A stretch of DNA of 64,000 nucleotides from Eucommia ulmoides (taxonomy: Eukaryota; Streptophyta; Magnoliopsida; Garryales; Eucommiaceae): positions 4,349,726-4,413,725 of the forward strand of contig CM028327.1 of assembly GCA_016647705.1 (NCBI GenBank), read 5' to 3'. The notes below the pieces were generated by a model. The model had not been told where the DNA came from and made no database searches. It saw only the letters and a list, made by a program, of their open reading frames with translations. Of the stretch, positions 1 through 64,000 are shown one piece after another. Numbering within the stretch: position 1 is the first letter of the stretch; each line of letters starts with the position of its first letter. A program made the translations under genes and the position numbers.

Positions 1-99
1 AAATAAAATAACTTAATTTATAATATTTTAATTTATTTAAAATATTAATAAAACTTAATTTAGTGGTACTAGGTCGCACAAAATGCGGTGCGATTACCC

Positions 100-3000
100 A
101 GCCTTGGAAAGAAGATGAGAGGTATATTTTAGCCTGAGAGAAAAAATATCCATCTGAACCGGATGAGACTTCGAGGCCAAGAAAATAGGTGAGTACGCCA
201 AGATCTTTCATCTCAAATTGGCCACTGAAAAACTGTTTGAGTTTAGAAATTCCATGTAGATCATCTCCAGTAATAACCATATCATTACGTACAGTAAAAG
301 AAGGATAATACCGTTGGAAGTGTGGCGAATATACAGATTCGAATCATGATCACTAGATGTGAACCCAAATTGACAAATAGTAGTGTTAAATTTGGCGAAC
401 CAGGCACGTGGAGCTTGTTTCAATCCATACAAAGCACGACGAAAACGACAAACTTTATTTCGAAGGGTAGCTAGGCCGAGAAGTGGATGTATAAAGACTT
501 CCTCAAGTAGGTCGCCATTGAGAAATATATTTTTGACATCCATTTGAAAAAGAGTCTACTTCCGAATAGAGGCAATGACAAGAAGTGTACGAACAGATGT
601 GAGCCTCGCCACTGGAGAAAAAGTCTCTTCATAGTCAATGCCATATTCCTAAGCAAAGCCCTTAGCAATAAGTCGGGCTTTATATCGATCAATAGAACCA
701 TCAGAAAGTGTCTTGATTTTAAATACTCATTTGCACCCAATAGAAGTTTTCCCAGGAGGCAGATCTACAATATCCCAATAATGAGTTTTGGCTAGGGCCT
801 GAAATTTTTCGTCCATTGTTTTCTGCCAAAGAGGATTAGTACTAGCCTCGTTATAAGATTGAGGCTCATGTAGATGAAGTATAGTAGAAAAACAATAAAA
901 ATCATGGAGATGAGAGGGGCGATGAGTTACCCTGGTAGATCTGCGGGGGTGATCAAGAGGATGGCCCTCAGAGGAAGTCGGTGTAGACTCATCAGACATA
1001 GGAATATCCTTAGGGACGACCGATTGAGTCAGATGGGTGAGGTCAGCTGGCAGTTCTGGAGCTGGAGCTAGATCTGGAAGGGTGAAATCAGCTGGTGGGT
1101 CAAAGGTGGACTCGACAATACCTGAAACTGGGTCCTCAGGAAATAACTCAATAGATAAATCGGTAAAGAATCTAGAGTTAGGGATGGTAGATATGTCAAA
1201 TGACCGTAAGGAAGAGAACATTTGATATTCCCAAAAAAAGACATAACGAGAGATACAAAGAGTTTTAGAAATGGGATCCCAATACCGATACCCCTTATGT
1301 TCAATACCATATCCAAGGAAACAACATAGGTGATCCATTGGTTCCAATTTGTTATGTTCATGTGGTTTAAGAAGAATGAAACAAACGCAACCAAAGACTT
1401 TGAGCTCAGAGTAATCAGGAGGCTTACCAAAAATACGCTCAAATAGGGGCTGATTTTGGATTGTGGTGGAAGAAACACGGTTGATTGTGTACACTGCAGT
1501 TAAGATAGCCTCACCCCAAAAGCGCTCAGGACATGAAGAAGAAATGAGTAGAGCACGAACGATGTCAAGAATGTGTCTATATTTGCGTTCGGCTCGTACA
1601 TTTTGTTGGGAGGTTCCAGGACACGAGCGGTGGGGAAGAGTGCCATTTTTGTGAAGTAGGTTTAGAAAAGCACTGTCTTTGTATTCCATTGCATTATCTG
1701 AGTGAAAATTTTTTATATTCCGAGAGAATTGAGTTTGAACCATAGAAGAAAAATCAGAATATATTTGAAATAATTCAGATCTGTTTTTCATAAGAAACAA
1801 CCATATATATTGAGAATAGTTATCCACAAATATAACAAAATAGCGAGCACTACCCATTGTTGCATGAAGAGAAGGCCCCCAAATATCAGAATGTACTAAA
1901 TCAAAAGATGCAAGGGAAACAGACTGACTCTCATTAAAAGGTAAAGTTGATTGTTTTGCAAGTTGATAATGAATATAATGGAAAGACTCATACTGAAATG
2001 AACCTAACTGACCATTAGAAAAAGATAACAAAGACGATTAGATGAAGTGTGACCTAATCGAGAGTGCCACAATTCTACAGGTGAGAGTCTTGGGATGGAT
2101 ACGGCTAATTGGTTTGGTGATGATGTGGATGAGACTTGGAGGTGAGTGAGCTCAAAGAGGCGTCCAACTTTACGGCTGGTCCCAAGGAGTTTCCCTGTCT
2201 GAAGTTCCTGCATACGACAACTAGTAGAAGAAAAATGCAAATAAAGTCCAAGATCACATAATTGTCCAACAGATATAAGGTTGAGCGTAGGCTTAGAGAA
2301 GGACCAAATATGTATCAAAAAGAGATAAATGAGAACTGTCAACATGTCCAGTATGGCTGACTAACATATTTGATCCATTAGCAGTGTGAATAGTAGGTGC
2401 ATGCTCATCACGGGTTTTAGAAGAAAAGATAGATGAATCAGATGTCATGTGATTGCAACAAGAAGAATCAAAATAATATCTAGATGTACTTGGTGTAGCT
2501 GTCATGACTATATTTTTACCAATTTTATTTAGAGCCTCGATAAGCGCAGTGCAAGAACCACTCCAATCAGGTGGAGAGCTGGATGAAGTTGGGGTAGCAT
2601 CAATGGCTATAGCAACAACATTATTTGGCTTGAAATAAGACTGATTACAAGAGCCTCGAGAGCGATATTGGTTCCCATTTGACTGATTTCCAGATGGAAG
2701 TTTAGGGCAGTCTACAAGATAGTGGCCTGGTTCTCTGTAGACCTTACACAGGCGAGAAGAACATTTGAGCAATTCATGCCCTTGTGAATAACAATACCTA
2801 CAGTATAAGGGCTTCTGGGATGAGTTTGGCTTCCCTCCTGGGGTTACAAGAGTAACTGGTGTTGCAGGAGCAACTGTCGCTGCTAGGGCAATATCTGTAT
2901 GTGAGCTTTGTAGTGTCGCAAGACGTGTTTCCTCACTGAGTAGATCAGAAAATACATTGTTTAGAGAAGCTAGAGTGCCCTAGTGGAGGATTGAAGCTCG

Positions 3001-3594
3001 TACATGCTCAAATTCTTCCCTCAAACCCATCAGGAATTGTATAATGCGTGTCTCTGTTCGGTATTTGGCATGAATGGTGACGTCTTTTGTGCATTCCCAG
3101 GTTGGCTCAGTGATAGCCAACTGATCCCACATGGCATTCATCTGGTATAGGAAATTATTAACGGTTTGCCCAGGTTCCTGGTACATGCTATGGAGGGTAG
3201 AGAGAAGGCGATACCGATTCGAAATATCTGCCATGGTATAGCGATCCTGGAGAAGATCCCAAGCTTCTTTAGCTGGCTGGATTGTACCAAATTGAAGTTT
3301 GATCTCTGGAATGGAAGTAACATGGAACCATGTGAGAATATGGTAATTTTTGTTATCCCATTTCTCTAGACGGTCAATGTATTTGGCCTTATCTTCGTTG
3401 TCCTTCTGCTCGGGTTCAGTGATATCTCCAGTCACGAAACGCCACAATCGTCGTCCACAGAGAAAACTAGATATCTCTTGAGCCCATATTACATAATTAG
3501 TTTCATTTAGAATAGTAGTGATAACCCGAGGTGTATCAGATTCAGCCATAGGAGCAAAAGAAGAGGTAAACCAGTGTAGAAAACACTCAAACAA
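100..3594 (-). pseudogene. copia gag-pol polyprotein, disrupted
   Basis: Gag runs 3594-2980 (likely initiator in the motif MAESDTP, near 3549) and has the UBN2-type copia gag pattern. It is followed in frame by two CCHC knuckles around 2800-2720: the first intact (CRYC..GH..C), the second with its second Cys changed to Tyr. The GAG-pre-integrase motif LWHSRLGH lies near 2070. Integrase (2031-727) keeps the D, D and E catalytic positions (HSDIWG, HSDNAMEY, AERKYRH). RT continues 726-100 with MDVKN and YGLKQAPRAWF. Breaks: in-frame stops at 2980-2982, 727-729, 649-651 and 556-558; frame changes near 2310 and 2025; and a 1-base loss near 284 inside the YVDD active-site box. It is not functional. 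Confidence 0.88.
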
Positions 3595-4311
3595 AAAAGG
3601 AAGTGTATTCTGTGATTACCAAATCAGATAACGGAGGTCAAAAACAGATTTAGAACATCAAAAAACCTCATAAACCGGTCCAAGTTTTTAAAAAACCGAT
3701 CAACAAAGGCCTAAACCGGGACAAATAAGTATTGATGATATGGTAGGGGTTGAGGAGATAGCTGGGGCGCTGACGTGGCAGATGGTCAACGCTGATGTGG
3801 CAAAGGTCAATGCTGACGTGGTGCTGAATAGGCGCTAATTGGGCAACTAGGGTTGATGTGGTAGCAACAAAGAAGACAGAGAGTGAAATAGGTGTGTGGA
3901 TCTGACGCGATTTTGGAGTAGCTTGTTCAGGCTGCGTGTGTAGGGGCGTGCGGCGACGGATGGTGATGAGCCTTGCGTCTTTGGAATCATCTCGTCAATA
4001 CAGTTCCGACGGTATATCGTGAGATAGATTTGGAGCTCTGGTTGAGGCGTTAGAGCCCAAAATCCGAGACTTCAAAGAGTGATGGTACTGCGGGCTGTTG
4101 AAGGCGCGTGATAGCGCGTCTGGACTTCGGTGGCGATGATTTTGGTGACGTTGTGTTCGTCTCTTCAAGACGAAAACGGAAGTATGGTATTTGTTGATAC
4201 CAGAGAAGTGACGAAATCTACAGTAGCGATGAAAGCCTTGGAAGAATAAGGGCGGCGGCAAAAGCGTTAGGGTTGCGAAAAATTTATTGAGAACATGCCC
4301 AGGGAAGACTT

Positions 4312-4324
4312 GCTCTTGATACCA
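4312..4324 (-). other. tRNA-iMet primer-binding site of the copia element
   Basis: On the - strand this reads TGGTATCAAGAGC, close to the usual plant TGGTATCAGAGC with one inserted base. It lies directly after the short LTR, which fixes the element's orientation. Confidence 0.8.
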
Positions 4325-4325
4325 T

Positions 4326-4478
4326 ATTAAGATAATTGAAAAGTGGAGAATAAATCATGTATTGATATTATGATAAAATACTTAGACTACAAGCTATACA
4401 CATGTATTTATAGGAGAAGTGGGGGTTAGGGTTTTGTCCTAATGGGCCATGTGGGTCAAGCCCATTATTACATTAACA
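4326..4478 (-). repeat. short 5' LTR (about 153 bp) of the copia element
   Basis: On the - strand it begins TGTTAATGTAATAATGGGC at 4478 and runs to the primer-binding site. It holds a TATA-like TATAAATAC near 4407-4415. The terminal CA is not clear (it ends near TCTTAATA), so the inner edge is uncertain by a few bases. No partner LTR is visible, so LTR age and target duplication cannot be read. Confidence 0.65.
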
Positions 4479-5600
4479 TGAACAAAGTAGGGGGTGCAAT
4501 GGGGATTTTCCAGAAATGAACAAAGAAGGGGGGTGGGGTGGGGTATAGGGTCGTTGGTAATGATCAAAGGGGGGAGGTGAATGAAAAAGATAATACATTT
4601 ATGCACTTAAAATTTGGACGACCTTTTAAATTGACACGTTGAATTAGTTTTAGGAAAATGACAAAATTACAATTAACCATAATGCTGTTAAATTTTAAAC
4701 ATTTCACTTAAGTTTTAACTACAAGAAGTGTAAGTGTGAACGAAAATTATTAGTGTGATTCAGTCTAGAGTGCAAAATGTGAATAAACCCTTTTTGAGTT
4801 GTTTTTTACATTTTTAACTTTTAATGCAGTATTGTAGTTTAATTTAAAGGAAATTTGGTGAAAGATCCCATTCTATATAACTATCACTCTGCAGAGTCTT
4901 GTAACAGTGATTTTTTAACACATGATTGATCTTTAGAAAATGAATTTTTGAATCTTGAGACCTCTCAACAAGATTTCCCTAATTTAATGGCTTGTAGGAC
5001 AAATCAATTTTGAAATACCTATTTTATTTTTGTTGACATGCTTTGTAAATTTCAATTTTTAATAGTAATATAAATTGAAATGAACTTTTAACAGAGTTGT
5101 GGTGCATTGATTTCAACGAGATCACGTTGATTTTAAGGAGTTGCGGTGTAGTTGATTTAAACTAAAATATTTTATTAAAAAATAAATTCTGCAAAATAAT
5201 TAAAAATATAAATATCAAATTGATCATCAAATATATAATTTTTTTGAGCATTAAAATAGATTTTTTATGAAGTTTCATTTTCAAATAATGAATTTTCAAA
5301 GGAAAATACATAAAAATTTTACAATTGACATAATCACTGTTGTCTTAAAATTATATCAATTTATTTTGTTACCTTTCTCATTTTCTATCACTCCTACAAA
5401 TAGAGTTTTTTCATTTCTTTTTTTTTTTTTTTTCCTCACTTGGAATAATATTTTTGGTTATTAAAACGTTGAAAAGTTTAATAGGAAGTTTCTAGATTGT
5501 AACAGGAACCCAGCAGAAAGTCCTAGTCACCACCAAACCCTAATTAAAACCCAATAATCTTAGGAATTATACAGACCACACAATTCTTTGTCCCATTCAC
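4479..5600. other. intergenic, AT-rich, no gene seen
   Basis: No coding signal recognised. A G-rich stretch at 4528-4544 has three runs of at least four G. The rest is A/T-rich with short poly-T runs (5417-5434). The open frame at 5267-5464 is low complexity and is not called. Confidence 0.6.
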
Positions 5601-5676
5601 GACGGCTCTATGTTCGGCCACGCCACCCCATCTAAGACCACATATCACTACTCCCACTCTCTCTTTTGCTTTTAGC

Positions 5677-5731
5677 GACGTGGACCCTAAAGTATCCACT
5701 CCTTTGTCCTCTCTTCTTTTCCCTATAAATA
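5677..5731 (+). promoter_or_regulatory. ELIP core promoter: ACGT element and TATA box
   Basis: A TATA box (TATAAATA, 5724-5731) lies about 150 bases before the ELIP start codon. About 45 bases upstream is GCGACGTGGAC (5676-5686), an ACGT-core site of the type bound by plant bZIP factors such as HY5. Light-induced ELIP promoters are known to use such sites. Binding here is inferred. Confidence 0.55.
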
Positions 5732-5881
5732 TCATCCCACTGCTCATACCAAATGTATCAAACTGATCTAAGTTCACTTTTCTCTCTATAGATATATCAC
5801 CTGCCCTCTCTCTAATTTGAGTGAAGTTTAAGCTGCAAGTTCAAGTTCCGGAAATCTTCTTTCGGAGTATAAACATCAGAA

Positions 5882-6539
5882 ATGGCCATGACAGCATCCA
5901 TGCAGTCCGTCGTGGCAAGCTCGGCGGCAGGTATCACGAGCAGGACGAGGTTCAGTCACCTAGTTCCCTCGGCCGGCTACGTGCCGTGCCAGCAGAGAAA
6001 CGCTAGCCTCCGAGTGAGGTGCACGGCTGAGGTAAGTTTTGATATTAGGGTTCATATATTCTTATTATTTTCTAGTTATGGAAGAATTATAACAAGTTGA
6101 TCTGTTGTTTCAGCAGGAAAAGCAAGAAGAGGGATCAAGTCCCCCCGTAACTTCATACACACCACCTCAGCCAACCCCTACCCCTAAACCCAAGATGAGC
6201 ACGAAGTTCTCCGACGTGTTGGCCTTCAGCGGACCAGCGCCGGAGGTTATCAACGGCCGACTAGCGATGATCGGATTCGTGGCGGCGATAGGGGCAGAGC
6301 TAGCGAGCGGTCAGGATGTGTTTGCCCAACTATCTAACGGTGGAATCCCAGCGTTCATCGGGACCAGCGTGGTGCTGTCACTGGCATCACTTATCCCTCT
6401 GTTTAAAGGGGTGAGCGTTCAGTCAAAATCAGAAGGGGTGATGACTTCCGATGCCGAGATGTGGAATGGGAGGTTTGCTATGTTGGGTTTGGTTGCTCTC
6501 GCATTCACCGAGTACGTGAAGGGTGGTGCCCTCATTTAA
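5882..6539 (+). CDS. ELIP: early light-inducible protein, chloroplastic
   Basis: ELIPs are thylakoid proteins of the chlorophyll a/b-binding superfamily that accumulate under high light and limit photo-oxidative damage. Exon 1 is 5882-6031 (50 codons): a Ser/Ala/Arg-rich transit peptide ending in the stromal-cleavage-like motif RVRC. The intron is 6032-6113 or 6032-6116 (donor GTAAGT, acceptor CAGCAG). Exon 2 runs to the TAA at 6537-6539. The product is 190-191 aa, a normal ELIP length. A Pro/Thr/Lys-rich linker is followed by three hydrophobic helices. Helix I carries EVINGRLAMIGF and helix III carries EMWNGRFAMLGL, the paired pigment-binding ExxNGRxAM motifs; helix II starts near GIPAFIGTSVV. 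No frame damage. The start is the first ATG after the TATA box; MAM has two ATG codons in frame. Confidence 0.95.
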
Positions 6540-6740
6540 GTCGCCCTAAATTTATAGGACATCTACTTCGTACAATTTTACAATGTATATTCAGCATAAA
6601 TCTTTGAGAAGAAGAGGATGATCCAAAAAAACCAAAGTAAAAATATTGTAGTTTTTGTGAGTTGAAATATTAAAAGGAGGGTCTTCTGAATTCAATCTTG
6701 TTTCATTTTGGTCCTTCTAATTTTAATTTTAACAAATTAA

Positions 6741-7002
6741 CATCTGTTTGGTTGATTCTTTGGAAATGATCTCAAAAATTTCAAAAACAGTTTAGTTTCA
6801 GTTCAATTCGAAAACTATTTAACCATTTCAGTGTTTGTTTGTAAATTACAAGTTATAAAGTACTCATTCCTAAGTAGGTAGGGGATGAAAGGTGTTAATA
6901 TATGTTTGATTTCAAAAAATTGAAGTCACCAAATTGAAATTAAGAAATTACTTAATTTGAATTTTAATATAAATTTCAAGATTTTGTTGTAACCAAACAG
7001 AT
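6741..7002. mobile_element. MITE, Tourist-like, just downstream of ELIP
   Basis: The ends are imperfect inverted repeats: ATCTGTTTGGTT at about 6742 and AACCAAACAGAT at about 6999. No coding capacity. No clear target duplication was found, so the superfamily is a guess from the GTTTGGTT end. Confidence 0.5.
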
Positions 7003-7017
7003 ATGCGGTTTGAGAAA

Positions 7018-7180
7018 ATAAATTTATAGCAAATTAATTTTCAGTAAACTTTCAACCAATATAAATCACGCTTTTAATTGACAGCTCTATAAAGGAAGAT
7101 AAATTTATAACAAATTAATTTTTAGTAAATTTTTAACCCACATAAATCACGCTTCAATTAACTGGCAAGTTCATAAAGGA
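7018..7180. repeat. two-copy tandem duplication, about 80 bp unit
   Basis: Unit 1 (about 7018-7096) and unit 2 (about 7099-7180) both run from ATAAATTTATA through ATAAATCACGCTT to ATAAAGGA, with scattered substitutions and small gaps. Confidence 0.7.
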
Positions 7181-9190
7181 ACCGCGAGACATCATCCAAG
7201 ATGTCTTGCTAAAAATTGATAAATTCGACTAATTTCCTGTGAAGTACTTCCTTGTTTCGGACATGGAGCCGGTGCCACATCCGAAATACCAAATACCTGT
7301 AATTTTAGGTTGGTTGTTCTTAGTTACGGTTAATACACACATAGATTATCGAACAAGGATCAAGTATGGAAGTGCCATTTGGAAATATGAAGATCAAACT
7401 AAATATATTTGACTCAACAGGTTTACCCAGACTTGAAAAAGTGGGTGAATGTTTTATGATCGAGCAAATAGGAATAAGGGATAGGAATAAGGGAGACAAG
7501 CCTTTAGCCATACTATACAACTTAGGAAGTCTAGAACTACTTTAAGGATAGAGAAAAAAAAGAAGCATAAGGAGAGACCAATAATAACTAACTTCACATG
7601 GTTAAAACCACTAAATGCACCAAGTATAATGAAATTGTGTGTCTACCATGGTCAATATGGACCCAATAATTAGAGGTTGCTAAGAGGGAAAAAGATTAAT
7701 TCTAGCAAGAGTAGGTCATGTGATACATGAGTTTGGGATTCTAAAGGGACAATAAAATTTTGATACAATAAATAAGAGGGAGATTGAAGGGATTTTTGTC
7801 TCTTTAACTTAGCGGTAAGTGAGAGGCAACCCATTGAATATATATATACACACACACACATATTTACGAACTCCATCGATGATACTTAACAAATTATTAT
7901 AAGTAGTATAGATGTTTGTAGATATCATCACTATAAACTTTCACGAGACTAAAACTCGTCTATTAGGGATCGCTCAAGAGTTTAAAAGTTTATTTCATAT
8001 GCTAAATACAATCGAGTTCCCTACAAAAGTGACTTTTTCATTTTTTAGATTTTCGTTTTTCTCAAGAACTAGCAAAATATAAGTGTGGGGTGTGATCCAT
8101 CCGCAATCCAGCCCACGCAACAGTGGGTCCTACCCAGGAACTAGACCTAAGGCTCTCTCTGCCTCTGGCAAGTGGGTTGTGCCCGCAACCCATTGCAGTA
8201 GGTATGGGGTAATAGTTCTCCAATTTGGGAAACCGTTACCAATTGATGAGGCTGATCGTTGGGAAATTAAAAAAGGAATTGGATTTTTAAGGGGATTTGA
8301 ATCGGAGGCTTCAAGGGCCATGTCTTTTTATTTCTTAATTATTATTTTCTTCTTCTTCATTTTTCTTCACATTTTGTCGACATAAAAATTTCATGGAGGC
8401 TTGGAAAACTTGGGAGAAAATGAATAACAAGCGGACAAGGCATTAAGCCTAGTTAGGGATGTATTAGTTTAAGATTTCTCAATGTAATTTTATTCATGTT
8501 TTTCTTATTTTATTTTATTTGTGTGTAAGGTTGTATAACAAAGATATTCATATTATTTTTTACATTGTTCATCCAAGTAATTCATGTTCTTGTCATTTGA
8601 TAAATGTTATAAATAATTTATTGGTATTTGTGTATTAAATCTAATACCTATAGTTTAGATCTAACCATTATACAATCCATTTTTTTGGAATCGATACTGT
8701 TTAATAGGATGTATTATGCTTAGAGATTGATTCACTGTATAATAGTAATAATCGAAACCTGAAGATAATTCATGTTAATTAAATGATCGATTAATTGATA
8801 CATTTGATAGGATTGACTATGCTCAGGAATTGGTTCACTGTAGAGTAGAAATTGAATTCCAAAAATAGTCTATACCGATTAAATTATCAAACTTTTGTTG
8901 TGATTTGGCTTGTAGTTAAATTACTTCATTATACACAAAATCAATGTAGACAAAGAATAGAACTCATTGGGATAATCAAAAAATAAATACATGCCCCGAA
9001 CTTGGACATTTATCATATTGTACTTTAATTTGAATATTATTCTGCATTTTTATAATTTAAAACACAAAAAAACAATTTTGTTAAATTCAATTGAAAAATA
9101 AGAAAAAATCAATAACTACAATCCAATCCCAACTGTTCGACACCCTCACTAGAGTACATTATACTACGATATTTTGTCCATAAATATAAA
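7181..9190. other. intergenic, no gene recognised; possible repeat at 8080-8325
   Basis: The stretch 8080-8325 is clearly more GC-rich than its surroundings and open on both strands. On the - strand it has a weak pol III B-box-like GATTCAAATCC near 8300, so it may be a SINE-like or other repeat, but I cannot name it. At about 8706-8755 and 8815-8865 an imperfect direct repeat (AGGAT..TATGCT..GATT/GGTTCACTGTA) occurs twice. A CA/TA microsatellite lies at 7840-7860. Confidence 0.4.
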
Positions 9191-9194
9191 TTTA

Positions 9195-10250
9195 TATTCA
9201 AGCGATCACCGATTTCACAAATCTTACACGAGATCAAGTCTTTAGTGAAGTTGAACTAGATCCAAAAGATTTTTACACATCCAAACAGGAGAAATAAGAA
9301 ATATTGTAATTTCCATCAAGATCATGGACACAATACAGATGATTGCAGATATCTGAAGATGGAGATCAACCAGTTGATACAGATTGGGTACTTGAATAAT
9401 TATCTTGAAGATAAAAATAAGGATACAAGGAACGAAGAAAGAGATCTCAGGAACAATGATCGAGATAAGAGAAAAAATGAAGATGAAGTCAATTGCAATT
9501 CAACTCTTATTGGAGAATGAAACAGAGTAAGAAAAATGAAGGTACGAGAAGCAGTCTTAGAAAGAGAACATGGTGAAGTCTTGTGGCTCAGCCAAGGAAG
9601 AATTAGAAGGTTATATCTCTTTTTTCAAGAATGATTTGCATGGTGTAGCTCAACCCCACGATGATGCACTACTAGTAACATTGTGGATTCCAAGTTTCCA
9701 AGTCAAAAGAATTTAATTGGTACTGGTAGTTTAGTCAACATAATCTTCAAGATGATCTAAAACAAACAAGGGTGTCAGAGTCAGACATCAAGTCAACTCA
9801 AAGAGGCGTAGTTGGATTCAACGGAGAGTTAAAGTTCTCCAAAAGGAAAAGTTGCGTTGTCGGTCTTTGCTAGGAAAGAAAAATTAAGAATAACTCATGC
9901 AACATAGTTCATGTTGATGTGTTCGAGTTTCTCATATAATGTAATTTTGGGAAGACCATGGTTTCATGCGATAAAAGTAGTGGCATCAACATTTCATCAG
10001 TATCTCAAAATCCCAAGTCATAGGGGATAGAGGTAAAAAAGGAGATCAGGTAGCATCTCGAGATTACTTTGTTGTGGCCATCAAAGGAAAGTCAAAATAT
10101 CAATAGCAATTAAGATGGATCTTCTAGATGAAGATAAGATAGTTTTCATTACTCATAGGAGACCTTATTGCTATAAGGTGATGCCATTTGTTTTATGAAA
10201 TGCAGGACAACGTATTAAGGATTTGCCAATCTTGGATGACTATTCCAGGA
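9195..10250 (+). pseudogene. Ty3/gypsy gag-protease-RT relic, internally deleted
   Basis: A gag segment at about 9199-9420 carries SPISQILHEIK and the knuckle-like YCNFHQDHGHNTDDC typical of plant gypsy gag. A protease-end motif (VILGRPWFHA-like, around 9940-9985) and a short RT motif (YCYKVMPF..NAG around 10157-10206) follow. Stop codons and frame changes are frequent, and most of RT, RNase H and integrase is missing. No LTRs were found beside it. It is an old, deleted copy on the + strand. Confidence 0.75.
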
Positions 10251-10312
10251 ATGAATCCATTTTCTTTTTATTTTATATTCTTTTTCTTTTCCATTTTTTT
10301 ATTTTTTATTTT

Positions 10313-10334
10313 GGGGGGGGGGGGGGGGGGGGGG
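10313..10334. repeat. 22-base G homopolymer
   Basis: An uninterrupted run of 22 G preceded by a T-rich tract. It lies between the gypsy relic and the 3' end of the dymeclin gene. A second 22-G run is at 56075-56096 and a 13-G run at 11210-11222. Confidence 0.9.
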
Positions 10335-10747
10335 TTTCGTGAGAGAAGGCACGACTATCAATAATCTCTTGATTTTGTAAAGGACATTACAGAGATTGAT
10401 TGGTCTGAAATCCGTGGTTGATTCTGCTGAAGAGGAATTAAACACACTTACTGCAATATTTTATATTTCAAAATTTGTAAATTCTACTGCATATTCTTCT
10501 TCTAAAAAAAAAACATGGTACGCAGTCCATATAGCAAACTACACTGGAAGTGGATTTGAGCGGCCACCATTATTGATTACTTTGACAATCTCAAATTCAT
10601 CTACAGGCCGAAGAAAAAAAAAAAAAAAAAAAACCTATACCCACAAATATAAACAAAAAATGAATGAGAATAATAAATTCAAAATCTTCATGCATATCTT
10701 ATATACACAAACAGGACCGGCAATGTTATATACCATCAAAAAGAACT

Positions 10748-10957
10748 CTACGGTGCATCCAGAATTCCATGCCCGTTGTACTCGCTATTCTGACGCTCAA
10801 GGGCTTGTCCTTCTGGATACGGCCCCTGTTCAAATTAACATCAATCATTAATAAAAATGTATTCCAGAAATTAATAAAAATAAATTAAATTTAAGAAAAA
10901 TATTTCTGTCAGTCTATGATTCTTGAAGAATACAAATAAAAGATCGAAAAAAAAAAA

Positions 10958-10993
<36 letters not shown>

Positions 10994-13900
10994 TAATAAT
11001 TATCTAGAAAACAAACAGGACCAACCGAGTACATGAAGGTAAACTGCAGTTTAGGTAGAGAAACACAAATATGTAAGGTAGCGTTTGGTAGAACGGAATT
11101 GAAGCCTTGGAATTGGAATTAGAAATGTAGTTACATAAATTATACGTTTTTTACATGTATATTTCCAATTCTGAACCTCAATTCTATATAACAAAACACC
11201 ACACACAAAGGGGGGGGGGGGGTTGTTTTGAAATAAATATTCTAGCAGACGGTGAATTATTTTGGGACTAGAAGCGGAAATTTTGAGAACACTGGAAAAA
11301 AGAAAAAAAAATACAAAAATAAATACTTACCTCAATAGACAAGTCAACCGGGAATAGATTTATGCTACTTCGCTCAAAACTAAAATCACTGCACAAGATC
11401 ATGTGACAAGACTTCAGTACAGTCATACCAGCAAGGCAAGGAAAATATACTAATACACACATATATATGTACATATAACACACACACACATTATTATACA
11501 CATATTTATCGAATGCAAGGTCTAATGAGGGATACGCACCCACGAGACAAAACTAGCTGCCATATGTACGGAATGAAGAACTCCTCAGGATGACTCTCTT
11601 GTTCATATGTAAATCGTAATTGAGTAAACATCTGCCAAAACAAAACAAAACAAAATTAGTTCAAGAAAATAAACAGAACACAATTATCCTTACTTAGCAA
11701 TAATTGTAAATAAAAAGGGGCAGCCCAGTGCACCAAGACTCCTGCCATTGCAGAATCTGGAGAGGGTCAGATGTACGCAGTTTTATCCCTGTTTACACTG
11801 AGAATGTTTCCAAGATTTGAACCTGAAACCTCCAGCTCACAATGGAGCAAACCTTACTGCTCACCCTCTTGTTATTTGTAAATAAATGGAATATAATCAT
11901 CACAAAAAAGAAAAAAAAAATCAAAATATAGTAAATACGAAAATACTAGTAGTAGCAACAGCTTCAAACCTTCATTCCTTCACCGCGCCATGATCTGCAG
12001 TTGATAATAATGACTTGCAGTACTTTCTCAACTGACCATTCACCATCCATCTTCTGGGCATCCATGCGGCTGTTGAAAAAATCTAATACCTAAGATAACA
12101 GGAGAATGAATATCAGGTTCACTCTGAGCAAACAAACCAAAATTAAAACTTGCTGATGTGCCTATCAACACAAAACAAAAAGAATATCAAATTCGAAGTA
12201 AAAGAACACACCGTAAAAATGTTCTCAACCAGCTCATTAAATCGTAGATGATTTTTGAAAGGCAGAAAGACCTCCTGCCTGTGCATAATAGCATAAACAA
12301 CCTGCAGCGCAAAGGATAAGGAATGATACAAGTACGTGCCAATTCACCTTTTTTTTCAGACAAAAACTTTGGCACCATTTGGTAATGCTTTTTCAAGTAC
12401 TTTGTTATAACCAAAAAAACTTAATTGAACAAAAAATTACTTTTACTTAAAAGCAAAATAAAAAATCAAAAGTATATGAACAATTTCTAAATTCCGAAAA
12501 ATTTTCATAGAGGGTTGAAAAAAAATTGGTAGAGAGGTCCTAGGCCATCAATCTCTTAAAATATTAAAATCGATGATATGAAAAACAACCATATTTTTTT
12601 TAATAAAAAGTAATTTTACTTGAGTTTTAAAAGTGTTTATTTCAAGCGAAAAATAAACACTACTTTAAATTTTAAATACTTTTTGCTTAAAAAAAATAAA
12701 GTACTGAAAAACACTTCATGAAATGGTGCCGTAGCTTTCTGTAGATACAAGTGTATACAAACTATATGAATTCTTTACACACCCTAAGCAATTTCAAATA
12801 TTTGGGACTACTTTCGAAGATGAAATTATCTTTATACTTCTACGTACTTACAATCAGGGGCGGAACCAGCCACCAATAGTAAATTGAGGGGGCCATTTTT
12901 ATATTTGTAGGGTTTTACGTGTAATATTTTTTTATAACTTCTTAAATTATAAAAATTACACACTAAACCCTAAAAAATTTCAAGGCCAGGGCCACCCTAC
13001 GCCCCTGCTTACAATCATGTTTAAATTATTTTAATTCATATAATACCACTAACATTGTCAATTATACTTATGATTTTATATCTAATTACATTCAATACAC
13101 GATTAATTCATTTTTAAGGATTAAAAATCGAGCTGAACAAGCACCGTGTGTGCCACATCCCTCTACAAACAGACAAGTGATTGATGGTACCTCAGGATTG
13201 CGTGGCAAGGCGTAAGTAAGTATGGCATTCAATATTTCTAGAACAATTCTCAGGAAGTCCGTATAAATGTGCAATTCCATTGACTGCAACAAACAAAATT
13301 TATTTAGAAGTATTATATTATTACTTGAGCAAAGATCTTGTTAAACTCTGACGATAAGGAAAATAGACTGTACTACCGTATCTTCTGGAAGGCTGTTAGC
13401 TTCCCTCGATTCACAATTATCAGAAAGCATCTTATCATTTTTCATATCTGCTAATTTTGTGTACCTGGATTTAATTAGCATTTAGAACAACCGACAGGAA
13501 ATAAAACTGAGAATCCCAGAGAAAATAAGGCCACAATCAATCTATTAAGCATCTAACATGTATAAATAATCTTAAAGATGGATAAAAATTTAGAAAGTAA
13601 GCAAGGGACATACTTGCGTGATAGCATATCAAAGAGGCTGACCAATCTCTGCGATGCATACGCACTCAAACGGTGGACATGAGGTGCCATGTTCGCCAAA
13701 GTTGCAAGACAATTTGTATGCAGATAAACATCCTGTTAACATTGAACATATTAGGAAACTGCAGGGGGAGTGAGTTTTTGAAACTCATGTTTCAGGCACT
13801 CTAAAAAGAAAGAATTGATGCTATATTCAATGCTGAGGTCCTATAAAATTTTCCTAACCGATACCAATTACATAATGCAGAGAAATATTCCTCAACATGG

Positions 13901-16900
13901 ATACCAATTAGAAAATGTGGAAATCAGAAAATGTCATTAAAACAAAGACTTCTTTATATTCGAACAAAGGCAAAATCTGATACAAGCATCAAGAGAAACA
14001 CTTCGCTATGCCCTCAACATGGCATAGAATTCCATATCAAACCTAAGAGCATGCTTGCCAATTATTCTAACATGAATAAGCAGCCAAAGCTTGGCCAAAA
14101 AAAAATAAGCAGCCAAAATGGATGAGTCAAGTCATACCCGCAGCTTAGATAGGTTATACTTCACAGTCCTTATCAAAATAATGACCATGAGGGAGCCAAG
14201 AGATGTTTGATTAAGGCGGCGCTCTTGGTACCATGGAACACTAGGCAGTATCTGTCAAAACAAGAAAAGATTTATCTAATGCTATTACGCTAACAAGATA
14301 AATACAGCATTATAAAGCCAAGTCCTACCAATTTGTGGATGCTGGCATTGAAAGAGGAATCCTGACTAAGAATAAGCAGGATTATCAACACCATATAGAT
14401 CTGGTTAGACGTCCTTTTTGAAGCGTTATATAGTGTTTCCAGCAAGGGGATCAACTGTTGGTATCATGTTAGAAACAAAAATAAAGTTAGGCGTCCTTTC
14501 ACTTCAAGATGCTAACTCTAGATGTTAGAAAATCTCATGTTATCATGTTAGTATCACTCGAGGGACAACAAGAATAGAAGTTCAAATTCTTAATTTATAT
14601 TCAACTGATCCATTGATTCACTTGCACTTTTTACAAGTATGGTGTCTAAATTTACTTTTCGCTCAATTCCTTCAGTTAACTTCTTCCTTCCTCTATTTGT
14701 GTGTGTGTGATTTTTTTGTTTTTTTGGTTTTTTTTTAGGGGGGGTGGGGTGGGGTTGTGAACCTCATGTTTTAGCAACAACTAGGTCCCATCTATGAAGC
14801 TGCGTCATACCAATGTATCCAGATCAGTTCGGACCAACACATACTCCAGAAAATCAGAGTTCCCATGCACCAAGGAATAAAGCAAAAGGACTGCAGTCTC
14901 ATCTGCCAAACACCTGAGGAAACAGACTTTTAAATCACACCTCATGACAAAAGAAACAAAATATATCTGGTTAAGATGACAATCACAATTGCTTTATTGT
15001 GCATGTGGTGCGTCTGGAATAGAGAGCATATAGTTTTGTGCTTTCAAATCCTATACCACAGCTCAAGTTATGACACAAGCACCTCACCCAAAATAATAAA
15101 AGATATAAACAATGAGCCTTTTCAACTCTTGAGATGGGAAGAAATAATTTGAAGCTAACACAACCCACTGAACTCTGCAGGCTTCTCGGAGTAACTTGAT
15201 GACAATTCTACTCATAGAACTGCTAGTATTTTATTCATGGAAGACAATTTATAGAAGTACACCAAAGAGAGTATCAGGCAATATCAACAAAAAGATGATC
15301 TGGAATCAGAATAGTCCAACTACTACAAATGACATCAAAGCAGAAGCAATTTTATAGTGTTCTCCTATACAGGTAGATAAATTAGATACTTACATGCCAA
15401 GGTTATCAAAAAGAGAAGCAAAAGGTAATCTCACAAGTGGACCATTCTGTGCATTCCCCTCAATATCCACACGATCAACTGCAAGCAAGAGATTGAAACA
15501 CTCAACACAACAACACATGCCATGGGCAATAAAAGTATGACAGGATTAAGGATCTCACATTCAATATCCCGTGCATTTTCTAATGCCTTGTAATAACGAT
15601 TCTCAGAAAAAAATAATTCTTCCTTAAGGGGAGAATCCGAAGTGGCATTATTTGCACTTTTATCCTTCACGGATTCTATCACAGTGCATTTACGATGATA
15701 GATGAGGATAAGCAAAACATCGACACTGTTGTCTGCCAATGGATTTCTTGAACCCTCACCACTTGAACTGACCAGAAGATTAAATGGATATAGCACCAAA
15801 TTTGCTGCAAGTTAAACATAGAAATATATGAACGTCCATCAGTTCATAGCATGCATAAAAAGAAGTTTTTGTCACACAAACCAAAAAAGGGAAAACAGCG
15901 AGAAAAAAAAGAACCATTAAATAGAGGTGAAACCGCAAAAAAATCATAAGCATGAAATATCTTATAAAAGAGAATATTATAATTTCTGGTAAAAGAAGTA
16001 CAACTATGCATTCATAAAATTTCAATGGCAACACCATCTATATATCCTTGCGTGAGAGAACACAAATTATTGGAAAGATTAACAGGAAGTATGGAATTAT
16101 ATACTACGCCACTGGAAATCAAAAGATTGAATACTTGGAAATTGGAATCAAATTAAGAGAGCAAAAGTCTACTACTGAGTAACAGAGTAAAATTAATATA
16201 TTTTAGTAGCCTTAATCAAGTGATTCAAGCATCCAATATTCAGTACTGTTGGAGAAAACTATAATCTTTATGGTTTTAGCAATTCAGCAGGGCTATTACA
16301 ACATTACTTAAATGCCACGGGAGAAGAAACAGAGCAGTATTTCAAATTGCAAAGACCAAGACAGAAAGAACAGACTGACTGCATCACCATACCAGCAGCA
16401 GAACCAACTCTCCGTAAAACACCAGGCTGAGTTCCTTCCATAAATATGTTATATGATGCACTATCTAAGGAGAAGTTGGGCCTCATGATAAAATTGACAA
16501 GCAGCTTGAAAACAACTACAGCAGCCAAAGATTTTTCCTGAAAATAAAGCAACCATTTGGTAACCCAGCTAAAACATTTAGATTGATGTAGTGCCAAGTC
16601 ACAATGTCTTCTCACCTGATCCATTGCTGCATCAATGAATGGGTGAACATCATCAAGTCCTGTCGATGGCCCATATCGTAGCTGAGTAGACATGGTGACG
16701 AGCGCAAAATTAAGCACCTCGAGATGCAACATATACGTGTTGGAACTACGGAAAGAAGTTATAAATTAGGAGAAATGGCATAGATGAGGCTCAGCATCAA
16801 GAAACACATCAAACAATCCAAAACATACCTCACGTCTACTTTGCCAATGAAGTTAAGCACATTATGCATGACAAGACTTTCGATGTTTTGATCTGTTTCA

Positions 16901-19900
16901 AAGTAAGGGTGGGGGAGAGTCAAGGCGCATAAAATTATCATCAACTTCCACACTAGGAAGAATGAGCAAGCAACTGAAAAAGCTTAAAATAGGTGAAATG
17001 CAACAGTCCAAATAGAAAAAATTCATATCCAAGAAAACTGAAAGGCGTGAAATTCAGAGAGTAATATAACTGCACAGAAGGTTACTATCAAGTTAGACCT
17101 GATGCAAACTGTCCCAAACTTTCTTTAAGCATTACTTGCATCAACTAATTTCTTAAGAACCATAAAACCAAACCCTTACAATTTTATCAAGAGTTGAATG
17201 CCACATATTCTTATGCTTTTGAACATTAAGAAAAGTAAACGGCGGAAAGCAATGGATCAAAGAAGAACAACTAAATTGTATCCAACCAAGCTCAATGTTT
17301 ATTTAAGCTAGTTATTAAATAAATAAACATCATATATTTGAGATCGGCTCATTAATGTTCGTGAACAACTGGAATAATATATAAATGAATATTTTATTAT
17401 ATTTTTAGTATGAAAAAATAGTAAAATAAAATGGACTCTTGAATTTCTTTAATAGTACAATATTACATATCCAACTATTCTAAAGCTTAATTCAACTAAA
17501 ATTTAACTTTATAAATAATCATTTAACCTATTTAATTAGTATAATAAATTGATTATTTGTAAATATACATTGATTATTTGTAAATTCAGTTAAAATTTAG
17601 CTTTATAAAAAATCATTTGCAGTAATTTAAATATTTGAATTTTGTATGTAGATTTTCAAGAAACAATTATATAAAATTAATTTTATTAAGAAAATATATT
17701 ATTTATATAGTTTTTAAACATTAATTTAATTAATAAATAAGTTTAAAAAAATTAACGAACAATTCGATTATTAAATGAAACAAGGTTGAACATAAGATTT
17801 CAGGCTCAAATTCGAATAGTAAGAAAAATAAGCAAATCAAGTTTGAACACTTAATATGGTTCGACTCGGCTCGTTGACAGCCCTATCCATAAATGCCATG
17901 CATATTCAATCATCAAGAAATTACATATTCCTGAAACAATGTTGAAGAGATGTTTACAATGGAATATTATAAGTAGACATTAGAGTCTAAGATGGATTTG
18001 ATTCTTGCTTTTATAATGTCTTGCCTTGTAAATCATTTAATATTTTACCCTGACGTGGCTAATATAAAATCAAAGAAAATTAAAACCTTAGTGAGGTGGG
18101 GTGAGTTTGCCGTGTGAGAATTCATGGGCCAGACAAAATAAAATATTACAAATGTTTATGCAATATAGTGATGTACTTAAACCATAAGCAGTTGGCATAA
18201 ACAACGAAGACTTATGCGCCAACATATACATGTATCATCAATTTCTTTAACCCCTGAAAAACAGAAGAAATAAGAAAAAGGAAGAAAAATAGCCACACAT
18301 AACTCAAGTAAAGCAAATATGAAAAAAGAAACAGAAGTAGTCACACCTTAGAAATGAATGGAAATAAACTTGCAATTAATCACCTTTTGAAAAATTGTCT
18401 GGTATTGCCTCGCTTTCATCTAGGGAAAGGAATAATTCCTCAATGATGCCGTTCTTGGCATTTTCAATTAAGTACTTCAGAAATACAGATGAGAGGTACA
18501 ATGCGTTCATAGTCTTCACCAAAGACGCAGGCCGCACACCAGAATTAGAAATGCACTCTTGCAAGCACCACACTAGGTAGATTAAAATCTTTGCAAGATG
18601 CCTCGTGTAACAGTTGTTCTGCGCTGTGCGAGACAACAAAAAACTATTAACATACACGAAGTGATAAGATTATAATGGCAGTGTGGAAGAATGTAGTGCA
18701 AAAAATTGGAAGATTAAGTTCAGAAATACTCTTTGATTATGGGTGAAAATAGCGAATGATGAAATTTAAATACCCGTACAATTAGTAATTCATGACACAA
18801 GGCAACAAAAACTATTATCTACATGCATGATAAAAATTGTGGCTGCATTGGAAGAAGAATGTAATGGAAATAAAAAAGGAAGATTAAGCTAAAAATGATT
18901 CACTTTGATGTTGGTTGACGAGAGGGAATGATGAAATTTCAATGCCAGGACAAATAGTAATTTCACACTACTATAGATCTCTATAAAATGGAAGCACGAA
19001 GCAAACTCAACTACGTAAACAACTTGGTTGGCAAATCGTCACTAGTAACGATTAACGGGGATCAATCTTAACTTATTTTTCAATTTTCAAAGCATTTATG
19101 CCACTTCAATGTATTTTTGTAATTTGTACCATCATATCAACTACAGTGAATGTTTAAAATATGAAAAATAATTATTCACACATGAATAAAAATAGAAAAC
19201 TTGAAGAAACCTGAAAAAGGAAGGTTTGTAACGCCATTAAAATCTTATAATACCTTTAAATGTTGCATTGCTTTTACAGAAAGGTAAAATTCTGAAGTAT
19301 CACAGGACTATTATCTTTTCAAATTTTGCAGAGAGATCAAACAATTCCTAAATGCCTATGTCAAATGGAAATAGACTGTTTGTGCCTCAACAGGTGTTAA
19401 AAGCCACCTATCACAATTAACATATAATCAAGCTAAACGGCTTAAATTATGCACTTCAACATGTCAAGTAGATAAACATTCTTTATGGTAAGATGGAGTG
19501 GAGGCAAATTAAGGGAACTATAATGAAATATATGTTGTTTAGACCTATTTAACCACATGCCACTTTTCATGTTTTAGCACATCTTTTTATAAGGTTCCTT
19601 TTAAAGAATATAGCATGTGACACGGTGACATGGTCGCTAGCATGGAATCATGCAGGTAAAGATGGGTGGGGCAGGATTAATACTCCCCCCCTCCCACCCA
19701 ACAAAACCCCAATTTTTTTTAATCTGGTTTGGGCATCACAGCGTTTATATATTCATCTTATAAGCCCAAAATTTTATATTTTCCCCTCCAATGCTCCATC
19801 TGAATTTTTTTCACATAAATTTCTTCATTCCACAAAATGTCAAATGAGTAATCTTCTCCAGCTTCTTTCTCTTGTGCATTTTTTGCATCCGGAATGGCAG

Positions 19901-20797
19901 AATGTCAGTAAAAGTGGCATTATGCAATTGACAAGCAACATGATACTCAACATCCCTATAGTAGTTGAAAAAAAAAATGATCATCAATGGGCACCTTTGA
20001 CCATGATTATGCAAGTGAAATGAAAAAAAAAAAAAAATGTTTGGGAAAGCCTCCTGAAGTCTTTTTTATGAGCATTGATAATTTCCACTGATGCCTCACT
20101 ATGCGAATAATTTTATTTTTTTATTTTTCGGGTAAATTTCTATCAACTAAATTTCTAAATAGTTAAGCAGGTCCTAATGGTTAGGTGTCAGCCCCTTGAG
20201 ATCGGGATAGAACGTTGGGTAGGTAATGAAATCGAAAACTAGGCGCACAACATTGACACCAAAGAGAAATCATATATAAAGACGATCAAGAAACGCCATA
20301 CACTAATTTGGCATGCGCATAACACCTACTCGCTGACTTTACAAAAGTAATGCGCATCTCATAATCTCGGGAGACTAGACATGAAAACGATCCAGATAAT
20401 TCAGCAATTGCGAGCTAAAAATGTCAAAGCCGAAAGTAGCAGTAAAAGACTCGCAGTACACAATTCACCAATTAACACAAATTATAAGCAGAACTCAACA
20501 ATGCAACTAGAGAACAAGTCAAAAAAAATCTTGAATTCTTTCCAACTACAAACCATATAGAGATAAAAGAAAATCAATTCATCACAATCAATAACCAATT
20601 CACTGACCAAAAAGCTCGCAAGCCTCACGAATACGCGCAGAAGGCCAATCGAGATAAAGAGGAAGCTCAAGCAGTTTATTCCAGTAATCAGAGCCAAGTG
20701 GAAACGATTTCTCCCCGACGAACGTTCCAATTAAGTACTCAGCCGTGTCTTGCGGCCGCGCGCCACCCCAGCGCGGCGTTGAAGGCACCGCACCCAT
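10748..20797 (-). CDS. DYM: dymeclin homologue (18 exons, 726 aa)
   Basis: Dymeclin is a conserved peripheral Golgi protein involved in Golgi organisation and trafficking. Exons, 5' to 3' on the - strand: 20797-20608, 18623-18384, 16892-16829, 16745-16616, 16537-16393, 15804-15559, 15478-15394, 14913-14811, 14454-14329, 14251-14138, 13732-13614, 13464-13377, 13283-13191, 12301-12212, 12089-11970, 11631-11540, 11388-11331, 10825-10748. All borders are GT-AG, phases match throughout, and the total is 2181 bp including TAG. The N-terminus MGAVPSTP keeps the Met-Gly expected of an N-myristoylated protein; human DYM is myristoylated. Family landmarks include [64 protein letters not shown] and [15 protein letters not shown] near the C-terminus. 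An in-frame upstream ATG at 20833 would add 12 residues; the MG start is preferred by conservation. No disruptions seen. Introns 1 (1,984 bp) and 2 (1,491 bp) are the longest. Confidence 0.95.
10951..10993. repeat. A/TA/CA compound microsatellite
   Basis: Runs of A, then TA, then CA dinucleotides just upstream (plus-strand sense) of dymeclin exon 18, inside its last intron. Confidence 0.85.
11715..11875 (-). mobile_element. Au-type SINE in a dymeclin intron
   Basis: On the - strand the body contains a pol III B-box-like GGTTCAAATCTTGG, then the Au landmarks AAACTGCGTACAT and GTGCACTGGGCTGCCCC, and ends in a T-rich tail (CCCCTTTTTATTT). It is flanked by a perfect 11-bp target duplication TTGTAAATAAA (11704-11714 and 11876-11886). 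It sits in the intron between exons 15 and 16 (11632-11969), in the same orientation as the host gene. Au SINEs are non-coding and copied by LINE machinery. Confidence 0.9.
12371..12730. mobile_element. 360-bp MITE with inverted ends in a dymeclin intron
   Basis: The ends mirror each other: GGCACCATTTGGTAATG at 12371 and CATGAAATGGTGCC ending at 12730, with further inverted matches around AAGTACTTT. No coding sequence. No convincing target duplication. It lies in the intron between exons 13 and 14. Confidence 0.7.
12855..13007. mobile_element. hAT-type MITE with perfect 8-bp target duplication
   Basis: A 153-bp element beginning CAGGGGCGGAACC and ending CCCTACGCCCCTG, so the terminal inverted repeat is CAGGGGCG. 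It is flanked by CTTACAAT on both sides (12847-12854 and 13008-13015); an 8-bp duplication is the hAT signature. It is in the same dymeclin intron as the 360-bp MITE. Confidence 0.9.
17280..17890. repeat. dispersed repeat (GAGCCGAG type) in dymeclin intron 2
   Basis: The right end reads GGTTCGACTCGGCTCGTTGACAGCCCTA, and the left end has GAGATCGGCTCATTAATGTTCGTGAAC. The paired GAGCCGA-type words facing each other around an A/T-rich centre are common at plant repeat ends. I cannot assign a superfamily. Confidence 0.4.
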
Positions 20798-21070
20798 CAC
20801 CGAACCACCGACGGGACGCACACAGGCCGACAACCAAAATCACCAATACGCTTGATTCGGGGATCAATTCAAGGGATCTTCATCAACAATAATTGCATTG
20901 ACATTGATGATGATTTTGGAGCAGTCGATCTACGCGTTTTGAACAGAAAATTGAAGCTTGAAGATAGAGAGAGAGAGAGAGGAGAGAGAAATGCTTTGAA
21001 GATGGTGTGTGCTTCGAAACGAAGGTTTTAAGGCGTGAAGGGGAGAGGAAATGAACAGAATAGAACCTCC
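20798..21070 (-). promoter_or_regulatory. dymeclin 5' UTR / promoter-proximal region
   Basis: Upstream of the ATG on the - strand lies a CT-rich tract (plus-strand GAGAGAGAGA at 20966-20990), typical of plant 5' leaders. No clear TATA box. The true transcription start cannot be fixed from sequence. Confidence 0.45.
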
Positions 21071-21650
21071 TCTGCAAATTATTATTATTATTAATTTTTT
21101 TTTGGTTTAGGATGATGATGTCATTAATAAAGAATAAATTCGTAATTAACATTTCATTGACGATAATACCCTTCTAGTTTATTGAAGAAAAATTGCTTGA
21201 CCAAGAAAATATTAATTTTTAAAAAAAAAAAAAAAAATCACATTAATAACCTCATTAAATTCCCCTTCTTTTACAAGATAAATTAGTGAATGACAGGCTA
21301 ACCACCAAACAAGGACCTTTTTGTATTGTGATTTTTTTGTATTAACTAAAAGCTCTATTTGTTTTTATAAAAAGTTGATGTGATTGAGTTTTCTTAAATT
21401 TAGAAATAATATTTTACGAATAATAATTTTTAATAATAATTAATAAATACATTAAATATTAATTATAATTTTGAATTTTTTAAACATTCTCAATTATTTG
21501 TAAATCATTTTTATTTTTTTAGTGAATATTCATTTTTAAATTTTTCTCACTAAAAAATAATCAATATAAATATCAAAATAAAAATAATAAAATGTAGATC
21601 AAAATTATATAATTTTTATGAATTTCATTTATTGTAAACGTTTACAAAAA
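21071..21650. other. AT-rich intergenic, nothing recognised
   Basis: Short ATT repeats and poly-T/A runs (for example 21220-21238). No gene, RNA gene or clear mobile element seen. Confidence 0.5.
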
Positions 21651-21791
21651 AGTTTATTTATTTATGTTTATTTCTATAAAAGTTTATTTATTTATGTTTA
21701 TTTCTATAATTGGTGGGTTATTTTATTTATTTATGTTTATTTCTATAAAAGTTTATTTATTTATGTTTATTTCTATAATTGGTGGGTTATT
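21651..21791. repeat. higher-order minisatellite, 2 x about 71 bp
   Basis: A 30-base unit (AGTTTATTTATTTATGTTTA then TTTCTATAAA) is repeated twice, followed by an 11-base spacer containing TGGTGGGTTA, and the whole block is repeated once more. The open frames across it are simply the translated repeat. Confidence 0.85.
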
Positions 21792-21799
21792 AAAGAAGT

Positions 21800-24280
21800 G
21801 GCGCTTGACTATTTTTGGCAAATATTTACTTTTAATTTTTTCATTAAAAAATAATTATTATAAATATCAAAATGAATAGGATAAAATATAGATTAAAATG
21901 ATATAATTTTACGAATTTAATTAATTATGAACGTTCATAAAATGAGGTGTGTTTTTTTTTATTAATGTTAAACTTATATAACCATACAAAATCATTCAAT
22001 TTTTAAACAAAACTTGTAACCATTTAAAACATATCAAACTAAGCTCATGTTATATAGAAACTTAATTAAAATACCATATAATATTATGAAGAAACATAAC
22101 TTTTTTTAAATAGATTAAAAATAATTCACCATTCTCTACTGGGTATATGCTTAATTAATATAACAATTATAGATTACAGTAAAATATAATTAAGTGACGT
22201 GCTAAATTTATGTTTTTATCAATTGTTGAATTTAGCTAAAAATTTAGCCCAATTCAAGTCTAACGCCAAAAAATAAAATAAATTATTACTATCTTTAATT
22301 AGCAAAATTGATAAATTATGACATTGCACACTCATTCAATTAGCAAATATTTTTTAGATTTCTTAATTATTTTTCTTAAAAATAATAAAATTTCCCATTA
22401 ATTTCAAGATTCATTAAGATGCAAACCTAGATTTCATTTAATTAGATTATTTATTTATTTATGTTTCATTTCAAAAACTTGTAAAAAAAATGGTGAGAAG
22501 TGTAGGGGTATTTTGGTCATAAAATCGTAATTAGGTGGCGTTTCACTCTTAATTGCAGTTTTGTAGTCATTAGCTGCTTCGTCTTTCATTTCGTCGGCGA
22601 GTAGTCCCTCGTGGGGCCCTCCACGCTCCCTATCCTCTTCAGTAACCGTAAGAACCACTCGTAATTAGAGGGCGTGAGTTTCACTCTCCATCCTAACGAG
22701 GTATAACCCGTGTCAATCCATGCAGATTTTAAGATCGACGTCAGACGTTTGACGGTGTGTATCACTCGCTACAGAAAACTTGTGGCCGTGATGTTCGTTG
22801 TTCGCCTCGATCTCATGTAGTGATCCGGTGCATGACGCCCTACGAAGTTAATATCTAGATTGTATTTTCTCGCCGTCGACGCCGGAGAATGAGGTCATTT
22901 GACTAATCTTTTGTTTCTTTTTGTCCACGCGTCGAAAATCGTGGCATTCAATTTTAAAGTGTTATCCATGCGGACCATGCCATTTGCAATTCTTTTTTCT
23001 TTTTCTTTTACTATTTCATCTACTTTTTTATCATTTATTACAATTTGGTCCTTTTATTTTTTTTATTCTTTTATTTTAAGTGAGGTATGGTTGAATTCCA
23101 AGATTGGATGATATTTAGACATCAACATAAATAAATTGACTCACCTTTTAGGTTGGTGTCTAATAAAATAATGCAATTCATGTTTTTTTGGATTGAATTA
23201 AGGGGTTTTTATTTGGATTTTATAAATTGTATTAACTTTGTTTTTAACTAGTTTTAGGCTCATCCTAAGTATGAGTTTTTGAGTAATTTGTGTATATATG
23301 TTATTTGATTGTTTATATTAATTTAATTTTTAAAATGCGTGTCAATTCATTTTTGTATTTATATTCTAATAAGGAAAAGATTATATTGAAATTAATGCAA
23401 TTATTTTGTAGTAAACTAATGTTAATCCAATTTTGTGTTATTTTTCTTATTTTTTAAAAAAATATATTAACTATTTTTTATTTATTATTTTTTACTCTCT
23501 TTTTTTTTTTCTCGTTTTTATGTAATATTATTATAAAGTATTGGAAAAACATATTACGCGTGATGTAGTATTAAGTATTGGTAGGATTTATTTTTCGAAT
23601 AAAAGTACTTAAATTTCTTTAAAAGGAATGATTATTACTCTTTTAAATTGTAGTGAAAGAATCATTTTATCGGCAATTTAAACAATAGAATGTGTAACAT
23701 TATTATATGAAGAAAAAAAAAACATGATTGGCGAAATAATCAAAGAAGTATTTATAAATAATAAAACGTAACAAAAAAAATATGACTGGAACTAAGTGTC
23801 GTTCTGTAGGAATTTTTATCAAAACGAAAATACTTTATTATTTATGCGGGATCTATTTTCTATAAACAAAATAGTTAATATTAGTTTTTTTAAGGAAGTT
23901 TGTCAGCAACGATTACGTGCATTAATTTTTTTAAAAGAATAAAATAATACAGTGCTTACAGAAACGTAGCACATGTCCTTTGTAGTCTTCCCAAATACAT
24001 TTCACAATTCCGATCGAAAAGAACAAAAGTTGCATTGTCTATTCCGTTATATAAATTGATTTGAATTTTTATCTATCAATATGAATGTGTTATTAATTTG
24101 AATTTGTCTTCAATTTGATGAATTTAATGACGTTTTCTATTGAGGTACCTGGGAATTGGATTACAGGATTCCATATTAAAAACTTACAATAGTTTCACCA
24201 ATAATTGTTATTATTTTCTTTGACATTTCTGTTACACCAAGTACAAGAGCTATAACACCAACCACAATCAGCTCAAATCG
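21800..24280. other. intergenic; GC-richer island at about 22540-22900
   Basis: Mostly A/T-rich. The stretch 22540-22900 is distinctly less A/T-rich (several CG dinucleotides, for example in GTCGACGCCGGAGAATGAGG near 22880), but I could not find a coherent protein, splice sites or an RNA fold in it. It may be a degenerate promoter, leader or repeat. Confidence 0.4.
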
Positions 24281-24415
24281 CTTTTATTGTTGCTCTACAT
24301 GTGCAAAATATTTCTTATATATATAAAGACCATTTTATTGTTGCTAGCTCTACATGTACGTGCAAAATACTTCTTGTATATATAAAGAGAATTTTAACAA
24401 AGACCATTTTAACAA
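24281..24415. repeat. imperfect tandem repeat, about 65 bp unit
   Basis: TTTTATTGTTGCT..CTACATGT..GCAAAATA..TATATATAAAGA appears twice in tandem, followed by a partial third piece (AAAGACCATTTTAAC). Confidence 0.65.
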
Positions 24416-24944
24416 GAAAATGATGAGGTTTATAATTTTCTTTTTAACCAATAATAAATAAATACCATTACATTTGGGTTCCATTTTATTCCATTGATTT
24501 CCTCAATAGTTTTTTTATTGTCTTCCATCTCATCTCTAATGAGTTGTTTGTCTTTTCATAAGATGGTAAGAAAATAACTATTTTCAATGGCATTGTCTTT
24601 CTTTTGCATAGAAGAAGTTTAAACGAAAAAGGAAAAATAGGAAGTGGTTGCACATAAATGTTCTACATACCATTTTTAACAGTACACAACAAATAACCTG
24701 TCTCTAAAGAATATTGTCTCCGAAATGTCATTGTTTACAAATATTTTAGAAGCACTAGTGGATGATAAGGTACAGTCTCCAATTAATAAACAATTTGAAT
24801 TTAATTTATAGAGTGAGTGCATGTTTTTTTGTAAAACAATAAAAAAGGCATATTGTCGGAGGTTATTCTTCTACAAAGACAGAAGTTGTAATGAAACTTT
24901 ACTAATAAATAAACATTGATATATGTTTTAATGTAGATAGCAAA

Positions 24945-26054
24945 TTATATAAAGGAATTAATTGGATTTTTTACAGCACTTTTGAATGTCTTCACATTAG
25001 TTGAAGTAATACCCATCATGTATGACCCATCGTTTGAAAATAAAATATTTTCATCGACTTGATTAGTCACACTTCCCCATAAGGTAGCTCTAATTTTGAT
25101 GTCTCTATTAAAAAGAGAGAGAGATAAAATAGCATCGTAATATGGATTATTCAAATGTTTGGTAGTTTTTATATTATAAATTACTAATGTACGTCGATAA
25201 AATGTGAAACTAACTTGCACTTCAATATTAACATTTCTTTTTGGAGTTACAGTAGTGCCAATTTTTGTTGTTTTACACTCTCCAATAGTAATAACTTTCT
25301 CAATGACATCTGTCAGTAGTGGCAAACAACAATAAGTAAATATTATTTCTTAAATATGTAGCGATGTTAAAATTTATTGGTATTTTTAAAGAAGAAGGCT
25401 ATGTTACTGATCAAATACAAGGTTATTTCAATTCTACTTTGTAGTTTGTTGTAGGATAAAATATGAAATTTGTGTTGTGAGATGATACTGCATTCTCTAG
25501 CAAATATTCAAACCGACGTTATTGGGAAAAAAAAACATCCTTTGAGTGTTCAGAGTTGGACGATAATGCGAATTTGCAATGCCTACTTTAAAGTTTGTAA
25601 TCATGTATACATTGTCTTCATGAATTTGTTGGTGAAACTTGTCACAACTGATGTTTTTCTTATATAACCATGAATATCATTTCCCTTCTTTTTTTTTTTC
25701 GGTTTCTCAAAGTATCCCCTGCATCACGGTTGGTGGAGACTAATCTCTCGAGGTACTGTCGGGTGTCAGAAGCGGGGACCTTTTCCAATAAAGCACTTTC
25801 CATACACAACCCTTCAAGGTTCCTATAATAATAAGGTACATCATATATTCAGCAGAAAAGTTAGCTTTATATTGTTTATAAAAAGTTATTGATGAATATA
25901 CTTCCTTATCAATAAGTATCATTTCGAGACCTAGTACTTCATTATTTTTTCTGAAATTGAAAGCTTTCCATATTCGACTTGGTTGCAAAATGATTGTCCA
26001 TGTTTCATGTGCCTTCAAAATTTTACTTATTAGGCATAGTAAGACATCCTGCAA
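24945..26054 (-). pseudogene. replication protein A DNA-binding-subunit-like fragment
   Basis: Two parts resemble plant RPA70-like proteins, many of which were carried by Helitron transposons. The upstream part (26054-25740) has the start of the N-terminal OB-fold: ETWTIILQPSRIWKAFNF, then EMILIDKE, after which the frame is lost. The downstream part has PLLTDVIEKV..GECKTTKIG, an intron with GT-AG borders (25105-25214), and IEVQ / RDIKIRATLWGS across the splice, then VDENI and a TSTNVKTFKS end. The LTDVIG..TLWG order is that of the second OB-fold. Later domains (zinc-ribbon OB) are absent, so this is truncated and probably dead. No Helitron helicase or ends were identified nearby. Confidence 0.6.
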
Positions 26055-26589
26055 AAGAGTGAGGGAGGTATTTTCTGTTATAATAACGGGTAAAATATGT
26101 ACTTCTAGAGGTTTACATGATGATAATAATGTTTATGCTATGTAAAAGGACACTTCGAAGTATTTTTATTTATTTGTTTATTAATTTGCAATTATATGTG
26201 TATATGGGAGTATATAAAAAACTGATTTTTTTTTAAAAAAAACAAAAAAAACAAAAAAACAAAAAACAAAACAATTTATATGTATTTATACTTTATATGT
26301 TTGGTTGAGTACTACATTGAACCTGTTACTTTTGTTATGAATGAGAGATTAGTAAACACTTCTTTAAAGACAATGTTGCGTATATTTTATCATAGACATG
26401 TTCATTCAAATTAAGACCTCATAGGCCTTTTTAGTTTGTAATGCCTGAGCTAGCAACATAAAGATTGTCCTTTGCGCGCCCTGCTTTTCAAAAAGGTTAA
26501 GAAAATATGAAATAATAAAGAGTAAAGAGAAAAGTCTTTTTAAAAACGCATGTTTTTTTAGAAAAATACTTAGATTATTTTGAAAATAA

Positions 26590-26830
26590 GGAGTCGTCAC
26601 CTAACAATGGATTTAGTTGGTGTGCTATGTCATTGAATATTTTAGAAAAACAATTTAAAAGGTCCAAGTAAATCTGACTCAAAAAACACAATCAAACCAA
26701 AAATTTACTTAAAAGATTCAGGAGTTGGCTATGCTCGGGGAAGGTGTTAGACACTCCAATACACCCATTCGAAAACGCTACCTTATGTCCTATTAAGTTC
26801 AATTAATTTAATCCTAAATGTTTTGTTTTA
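26590..26830. repeat. LTR-like repeat relic
   Basis: Contains GGAGTCGTCACCTAACAAT and GGGGAAGGTGTTAGACACTCC, wording I associate with dispersed plant LTR sequences. Ends and partner not found; weak call. Confidence 0.35.
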
Positions 26831-27122
26831 TTTTGAAAATATTTTCCTTCTTATAAACTCTTTTTGGTATTTTCTAAATTAGGATGGGACAAGTTTTTGG
26901 TAGTTTTTAAAATATTTCCCTAGTATGACCTTTTACCAAAGAGTTGTTTACACATTAAATGTGTTTTTCTTTTTTTAAACAATTCTGAAAATGGGTTGTT
27001 TTTAACTTATTTACACAACCCAAGTTACCCGGGCTTGGTAACCACGGGTATACAAAAGCAGCTTCCGTTCACAACACCTGGTATACAATGTTTTTATTTA
27101 TTTTTTTCGTTTTTTTTATTTA

Positions 27123-27182
27123 AAACCCGGGGTTGTGGACCCTGGGTTCTATTTAGAACCCGGGGTTCACAACCCCGGGTTT
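27123..27182. repeat. 60-bp GC-rich near-perfect hairpin
   Basis: The left arm 27123-27151 and right arm 27154-27182 are reverse complements over 29 bases with two mismatches and a TT loop. Arms begin AAACCCGGGGTTGTG. The sequence stands out from very A/T-rich surroundings. It could be part of a repeat or a regulatory fold; no function is assigned. Confidence 0.85.
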
Positions 27183-27350
27183 AACCTTTAAAGAAAAAAT
27201 TAAAAAAATAAAAGTATACAAGAGGAGAGAGAAAACTGTAGATAGCACATGGTACTCAGTGCCCTTTCCAACTTCGTGTGGCCTCCTTCCAATTTCATAT
27301 TCCATTTTTAATCAATCAATATCTCTTATCACTTCCCTAAATATATATAT

Positions 27351-29196
27351 TGTTGGCCCAGTAAAATACCCAAGAGGGGGGGTGAATTGGGTAATTAAAA
27401 ATTAATCCAAATATTAGAAAAAAAATACTTTAATAACTCAAATAATTAATTTTAATTCTAAATTAATTATTATCTTTATATCACAGTAAAAATATAAAAT
27501 CAACTAAGTGCACACCAAATAACAAAAATAAATAAAGTAAAGATTACAGCACATCAGAAATTTATACTGATTTATCAAGTTACTCTTAGCTAATCCAGTC
27601 CTCCGAGCCCCACGGAGAGTCGCACCCACTAAACTTAAGATTCCTTTAAAAGTATGAACCAAACCCTCACAAAGATTCTTTTACAGGCTCAGAATCAATT
27701 TTTACAAAATTTTCTTTTCACAGGTTAAGGAATAACCTCTAGTTTTTACAAGCTCTCAAGAATAACTTAATTCTTTTTAACATAAAGGCTAAAAAATCAA
27801 AACCTCACAAAACACTCCAAATATCCTTTTACCCGGTAAGGATTGAACCGTTACAAAATCCACACAAAATAATTCAATTCATGAAGAATTACTACCTCAA
27901 TCTCTTTACAGGAAGAGACCAAAACCAGCTACCCTTTGATTAAATACACACAACAGTATTTAATCTGTCACTCAACTTACCAATTAAAAATTTGACAAGT
28001 GATTTTTCTCACTCGGAGTTTCTACCACCCCAGATAAATTAAAACTCAATTAATATCTCAAAACTAGTGATAGAAAAGTGAGAAACTCAAAATCTGATTT
28101 TAAACAAAAATGGGTAGCACGTAATTGAATACGTAATCAGATTAATTCAAGAAATTGTTTAAAAAATATTTTTCAATAAAAAATCAGAAAAAAAAAATTT
28201 AAAGATCAAATTCCAAAAATTAATCAAGCAATACTATATATAAAGTAATTTGAAAAGATCTCACCCGGAATCTACCGAAAAAAATAATTAGAGCGATATT
28301 ACTTCAGATTCGGTAGCAGTAATGATTCTCAGCAAATGATTCTCAAGAATATCTCGTAGAAAAGCTCTCACAAAAACTCAATATGATTTCTCTTAGAAAA
28401 GCTCAATATAATCTCTTGATTTCTCTTAATCTCTTTTAAATCCTACACAAAAAATGGTTAGTAACGGCTACTTTCAGATTAAAATCCAGAATTTCATAAT
28501 ATCCTGAAATAGACACACAAGTCGACCGACCAAGATCAGCAGTCGACCGCTCGATTCAGGATGTAGCCAAGCCAAAGATTTTGTGCCCATCGGTCGACCT
28601 ATCTGTCGACTTAGAGATTCAAAGAGTTGCATTTATTTTCACAGATCGACCGCGCTGTCGACTTATAGATACAGAGAGTTTATTTTTAAGTACAGGTCGA
28701 CCTACCTGTCGACCGAGAGATACAGAGAGTTTTCATTCTTTGTCCGGTCGACTTACCAGTCGACTTATGAATGCTGGATCACTTTTCTAAACTCGTTTTT
28801 AATTTATTCTTATTGACATTTTCGTCCCTTTAACCAATTTCTTTTCTTGGTTAGCTCCACTAAATACTTAAATTTAATTTTAATTAATTATAAATATTTC
28901 TTTTTCAATTATACATATGAACAAATAATTTAGCTAATTATGATCCTATTAAAAACACACATATTTATAAAAATCTTTTTTGTGTCGTGTATGATCCTAA
29001 TTGGGATATTAAGAGTTGAAATTTAACTTGAGTTATTTTCCCTAGGTTCTTCAAATTTCTCAATCTCTTAATCCTTCATAAACTTTATCATCATATTTTC
29101 ATAATTTGAAACTAATAAATTGAAACACTTAATCAAACTGTTAGTTGCACAAAAAATATCAACCTTTAATTGTCCATCAAAATCTTAAGATCAACA
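27351..29196 (-). repeat. 3' LTR of the SIRE-like element
   Basis: 1846 bp, TGTTG..CAACA ends. It contains four tandem units of about 50-55 bases (28590-28775), each with paired GTCGAC palindromes and a GAGATAC AGAGAGTTT core. The matching LTR is at 34489-36305. Confidence 0.9.
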
Positions 29197-29211
29197 ATCT
29201 CCCCATTTTTT

Positions 29212-30605
29212 ATGATGACAATTAACTTTGATGTTTTCTTTAAAATAATAATATAACCACACTCTCCCTGAATTCGAGAACAAGTTTTATAACTCATTTA
29301 AGAATAAGAATGAAGATATTAAAAATAATCAACAAAGCACAAATATAAAAACAAACTCCCCCTTAAGATATTCAATCAAACATCAACTAATTCTCCCCCT
29401 TGGTCATCTCAAAAAAAAAATTAGGGAGAGGGGAACCAAAAACACTACTCTAGACAAATATCATTATGCCCAAAAACATCATTCTAAACATCTAATCTTC
29501 CTCTATATAATTAAAAATAAGCAAATTCATGCATATGTGAATAATCATAACATTTCAGCAATGTAGCATGATATCAATTAATATCTTCCTAGAATCTAGA
29601 AACGTGTGACTTTTAACGCACTAGAATAGGAAGCATATCTCAAGAATAATTTATCAATCATTCTCATCAACATGTACGATCACTAATTAATTTCAAGCAA
29701 TCTTAATCCTATCAATCAATGAAGTTATCTCAAGTAACATGCTTCTTATAATCATTAACACCCAAAAACATAAATTATATCTCAATCAATAACAATGTTA
29801 ACTCATATCAATCTAGATCTCTTCATAAATATAAGTATTTAAAAATCAAGAGACATAAAACATATGAGAAAAACAGATTATCATGTATATAATAAGATAC
29901 TTGATATCCATAAATATATTCACGTGCAGAAAAATATTAACTTGAAACACTAAGCACAGTTTGCTTGTATTCAAATGATCATATATGGTATCAAAAAGAA
30001 TTCTCATATTTTCATACTAATTTAACTATAAAAATCTTATCATTATCAAATTAAATCATTCAATTCATCTCAATATAAAATATTATGCATTTTAATAAGT
30101 TAAGATGCATAAAAAATCAGCTTAATTCAACTTATTTGTATAAAAGTAAATAGCATAAATGTCAGTACATTATATAAATAATCTTACTAAAGTACATATG
30201 CAACAAATAATTAGCACTATTTAGTGAGACCACAAACACTTGATTAATCTTTTAAATCACATAACATGCTTTAAAATAAACACATGATCACTACTTGATA
30301 TAAGCATATAAAGACATGTTAATACCCCTTAACTAAATGTGATTTTCAGAATCACCATATAATGTTTCTAAAATAACAAATAACCACATCATTGAAAATA
30401 GGTCTTAGAAACCATCACCAACTTACTTATTTGGCAAGTTGGACACATCCCCCTTTAACAAATTTAATGAATTTAAAATGCAGTGGGTTAGGAGTACATT
30501 TTCTATCTTTTGGGACAACTCTGCTCTTTACCTCATTTATACCGATGATTGATTTGGATGCACAATTCTTCTTTGCTTGTTCGTATCCTCTCAACCTTTT
30601 ATTTT
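29212..30605 (-). other. SIRE-like internal region, 3' side, mostly non-coding
   Basis: A/T-rich and closed in all frames over most of its length. The part next to the nested LTR (30605-30427) is open on the - strand and appears to continue the gag-side frame up to a stop at 30427. Its C-terminal half (KSRVVPKDRKCTPNPLHF) is not recognised. No integrase or RT motif found. Confidence 0.55.
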
Positions 30606-30901
30606 TGTAAGACCTCAATCGTAGCACGCATGTCATTAATAGTTGCATTTTAGAGCATTCAGGAAAATACGAGGAAAAATAGTGTTAATTAAAAAATAAA
30701 AAATTAAAAAAAATTAAAAATTAGGGGTCAAATTTCAAATTTAAAAACATTATTCTAAACTTAGGATCCAAATTGTCATTCAATTTATAAAAATTTAACT
30801 GTCAGAGATCAAATTGCAATTTAAGAAACTTATAAATAGTGAATGGAACTCAAAAGAAAACTTTAAGAAAGTTAGGGGAAAAAAGAGCAATTTATTAAAA
30901 G

Positions 30902-30904
<3 letters not shown>

Positions 30905-30966
<62 letters not shown>
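30905..30966. repeat. (TA)n microsatellite, about 30 units
   Basis: Uninterrupted TA/AT dinucleotides inside the nested solo LTR, followed by TGTGTGTG. Confidence 0.95.
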
Positions 30967-30968
<2 letters not shown>

Positions 30969-32469
30969 GTGTGTGTGCCGAGCGTTCAACCGGAGCAGGG
31001 AGATCAGACGTGGGCAACGTGGTAAGCTAAGATCATCTTTTACCACTCAATTCATGCATATAAAAAGGATACATGCAAAAAAATATGGGAATCAAAACAT
31101 TATCAGAAGAGAAAAATCAGAATTTTAGAGAGAGAGGGTTAGGCGGTGCTAGGTTCTCCGGCGTGGTCGTCTGTGTGTGCGTTCTGTTCCATTTCATTAT
31201 TGTGTGTGTGTGTGTGTGAATTCTCTGTTCCGATAAATTTTGGGTATGTGTGTGGGTTCAACCGTTCGTCGTCGAAAAACAGAGGAGAGAGAAAACTGCA
31301 GTTGGTTGTGTGGGTGCAAACGGCGGCGTGAGATGGTCCGCTGGAGTGTGGCTCCTCCGGTGGCGTGCATGTGGGTATGGGTGTTTGTATGTGTGTGTGT
31401 ATGTGTTGCCGATAGTGGTTGGGGAGTGTGTATGTGATCATCGCCAGCGGTGGAAAGATAGAGAGAGAGAAAGGGGTGGACGGCAAGGTGTGCCATTCTG
31501 CTGCGAGAAACCGGAGAGATAGAGAGGTTCGGGCTGTTGTCCGGCAGTGTTCGGTCGGCGTTTGTGTGGGGGTTCTGTTCTGTTGTCTTCGGTGAGGGTG
31601 GTCAAGGGGTTGCATTGGGTTGTGATCAGTGGGATCGCTGGCGGTAAGTAGTGTGAGGTTGTCGTCGGTGGGGAGAGAGAGAGAGAGATGAGACGGCAGG
31701 ACCCGAAAACAAAACAAAAAGAGAACGAGCATTCGCTTGAGCGATGAAACTTCTGGGAACAGATCAGATGAGAGGAGGAGGCTCGCCTAGGCGGTGGAGC
31801 ACCGGCAGCAAACACATGCAGAAGCAGAAAAAGAAATTGTAAGAAGAAAAGAAAAAAAAGAAAAAAATGAGGAAGAAGGGTAAAGGAAAAATTTGCACAA
31901 ACCACCCCACAAAAATTAATAATCCAATCTTGCGGCCGATGAAAAAATTCAGAAAAGGTAGAATCTCGAATATTTTAATATATGTATTTAATTGTCTAAA
32001 TTGAAATAGCGATAGGAAATAGTGAGACCGTTTACATGAATAAATATAAATTCGATATAGGAAATTATAACGGAGTAATATTAGTTAAATAGTAATACTT
32101 CATAATAAAAAAAAAAAAACGAGGAATAGGAAATCTCGTAAACTAGGGCCTGCATTGCATGATTCGGTTATTTTATAAAAAATATTAATTTAAGCCCTGT
32201 CACTATTAGGTTCACAAGCACCGGAGTACTGGTAGAGAATAGGCAATTAAAGTCTTCGAAAACGGATAATCAGGTGCGTGTACTGTCTTCTTGCCAAACT
32301 ATTTCTATATATATATATGATGACATATGTGTTTACTTACACTGTACGATTTCATAAATGATATGGATCAAGTAGATTTTTGGGGTGAGTTGGTAAAATG
32401 AATTTCCGGGGAATTGTTGTTGGTTTCTAAAAAGAAGGATTAAAAAAAATCGTTAGATATGGGTAGTTT

Positions 32470-32740
32470 ATATTCTCTCCATAAGAGGTGTGGATTTTTG
32501 ACGATGTGGTATGAAAATGTATTTCTTCCCGTAAGGGATGTAGATTTTTAACTATACTGATGATTTTGACGATGCCATAGTTGTTCTCCCCGAAAGGCGT
32601 GTGAATTATATTTCTCCTCGTAAGGGGTGTGGATTATATTTCTCCCCGTAAGGGGTGTGGATTCTTCCCATGGGATGTGGATGTTTCTCCCCGTAAGGGG
32701 TGTAGATTATATTTCTCTCCAAAAAGGGGTGTGGATATTT
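32470..32740. repeat. minisatellite with CCCCGTAAGGGG core
   Basis: About eight imperfect copies of a 25-30 base unit, typified by TTCTCCCCGTAAGGGGTGTG followed by GATTA. Each unit contains a short palindrome CCCC..GGGG. The array is inside the solo LTR. Confidence 0.85.
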
Positions 32741-33439
32741 CGTAGAAAGGCATTCCTACGGATGTTACGGTACCGTTGCAACTCCTGATCGTGAGGTTAA
32801 AACAATCACTATGGCTAGCCAGTGTGTGTTGTGGTGGAGTGGTGTTTGAGATTTGATGTTTTACTTATATTGGGTGATTTAAGTGGTGTTTGAGATGTGG
32901 TGTTTTGTTTTACTTATCTTGGGTGATTTACTATGGTGATTGGTATGATTTTATACTAGATAGACTTGGATGGAACTTATCTATATCGCTTTATTTTCAT
33001 TGCTTATATACTGGAGATTTTACGAGTTATGTGGTGTTTATATACTTATGCTTGATCCATATTTAGTGGTGGTAATATTTAGAATGTATTATTATTTTAA
33101 AAATATTTTACTAAGAAGACAGTACACTCGCAGGTACAACAGTTAAGAGTCGGTCCCCTACTAGCACTAGATAGAGTCTGGTATTGGTGTAGTATGAAAA
33201 TATTTTGGGAGGAGCTATCTGAGGCGAACCTGTGAGAGCTTCATTATTGTTATACTTTTGTTGTTATTATAATTCAGGAACAGGTGTGTCCCCAGTTAGA
33301 GATGTTGTATATGGTCAGAATTTGTGGTTGTATATTTTGTATGCACTTTGTCGGTTACTAGTAGGTTTGATGTTAAAGTGAGGTCGTGTCGATGTCACGC
33401 CGGCCCCACGTTGACGGGTGTCTGGGGTGGGGTGTGACA

Positions 33440-34475
33440 TTTTTGCCATTTGATTTATTGATGATTCTCTTTGCACGTATCGCTTGTGGCTTCCTAGTGA
33501 TATCCCATCTTGGATTTTGTACAACCTTTCTCTTTGCACATTTCTCTTGTGGCTTCTTTGCAACTTCACATTTTGTCTTTGGTGCATCTTTTTATTTTAT
33601 ATGAGTCACTTGTGAATCCTTAGTGACTTCATGTCTTGACTTTGATGTAACTTCTTTGTTTGCTTCCTCAGGTCCACTTCCGACATTATGTAATTCTGTA
33701 CAAGACATTTCAATAGTTCTCTTCAATATCCATTTCATATTGGATTCGTCCTTTTTAGACATAAACTTAGAGTTTCGAAACGGATATGATACTTTAACAT
33801 GTCCAACCCTATTACAATAATAATATCTCAAATCCAATTTATCATAGAAAGCACGAGATGTAAAATAAGAATTATTTCTAACAATAACCACATAATTATC
33901 ATTAGCTTATGATGAAGGATGAGACGATAAAACATATTCACTTTATCTAGAAAAATCATTTTCAGAATCTATCGAAATAGACTTAAGGTCGGATTTTGAT
34001 TTTTCAAAAAATTTCTTAAGTAAATCGATTTTAGAAACAAGATCTAACCTTTGCCTGAAAATCATGTCAAAAATATTTTTTTAAAACTCTATTTTCATTT
34101 TCAAGATAATCCATTTTAGAGAGCAAATTATTAATTTCAAAAACAACGTCCGAAAACTCTTTTGTACCACAATAATCATTTAAATACACTTTAGATTTTC
34201 GAACAATTTCTCCACCATTTTCAAAAAAATCAATTTTTATTTTTTAAACTCAAATTCTCTTTAGCAAAAAATAGTGTGAAAAAAAAAATTCATAACAATA
34301 TGGACATTTTCATTATCATCATCTTCATTACTACCACTAAAATCACAAGAATCATAAACTACATTGTCATATAAGGATCTATCACCATCAAGAGAAGATA
34401 CACAAAAAATATTATCCATGGTGTGTGCACATGACCTGTTTAGTTAGGATATTAAGCCTAACGAGCTAAAACCAA
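33440..34475 (-). pseudogene. SIRE-like gag fragment, disrupted
   Basis: The clearest open part is 33891-33592. It contains DKLDLRYYYCNRVGHVKVSYPFRN, which matches the copia CCHC knuckle C-x2-C-x4-H-x4-C except that the first and last Cys are Tyr. Upstream to the primer-binding site the frame is broken by stops. Downstream it is cut by the solo LTR at 33439. Both Cys-to-Tyr changes need a G-to-A transition. Confidence 0.7.
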
Positions 34476-34486
34476 CTCTGATGCCA
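34476..34486 (-). other. primer-binding site of the SIRE-like element
   Basis: Reads TGGCATCAGAG on the - strand, two bases from the LTR edge: a variant of the tRNA-iMet complement TGGTATCAGAG. Confidence 0.8.
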
Positions 34487-34488
34487 AT

Positions 34489-36305
34489 TGTTGGCCCAGT
34501 GAAATACCCAAGAGGGGGGGTGAATTGAGTAATTAAAAATTAATCCAAATATCAAAGAAAAAATACTTTAATAACTCAAATAATTAATTTTAATCCTAAA
34601 TTAATTATTATCTTTATATCACAGCGAAAATATTAAATCAACTAGGTGCACACTAAATAACAAAAATAAATAAAGTAAAGATTGCAGCACACCAGAAATT
34701 TATACTGATTTACCAAGCTACTCTTGGCTAATCCAATCCCCCGAGCCCCACGGAGAGTCGCACCCACTAAACTCAAGATTCCTTTAAAGGTAAGAACCAA
34801 ACTCTTACAAAGATTCTTTTACAGTTTCAGAATCAACATTTACAAAATTTTCTTTTCACAGGCTAAGGAATAACCTCTACTTTTTACAAGCTCTCAAGAA
34901 TAACCTAATTCTTTTTAACACAAAAGCTAAAGAATCAAAATCTCACAAAACACTCCAAATATTCTTTTACCCTGTAAGGAATGAACCATTATAAATTATT
35001 ACCTCAATCTCTTTACAGAAAGAGACCGAAACCAGTTTTCCTTTGATTAAATACACTCAACAGTATTTAATCCGTCACTCAACTTAAAAAATTGACAAGT
35101 GATTTTTCTCACTCGGAGCTTCTACCACCCCAGATAAATTAAAACTCAATTAATATCCCAAAACTAATGATAGAAAAGTAAGAAATTCAAAATCTGATTT
35201 TAAACAAAAATGGATAGCAAGTAATTAAGCACGTAATCAGATTAATTTAAGAAATTATTTCAAAAATATTTTTCAATAAAAAATCAGAAAACTATTTCTA
35301 AAGATCAAATTCCAAAAATTAATCAAGCAATACTATATATAAAGTAATTTGAAAAGATCTCACTCGGAATCCACCGAAAAAAATAATTAGAGCGATGTTA
35401 CTTCAGATTCGGTAGCAGCAATGATTCTCAGCAAATGATTCTCAAGAATGTCTCTTAGAAAAATTCTCACAAAAACTCAATATGATTTCTTTTAGAAAAA
35501 ATCAATATAATTTCTTAATTTCTCTTAATCTCTCTTAAATCCTAACCAAAAAACGGCTAGTAACGACTACTTTCAGATTAAAATCCAAAATTTCATAATA
35601 TTCTGAAACAGACACACAAGTCGACCGACCAAGATCAGCAGTCGATCGCTCGATTCAGGATGTAGCCAAGCCAAATATTTTGTGCCCATCAATCGACCTA
35701 TCTGTCGACTTAGAGATTCAGTGAGTTTCATTTCTCTTCACAGGTCGGCCTCTCTATCGACTTATAGATATAGAGAGTTCATTTTTAAGTACAGGTCGAC
35801 CTACCTGTCGACAAAGAGATACAGAGAGTTTTCCTTCTTTGTCCGGTCGACTTACCTATCGACTTATGAATGTTGGATCACTTTTCTAAACTCGTTTTTA
35901 ATTCATTCTTACTGACATTTTTGCCCTTTTAACCAACTTTTTTTCTTGGTTAACTCCACTAAATAGTTAAATTCAATTTTAATTAATTATAAATATTTCT
36001 TTTTCAATTACACATAGGAGAAAATAATTTAGCTAATTAGGATCCTATTAAAAACACACATATTTATAAAAATTATTAAAAAAAAAAATTGTGTCGTGTG
36101 TGATCCTAATTGGGATATTAAGAGTCAAAATTTAACTTGAGTTGTTTTCCCTAGGTTCTTCAAATTCTTCAATCTCTTAATCCTTCATCATCTTTATCAT
36201 CATATCTTCGTCATTTGGAACTAATAAACTAAAACACTTAATCAAACTGTTAGTTCCACAAGAAATATCAACCTTTAATTGTCCATCAAAATCTTAGGAT
36301 CAACA
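34489..36305 (-). repeat. 5' LTR of the SIRE-like element
   Basis: 1817 bp, matching 27351-29196 along its length, including the GTCGAC tandem units (about 35690-35870). The 45 bases beyond its outer edge (36306-36350) match the polypurine tract and internal edge of the left LTR, which is not expected for a simple 5' LTR. Confidence 0.9.
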
Positions 36306-36350
36306 ATCTTCCTTTTTTTTATGATGACAATTAACTTTGATGTTTTCTTC

Positions 36351-36790
36351 AGTCTGGGCTAAGTGATTCCATTATCGGAATTCACAAACATCAATTAAAA
36401 ATTGAAAAATAATTTATTTATTTTCAAATTTCAATTTCTGTTCCCAGAAAATTATAAACAGAAACAGAATTGCTGCGAAAATTCTGAGAACAGAAACAAA
36501 TTTAAAAAAAAAAATATTTAATTGCTGGTAAGCATTTGAAAGGTAGACAAATTTTGGAGACTAGAAGTGCCATTAAAGTTGATATTAATTGCCTTATGCA
36601 TCCAAACAAAAAACAGAACACAACATAAGAAAATTGAAACAGAAAATTGAAAAACTCATTTGGGATCATAAAATACAAAAACATGCCCTAACCCAGTTCA
36701 TAATTTAACATCCAACATATGAAATAAATTCAATTTGGAGCAAAAACAAACATGATTAGTTAAATTAGCATATTCAGTATTAGGCTCATG
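36351..36790. other. AT-rich, no gene; part of the orphan exon's flank
   Basis: Contains scattered repeats of the words CAGAAACAG and TTCCCAGAA. No feature named. Confidence 0.4.
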
Positions 36791-36797
36791 GGCTTAC

Positions 36798-36916
36798 CTC
36801 TTGCCACATGTAGTAGGTGGCCCAAAGGGTAAGAGATAGTGAGGTTGCACCGTAGTTCCACAGCATTCTTACAGAATACTCATTGTCGCCAACATGAAAC
36901 AATTGTGTCATTCTCC
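36798..36916 (-). CDS. orphan exon-like segment, unknown protein (40 codons)
   Basis: On the - strand a stretch open in one frame is bounded by an acceptor-like TTTTGTAG and a strong donor GAG/GTAAGC. It encodes RMTQLFHVGDNEYSVRML followed by a hydrophobic, Trp/Tyr-rich stretch (TLWATYYMW). GC content is above its surroundings. I do not recognise the family. No further exons were found on either side: the SIRE-like element starts about 450 bases downstream and A/T desert lies upstream. It may be a surviving piece of a gene broken by insertions, or a gene fragment captured by a transposon. Confidence 0.4.
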
Positions 36917-37149
36917 CTACAAAATACACAGGCAAAATACCCTAATTAATACCCAAGTATGGACGCAGAGCAGTGCTGCTACCCACCATTAGGTTCCTTA
37001 CTGATAAGACCACACTGATAAAAAGCCCCAAAATCTAAAACTCCCCCAGGAAAAAAAAAATGTTAACCCTTAGTCAAATTTGAAAATCAAAGCACCTTTC
37101 ATATATGACAACTCTATTTCAAACAATGCTTTCACACTCAAAATGCTAT

Positions 37150-38260
37150 TTCAAATAATATTAAATATACCTCAAAAAAGCTAATAAATTATATGGTGAT
37201 ACATTACCTATCATATAATATACTAAAATAATACAATATAAATTATATGTTACAAATTATAAAAGTATAGGATAATAGTATACCATATCTATTTAATTTA
37301 TTAATACTATTAGTATATATTAAAATATACTAATATTAGTACACTAATAAAATATATGTTATTAATATATTACTATGATATAATAATAATTAATTAATAT
37401 ATATTAATATGCGATTATAAAATTAATTTATAATATTAATTAATATTAAATATATATTATTGGTAATACTAATTATAATAATTAGTATTATATCACTTCC
37501 TAATAATATTGTTATTATTATTATTAATGTATATTACTATTTACTATAATATTATATTGCTATAATAGTATAATAATATTACTATTACAATTAGTAACTA
37601 ATAGTAATACTAGTATACTATTAATAATATATTACAATAAATGTCATATTATAATACTATTAATATTATATTATTAATAATATACTATTAATATTGTAAT
37701 ATACTATAATATAATATTATATTATTACTAATAGTATTAATTAGTATATATTAATAAATACTATTAATATTATTAATAATATAATATATACATAATTATA
37801 ATAATTAGTAATATTAAATATATATTATTACTATTGCATTCACGCTTTTATATATGTTGTAGGTATAGATATAGAAATGTTATGTGCTTATATCTGGCAT
37901 TCATGGTTATATAAGAAAGAATGATATGGTGTTATTGGAAAATTTGAGTAAAGTATAGTCTTCTTTGGGAAAAAGGAAAAGCAAGAAGAATATACCCGAG
38001 GGAGGTGAATTAAATGCGCTAATTTAATAGTATACTAATATTAATATATACTAATACAACAGAGCTTTTTGTTATATTAGTCTATATATTTATATTAATA
38101 TTATTATAATTAATATCATAATTATAATATCCTATTAATGTAATAATAGTATTTTAATATTATTATAAAAAATGGTATAGATTATTTCATAATATATAAT
38201 TAAATTATAGAACAATTATATGAATAATAATAATTATATGGTGCAATGGGTAGATATCTG
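37150..38260. repeat. A/T desert, TAATATTA-rich
   Basis: Over about 650 bases (37190-37830), and again at 38030-38240, almost every base is A or T, built from TAATA, TATTA and ATTATTAAT words, interrupted by a more mixed stretch at 37840-38020. It directly borders the truncated end of the pararetrovirus cluster. Confidence 0.85.
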
Positions 38261-38279
38261 TTTTGAGTAAAAGTTTGAG

Positions 38280-39997
38280 AAAATGGGTTTTAAGAATATC
38301 CTGCGAGACAGTTATCGTAGTAATCGGTGATTTTACTAGGTCTTAAGACCATATTTTCTCATTCCCCGAATAAAACCTCTAGTTAGAAAATCAGGTAAAG
38401 AATTAGATAACCCTTTGATGAATTCAATCTGAAAATTAAATACAGATAGAATAGCTTGCCATCTAACAAATATTTATTTTGAAACTAAATTTTTTACATC
38501 TTTTTCTACAACCTCTTTTGCACTTTTGCAATCAATTTGAAGTAAAAAAAAATTATTATATAAATCATCTTGAAATTTTTTGAATACATAAAACAATTGA
38601 CAAAATTTCCTTTTTTATGATAGAGTAATTGAGTTGGGGGCCTGACTAAGATCTACTATAAAATCTGACTATGGACTATTTTCCTTTCAATTTTTGCTTA
38701 AGAATACCTCCATATCTTATGTCTAAGGCATTAGTTTTTACTATCATAAAGCCCTGAGGATAAGGTATAATGAGACATGACAAAGTTTTGATGCAGGTCT
38801 TGACTTGTTTGACTACCTTCGTATGTTCGTCTGACCAAGGAGAAGAATTCTTTTTGAGTTTTCTATATAAGGGTTTGAGAAGAATCTTGATATTAGGAAT
38901 AAAATTAGCAATTTAATTAAGACATCCTAAAAATCTTTGTAGTTGAGTTTTGTCTTTGATTTCATCTGAAAATTTATCTTCAAATTCAATTGCTTTGTGA
39001 ATTGGGGTAATGGTTCCTTCATAAATGTCATGCCCTAAAAATTTAATTTTTGTTTGGAATAATTTTATTTTTGGTTCTGAGACGACTGAACCATTTCTTT
39101 TGATAATATTGAAGAAAATGTATAACTGTTTGAAATGTTGCTCTATTGATTCTGAAAATACTAGAACATTGTCAATGTAGATAATGGTGAATTTTGTATA
39201 AGGGTTAAAAATTTCATTCATGACATTTTGAAACTCAGATGGAGCATTTTTTTAGTCCGAAAAGCATTACGTTCCATTCGTAGTGACTAAATGGCACCGT
39301 AAAGGTCATTTTGTATTTGTCTTTCTCACAGATTTGGATTTTCCAGAATCTTAATTTCATATCAAATTTTGAGAATATTGTTGCATTAAAAAGTTTGCTT
39401 AGTAGGTCTTTTTTATTTGGTATTGGATATCTGATCCATTAAAGAATTTTGTTTAGGGGTTTGTAATTGATAACTAGTTTTGGTGCTCCTTTTTCTATTT
39501 CGACTCAATTTCTTACATAGAAGGCTGAGCAACTCTAGGGAGATTTACTTTTTCTAATCAATCATTTGTCAAGTAATTCCTTAATTTTCTTTTTGCGATA
39601 TTCTAGTAATTCTTGATTTAATTTGAATTGATCTTGCTTTTGTGGAAATTTTATCTTCAGTAAATTCTTTGATGTAGGGTAATTTTACAGAATGTTTTTT
39701 TCTTGACCAGAAGACATTTGGAAGATTGGAGCAAACTTCTTCTTCTAATAATTCTTTGAATTGATTTGTTTTTACCTCAATTTCTTTTGACTTCAGCTGT
39801 TTTTCAATCCTTTTATAATGAATTTCCTTCCCTAAATATTTAATGTGTCTTCTCTTGTTTTGAACGAGGGTAGTAATTTTCGTTTTTAGCGTATTAATTT
39901 CTCTTTGTTTTGTTTCGTTATTAAAATAAAAATGTATATCTAGTTCAACAATTTTAGTATGAATACCTTCGTTATTAACTTGAAGTGGGTAAAACAT
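38280..39997 (-). pseudogene. EPRV reverse transcriptase / RNase H, broken
   Basis: 39997-39581 holds the end of the protease region and the RT start (motif NVFWSRKKH). 39221-38913 holds the RT core with the active-site box as YIDN (39168-39179) instead of YIDD, followed by KIKFLGHDI and TQLQRFLGCLN. RNase H continues to about 38280 with several stops. It ends at the A/T desert. Confidence 0.85.
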
Positions 39998-39999
39998 GG

Positions 40000-40350
40000 T
40001 AAAAAAAGGCGTTCCTAGAATTATGGGTTGTTATATGTCTCTAACTAAAATGAAAGTAGTTCGGATGCATACATTTTCATTGTTACAAATATGGACATTT
40101 GATATTTTGTAATCTATTTTTAATTTTGAATTATTTACCTCATAAAGTTTTTTAGAGGTTTTTTCATAGTATTGAGTTGGAATAAATCATTCTTGAACAC
40201 AATTTAAATCGGCTCCTGTATCTAATAATGCTTGAGTTTCTATAATGAAATTATCTTTTATGATTAATTTGATATTTGTATACCATTTTTGGACGTAAAG
40301 TTTTAGAGGGTGTTCTTGTTGATTTTTGTCGTTAGTTTCCAAGTCTTCTT
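40000..40350 (-). pseudogene. EPRV aspartic protease, copy A
   Basis: The catalytic box ALLDTGADLNC is intact (DTGA codons at 40211-40222), followed by an ILGTPFF motif near 40010. Stops occur within the domain, so it is not an open gene. It belongs to the polymerase polyprotein upstream of the RT. Confidence 0.8.
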
Positions 40351-41056
40351 CTTCTTGTAGGGTTTTGATTTATTTTTTGACATGGTTAATTTCTTGTTGT
40401 AGTTCTTGAATTGATGGGTTTTTAAATTTTGATTTTGGTTTTAATCCTTTAGATTTATTGCCTATAAGTGGGTTCATTTTTTGAAGTTCTGGTGTTTGAC
40501 AACTTTTTGATTTTTTTTTTCATGATTTATCTATGTTGAGTTAGGTTGGCCTTTTATATTATTTTCTTTTTTGGTTACTTTGGATAGAGTATTAACGGTG
40601 TTATCAGTTAATCTTAATTCAAATAATTTCTTGTCTATGGAATTTATTAAATCATTTATTTTTTTATGGGTTAGAATTTTTTATTGCTCTAAATCAGTAA
40701 GTAATATCTGGTTGTTTTGATTATTATTCTTTGTACTATTTTGAGAGTTGGTTTCTATAGAATTGATATTATGGTCTATTATTTCCCAAGTTTTTTATTT
40801 CTAGTGGTAATGGATTGAGAAAGGTGTGAGGAAATAAGAAGGCTCTTATTTTTTGTCTCTTGGATAGGTCATGTGAAGAGTCTTGATAAGTCACTTTTGA
40901 AGAAGAGGGATCGAAAAAGAGACCTAAAATAGATTGTTTATAATCAGGTTGCTGAAACTTATTTTGAGTGAGTGGGCTGGACATCTTAACAAAGTTGTCG
41001 TAGTAGTCAGTCACTTTACTAGACTTTGATGTCATCCTTATCTTTCCCTGAATCAA
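40351..41056 (-). pseudogene. EPRV-derived region, function unassigned
   Basis: Contains an open stretch 41056-40769 (STKSSKVTDYY-like start, SSKVTYQDSSHDL) and a Lys/Asn-rich, coiled stretch before the protease. A short Asn/Gln-rich part resembles the N-terminal region of the coat-protein frame at 43314, which suggests another rearrangement point. Several stops. Confidence 0.45.
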
Positions 41057-41545
41057 ATTACTGGTTAGAAAATCAGATAAAAAAAATCGTTTGATCCCTT
41101 GATGAATCCAATTTGAAAAAAAAAATGGCCGTCAGCCATTTGGCAAATATTTGTTTTGAAACTGAATTTAAAACTTCAATTTGGAGTAAATATTTTTATT
41201 ATACAAATCATTCTGAAAATTTTGAACAACTGATGAAAATTTTCTTTCGATGGTAGAACATTTGGGCTGGGGGCCAGATCAAGATACTTTCTGAAGAAGA
41301 GGCAAACTGAAAAATGTTTTGACCTGTTTGACTTCTTTTGTATGTTCTTCTAAGCAATGAGGATGATTTTTCTTGAGTTTTCTAAATAAAGGTGTGGGTT
41401 TATATTAAAGTTCTTTGTGAATGGGTTTTGGTTTTGATTTCATTGGGAAATTTATTAGCGAATTTAATTATGTTGTAAGTCGGGATGATAGTTCTTTGGT
41501 GATTATCATGACATAAAATTTTTATTTTATTTTATTCTCTTGTTT
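41000..41545 (-). pseudogene. second RT/RNase H fragment of the EPRV
   Basis: At nucleotide level this stretch follows the order of 38310-39060 (for example GGTTAGAAAATCAG and GCAAATATTTGTTTTGAAACTGAA) but with large internal gaps. It lies between coat protein and protease, where it does not belong in an intact genome. Confidence 0.75.
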
Positions 41546-41559
41546 CTTTAGATTGTTTT

Positions 41560-43314
41560 CCTTGGAGAATATTATACCTTAGTTTAAGTAAATACTTCTT
41601 TTTGTCTTGACTGTGTTCTACATTTTCAAACATGATTTTGCTTTCTTTTAAAATTACATTTATTGTTTTGAACAATTGCAAAATCATATATTTCCGTGGC
41701 ATGATTCTATTGATTCTTGATCGAAGGCTTTGCTTTCGATTTTTACGCTTTCATTCAATTCTTCATTTTCTAATTCACTTGATGAGTCTTCAGTCTCGCT
41801 GCTTATGAGTAAGTTCATTATTTGTTCCTTTAATTTTTTGCTACAATCTAATGTTTGTATTTTTTCTCTCATTTTACAATTTTTACTATAATGTCCAAGT
41901 TTTTCACATTTGTAACATATTATTTCTTTTTTGTTAGATCTTGGTTTTGATTTAACGACATGTTTCTCTTTTTCAAAATATTTTTTCCATTTATTAGAAT
42001 TTCTTGATTTTGGTTTTGAATAATATTTTTTTACAGTTTTACTTTTTTGTCTTGATTTTGAAGATGGTGCTTGAATTTTTTCATACCCGTATTGACTACA
42101 AAAGTCTCATAATTCATTTTTGCTTTGAAAGAGTTCGTTCTTCATTTTCGATTGCAATTTTAGGTTATTACACAAAACTAATCCCTCTTTATTTATTGCA
42201 GTAATTATTTGTCCATAGGTTAATTCACTATAGTGGGTTCCAAGCTCATTTTTTATTCTTTCTTTGACATTTTGAGCAAACAATTTTGGTAATCCTGTTA
42301 TAAATCTTTCTTTCCAGTAAACTTTTCTGCTATCTTCTCTAAAACATATTTTTGACAAAAAATTATCTTTATACCATCTAAAATCTTGAAGTTTTGGGCA
42401 TCTAAGATTTGTTAAAATTTTATCGTTTTTATATATTACATGATTGGGTTCTCCAACGAATGTTTTCGTTATTGTCCAAATTTGGGTACTGAAGGCATCC
42501 GATTCGGGTTGTTGACTAGATCCTTCAACTTTGATGGCATTCAAAATATTAGTTTTTTCTTGACTAGTAAGGGGATTATGTCACAATCCTCTTAATTGTC
42601 CAGTAAATCCTTGAGTTATAAATTTGACTATTGAGACTTCTTCCTTATTTCTCATGTTGTGGGCTACTGCTATCATACCCATTTCGTTTAGTACTCCTAA
42701 TATTTGGTATTTTGTTAGTCCATCAATATTCTATTCGTAAATAGATGTAGCATCATAAACCGTTCTAATTCCAGTTTTTTCTTCATACAACAGGTCAGGA
42801 AAAGAGGATCTAGGATAATATGGTTTTTAAGTTTGTCTCCAATTTGAATTTTTTTCTGAGTATTGTATCCTATTGACTTCTGGAATATTATTTTCCTTGA
42901 ATTGACTCCTAAGTTCTTCTTTTATTGATAAAGTGTTAACAATGTTTTCTTTTAATAATTTAATGTCTAACAGTTCGTTTCCTTCTTTTGAAATTTTAAT
43001 TCATAAATCAAATTTGGAATCATCATCTTTTTTAAAACTTTATGAATGGGATTTTGAAATTTTATTTTATGCTTAGTTTCTTTATTGTCTTGAGATTTTA
43101 ATTGTTTTGTTTCTACTAAAGTATCAGGAGTATTTTTAATTATATTTAGTTGTTCTGCTGTAGTATATAATATTTGATTACTAGTGTGATTGGTATTATT
43201 TTGAGAGTTAGTTTCCCTTTTAAAAATAGAGGATATAGTTTTGAAGATTTTGTGTTCTTTTTCCATTTTGTCTAGGGGTAGATATGTTGAATTAATATTT
43301 GGATTATTATCCAT
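41560..43314 (-). pseudogene. EPRV coat protein, copy A
   Basis: The N-terminal part is open at 43314-42967, the core at 42544-42107 (WKERFITGLPKLFAQNV), and the C-terminal part holds the caulimovirid zinc knuckle CYKCEKLGHYSKNC (41876-41917), followed by an acidic Ser/Glu-rich tail (41872-41684). Frames are separated by stops and shifts. The knuckle is used in virion packaging of RNA/DNA in related viruses. Confidence 0.82.
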
Positions 43315-43349
43315 TATTTTCTTGTTTGTTTGAATAGATTAAATATATT

Positions 43350-44710
43350 TTTTTTTTGTAATATTTATAATAATTAAGGAAGTGTATATTTCATTTTCCT
43401 CTAATCATTTTCTTTTTCCATCTTGACTTAATTTTTTATCTTTCTTCAGCAGAATGTTTTATGAAAAATTTATTTCTTGCTTTCGCATTATTTTCTTGCA
43501 TAAATTCTTTTCTTAAGTAATCCATATCTATTTCAAATTTTTTATTGATGGTTAAGATTTGATTATTTCCTTCATTTTCATCTAAGATTTGAGAAACAGT
43601 AGAAGAGAAAGAACCATCAGACTCTTTTCCATAAATTCCTTGAGGTGTGTTTGATTCAAAATTAACGCATCTTAATTTGTAATATTTATTTGGTTTTGTA
43701 TAAATACTTGAAATATTTTTTTCTTCCTAAATCTTGATAATTTTTAAATGTCTGAGAAGAGTTAAGGCTTCTTGATTTAATTAAGGTATTTGAAAATTTA
43801 TTGTAACATTTCCATCTTAATCTTGACTAAAACTTGTTGCTACGATTTTTGACAATCCTACCATTTTGACTTCTTCGGCTAATTCTTGGAAATTCTATTC
43901 TCCTCCAGTTATGATTTCATTGCATTGAAGTTTTCTAGGTTGAAAGACCAAAACAGTTATATCTTCATTAGCTTGAATAAATGTTATTATTCCTTTAGGA
44001 CTTTCTCTTTTTGCGTTAAGAAAAACTATTGATGTTGTTACTTTGTAGTATACTTTATACATTATTTCTAAATTTTTTGATCCTTTACTCATTTTGTAAT
44101 TTTTTGATTGAATATCTAAGGTTAGAATTTTGTCTAATGATTCGTCATTTAAGTCAACTCTAATATTTGGATAACATTTAAAGTATATTGAACCTTCAGC
44201 TATGTTTGCTTCTAATATTCCTAATAATGAGTCATCAAATTCTTGATGTTTTGAATCCCTAAGGACTATGCATGTGGGTTTATTTAATCCTTCTCTAATT
44301 AAGGGAAATATTCCTACTTGAACTAATCCTGTGTGGATTCTATCATAAATTTGATTAAAAGTTTGTAAGTCATCTTTTGTTAGTAATCTTAATTTTTATC
44401 TTGAATTTTCAGAGTGCATGATTGTTGAATTATTGACAGTCTTGATAGCATATTCTTATTTATTTTCTATAGATCTTATTTGTTTGATAATTTTTTATTC
44501 AGATTTTGACATTTCCCAAATTTCTTTTTCATTTTGTTCTAGAAGACCTATACCTTTCCAATTTTTAAGTCTTTTTTCAATATCACCAAGTGACATGTGG
44601 AATTCTTTAGGACTGGATCTGGAACTAGAACCAACTGAGTCTGATCTTAGGTTGGGGTTTGAGACGGTGTTTTTACATTTTTTAAAGATGTTTTGGAATA
44701 ATTCTTCCAT
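43350..44710 (-). pseudogene. EPRV movement protein, broken
   Basis: First gene after the primer-binding site, as in caulimovirids. Start at 44710 (MEELFQNIFKK); the first open stretch ends at 44495. A second open stretch is 44092-43895. The intervening frame resembles the 30K-type movement protein core (regions around NIRVDL and LTLDIQ near 44150). Multiple stops. Movement proteins carry virus through plasmodesmata. Confidence 0.7.
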
Positions 44711-44719
44711 AATTTAGGG

Positions 44720-45600
44720 CTTATATTATTTTCTTTCCTCACGGAGGTAAAGGGTTCGTAACCTAGACGGGAACACCACCGGGACCACTTCTCCTGGGCT
44801 GACCAACGGACTTACTGGTTCACCAACGCGTAGCAGTTCTACCCATTTTACCAATTATGTTTCAAGAAAACAATATAAACTTGCCACTACGAAAAGAACA
44901 TCCCAAGAAAACTGCACCTCTAGAACCGGCAAGAGCACTAGTCTCCCACCCCCCCGGGGAACATGGCTCACGGGCTCTGATACTAGAGTCGGGACTGGGA
45001 ACGGGAACGGGGCAACGGCAGAAGGGTTGAGAGAAGAGTAGATATTTTATTGAAAATAATAATTACAATACAAGTAGATAATATATGAAAAAAATATTGA
45101 AATACATGAATGCAAATATTAAAAACTTTCAATGCAAATCTTGAATAAACCTTTACAAGTAGTAAAATGATCTTGAAGAGAAATATAAAATATTTGAACA
45201 CTCCAACACTCCTAAATTTTGTAGTAATGTTTTTCTTGCGTGTTTTTTCCCTCATCCGAACTGAAGAACCACTTCTCCTTTTATACAGAAGTTTGCCAAC
45301 ATTCGAATCTTTACAGACGAATATTTTCTGAAAAAGTGATGGGTGTTTTTTGAATAGTAACTCCCCTTTTTGACAAAATTGGCCTAACTTTTCCATTTTG
45401 AATATTGAAATGAGACTTGAGAATTCCATCCGTAAGAATATTGTGTAGTCTTGGCCTTTAAAATAGTGTCCCTTTAATATTTGGGCACATGAAACAGTAG
45501 GTAGTCTTTTTGAAAATTTTGTTACCTTTAGTAGAGTGGGACTGAAATATTCTTGGGATATGTTTCTTGAAGAGAGTTTATGTTGACACGTGGACAACGT
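44720..45600 (-). promoter_or_regulatory. EPRV intergenic region: promoter, poly(A) signal, primer site
   Basis: On the - strand, in order: TATA box TATAAAAG (45285-45278), poly(A) signal AATAAA (45051-45046) about 200 bases after the expected start of transcription, and a primer-binding site TAGTATCAGAGCCC (44985-44972). The same order and similar spacing occur in caulimovirus pregenomic RNA. The leader 44985-44715 is GC-richer than the rest of the cluster. The open frame across this region is not a gene. Confidence 0.75.
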
Positions 45601-45731
45601 GATGATGTAAGCGATGGCGAATTATTGAGATGATCATACCACACAAGAACGGTAGCCTCTGGGTGTAAAACACATGATCATGAACAAAGTATACCAATAA
45701 TTATTGGATTTTTGCAGGAATAGTGATTTAT

Positions 45732-47702
45732 TTATTTTTTAAATTTTCGCAACATTTTTTGAATTTTCACTAATTTGTTTTCCATCATATTATCTAAGTT
45801 AAATTCTTTAAAGTCGGATTCACATCCTGGAGGGATAACTTTATCTTCAAACATAGGGTCATGATTAAGTTCTTGAAGCCATTCTTCTTTGTAATGGTTG
45901 AACAGAGGGGATTTGATATTGACCGAAAATTTGACTTCGGGAAGATAATCTTGATAGTGATAATTTTTTTGAATTGAGTCTTCTGCTACCAATTTGAGGG
46001 GACCATAAAGATAAATAATGCGTCTGAAGTCGATTTTTCTAACGACATTCCGGATAATCCAATGCTCTATTTGATCTTCAAGAGGAACGCAACAATTGAT
46101 CCAGGTATAATTGATCCATGGCATTCTGAGAGGAGTTCTACCTTTATCGAACAACAAACTCTTTTCTCTTTCGATTAGGGAAATTTTATGCTGGACTGGA
46201 GTGGGATAGAGTCCGTTGAAAATTGGGCCAATAGATTTTAGGGAAAATCGGTAAAAAGGCCCATTTTTTAAGTCTAAATGGTGAAAAGTCATTTTGTATT
46301 ATTAGGTTTTGATTTAGTCCTTTAAATTAGATTTCACTTGTATTTTAGTCCTGCATTACAGAAATTGTAGAGATATTGCAGAAATTGTAGGGAGTCTTTT
46401 AGTGAGTACATTTGGTTTTTATAGTGAATTCTGTTACATGTAACTAATGTTAGTTATAATTTTATAATTGTTATTTTTCACACATATTTGGGTATTTTTA
46501 GTTACATGTATTTATATAATATTAGTTATATATTAAAATTACATATATATGTATAATATTTTGTGACGTAACTGAAAAAAATATCAAATTTTTTAGTCAT
46601 ATATCAGAGACATGTAACTAAAAAGTTACATATTATTAAAACATGTAACTGAAAAATATTAAACTTTTTAGTTACACCTCAGAGACATGTAACTAAAAAA
46701 TTATATATTATTGGAACATGTAACTGGAAAAAAAAAAATAGTTAATTGTAACTAATATAGTAATATTACACACAAAGTAATTACATGTAACTGGCGAGTG
46801 ATTATCACGTGAGAAAAGGTTCCGCCTTTTTAAAACATATGAGACTAAATCAAAAGTTTTTACCGCATGTAGGATTTTTGACCAATTAGAGCTTAAATGG
46901 AAGACCTCCCACCGATTGTCCCTAGATTTTATATAGACTTCGATTCCTTGAATATAGTTTTGAGACAAAATATTGAGCATGCAAATGGTAAGTCTTTTTC
47001 CAAATTGAAAAGTTTGATCTGAGTTATAAATATTGAATTGGGCCAAATAACTGTAATCCAAAAGTTTTTGGGTTGTAAGGATAATGGTTTCATTTTTTAA
47101 GGGAAGCTCAATGGGTTGATAATCGTTTAGGTCAATGGCCACTTGGATGATATTAATACTGGATTGGTATTTTGGTTCGAAGTGGTGGAGGCCATTTTTG
47201 CAGCAGGAAGTAATATTGTAGTAAGAATCATGTTGGATCTTGAGGCTTGAAATAATGAGATTTGCTTGATTAATGCACTGAAGATGGGCTTGAATATGGG
47301 TTTGGATTTTTCAATCCTTTTGATTGGCGGTTTGAATAATATTTTAGGCTATATGGTATGGCAATGGGCTCAAGAAATTAAGTGGAAAGAAATAGGCTCG
47401 AGCTTTTTGTTTCTTGAGTTCTTCTGAAATGAAGGCGTGGTTATTTTTGAATTCAGATGGGTCAATCTGAATGAGGATGAGTATAAAGGATTTGAAGGAT
47501 GTTGATATTTAAAAATTTCAATGGTAATGTCGGAGAGAGAGTGTTGGAGTTTTAAAATTTCTTTCTTTAAGTCCCAAATTTCTTTGAAAAACTCTTCTCC
47601 TCTTTTATGAAGATTTTCAGAACATTTTGCGAGGACTTCACAACTTTGACAAATTCCAAAGGGTTTTGAAGACGAAGATGATGAAAATTCATTTTTTTGC
47701 AA
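45732..47702 (-). pseudogene. EPRV transactivator-like region, interrupted
   Basis: Three open pieces (47702-47370, 47142-46708, 46292-45732) lie just before the intergenic promoter, the place of the transactivator gene in several caulimovirid genera. The first has a Ser-rich start, a CQSC..C pattern and a coiled segment; the last is a 186-codon frame with a Lys-rich end. I did not find a motif that proves a transactivator, so the name rests on position. A probable insertion (46300-46800) separates the last two pieces. Confidence 0.5.
46300..46800. repeat. ACATGTAACT-rich repeat inserted in the EPRV
   Basis: An A/T-rich stretch with repeated ACATGTAACT and AGTTACATGT words in both orientations; a unit of about 90 bases (AGAGACATGTAACTAAAAA) recurs near 46610 and 46690. 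It separates two viral open stretches and shares TGTTACATGTAA-type words with the fold-back element at 57995-58600. Confidence 0.6.
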
Positions 47703-47922
47703 AATATTGAATAGTTGCTAAAATGAACTTGACTTTTATCGGTGAAGGATATTTGAGATTCTAAATATCATCAATTATGCGTTGTAATTTATCATCTATT
47801 TTTACTAAAGACTTGAATGTTTTTTGTTTTTTTTTTGAATTTTTGAAATAGGCTAGAAGAAACAAAATTTACCCAAAATTCTCACGACAGCCATCCATCC
47901 GCAAAAATGAAATGAAAATTAG

Positions 47923-48642
47923 TTATATTATATTTATTACTAAATCTTTTAGAGTGTTGATTTCTTTTTGCTTCATTTTGTTAGTAAAGTAAAAATGTAC
48001 TTTCTGTCCGGCGATAAATGCATGAATTCCTTTGTTATCAACTTGAAAATGATAGAGAAGAGTAAAGAATGGAGTTCCTAAAATCAAGGATTGTTGTGTG
48101 TCTTTGACTATCATGAGAGTAGTTTTAAGGCAAATATTTTTACTGTTACTAATAAGAGCATTTGAAACTTTGTGGTTCATATTTAATTTTGTGTTATCTA
48201 CGCCATAGAGTCTATCTGAAATTTCTTCCAAATATTGAGTTAGAATAAGTTCTTCTTGAACACAATTCAAATCAGCCCCCATATCTAGTAAGGCTTGAGT
48301 TTCTGTTATAAAATCATTATCGATAATTATTTTAATATTTGTATACCATTTGTGAATATAGATTCTTGACATGTATCCGAGAAAAGCTTGTTGATTTTCG
48401 TCGTCTTGATTATTATATTTTTTTATTTCTTAGCTAATATTTGTTTCTTCTTCTTTATTTGTTCCTTCTTTTGAGCTTGAATCTTTTTTGACTTCTTTTC
48501 CCTTTTTGATAAGATTGATTTCTTCTTGAATAATTTTATTTTGATATTTGAGATCATTAATCTCTTTCTGTAATCTGTTATTAATGTTATTAATTTCTTA
48601 TTGAAGATGTTGAATTGTGAGTTGTGACTTTGGTTTACTCAG
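47923..48642 (-). pseudogene. EPRV protease, copy B
   Basis: Open at 48372-47923 with the catalytic box changed to DMGA (48274-48285) and an ILGTPFF motif. The RT that should follow is missing; transactivator-like sequence comes next. The upstream part (48640-48400) is Lys/Glu-rich with stops and is cut by a MITE. Confidence 0.8.
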
Positions 48643-49232
48643 GTGGCGTTTGGTTAGTGTTCCCACTTTTCTGAACCCAATTGGAATGGGTTGGGTTGAG
48701 TTGAATTGGGTTGGGTTGAGAATTTTGGGAACAGAATTACGTTTGGTAACGACAATTTTTGTTTTGTGCTGAGAACAGAATGTGTTTAGTAACGATTTTA
48801 TCCTAAAACTAAATTTTTATTTTTTTATTTTTTTTTGTTTGGTGGCGGCCAGACGGTGGCGGCGACGGTCGCCGGAGGTGGCCTGAGACGGTGGACGGTC
48901 GCCAGACGGCGGAGGCAGCGGACGGCGATGGTCGCCGGCAGCGGAGTTGGCCGGAGACGGCGGTCGGTCGCCGAACGGCGGCAGCGGCGGGTGGTGGTGG
49001 TCGGCCGGCAGATGAAGTCGGAAGTTGAGAACTTTGGGTTGAGTTTTTTGGGCATAAAAAGAAACAACTTTTTTTTGTTTCTGGTTTCTTTAGGATTTTG
49101 AGAATCAATTCCTATTTTTTGGGTTGGGTTGAGTTGAGTTTTGTGTTTGCCAAACGCGTTCCCAAAAATCAAACCCACAATTTTTGGGTTGGATTGGGTT
49201 GGGTTTGGTTGGGAACACTAACCAAACGGGGC
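48643..49232. mobile_element. 590-bp MITE / non-autonomous DNA transposon inside the EPRV
   Basis: Inverted ends GTGGCGTTTGGTTAGTGTTCCC and GGGAACACTAACCAAACGGGGC, flanked by CTCAG on both sides (48638-48642 and 49233-49237). Inside are GGGTTGAGTT-type repeats near both ends and a GC-rich core (48840-49010) made of repeated GACGGTCGCCGG words, perhaps a captured gene piece. Superfamily uncertain. Confidence 0.85.
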
Positions 49233-49237
49233 CTCAG

Positions 49238-50230
49238 TCTTTGGATTATATTTTTTACATTATATTATTACTCTATTTCCCTAGGTTGTTCTTCTTTGAT
49301 AAGATTATGCTTTAATTTGAGTAGATATTCTCCTTTAACAGTAGGGTCTTGAATGTGTTCTAGCATTTCTAACATGATCTGATTTTCTTTTGAAATTACA
49401 TTCATTGTTTTTGAACATTTTCAAAATCTCATATTCTTGTGGCATGATTCTGTTAATTCTTGATCAGAAGCTTCACTTTCGGTTTTTATGATTTCATTCA
49501 ATTCTTCATTTTCTGATTCACTTGATGAATCTTCACTCTCGTTGTTTATGAGTAAATTCATTATTTGTTCCTTTAATTTTTTGCTACAGTCTAATGCTTG
49601 TATTTTTTTCTTTTATTTTACAATTTTTACTATAATGGTCAGGTTTTCCACATTTGTAACATATTATTTCTTTTTTATTAGATTTTGGTTTTGATTTAAT
49701 GATAGGTTTCTCTCTTTCAAAATATTTTTTCCATCTACTAGGATTTTTTGTTTTAGTTTTGAATAATATTTTTTGACGGTTTTGCTTTTTTGTCTTGATT
49801 TTGAAGATGATGCTTGGATTTTTTCATACCCGTATTGACTACAAAAGTCTCCTAATTCATTTTTACTTTGAAGGAGTTCGTTCTTCATTTTTTTATTGCA
49901 GTTTTAGGTTATTACATAAAATTAGTCATTCTTTATTTATTGCGATTATTATTTGTCCATAAGTTAATTCACTATAGTCAGTTCCTAGCTCCTTTCGAAT
50001 TCTTTCCTTGATATTTTGAGCAAACAATTTTAATAATCCTACTATAAACCTTTCTTTCCAGTAAGATTCTCTACTATCCACTCTAAAAAATATTTTTGAC
50101 AAAAATATATCTTTATATCATCTAAAATCTTGAAGTTTTGGGCATCTAAGATTTGCTAAAATTTCATCATTTTTATATATTACATTATTGGGATCTCCAA
50201 CGAATGCTTTTGTTATTGTCCAGATTAGAA
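49238..50230 (-). pseudogene. EPRV coat protein, copy B, 5' truncated
   Basis: Closely matches copy A. The zinc knuckle CYKCGKPDHYSKNC is at 49620-49661, followed leftwards by the Ser/Glu-rich tail. Upstream, 49888-49664 is open (SSSKSRQKSK basic stretch). The match to copy A stops near 50228, the right edge of the cluster. Confidence 0.8.
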
Positions 50231-50760
50231 TGCTAACAATACTTATTCTCACAACAAAAGAATTTCGCCAAGATCACAATGACAAGTCAACATAAGTCGC
50301 AGCTGCCATCAGAAACTCCACCTCCATAAATCTCTCCTCATCTGTTCGGTGTATAATTTTTTGAAATCAATAAAATAATTTTATAATAATTAATTTTACA
50401 TTAAATACTTATACATCACATCTACTCAATATCTTTAATCTTCATTGTTCCCTATTTTGCTCCACATGCCATTGCACTATAACACCATACCTTAAGAAAT
50501 AAGAAATCCATACAACACTAGAGAAAAGAAAAAGGAAATAAATAGAGGACAACCATAGATATACTAGGAGTTGGGTATCATGAAATTGAATCCAAGTTAA
50601 AATTAGAAAATCAATAAGTAGGAAGGTCTTTGACCAAGATTAATGTCTAAAAGATTAAGGAAATTACACACCCAAAAAAATATTAAAAAAAAAAATGAGG
50701 AAGCCAGACTAAATAATTTCATCTTGGGCTAGAACCCAAGAAACCAAGCTGCTCAACTAA
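50231..50760. other. intergenic, 3' flank of the Hsf gene
   Basis: No coding signal. Probably includes the Hsf 3' UTR at its right end. Confidence 0.5.
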
Positions 50761-50804
50761 CACATCTACATCTTCTTCCTCATCATCCGTACCAATATTC
50801 CCAA

Positions 50805-52681
50805 TCAAACCTCCTCTTCTCCATTTGCTTCATTCAACAACTCCTCCCAAAACCCTTCTCCAAACACCCTCTCCTCACTACGTTCCTTGTCTTCATCTTC
50901 ATCCAAACACTCCTCAATCCCCATATCAAATGGTTCCAAATCAAAGCCCAAACCCAAACCAAAATCCTCATCATCACTCTCCACTTTAATAACAACATTT
51001 TGCCCGAATTCTCCACTAGGAAGCCCACTCTCGATCGGCCTTCCCCTCTTCGTTTGAACGGCCTCCTCAATTTCTTTCCTCGTCCCCTTCTCATGAACCA
51101 ATTGATGAACAAAACCGGGGTTTCGAATTGCCTTAGCCAAGAAGCGCATCACCTGTTTGTGCTTGATCTCGGTCCCTTTTAACCTCTCCTCCATTGATTG
51201 TATGTAGGCCTTTGTGGTTTGTTGTTGTTGCCTAAGCTTGACTAGCTCCGTCGTCAGGACCTGCTTGTCGCGCCTCAACCGGTCCACTTCTGCCTCCAAC
51301 CCGAATTGCCCTAACTCAACACAAGAGTCTAAAGCTTGTTGATATGGAGATTGAGACTGAATTGTTTTTCTCCTCCTTAGGTTCTTGAGCAAGTGTCTTT
51401 GCCATCTCAAAAACCCTTCATTTGCAAACTCCCATTTGTCTGGATCCACTTTTTTGAAGCCCTGTTGAATTAACTCAGACAAAATAGCCCAAAAAGTACT
51501 CATGATATATATAGAAGATCTTGAACCCTAATTAAAGAGCTCTAAGTAATGGAACACTACTATATTTAGACATGGTGGACTTTTAAATCTTACCATAATT
51601 TATGTTTGCTTTCCTTTTATAGAAAATGAACAACATATGGAAACCCATTGCCTGAAAAGGTACAATTTTCTATTTTTATTTTACTTAGATGATAATAAAA
51701 TATTGATCTAAATTACATTTTATACTCGAAGTGTGAATTTAGTTTCACTTCCCACCCTAATATTTTAATGTTATCATATTGACCTGTAAAGATTTACATT
51801 TGTGTTTAATTGAACATTTTAACCGAGAACTGACCAATTTTTTTTCTGGATATTTAGGAATTTTTAGCATCTGTATTAAATTTAGTGATTTTTTTACACT
51901 TCATGTCTCTGAACCATGTTAATATTTGACCTAAATTAGTTTAATTCTATCAGAATAAACAATTTATAAAAAAAAAAAAAAAAAATTAGAGTGCAAAGTG
52001 TACCTTGATCTATACTTAGGGTACATGCATTTCTAACTTGATCTAATAAATTAATATAAAATAAATAGTAATAAACACTTTCTAGCTGTTTCATGAAGAG
52101 GCATGGATAAAAAGTGCGAGGAAACACGATCTGGAGAAGTCCAGATGGTATATTGATGAGTCACGAGTTTTCAGATATTTCTTGAACTTTCTTTCCCTTT
52201 TATTTTTAAAAAAATTATTAGCTACTGGTCTGGCGATATCAATTTGCGATTTATAAATTAAAAAATCAGTTGTTTTGAATCCAAACGGGTCTTAAATAAA
52301 GCTAAAAATCAATCAAAATATTGAAAGAAATCATGGTGTGGGGGCAAAAAGCCAAAAAGAGAGAATTAATGAATTCAGATCCCCACGATATGTACTTACA
52401 TAAGTATTGAGCTGCCTCACAAAGCTCGAGAAGTTCTTGTGCTTGAAGTACTTTGGGAGAAGATTAATGGAGAAAGCCTGTGGATCCCACACCACAAAGC
52501 TGTTGTTTCCTCCACTCCAAGAAACAATATGATTCGTGTTTGGATCTTCCACCAGATCGTAGGTTTTTGTAAGAAAAGGTGGAGGACCACTCTCGTGAAG
52601 TCCCTCCATCGGTTGAGGAACCGCAGATGAGCTCGACCCGGCCTGGAACTCCTCCAGCTTTACCGGAGCTAGAGGATTCAT
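50805..52681 (-). CDS. class-A heat stress transcription factor (HsfA6/A2-like)
   Basis: Binds heat shock elements as a trimer and activates stress genes in the nucleus. Exon 1 is 52681-52400 (94 codons), intron 52399-51462 (938 bp, GTAAGT..CAG), exon 2 51461-50805; 312 aa. The DNA-binding domain starts near residue 34 ([15 protein letters not shown]) and is split by the intron after RQLNTY, the conserved Hsf position, then [18 protein letters not shown] heptad-repeat oligomerisation region follows ([19 protein letters not shown]), with the class-A insert before LFLAKAI-type HR-B ([13 protein letters not shown]). A basic KRGR stretch may act in nuclear import. The C-terminal AHA activator motif is FWEELLNE. 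Start MNPLAPVK resembles HsfA6b. Oddity: FLRWQRHLL has Trp where Gly is usual. Confidence 0.95.
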
Positions 52682-53060
52682 TTAGAGAGAGAGAGAGAGA
52701 GAGAAAAAAGTTTAAAGGGTTTCAAAATATGGCCATTTCAGGAGATGGGTTCATGAGAGTGAAGGATGAAAATGAAAGAGTAGATAGGAAATGAAGATTA
52801 GAAGGCTTTTCATATGAACAAACATCATGAAAGAATCAAAGGCATTGCTCAGTTGAGGAGAAGTTCAGAGAATGATCAGAAAACTGGGAATTAGATTGAA
52901 TTATTGATAATAAAGTTGGAGAGAGAGGAAAAGAAGAAGAAGAAGAAGAGGTTGAGAGGATATGGAGGTAGTGTCAAACATTTTATGAAGAGGGTTATGG
53001 CATCTGCATCGTTTATAGCGTATTATATATGAATTGTTTATTGTACCCAAAAACATAATT
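52682..53060 (-). promoter_or_regulatory. Hsf 5' UTR and promoter-proximal region
   Basis: A (GA)n tract at 52684-52703 lies directly upstream of the ATG, and a second purine-rich tract at 52919-52955. A possible TATA element on the - strand is CTATAAAC near 53018-53011. No clear three-unit heat shock element was found. Confidence 0.4.
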
Positions 53061-53700
53061 ATGAATTGTTTACTGTTGGCGACATGACTAGGTGGAAAAG
53101 CAGTGATGTGCAAAGGGAACTAAAATGGGGTCTAGATATTTCATCTCCCCTTCCCTTTTTCTCTCTTCTTATTGAAGTTGCTATAAAAGGACATAGAAAG
53201 TCATTCTCCATTTGGATATTTGGTCCAATAGTTATAGTGTGTTACTCCCAAAATTAAATTATCGAATTTAATTTTGAATGTACAAAATTGATGTAAAAGA
53301 ATTAATATATCTTTAAAATCGTGTAGAGATGTGATTAATTGAGATATATGTAAGTTGTCTCAAACATATCTTACTATAAAACCCAAAACGAATTTATATT
53401 GTTTCGCTTAAAAGCACAACTAGGAGCACATCCAATAGATCGTGACAAATTTTTGATGTGCCATTTGTTGAATTTAGCGCATGAATAGTCGTATAGCACA
53501 TGTGGTTTAGGGTGAATACTCCCATAGTTGTGGTAAAAATAACGTGTCAATTCTTTAAATGTAATTTGATATTATTTTTTTAAAAAAAAAAAATTGGTTT
53601 GATGACTGTTGAAACAATAACTACCTCCAACAGTCCTCTGCCAAATTTCCCATTGGACTTGACTTGTGACAAAAATGGCTTAGACAAAAGGGTGTCGCAT
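53061..53700. other. intergenic, nothing recognised
   Basis: A/T-rich with a poly-A run at 53580-53593. No gene or repeat named. Confidence 0.5.
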
Positions 53701-53715
53701 TCTGTTGGAGGCTTA

Positions 53716-55909
53716 GAGCTTGTTTGATAACCACTTAATTTTTAAGTGTTTAAATTTTAAGTGCTGAAAATTAAGTGTTTATATTTTAAATGTTGAAAAT
53801 TTAAGTGCTGAATTTTGTTTGTTTGTTTGATAAGTATAAAAATTGAATGTTGAAAATTGTTTAATTTATATAACTACCATTGAATCAAAATAAAAACATA
53901 ACACCGCATACAATCACATTTCTCACATTAAAATCAACATAAAATCAAAACTTGGAAGACAAATAAAAAAGAGTTTACTACAGTAGTAGGCAGATCAACG
54001 CCTCTCTCAAATTAGGGCAAACTTTCAAAGAAGCTCATCACGCCAAGAAACCATTCCTTCGATTTCTCTCTATCAGATCAAGAGCTTTTCAATAGCATTA
54101 TGTGTAATTAAAACATACCATGATTCAAAAACAAATCACAATGAGATAATAACATAAATGAGGTGCCATTTGTCTAGCATTTTTGTTCCCAGGAAACTTG
54201 GAACGGAAATAGAAATCTCTTAATTTTTCTTTCTTGTTATCGATAACAGAAAATTGTTTCCAAAAAAGAAGTCTTAAAAAATCAATCCATAAGTAACAAC
54301 TATACACATTCAAAAAATTATGATTCACCAAATTAGCAACGACAATCCAAGAATTCAAACAGTTCAAATAACCCTAATTACTTGATAGTGATCGAAGATG
54401 ATTACCGAAGTGAAAAGCCAATAAAACGAAGAATTTTAACAGGAAAACACAATTAAGCATTCTTCTATCAATGGAAACAAAACTTGCAAGCTACAAAAGA
54501 TAAACGCCAGTAAGACAACCTCGCTTTCTCAATGCAACCCATTGAAAGAATAGAAGCAGTGAGGACTAGAGAATTGTATTAGTACTTTTCAAACATGCTA
54601 TGTTTAAAGTGAAGACTAGAGAATGGAATTAAGTTCAATTTACTACTTCCAAAGCAATTACAGAACATAACCCTAAATAATTGAAAATTCAGAACAACTG
54701 CATGAAAAGTAAATTTGGAACCAACATGATCAAGCTACAAAGTTAAAACATGGCAAGCGGCAAGCCCACACCAATACCGTGGGATCATTTTTCTCATAAT
54801 ACTGTTTCAGTTTCCAATTTTCTAGTAACAGAAACAGAGATATGGGAACCAAAAAAAAATTATTTTTACTCTGCTCTCAGTTTTACAGCACAAATTTTTG
54901 AAAATAGAATTGAACTGTTGCCAAATTTCTAAGTTTTTTTATAACATAAACAAAAATCTGGGAATAGAAACATCTAAAATTCAAAACAAGAGTTGTGCTT
55001 GAGTTTTTCACAAAAGAATCCTTAACAACCAAATTTGAGATGGGGTGTCCATAACATAGAATTTCAAAAATATGAAAGATGTGCAGAACAAAAATCAAAT
55101 GAGAATCTCAAAAAAGATAAATAAATTACAAAATCTGAGATAATCTGAAAGACGAGAAATATAATTGCCAACCCCCCGCACAAAACCTAAATTCGAGGTT
55201 CGTCGCACACAAACAAAAACCCTAAACAAATTAATAGAAATCCTAAACAGAAAAACAGAAATTCGGTGATGAATGAAGATTGATGAATTTTCTGCAAACT
55301 ATTCGATTGAGGATGCAAAATCACATCACATACTTGAATAGATTGAAGAAATGCAAATTTGGAAGTTGAAGAAACGAAAAACTATAGATTTGAAGAAGAA
55401 CATATCTCGTTCAAGATTTCTCAACTCGCCGCCACTTTGCTTCTCAACTCGCCGCTTCAATGTGTGAACAGAAGTACCGTAGACAAAGAGGATCGATGAA
55501 TCGGCGGATCGTGCTTCAAAACTGAACACTATATTTGGTAAGCCGCTTCGGATAACCTGACCCGAGCCTTCTCTCTCTCTTCTCAACTCGTCGTCGTCGC
55601 CGCCTCCATCGCTATGGAAAATGAAAACGATAGGGACTATCGAATGAACAGAACAGAAGAAACCCTACATCCCTAAGGGCAAAATGGTCAATTCTTTTTT
55701 TTTTAATTTGAAAAAAATTGAGCGCTTTCTGCAAAAAAAAATAAGTAAAGGGGACTTTACTGAATTTTTTACTTAATATTTCACTTAATTTTTAAGCTAA
55801 CTTATTTAATTAAGTAGTTTTCATTACATTGGTCAAACACACTTAATTAATTAAATACTTAATTTAATCATTATTAAGTGCTTAATTTTTTTTTTTATCA
55901 AATATGTCC
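53716..55909. mobile_element. 2.2-kb non-autonomous DNA transposon, Harbinger-like
   Basis: The ends GAGCTTGTTTGATAA and TTATCAAATATGTCC are imperfect inverted repeats (11 of 15), flanked by TTA on both sides (53713-53715 and 55910-55912), as for PIF/Harbinger elements. Subterminal ACTTAATTTTTAAGTG words face each other. No transposase frame was seen; the interior (54000-55640) has a leader-like GC-richer stretch at 55400-55640 ending with a CT-rich tract. Confidence 0.6.
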
Positions 55910-56064
55910 TTAATTTTGGCTAAAAAATAACAAATGGTAATTAATTATTTTGGCACAGAACAAATGTTAGAGGCGCTCTAATTAGATATGGAATTAATAA
56001 ATGGTCGATCATTGGTCCCCTTTTCAGATGTCAAATACTGTGTAGATTTTTTTTTTTTCATTTT

Positions 56065-56074
<10 letters not shown>

Positions 56075-56095
<21 letters not shown>

Positions 56096-56096
56096 G
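56075..56096. repeat. 22-base G homopolymer after poly-T
   Basis: Two T-runs (56048-56058, 56061-56074) followed by 22 uninterrupted G. Same design as 10313-10334. Confidence 0.9.
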
Positions 56097-56490
56097 AATA
56101 GATTTAAAATAAATGAATTCACAACTAAAAGTTATAATTTGAATTTAGAATATCTAATTAGAGATGAATATCAACAAATGAAATTCAAAAATGACTTAAT
56201 CAATGAAGTTATCAAAATTCATTCAACATGGATGTTATAGGAAATTTTCTCTCTCCAAATTTGCTGGTTAAGGTCCCGTTCATAAATAATATTTTTTTAC
56301 AAACAAAAAGGTTGAATTTGGATAAGAAATTTGATAAATTACTATAATTTATAAATAATGGAATTTTAAAATTTAAAATTTTGAAATTTTATCATTCACA
56401 AATTTATTTTTTTAATGATAATTTGATTGTATAGTTTCATAATTTTTTTGTTTGAAATTCATTAAATTTGATTGTATACTTAAATTATAT

Positions 56491-56723
56491 TAGTAAATTA
56501 TATTATTAAAATAGGTATACAAACTATATCATTAAATTATTAAAATAAAAATTATATTATTAACTATAATGATAATTTAATGATAATTTGATTGTATACT
56601 TACAATTTTGAAATTCATTAAATTTTAATAATAAAAAATGTGAAAATATAGTTAATAATATAATTTTATTTTAATAATTTAATGATATAGTTTGTATACC
56701 TATTTTAATAATATAATTTACTA
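56491..56723. repeat. A/T-rich fold-back: 76-bp inverted repeat
   Basis: The left arm 56491-56567 and right arm 56648-56723 are nearly perfect reverse complements (core ATAGGTATACAAACTATATC), separated by about 80 bases. The surrounding 500 bases repeat parts of the arms (AATTATACTATTTTTATACC words). It resembles a fold-back element. Confidence 0.85.
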
Positions 56724-57994
56724 ACATAATTTTAATTACACTATTTTTATACCTACAATTGCATAGCTATTACATAATTTTAATTATACTAATTTTAGTA
56801 ATATCATTATAATTATATTATTTTTACATTATTTTAATTATTCTATTCTATACCTTTTTTAATTATACTATTTTTATACCTATTTTAATTATATAATTTG
56901 TAATATCATTTTAATTATACTATTTTTATACTTATTTTTATATTAATTTTAGTAATATCATTTTGATCATAATATTTTTATTCATGTTGTATACCATTAT
57001 GTAATTTTAATTATAGTATTTGTATACTATTTTATAATTATTTTAATTATACTATTTTTATGCCTGTTTTAATAATATAATTTTAGTAATATCATCTAAA
57101 TTATATACTATTTTATCTTTATTTTTATAATATAATTTTAGTAATATCATTTTAATTATACTCATTGAAAGAAGTGAAATTCGTGAAATTCTTTTTTGGA
57201 GTAATTTGTAAATAACACTCGTTTCGAATAGATTTGGCAAATTCATTTTGTCCCTTTAAAATTCTACTTTATAAATTTAATGAATTTTACAAATTCTTTT
57301 TAGTATTATCCAGACAAAAGATTTTAGAAGAAAAAAAATACGAAATCTCTCCTTGAATTACCTTATACCCAAACGCAACTTTACATTCATTAATTTCAAA
57401 TGGAGCCTAAACTATTTTAGTACTGCCTATCCAGATCAAATATTCTCTGTTTTAAACCGTTAATTATTTCATAAACATTAAGTATTTTTTTTAACTTAAT
57501 ATATAATTAAATGAAACATTCACATTGCATGTTGAATTAGTCGATTAATTACTTTTGCTGATAATTATTTTTTCTATTTATTTGAATGTTATGAATTGAT
57601 AAACATTAAATCCATGTTTTTATTCATCCACAATGATATTATCAAACAAAAAATGTTTTTACTGATTTTTTTTTTTTCTGAAACTGTCCCAACCGAACTC
57701 TCCTTAAATATATGATTACAATACTATTGTATAACTATAAAATGATTGAAACTTGTCCAAAGTTGAGCCACAATCACATATTATTTTAAGGGAAAATTAC
57801 TGGACAATCCCAATTTTAACGTGAAATTACCAATTAAACCCGCATGTTTGAAAATAAGTCAAATAATCCCAATCTACAAATTTTTTGAACAATCTAGTCC
57901 TAAAATTTAAAAAACGTGAAAATTATATAGCAAAATTACCCTTACATGATTCTTACGTTTATAATTTTCTTATTTGGAGGCTTCACACAAAATT

Positions 57995-58600
57995 ATTTTA
58001 TTCAAATCAAAATAACTTTTATTGTACATATTTTTATTACGATATAATTATATATTCAGATTCGTCTCAATAAGATCTTCAAAATGATATCATATTCAAT
58101 ATTTTTTTTATTAGTTTCAAATTTGTGTTATATTCAACATGAATGTTACTTGTAACATTATTATTACATGGATGTTACATGTGATGTTACTATTACACCA
58201 TGTTACATGTAATATTTACATTCATTATGATATCCGATTCAACACAGACAATGTTACATTCCACATGCAATATGCTCTTTGCGTGTGGAATGTAACATTG
58301 TCTCTATTGCCTGTAACATTTTCTATTTACTGTCAACACTTATATCATTTTTTGCGTAGGAATGTAATATTGTCTGTGTTAAATCATATTTCATGTAGAT
58401 GTTACACGTAATATTTTATAATTCGTAAAAAATTAAAAAATCTGGAAATACTCATGTGGAATGTAACATGAATATGAAAACTGAATACTAATGAAAAATA
58501 GTGAATTTGATATCATTTTGAAGATCTTATTTAGACGAATTTGAATATGTAATTATATTGTAAAAAAATGTGTACAACAATAATTATTTTCATATTAATA
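57995..58600. mobile_element. fold-back MITE with about 130-bp inverted ends
   Basis: The left arm (about 57995-58140) and right arm (about 58450-58600) are inverted copies, sharing AAGATCTTCAAAATGATATC and its complement. The centre is filled with TGTTACAT/ATGTAACA words and a second palindrome: ACAATGTTACATTCCACA at about 58248 and its complement near 58285. No transposase. Confidence 0.8.
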
Positions 58601-61600
58601 AATGGTTATATATTACCTAAATTAGCTCCGTAAGATGTGGATGTATTATGTAGGCGCAATAATTAGAGGCATTTTTGTCACAAAAATGGCAAAATGACCG
58701 CTCGGTTCATGAAAAAAGTAGCAGGTGTAATCGGTAGTTTCCAACCGTTTTTGGAATCTCTCAGTAAGCGCCCCTTTATTTTAATATTACAGGTTTGTCG
58801 CATATTTAGCTTTGGTCGGCCGGTTGGGGAGAACAGTTTAAATTACACTCTACACCCCTATAGTTTACCAAGTTTCCTTTGATAGACTTTTTATTTGTAA
58901 ATAAATATTCTAAAATTTATAAATTATATTAAAAACAAATGCATAGTCATTTCCAACAAAAATATCACAGCATCATTATTTTTGAAAAAAAAAACTTGTT
59001 AACTAGAACGCACTAATCATAAAAAATTTAATAATTACATCAGTGAAAATGAGTTATGACAGATATCGAATGTATGAAATTCACCAAGAAATTGAAAGAA
59101 CATTATGTGCTATGTTTTTTCCATTGCTTCTATTACATGGGCATTCAAAACGGAATCAAAACAACTAAAGAAAAAGTGTAATTCAAACATTCTTTTGAAA
59201 AAATTAAATCGTAATAAACATTAAGGTATTTAATTGAATATAATGAGGGATTAATTCCCGCTCAATAAGTCAATTTATTTAAGAAACAAATCCAATCCCA
59301 GAAGTTCATAAGAAGATATCAAATGTTGACATCCTAGAAGTTCATAAGAAGATATCAAATTTTGTCAACAGAATCAAAATATTAAGATCAAATCAAAGAT
59401 TGAGATCAAGAGAATAACTCAAGATTAACCTAGAATTAAAACCCTTGCTAAATAAATATTCCTTGGCATATTATGTTAAAGCGCGTTGGAAAGAAGCCAC
59501 TTGAGAGAATATATCACGAAATAATGATGATAAAACAAGAACGAGAACAATTGCACGTTAATAGCTTTTAGAAATACAAGAGATTTTTTTTTATTTTTTT
59601 TGCAAATATTAATTGATCATTTGATATTGGAGATACACGTAAATTAGGAGACATAGCACGCATGTGTGCGCGCGCGCACATATTTATCTATATAAAATAT
59701 GGTGGTACTTAGAAGTACAAGATCCACGAATTGATTCCATGAGATCACAATTTGTACAGTACTAATGTGCTTCTTAAATTATGTTACGAATTTTATGAGC
59801 ATATTGATGCATGGGAATCGGATATGAATGACGTAAGAAATGACTAGGAAACGTTGCGGGAATGACTTCATTTTTCAAAACCTAAATATTCATTGATGAA
59901 AAATATCAAGAAACTACAAATTTTATGCATTCAATTGGGATTATTTAAAAGAAGAACACGATTGTTGATATTTCAAGATAATAAGGTCAAAGATAAACAA
60001 AATGATCTTAGGAGGATTGTAATATAAATAGTTATGTATAACATATGCATCGATGCGGTTATTTAGAACCACGCCCTAATAAAATAGAAACACGAAACAA
60101 AAGATCAAAATGCAAAGTAAAAAAATTACCAGACTAAATTACTACAAGAACAAAAAATTATAAACTATAAATAATAAGAATAATGAAATGAAGATCAAAT
60201 GGAAGAATCAATAAAAATAATTCCAATAAACGAAAACAAAAATGAGTGGTATGCGTGCCAATCGAAGACCTTATGATAGACTACAAAGAAATCGTAGAAA
60301 AACAAGAGCAAGATAAAATCTAAGAAATAAATAGAATACTAAAAGGGTAGGAAAAAATTAAAGGAATAATACAAAACTAATTTTGGGTTCTCTCTCAGTC
60401 TATCCTCAATTAAAATTAAAAGATACTTGACATACAACAAATAATAAAAACCACCACTTAACATAATCAGAAGATCCGATGGATATGTGATTCACAAGAT
60501 TTTTTTGGGGTTAGACAATGAATTTAGAAATTAAAGATATTGGAAGAAAATATTAAGATCATGGAATGCATCTGACTGGGCCAAATTAGAACCGTGGTAC
60601 TAGAAAAATTAGTTGCAATACAATAATGATATTAAGGTGTCGAATCCACGTGGATTGAATTGTAATTATCAAGCTAAGATATTAGAAATATCTAAAACTT
60701 CTAGAACACATTTAAGTTATTTGCTATCACATAAATTGGAGACCTAGGGTTGTGATTTCTATTGCCAATTCATATATTTATCATTTAGGGAAAGGATTTA
60801 TTGGCTACAAGCACATGAACATCTTGAAAAATGAAATAAATTGTCCAATAGCTTGACTTACCAAATCCTAAGCACAATTTATCTATTCCGATTAGACATA
60901 GTCATAAATTGTCCATATCTAATATAAATCATCTTATTTTCTCAAAATCACTTTACGAATAATCAAAGAATACATAATAATTAAACAATTCAGAATGTTC
61001 TATAAAATAAAATCTCAAAATCTAACAATTGCTCCATGAATGAAAATACACAACTTAAATAATATAAAAATATTATGTATCTATTGTTACATCATTACCC
61101 TAGAAAAGGACGAACTGGCCACTCAAAGAGAAAAGAGAAAACCGAGTTATTAGCTTCATATCCGTGAGCGATCTTCAAGTAACTTGACAACCTTCTTCTC
61201 CTAAGACTAACCGTCTTCATTTTCTAAGAAAAATTATGAACCATAGCCAATGAGACTAGGTTATGGATTTCGCCCTAGTGAACTTTGACAGCAACTTAAG
61301 TGGCTTGTTGTTGCATTTTGTCGGCACAAAATATATTTCTCCGGGAAAAACTTAAACATAATGTTTTCTCCGGATTTTGTCTACACAAGTGGATTTATGT
61401 TCATACGAATTGTCTCCATCAACACATTTTGACACACGATCTTTGTTTTTGTAGATTTAATAAAAACGCATTAAGTTCATATATCATAATCACATTCCAA
61501 ATTCCTAGCGGGCACTAACTATGGGCAAGTAATAAATAATTATGTGAATCGATCACACCCCAAACCTCAACTTTGCTTGTCAAAGACCAAAATAGTCAAA

Positions 61601-62110
61601 TGAATTAAAATGTCACTTTCATAGGGAGAACGATTTCATTCAGCGTATGCAATAAGTCTTCAAACTCCTAGGTGATCCTTAGTGGAAGATTGTGTCTTGT
61701 CAGGTTACAGTAATATTACTAATAAACATTGAAGTACTCCTACATTGATCCCATAAATCAACAAAGTGCAACACATATTTTAGCATGATAAAGTTGCATA
61801 ATATTATGTATGTTAATATTATGTTGGCATGATACATGAATTTGGTGCTTTATATTGATATGCATGCTTTATTATTTCACGTGTTCTACAAAACTCGAAG
61901 ATAAAAGTCGTAGTTTATGGACACTTAATCGAAAATCATTGTGTACTATTTCAATCGGACATAATTATACAGTCATAATTTTTGGATGAAACTAATTTCA
62001 TATGAAAATATACTTCCTAAGATTTTCAGTAATTGGTCATATAGTTAAATTAAAGTTCAGACGAAAGAGATATACACATTTGAAATTTAGGTAATTTGTT
62101 TGTCTAAAAT
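58601..62110. other. intergenic, no gene recognised
   Basis: A small GC-richer frame at 58694-58882 is not recognised. A 25-base direct repeat (AGAAGTTCATAAGAAGATAT) occurs at 59300 and 59334. The stretch 60630-61500 contains phrases such as AAGGTGTCGAATCCACGTGG and GACCTAGGGTTGTGATTTC that I associate with old LTR sequences, but ends were not found. Confidence 0.4.
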
Positions 62111-62536
62111 TGTAATACCCCCAAAATTTATATTTTTTAAAATATTATTTTATACAACTTTAATATTTTTGGGTTATTTTGTATATTACGAGAATTTATG
62201 GTATAAATAATATTCGATAAATTTTTTAGGGTTAAACGATAATTTTAAATTAACTTTTCAAAATTTTGAGACAACTGTGTTATAAATAAATATATTTTCA
62301 AGAGTTTTTGGATATAATTAATATTTTCTCTATTTTAAGGGGATATTTATGTAAATAACATATATATATATACACACATGCAATTTGCTGTTAAGACAAT
62401 AAATTACACATATATACATAAATGGATAACACGTGTATTGTGTTATGATAATAATAATAATGATGATGATGTTGATGATCAAACAACTTATATGAGTACA
62501 AACATTAAGAAGTTACAGTTACACTAATATACATAC

Positions 62537-62594
<58 letters not shown>

Positions 62595-63421
62595 ATACGT
62601 ATGTATATGTATGTGTGTGTGTGTTAAAGAAAAGATACAGTAATTTTGAGCGAGAAAAGATATTTCGGTTCGGATTTCAAGTGGAATTTCTAATTCTCTT
62701 TAATATATCTATTTAATCTCTCCACGTATCGTGTGATTTATGTTATCACGGTTATAATTGTTGTTTTCATTTGTGAAAATTTTGTGGGAAACTTGTTTAT
62801 GTGCTTTATTTGTCATATTAATTAGATACACGTATTAGAAGGGTTAAAATTCTACTGTGCTTTTGCTCACAACCCCACAATTTTTATTGCAGTGTCGGTG
62901 AGACTGAAATTGCATCAGAAATTATATTTGGATTTCTATTTAACATTTGTAATAATTGCATTTATTATTTACCGATGTAAAATCAACTCGAAAATTCGAT
63001 AAATCGGTAATCTTAATTATTTATATTCTTGTGCCTTTAATTCTTATAAAATAAAATATATAGTAGAGCTCAGTAGAATACATTGCGTATGTATGTTGTA
63101 TGAACCAAGAAAATATCTCACAAATATATTTTAATAGAAAATATATTATACTCAAGGATTTTTAGTGCACAGTGCATTTATTGTTGAAATTCACTGTGCA
63201 TGCATACATCCTAATTCCTTGCTATTTGCACTCGATAAATCAATAATTATAAAGATCGCCGTTATATTGTAAATTTCTAGATAATTCGATAATTATAATT
63301 ATCGCTGTAATTTGTAAAATTTCTCAATTTTTTATAGAATAAAATATTGGTCATTCGGTTTTAGTGTTAATTCTCCAAGAGGAGAAACCGCGTAGCAGTC
63401 TTGGAAAATCTGGTCGTTACA
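62111..63421 (+). repeat. probable Ty3/gypsy LTR (solo or truncated)
   Basis: Begins TGTAATACCCCC and ends GGTCGTTACA, the usual form of plant gypsy LTR ends. No primer-binding site follows; copia gag sequence starts at once. The flanking 5-mers (AAAAT, GTTTC) do not match, so either the target duplication has decayed or one side was rearranged. It contains (ACAT)n/(AT)n microsatellites (62526-62590). Confidence 0.55.
62524..62624. repeat. ACAT / AT / GT compound microsatellite
   Basis: (ACAT)n then a long (AT)n run, then GTATGTATAT and (GT)n. Confidence 0.9.
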
Positions 63422-64000
63422 GTTTCTACATTGGTTCACCTTGTTTTTTGTACCTATGGCAAACTCAGACTCATCACGAGTTATCCCTATTGTTCTGGAT
63501 GAATGGAATTATGTATTGTGGACTAAAGAAATGTCTAGTTTCCTACGTTGACAAAAACCGTGGCGTCTTGTGACTGGAGACATTACTGAGCCCAAGAAAA
63601 AAGACGTGGTGAAGGATATGTTGCACGTCTAGAAGAATGGGAATGCAAAAATCATCAAATTCTTGCATGGTTCCATTCTACTATCATCCCATATATCAAA
63701 ATACAATTTGGTAGACTCCCAACAGCTAAAGAAGTTTGAGATCTTCTCCAACTTTGTTGCGTGAAAGTAGACCTATCACACTGGTATCAACTCATTTCCA
63801 CCATCCACAATATATGCCAAGACCCTGGACAATCCATCAACAGTTTTCTATCGCAGATGACTTCTTTGTAGAATTAGTTGGCTATCTTTGAGCCAATCTG
63901 GGAATGCACAAATAATGTCATCCTTCACACAAGCTACTAAAATGTGACGCGCAATATGCATTCTTGATGATTTTGAGATCAAAATTTGAGCCTGTACGAG
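63422..64000 (+). pseudogene. second copia gag fragment, same family as at 3594
   Basis: The translated order matches the gag at 3594-2980 on the other strand: FLHWFT, a MANSDSSRV start at about 63456, WNYVLWTKEMSSFL, WRLVTGDITEP, WFHSTIIPYIKIQFG, then DPGQSINSFL. It has in-frame stops (for example TGA near 63550) and is cut by the window edge. The gypsy-type LTR lies directly upstream. Confidence 0.85.

What the first reader, a model, noticed from the sequence alone, without database searches (positions are those of the whole stretch)
38280..50230. Mosaic head-to-tail endogenous pararetrovirus with duplicated modules
Two proteases (40.0-40.3 and 47.9-48.4 kb), two coat-protein zinc knuckles (41876-41917 and 49620-49661) and two RT/RNase H segments (38.3-39.5 and 41.0-41.5 kb) are on one strand in an order no single genome would give. 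One promoter/leader/primer-site region lies between the two units. This is at least two partial genomes joined by recombination, or tandem insertion followed by deletions. The genus is not obvious, so the family member may be undescribed.
Basis: partly seen in the sequence, partly recalled or inferred. Interest (0 to 1): 0.75.

Follow-up and report, generated by a model that had tools for sequence, protein, structure and literature searches.

The report
Three-part split plant-virus fossil array
A plant genome, probably that of the tree Eucommia, holds the remains of three different incomplete forms of one extinct plant DNA virus joined head to tail, and the same incomplete forms recur elsewhere in that genome, which suggests that the virus had its genes split over several small genomes.

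Summary
The duplicated modules are real, but 'one genome inserted in tandem, then deleted' is not the best reading. The window lies in a 947-Mb assembly whose scaffold sizes fit Eucommia ulmoides. In that genome each of the three units is a recurrent, module-deficient form. U3 is form A: MP, no coat protein, PR-RT-RH (10 of 24 pieces upstream of RT hits). U1 is form B1: CP-PR-ORF2, no RT/RH (27 of 64 CP loci). U2 is form B2: MP-CP joined to an RT/RNase H remnant, no PR (10 of 64, one more cut short). Unshared regions (PR, RT/RH) form separate clades; shared ones (MP, CP) are largely mixed. Of 11 A units, 9 have a CP-bearing unit within 20 kb, and scaffold C6 repeats the B1-B2-A order. So this is a compound insertion of a split-genome, florendovirus-like caulimovirid. 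Two-component cases are published for grape, rice, sorghum and beet. New here: the third form, and an in-frame MP loss in 8 of 12 informative B1 copies. Whether B2 was a working component is unproven.

The parts
49252..50236 (-). Unit U1 (form B1): coat protein, middle to C end; zinc knuckle at about 49617-49664; cut at its 5' end by host DNA
48646..49228 (.). Transposon-like insert in U1 with 19-bp perfect terminal inverted repeats (48647-48665 / 49210-49228); absent between CP end and linker in other B1 copies
47926..48429 (-). U1 aspartic protease; its frame ends in a stop just after PR that 23 of 24 mapped B1 copies share at the same place or one codon earlier
47721..47925 (-). U1 stretch between PR and ORF2 that B1 copies share, where form M has RT
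46923..47720 (-). U1 ORF2, first part
46241..46922 (.). Local AT-rich insert with 75-bp tandem repeats; absent from ORF2 of other B1 copies
45735..46240 (-). U1 ORF2, second part
44712..45734 (-). Intergenic region and leader: TATA 45278-45285, AATAAA 45046-45051, primer-binding-like site 44974-44985
43898..44711 (-). Unit U2 (form B2): movement protein (open piece with the domain 43898-44395)
41529..43600 (-). U2 coat protein: coat domain within 42110-42580, zinc knuckle about 41873-41920
41050..41528 (-). U2 RT C-terminal end and partial RNase H joined straight to the coat protein; no protease, no RT palm
40800..41049 (-). U2 start of ORF2
40561..40765 (-). Unit U3 (form A): remnant of the coat N region, joined to linker; coat domain absent
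39884..40369 (-). U3 aspartic protease
38916..39770 (-). U3 reverse transcriptase (frameshifted)
38339..38912 (-). U3 RNase H region (frameshifted)
38260..38352 (-). U3 first codons of ORF2, in another frame than the end of RNase H; end of the viral DNA
37200..38240 (.). TA-rich host DNA next to the insertion

Best explanation
The locus is a compound insertion of three genome forms of one extinct florendovirus-like caulimovirid with a split genome. Form A (U3) carried MP, PR, RT and RNase H but no coat protein. Form B1 (U1) carried coat protein, PR and its own ORF2 but no RT/RNase H. Form B2 (U2) carried MP and coat protein followed by an RT/RNase H remnant, and no PR. Inferred mechanism: because the forms share promoter, leader and primer site, the polymerase of form A copied all of them, and coat and movement proteins were shared in trans. 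Recombination kept the shared regions alike. Head-to-tail mixed concatemers were captured in the chromosome, here beside TA-rich DNA. Shown: recurrence of the forms, like junctions, co-location, separate trees for unshared regions and largely mixed trees for shared ones. Inferred: trans-complementation, and a working role for B2.
For: Form A: 10 of 24 pieces upstream of RT hits join a coat-N remnant to linker or PR without a coat domain; MP is seen in 8 of the 10. B1: 27 of 64 CP loci, plus 2 without PR; B2: 10 of 64 plus one cut short; CP-PR-RT contiguous in 6 of 64, all only 68-72% like U1 in the zinc-knuckle region; 18 undecided. PR tree: B1 one clade (22 rows, support 99) and A one clade (10 rows from 6 loci, 100); RT end: B2 one clade (10 rows, 99). 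Shared regions: 0 of 310 MP columns separate A from B2, 19 of 309 separate A from M; 0 of 407 zinc-knuckle-region columns separate B1 from B2. 9 of 11 A units have a CP-bearing unit within 20 kb, against about 0.003 expected per unit; scaffold C6 has B1-B2-A in the same order and orientation. MP deletion in B1: 354 nt in three copies against 855 in U2, a difference of 501 nt = 167 codons.
Against: No exogenous virus was seen, so function in trans is not shown. In RT end plus RNase H, differences fixed between A and B2 show no codon-position bias (16/11/13, p 0.62) where A against M does (12/1/24, p 2e-5), so that part of B2 may not have worked; yet its RNase H end has no more stops per copy than that of A. 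Four of 12 informative B1 copies carry a full MP and one of 9 informative B2 copies has the MP deletion, so the forms are not rigid. Mixing is incomplete: 8 of 231 columns past the MP core separate A from B1 and 5 separate B1 from B2, and B1 and B2 labels are more clustered on the CP tree, and B2 on the MP tree, than in any of 500 shuffles. A complete-module relative (M) exists in the same genome and could have been a helper. The A-B1 codon bias in PR is weak (12/10/22, p 0.06). MP and CP trees have few well-supported forks.
Confidence: 0.83

Rival explanations
1. One monopartite virus inserted in tandem here and then lost modules by local deletions.
For: Units are head to tail around one leader; the U2/U3 junction at 40.80-40.77 kb does look local, since the C6 array has about 2.5 kb between the same points.
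Against: The same module losses recur at dozens of other loci with like junctions, and no close relative with CP-PR-RT contiguous was seen among the 46 of 64 CP loci that could be classed.
Confidence: 0.06
2. Defective interfering-like or helper-dependent genomes: B1 and B2 were parasites of form A or of the complete relative M, not partners.
For: No codon-position bias in the RT/RNase H remnant of B2; M copies with CP-PR-RT exist; non-autonomous pararetroviruses with autonomous helpers are proposed in grasses (PMC5491270, abstract).
Against: Form A itself has no coat protein and needs a CP donor; shared regions of A, B1 and B2 are nearer to one another than to M, so M was not the usual exchange partner.
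Confidence: 0.35
3. Copies multiplied after insertion as DNA (segmental duplication of a few rearranged insertions), so recurrence does not reflect viral genomes.
For: The window and the C6 array share order and orientation at 81-97% per segment found.
Against: Other clusters have different orders and orientations (C4, C9, C13, C14, C17); PR and RT split cleanly by form while MP and CP are largely mixed, which duplication alone does not give.
Confidence: 0.1

Closest known systems
Bipartite florendoviruses (Vitis vinifera B and D virus, Oryza sativa B virus, Sorghum bicolor virus; PMC4241990, sections 6 and 7 and passages seen)
   Same: CP-less component A and RT-less component B with shared intergenic region and MP; components of 5.5-6.9 kb; compound insertions of A and B; bias for TA repeats.
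   Different: Here a third form (MP-CP-RT/RH remnant, no PR) recurs; 8 of 12 informative B1 copies have lost MP; the B1 protease frame stops before ORF2 rather than running into a fused extension; no RNase H remnant was found in B1.
ePVCVL and ePVCVL2 non-autonomous pararetroviruses of rice and grasses (PMC5491270, abstract and sections 6, 8, 9 seen)
   Same: ePVCVL2 = MP-PR-RT/RH without CP; ePVCVL = MP-CP-PR without RT/RH; PR dissimilar between partners while intergenic region and MP are nearly the same.
   Different: Two complementary forms there, three forms here; other host lineage.
Wendovirus (PMC9794742, passages seen)
   Same: Two aspartic protease domains in one locus.
   Different: Wendovirus has two unlike proteases in one genome (PF13975 and PF00077 in that paper); here the two are homologous copies in different genome forms.
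Petuvirus: tandem endogenous petunia vein clearing virus (PMC10377300, passages seen)
   Same: Head-to-tail arrays in the host chromosome.
   Different: Those arrays can give complete genomes; here no unit is complete.

Membership tests
Caulimoviridae | 30K-type movement protein and caulimovirid coat domain with zinc knuckle | tested here: met
   PF01107 4e-18, PF22909 2.9e-11, PF00098 1.1e-5
Caulimoviridae | RT nearer to Caulimoviridae than to Metaviridae | tested here: met
   Cauliflower mosaic virus RT 80.6 bits, Ty3 48.8; own-genome hits: 53 of 150 at 46% or more, the other 97 at 42% or less
Caulimoviridae | No long terminal repeats | tested here: met
   Self-BLAST of 36-53 kb shows no repeat pair flanking the array
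Caulimoviridae | tRNA-Met primer site in the leader | tested here: inconclusive
   11 of 12 bases at the expected place, but the match count in the window is chance-like
Florendovirus | ORF1 order MP-CP-PR-RT-RH, then an ORF2 of unknown function in another frame | tested here: inconclusive
   Order seen piecewise in form M; ORF2 starts in another frame at 38352; the 188-aa ORF2 piece had no hits and no florendovirus ORF2 was at hand
Florendovirus | RT-RH clade membership | not testable with these tools
   No named florendovirus sequence came up in any search; the RT group holds dicot and monocot hits, which fits but does not prove it
Bipartite florendovirus | Recurrent CP-less component A | tested here: met
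   10 of 24 pieces
Bipartite florendovirus | Recurrent RT-less component B with MP, CP and AP | tested here: met
   27 of 64 CP loci are RT-less; full MP in 4 of 12 informative B1 copies, deleted in 8
Bipartite florendovirus | Component B fused in frame to an ORF2-like C-terminal extension | tested here: not met
   Stop after PR in 23 of 24 mapped B1 copies
Bipartite florendovirus | High identity of MP and intergenic region between components | tested here: met
   MP: 88.0% between A and B2, 89.0% within; region past the MP core 84.5% between A and B1, 88.7% within. Intergenic region compared only copy by copy with the window, 67-92%
Wendovirus | Two different protease domains in one genome | tested here: not met
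   The two proteases align to each other at 74%; U1 passes RVP, the U3 piece matches it below cut-off; they belong to forms B1 and A

The most novel reading that the evidence does not exclude
A three-component pararetrovirus: three genomes of nearly equal size (about 5.8-6.1 kb by coordinate arithmetic), each lacking modules that the others carry, sharing promoter and primer site and homogenised by recombination, lived together long enough to be captured side by side several times. I know of no three-part genome described for a reverse-transcribing virus (recalled; two searches listed none).
Probability: 0.35. Interest if true: 0.8.

Novelty: new variant of a known kind. Interest (0 to 1): 0.62.

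Why it matters
Split genomes among reverse-transcribing viruses are described only from plant fossils in the papers seen. A case in another host lineage, with a recurrent third form and many copies, lets one follow stepwise loss of modules (B1 with full MP, then an in-frame MP loss) and test whether equal component size and shared control regions keep such a system together. It also warns that 'deleted' endogenous viruses may be faithful copies of incomplete viral genomes.

Tried and rejected
IMG/VR scans with the RT piece, the MP piece and an RT motif pattern found no relatives. Protein searches with MP and the 188-aa ORF2 piece found none. The MP fold was useless (mean pLDDT 34). The RT fold was weak (52); its three viral matches at E <= 0.001 were two badnavirus fragments (34-36% identity) and one without a name (39%), followed by a sweet potato collusive virus fragment (36%) at 0.003. 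An RT tree of 120 hits with two outgroups gave no supported place for the window. I first read the U1/U2/U3 gaps as local deletions and the U1/U2 coat difference as decay of a tandem pair; the genome search overturned the first. I considered Wendovirus (two proteases) and rejected it. I first took the AT block at 46.83-46.43 kb as the insert; comparison with B1 copies puts it at about 46.92-46.24 kb. The RNase H codon counts used one reading phase past a frameshift in U3; one search corrects them and the numbers given here are.
Full report
What was checked. The longest open frames exceed all of 1000 shuffles in each of four zones. RT belongs with Caulimoviridae rather than Metaviridae.

Anatomy in viral sense. 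U1: coat protein from its middle (50236) to its end, a transposon-like insert, linker, PR, ORF2 with an AT-rich insert, intergenic region. U2: leader, MP, coat protein, then at 41.53 kb straight into the RT C-terminal end and a partial RNase H, and the start of ORF2. U3: a remnant of the coat N region, linker, PR, RT, RNase H, the first codons of ORF2, then TA-rich host DNA.

Host. The window is scaffold C3:4349726-4413725 of a 946,670,599-base assembly in 391 contigs. Scaffolds C8 (79,924,242) and C10 (53,144,382) fit the longest scaffold (79.92 Mb) and N50 (53.15 Mb) of the Eucommia ulmoides haploid assembly with 17 chromosomes and about 947.9 Mb (PMC7603500, passages). The published scaffold number (501) differs from 391, so the host name is a strong inference. 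A full-text search for Eucommia with Caulimoviridae gave no paper.

The key test. If the gaps in U1-U3 were local deletions, other copies should not share them. They do. Of the 53 RT hits at 46% or more, I fetched a piece upstream of 24 (4, 20). In 10 a coat-N remnant runs into linker or PR with no coat domain (form A; MP seen in 8 of them; in L013 the linker is gone too), 5 carry coat sequence before PR, 5 are undecided and 4 show no match. Of 64 loci with CP (60 fetched downstream of CP hits among the 116, plus 4 of the upstream pieces), 27 have CP-PR-ORF2 with no RT (B1), 2 the same without PR, 10 have CP-RT end-RNase H with no PR (B2), 1 is B2 but cut short, 6 have CP-PR-RT (form M) and 18 are undecided. 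Four of the 18 (L019, L020, L026, L027) end inside PR next to an RT hit; they and L003, L005 and L014 were treated as M where they entered the trees. Five of the 27 B1 loci belong to a second, divergent lineage (69-74% in the zinc-knuckle region), so the RT-less plan is old.

Movement protein. In 16 B1 loci examined, 8 share an internal MP deletion, 4 have a full MP as far as the piece reaches and 4 gave no answer; in 10 B2 loci, 8 have MP, 1 has the deletion and 1 gave no answer. The spacing across it is 354 nt in three B1 loci and 349 in one, against 855 in U2 and in four fetched copies (L110, L112, L117, L127) and 814-885 in the nine others measured. The difference of 501 is a whole number of codons. 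Three of the four B1 copies with full MP (L047, L052, L055) sit in the early-branching part of the PR tree as drawn (some forks weak), which suggests that MP was lost later.

Separate and shared evolution. PR: B1 forms one clade (22 rows, support 99) and A another (10 rows from 6 loci, 100); M and the divergent B1 are intermixed. RT end: B2 (10 rows, 99) and M (7 rows, 97) are single groups, A (6 rows) at 78. RNase H: B2 (11 rows, 99), M (3 rows, 100), A weak at 62. By contrast the CP tree needs 7 changes for B1 and 5 for B2, and the MP tree 5 for A and 3 for B2. No MP-core column of 310 separates A from B2 and no zinc-knuckle-region column of 407 separates B1 from B2, while A and M differ at 19 of 309 MP columns. 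Against full mixing: 8 of 231 columns past the MP core separate A from B1 and 5 separate B1 from B2; in the next stretch 1 and 5 of 195 do; and the labels B1 and B2 cluster more than in shuffles. Recombination in mixed infections is the simplest cause of the likeness; the rice case shows the same contrast (PMC5491270, section 8).

Did the RT/RNase H part of B2 work? Differences fixed between A and M in RT end plus RNase H fall 12/1/24 over codon positions (p 2e-5), as under selection. Between A and B2 they fall 16/11/13 (p 0.62); the contrast is significant (Fisher 0.006 for third, 0.003 for second positions). So that part of B2 shows no evident protein constraint. Against calling it dead: in the last quarter kilobase of RNase H the best frame of B2 copies has 0-3 stops per copy, no more than in A (1-3). 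PR between A and B1 falls 12/10/22 (p 0.06), and U1 against U3 alone 35/22/51 (p 0.003).

Compound insertions. With neighbours taken to 20 kb, 9 of 11 A units (window included) have a CP-bearing unit beside them; chance gives about 0.003 per unit. The window and scaffold C6 have the same order and orientation in viral sense, B1-B2-A. Segment by segment the C6 copy is 81-97% like the window; the AT insert, the primer-site piece, the coat middle of B2 and one coat-N piece were not found or not fetched there. The U2/U3 junction is local to the window, since C6 has about 2.5 kb between the same points.

Sizes by my arithmetic on coordinates: A 6.11 kb (scaffold C4, primer site to primer site), B1 about 5.96 kb (C10:13.04 Mb, a copy with the MP deletion), B2 about 5.81 kb (C6). 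The last two assume that no foreign insert lies in the parts not fetched. Published components are 5.5-6.9 kb (PMC4241990, section 7).

Known and new. Two-component florendoviruses and their compound insertions are published (PMC4241990; PMC5491270; beet by PMC10377300, passage), so the kind is known. New here are a probable new host, a third recurrent form, the in-frame MP loss in B1, a B1 protease frame that stops before ORF2, and an array holding all three forms. Searches for a three-part pararetrovirus (listings only) showed no such report; the beet study itself was not read.

Limits. Function in trans, age and small RNAs were not tested. Florendovirus membership was not tested against references. 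Loci were chosen by similarity to the window's own pieces, so counts favour its lineage. Hit lists are lower bounds.

Noticed in passing
window 50805-52681, minus strand: A heat-shock-factor gene (HSF DNA-binding domain 1.2e-20; subclass A2 by recall) ends about 0.5 kb before the viral array, on the same strand, so read-through transcripts are possible.
   Followed up: partly
window 50720-50810: The heat-shock-factor frame stops at 50805, while the next bases in another frame look like the usual C-terminal end (by eye, recalled); a frameshift, an assembly error or a real truncation.
   Followed up: no
window 48646-49228: Transposon-like insert with 19-bp perfect terminal inverted repeats and a possible 5-bp target duplication (CTCAG); superfamily not assigned.
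   Followed up: partly
window 46241-46922: AT-rich insert with 75-bp tandem repeats inside ORF2; a similar repeat lies beside another viral copy (L010).
   Followed up: partly
window 727-3615, minus strand: Open frames that read like a Ty1/copia retrotransposon polyprotein (by eye, not searched).
   Followed up: no
window 28901-29240 and 36000-36349: A 350-bp direct repeat at 89% identity, the second copy about 2 kb from the end of the viral array.
   Followed up: no
scaffold C9:30.847-30.866 Mb (L045, L059, L064, L084): B1 and B2 units in opposite orientations a few kb apart, a layout that could give hairpin RNA.
   Followed up: no
L066, L073, L085, L086, L088: A second, divergent RT-less CP-PR-ORF2 lineage; in four of them (L086 not in the tree) PR groups with the complete form M.
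   Followed up: partly
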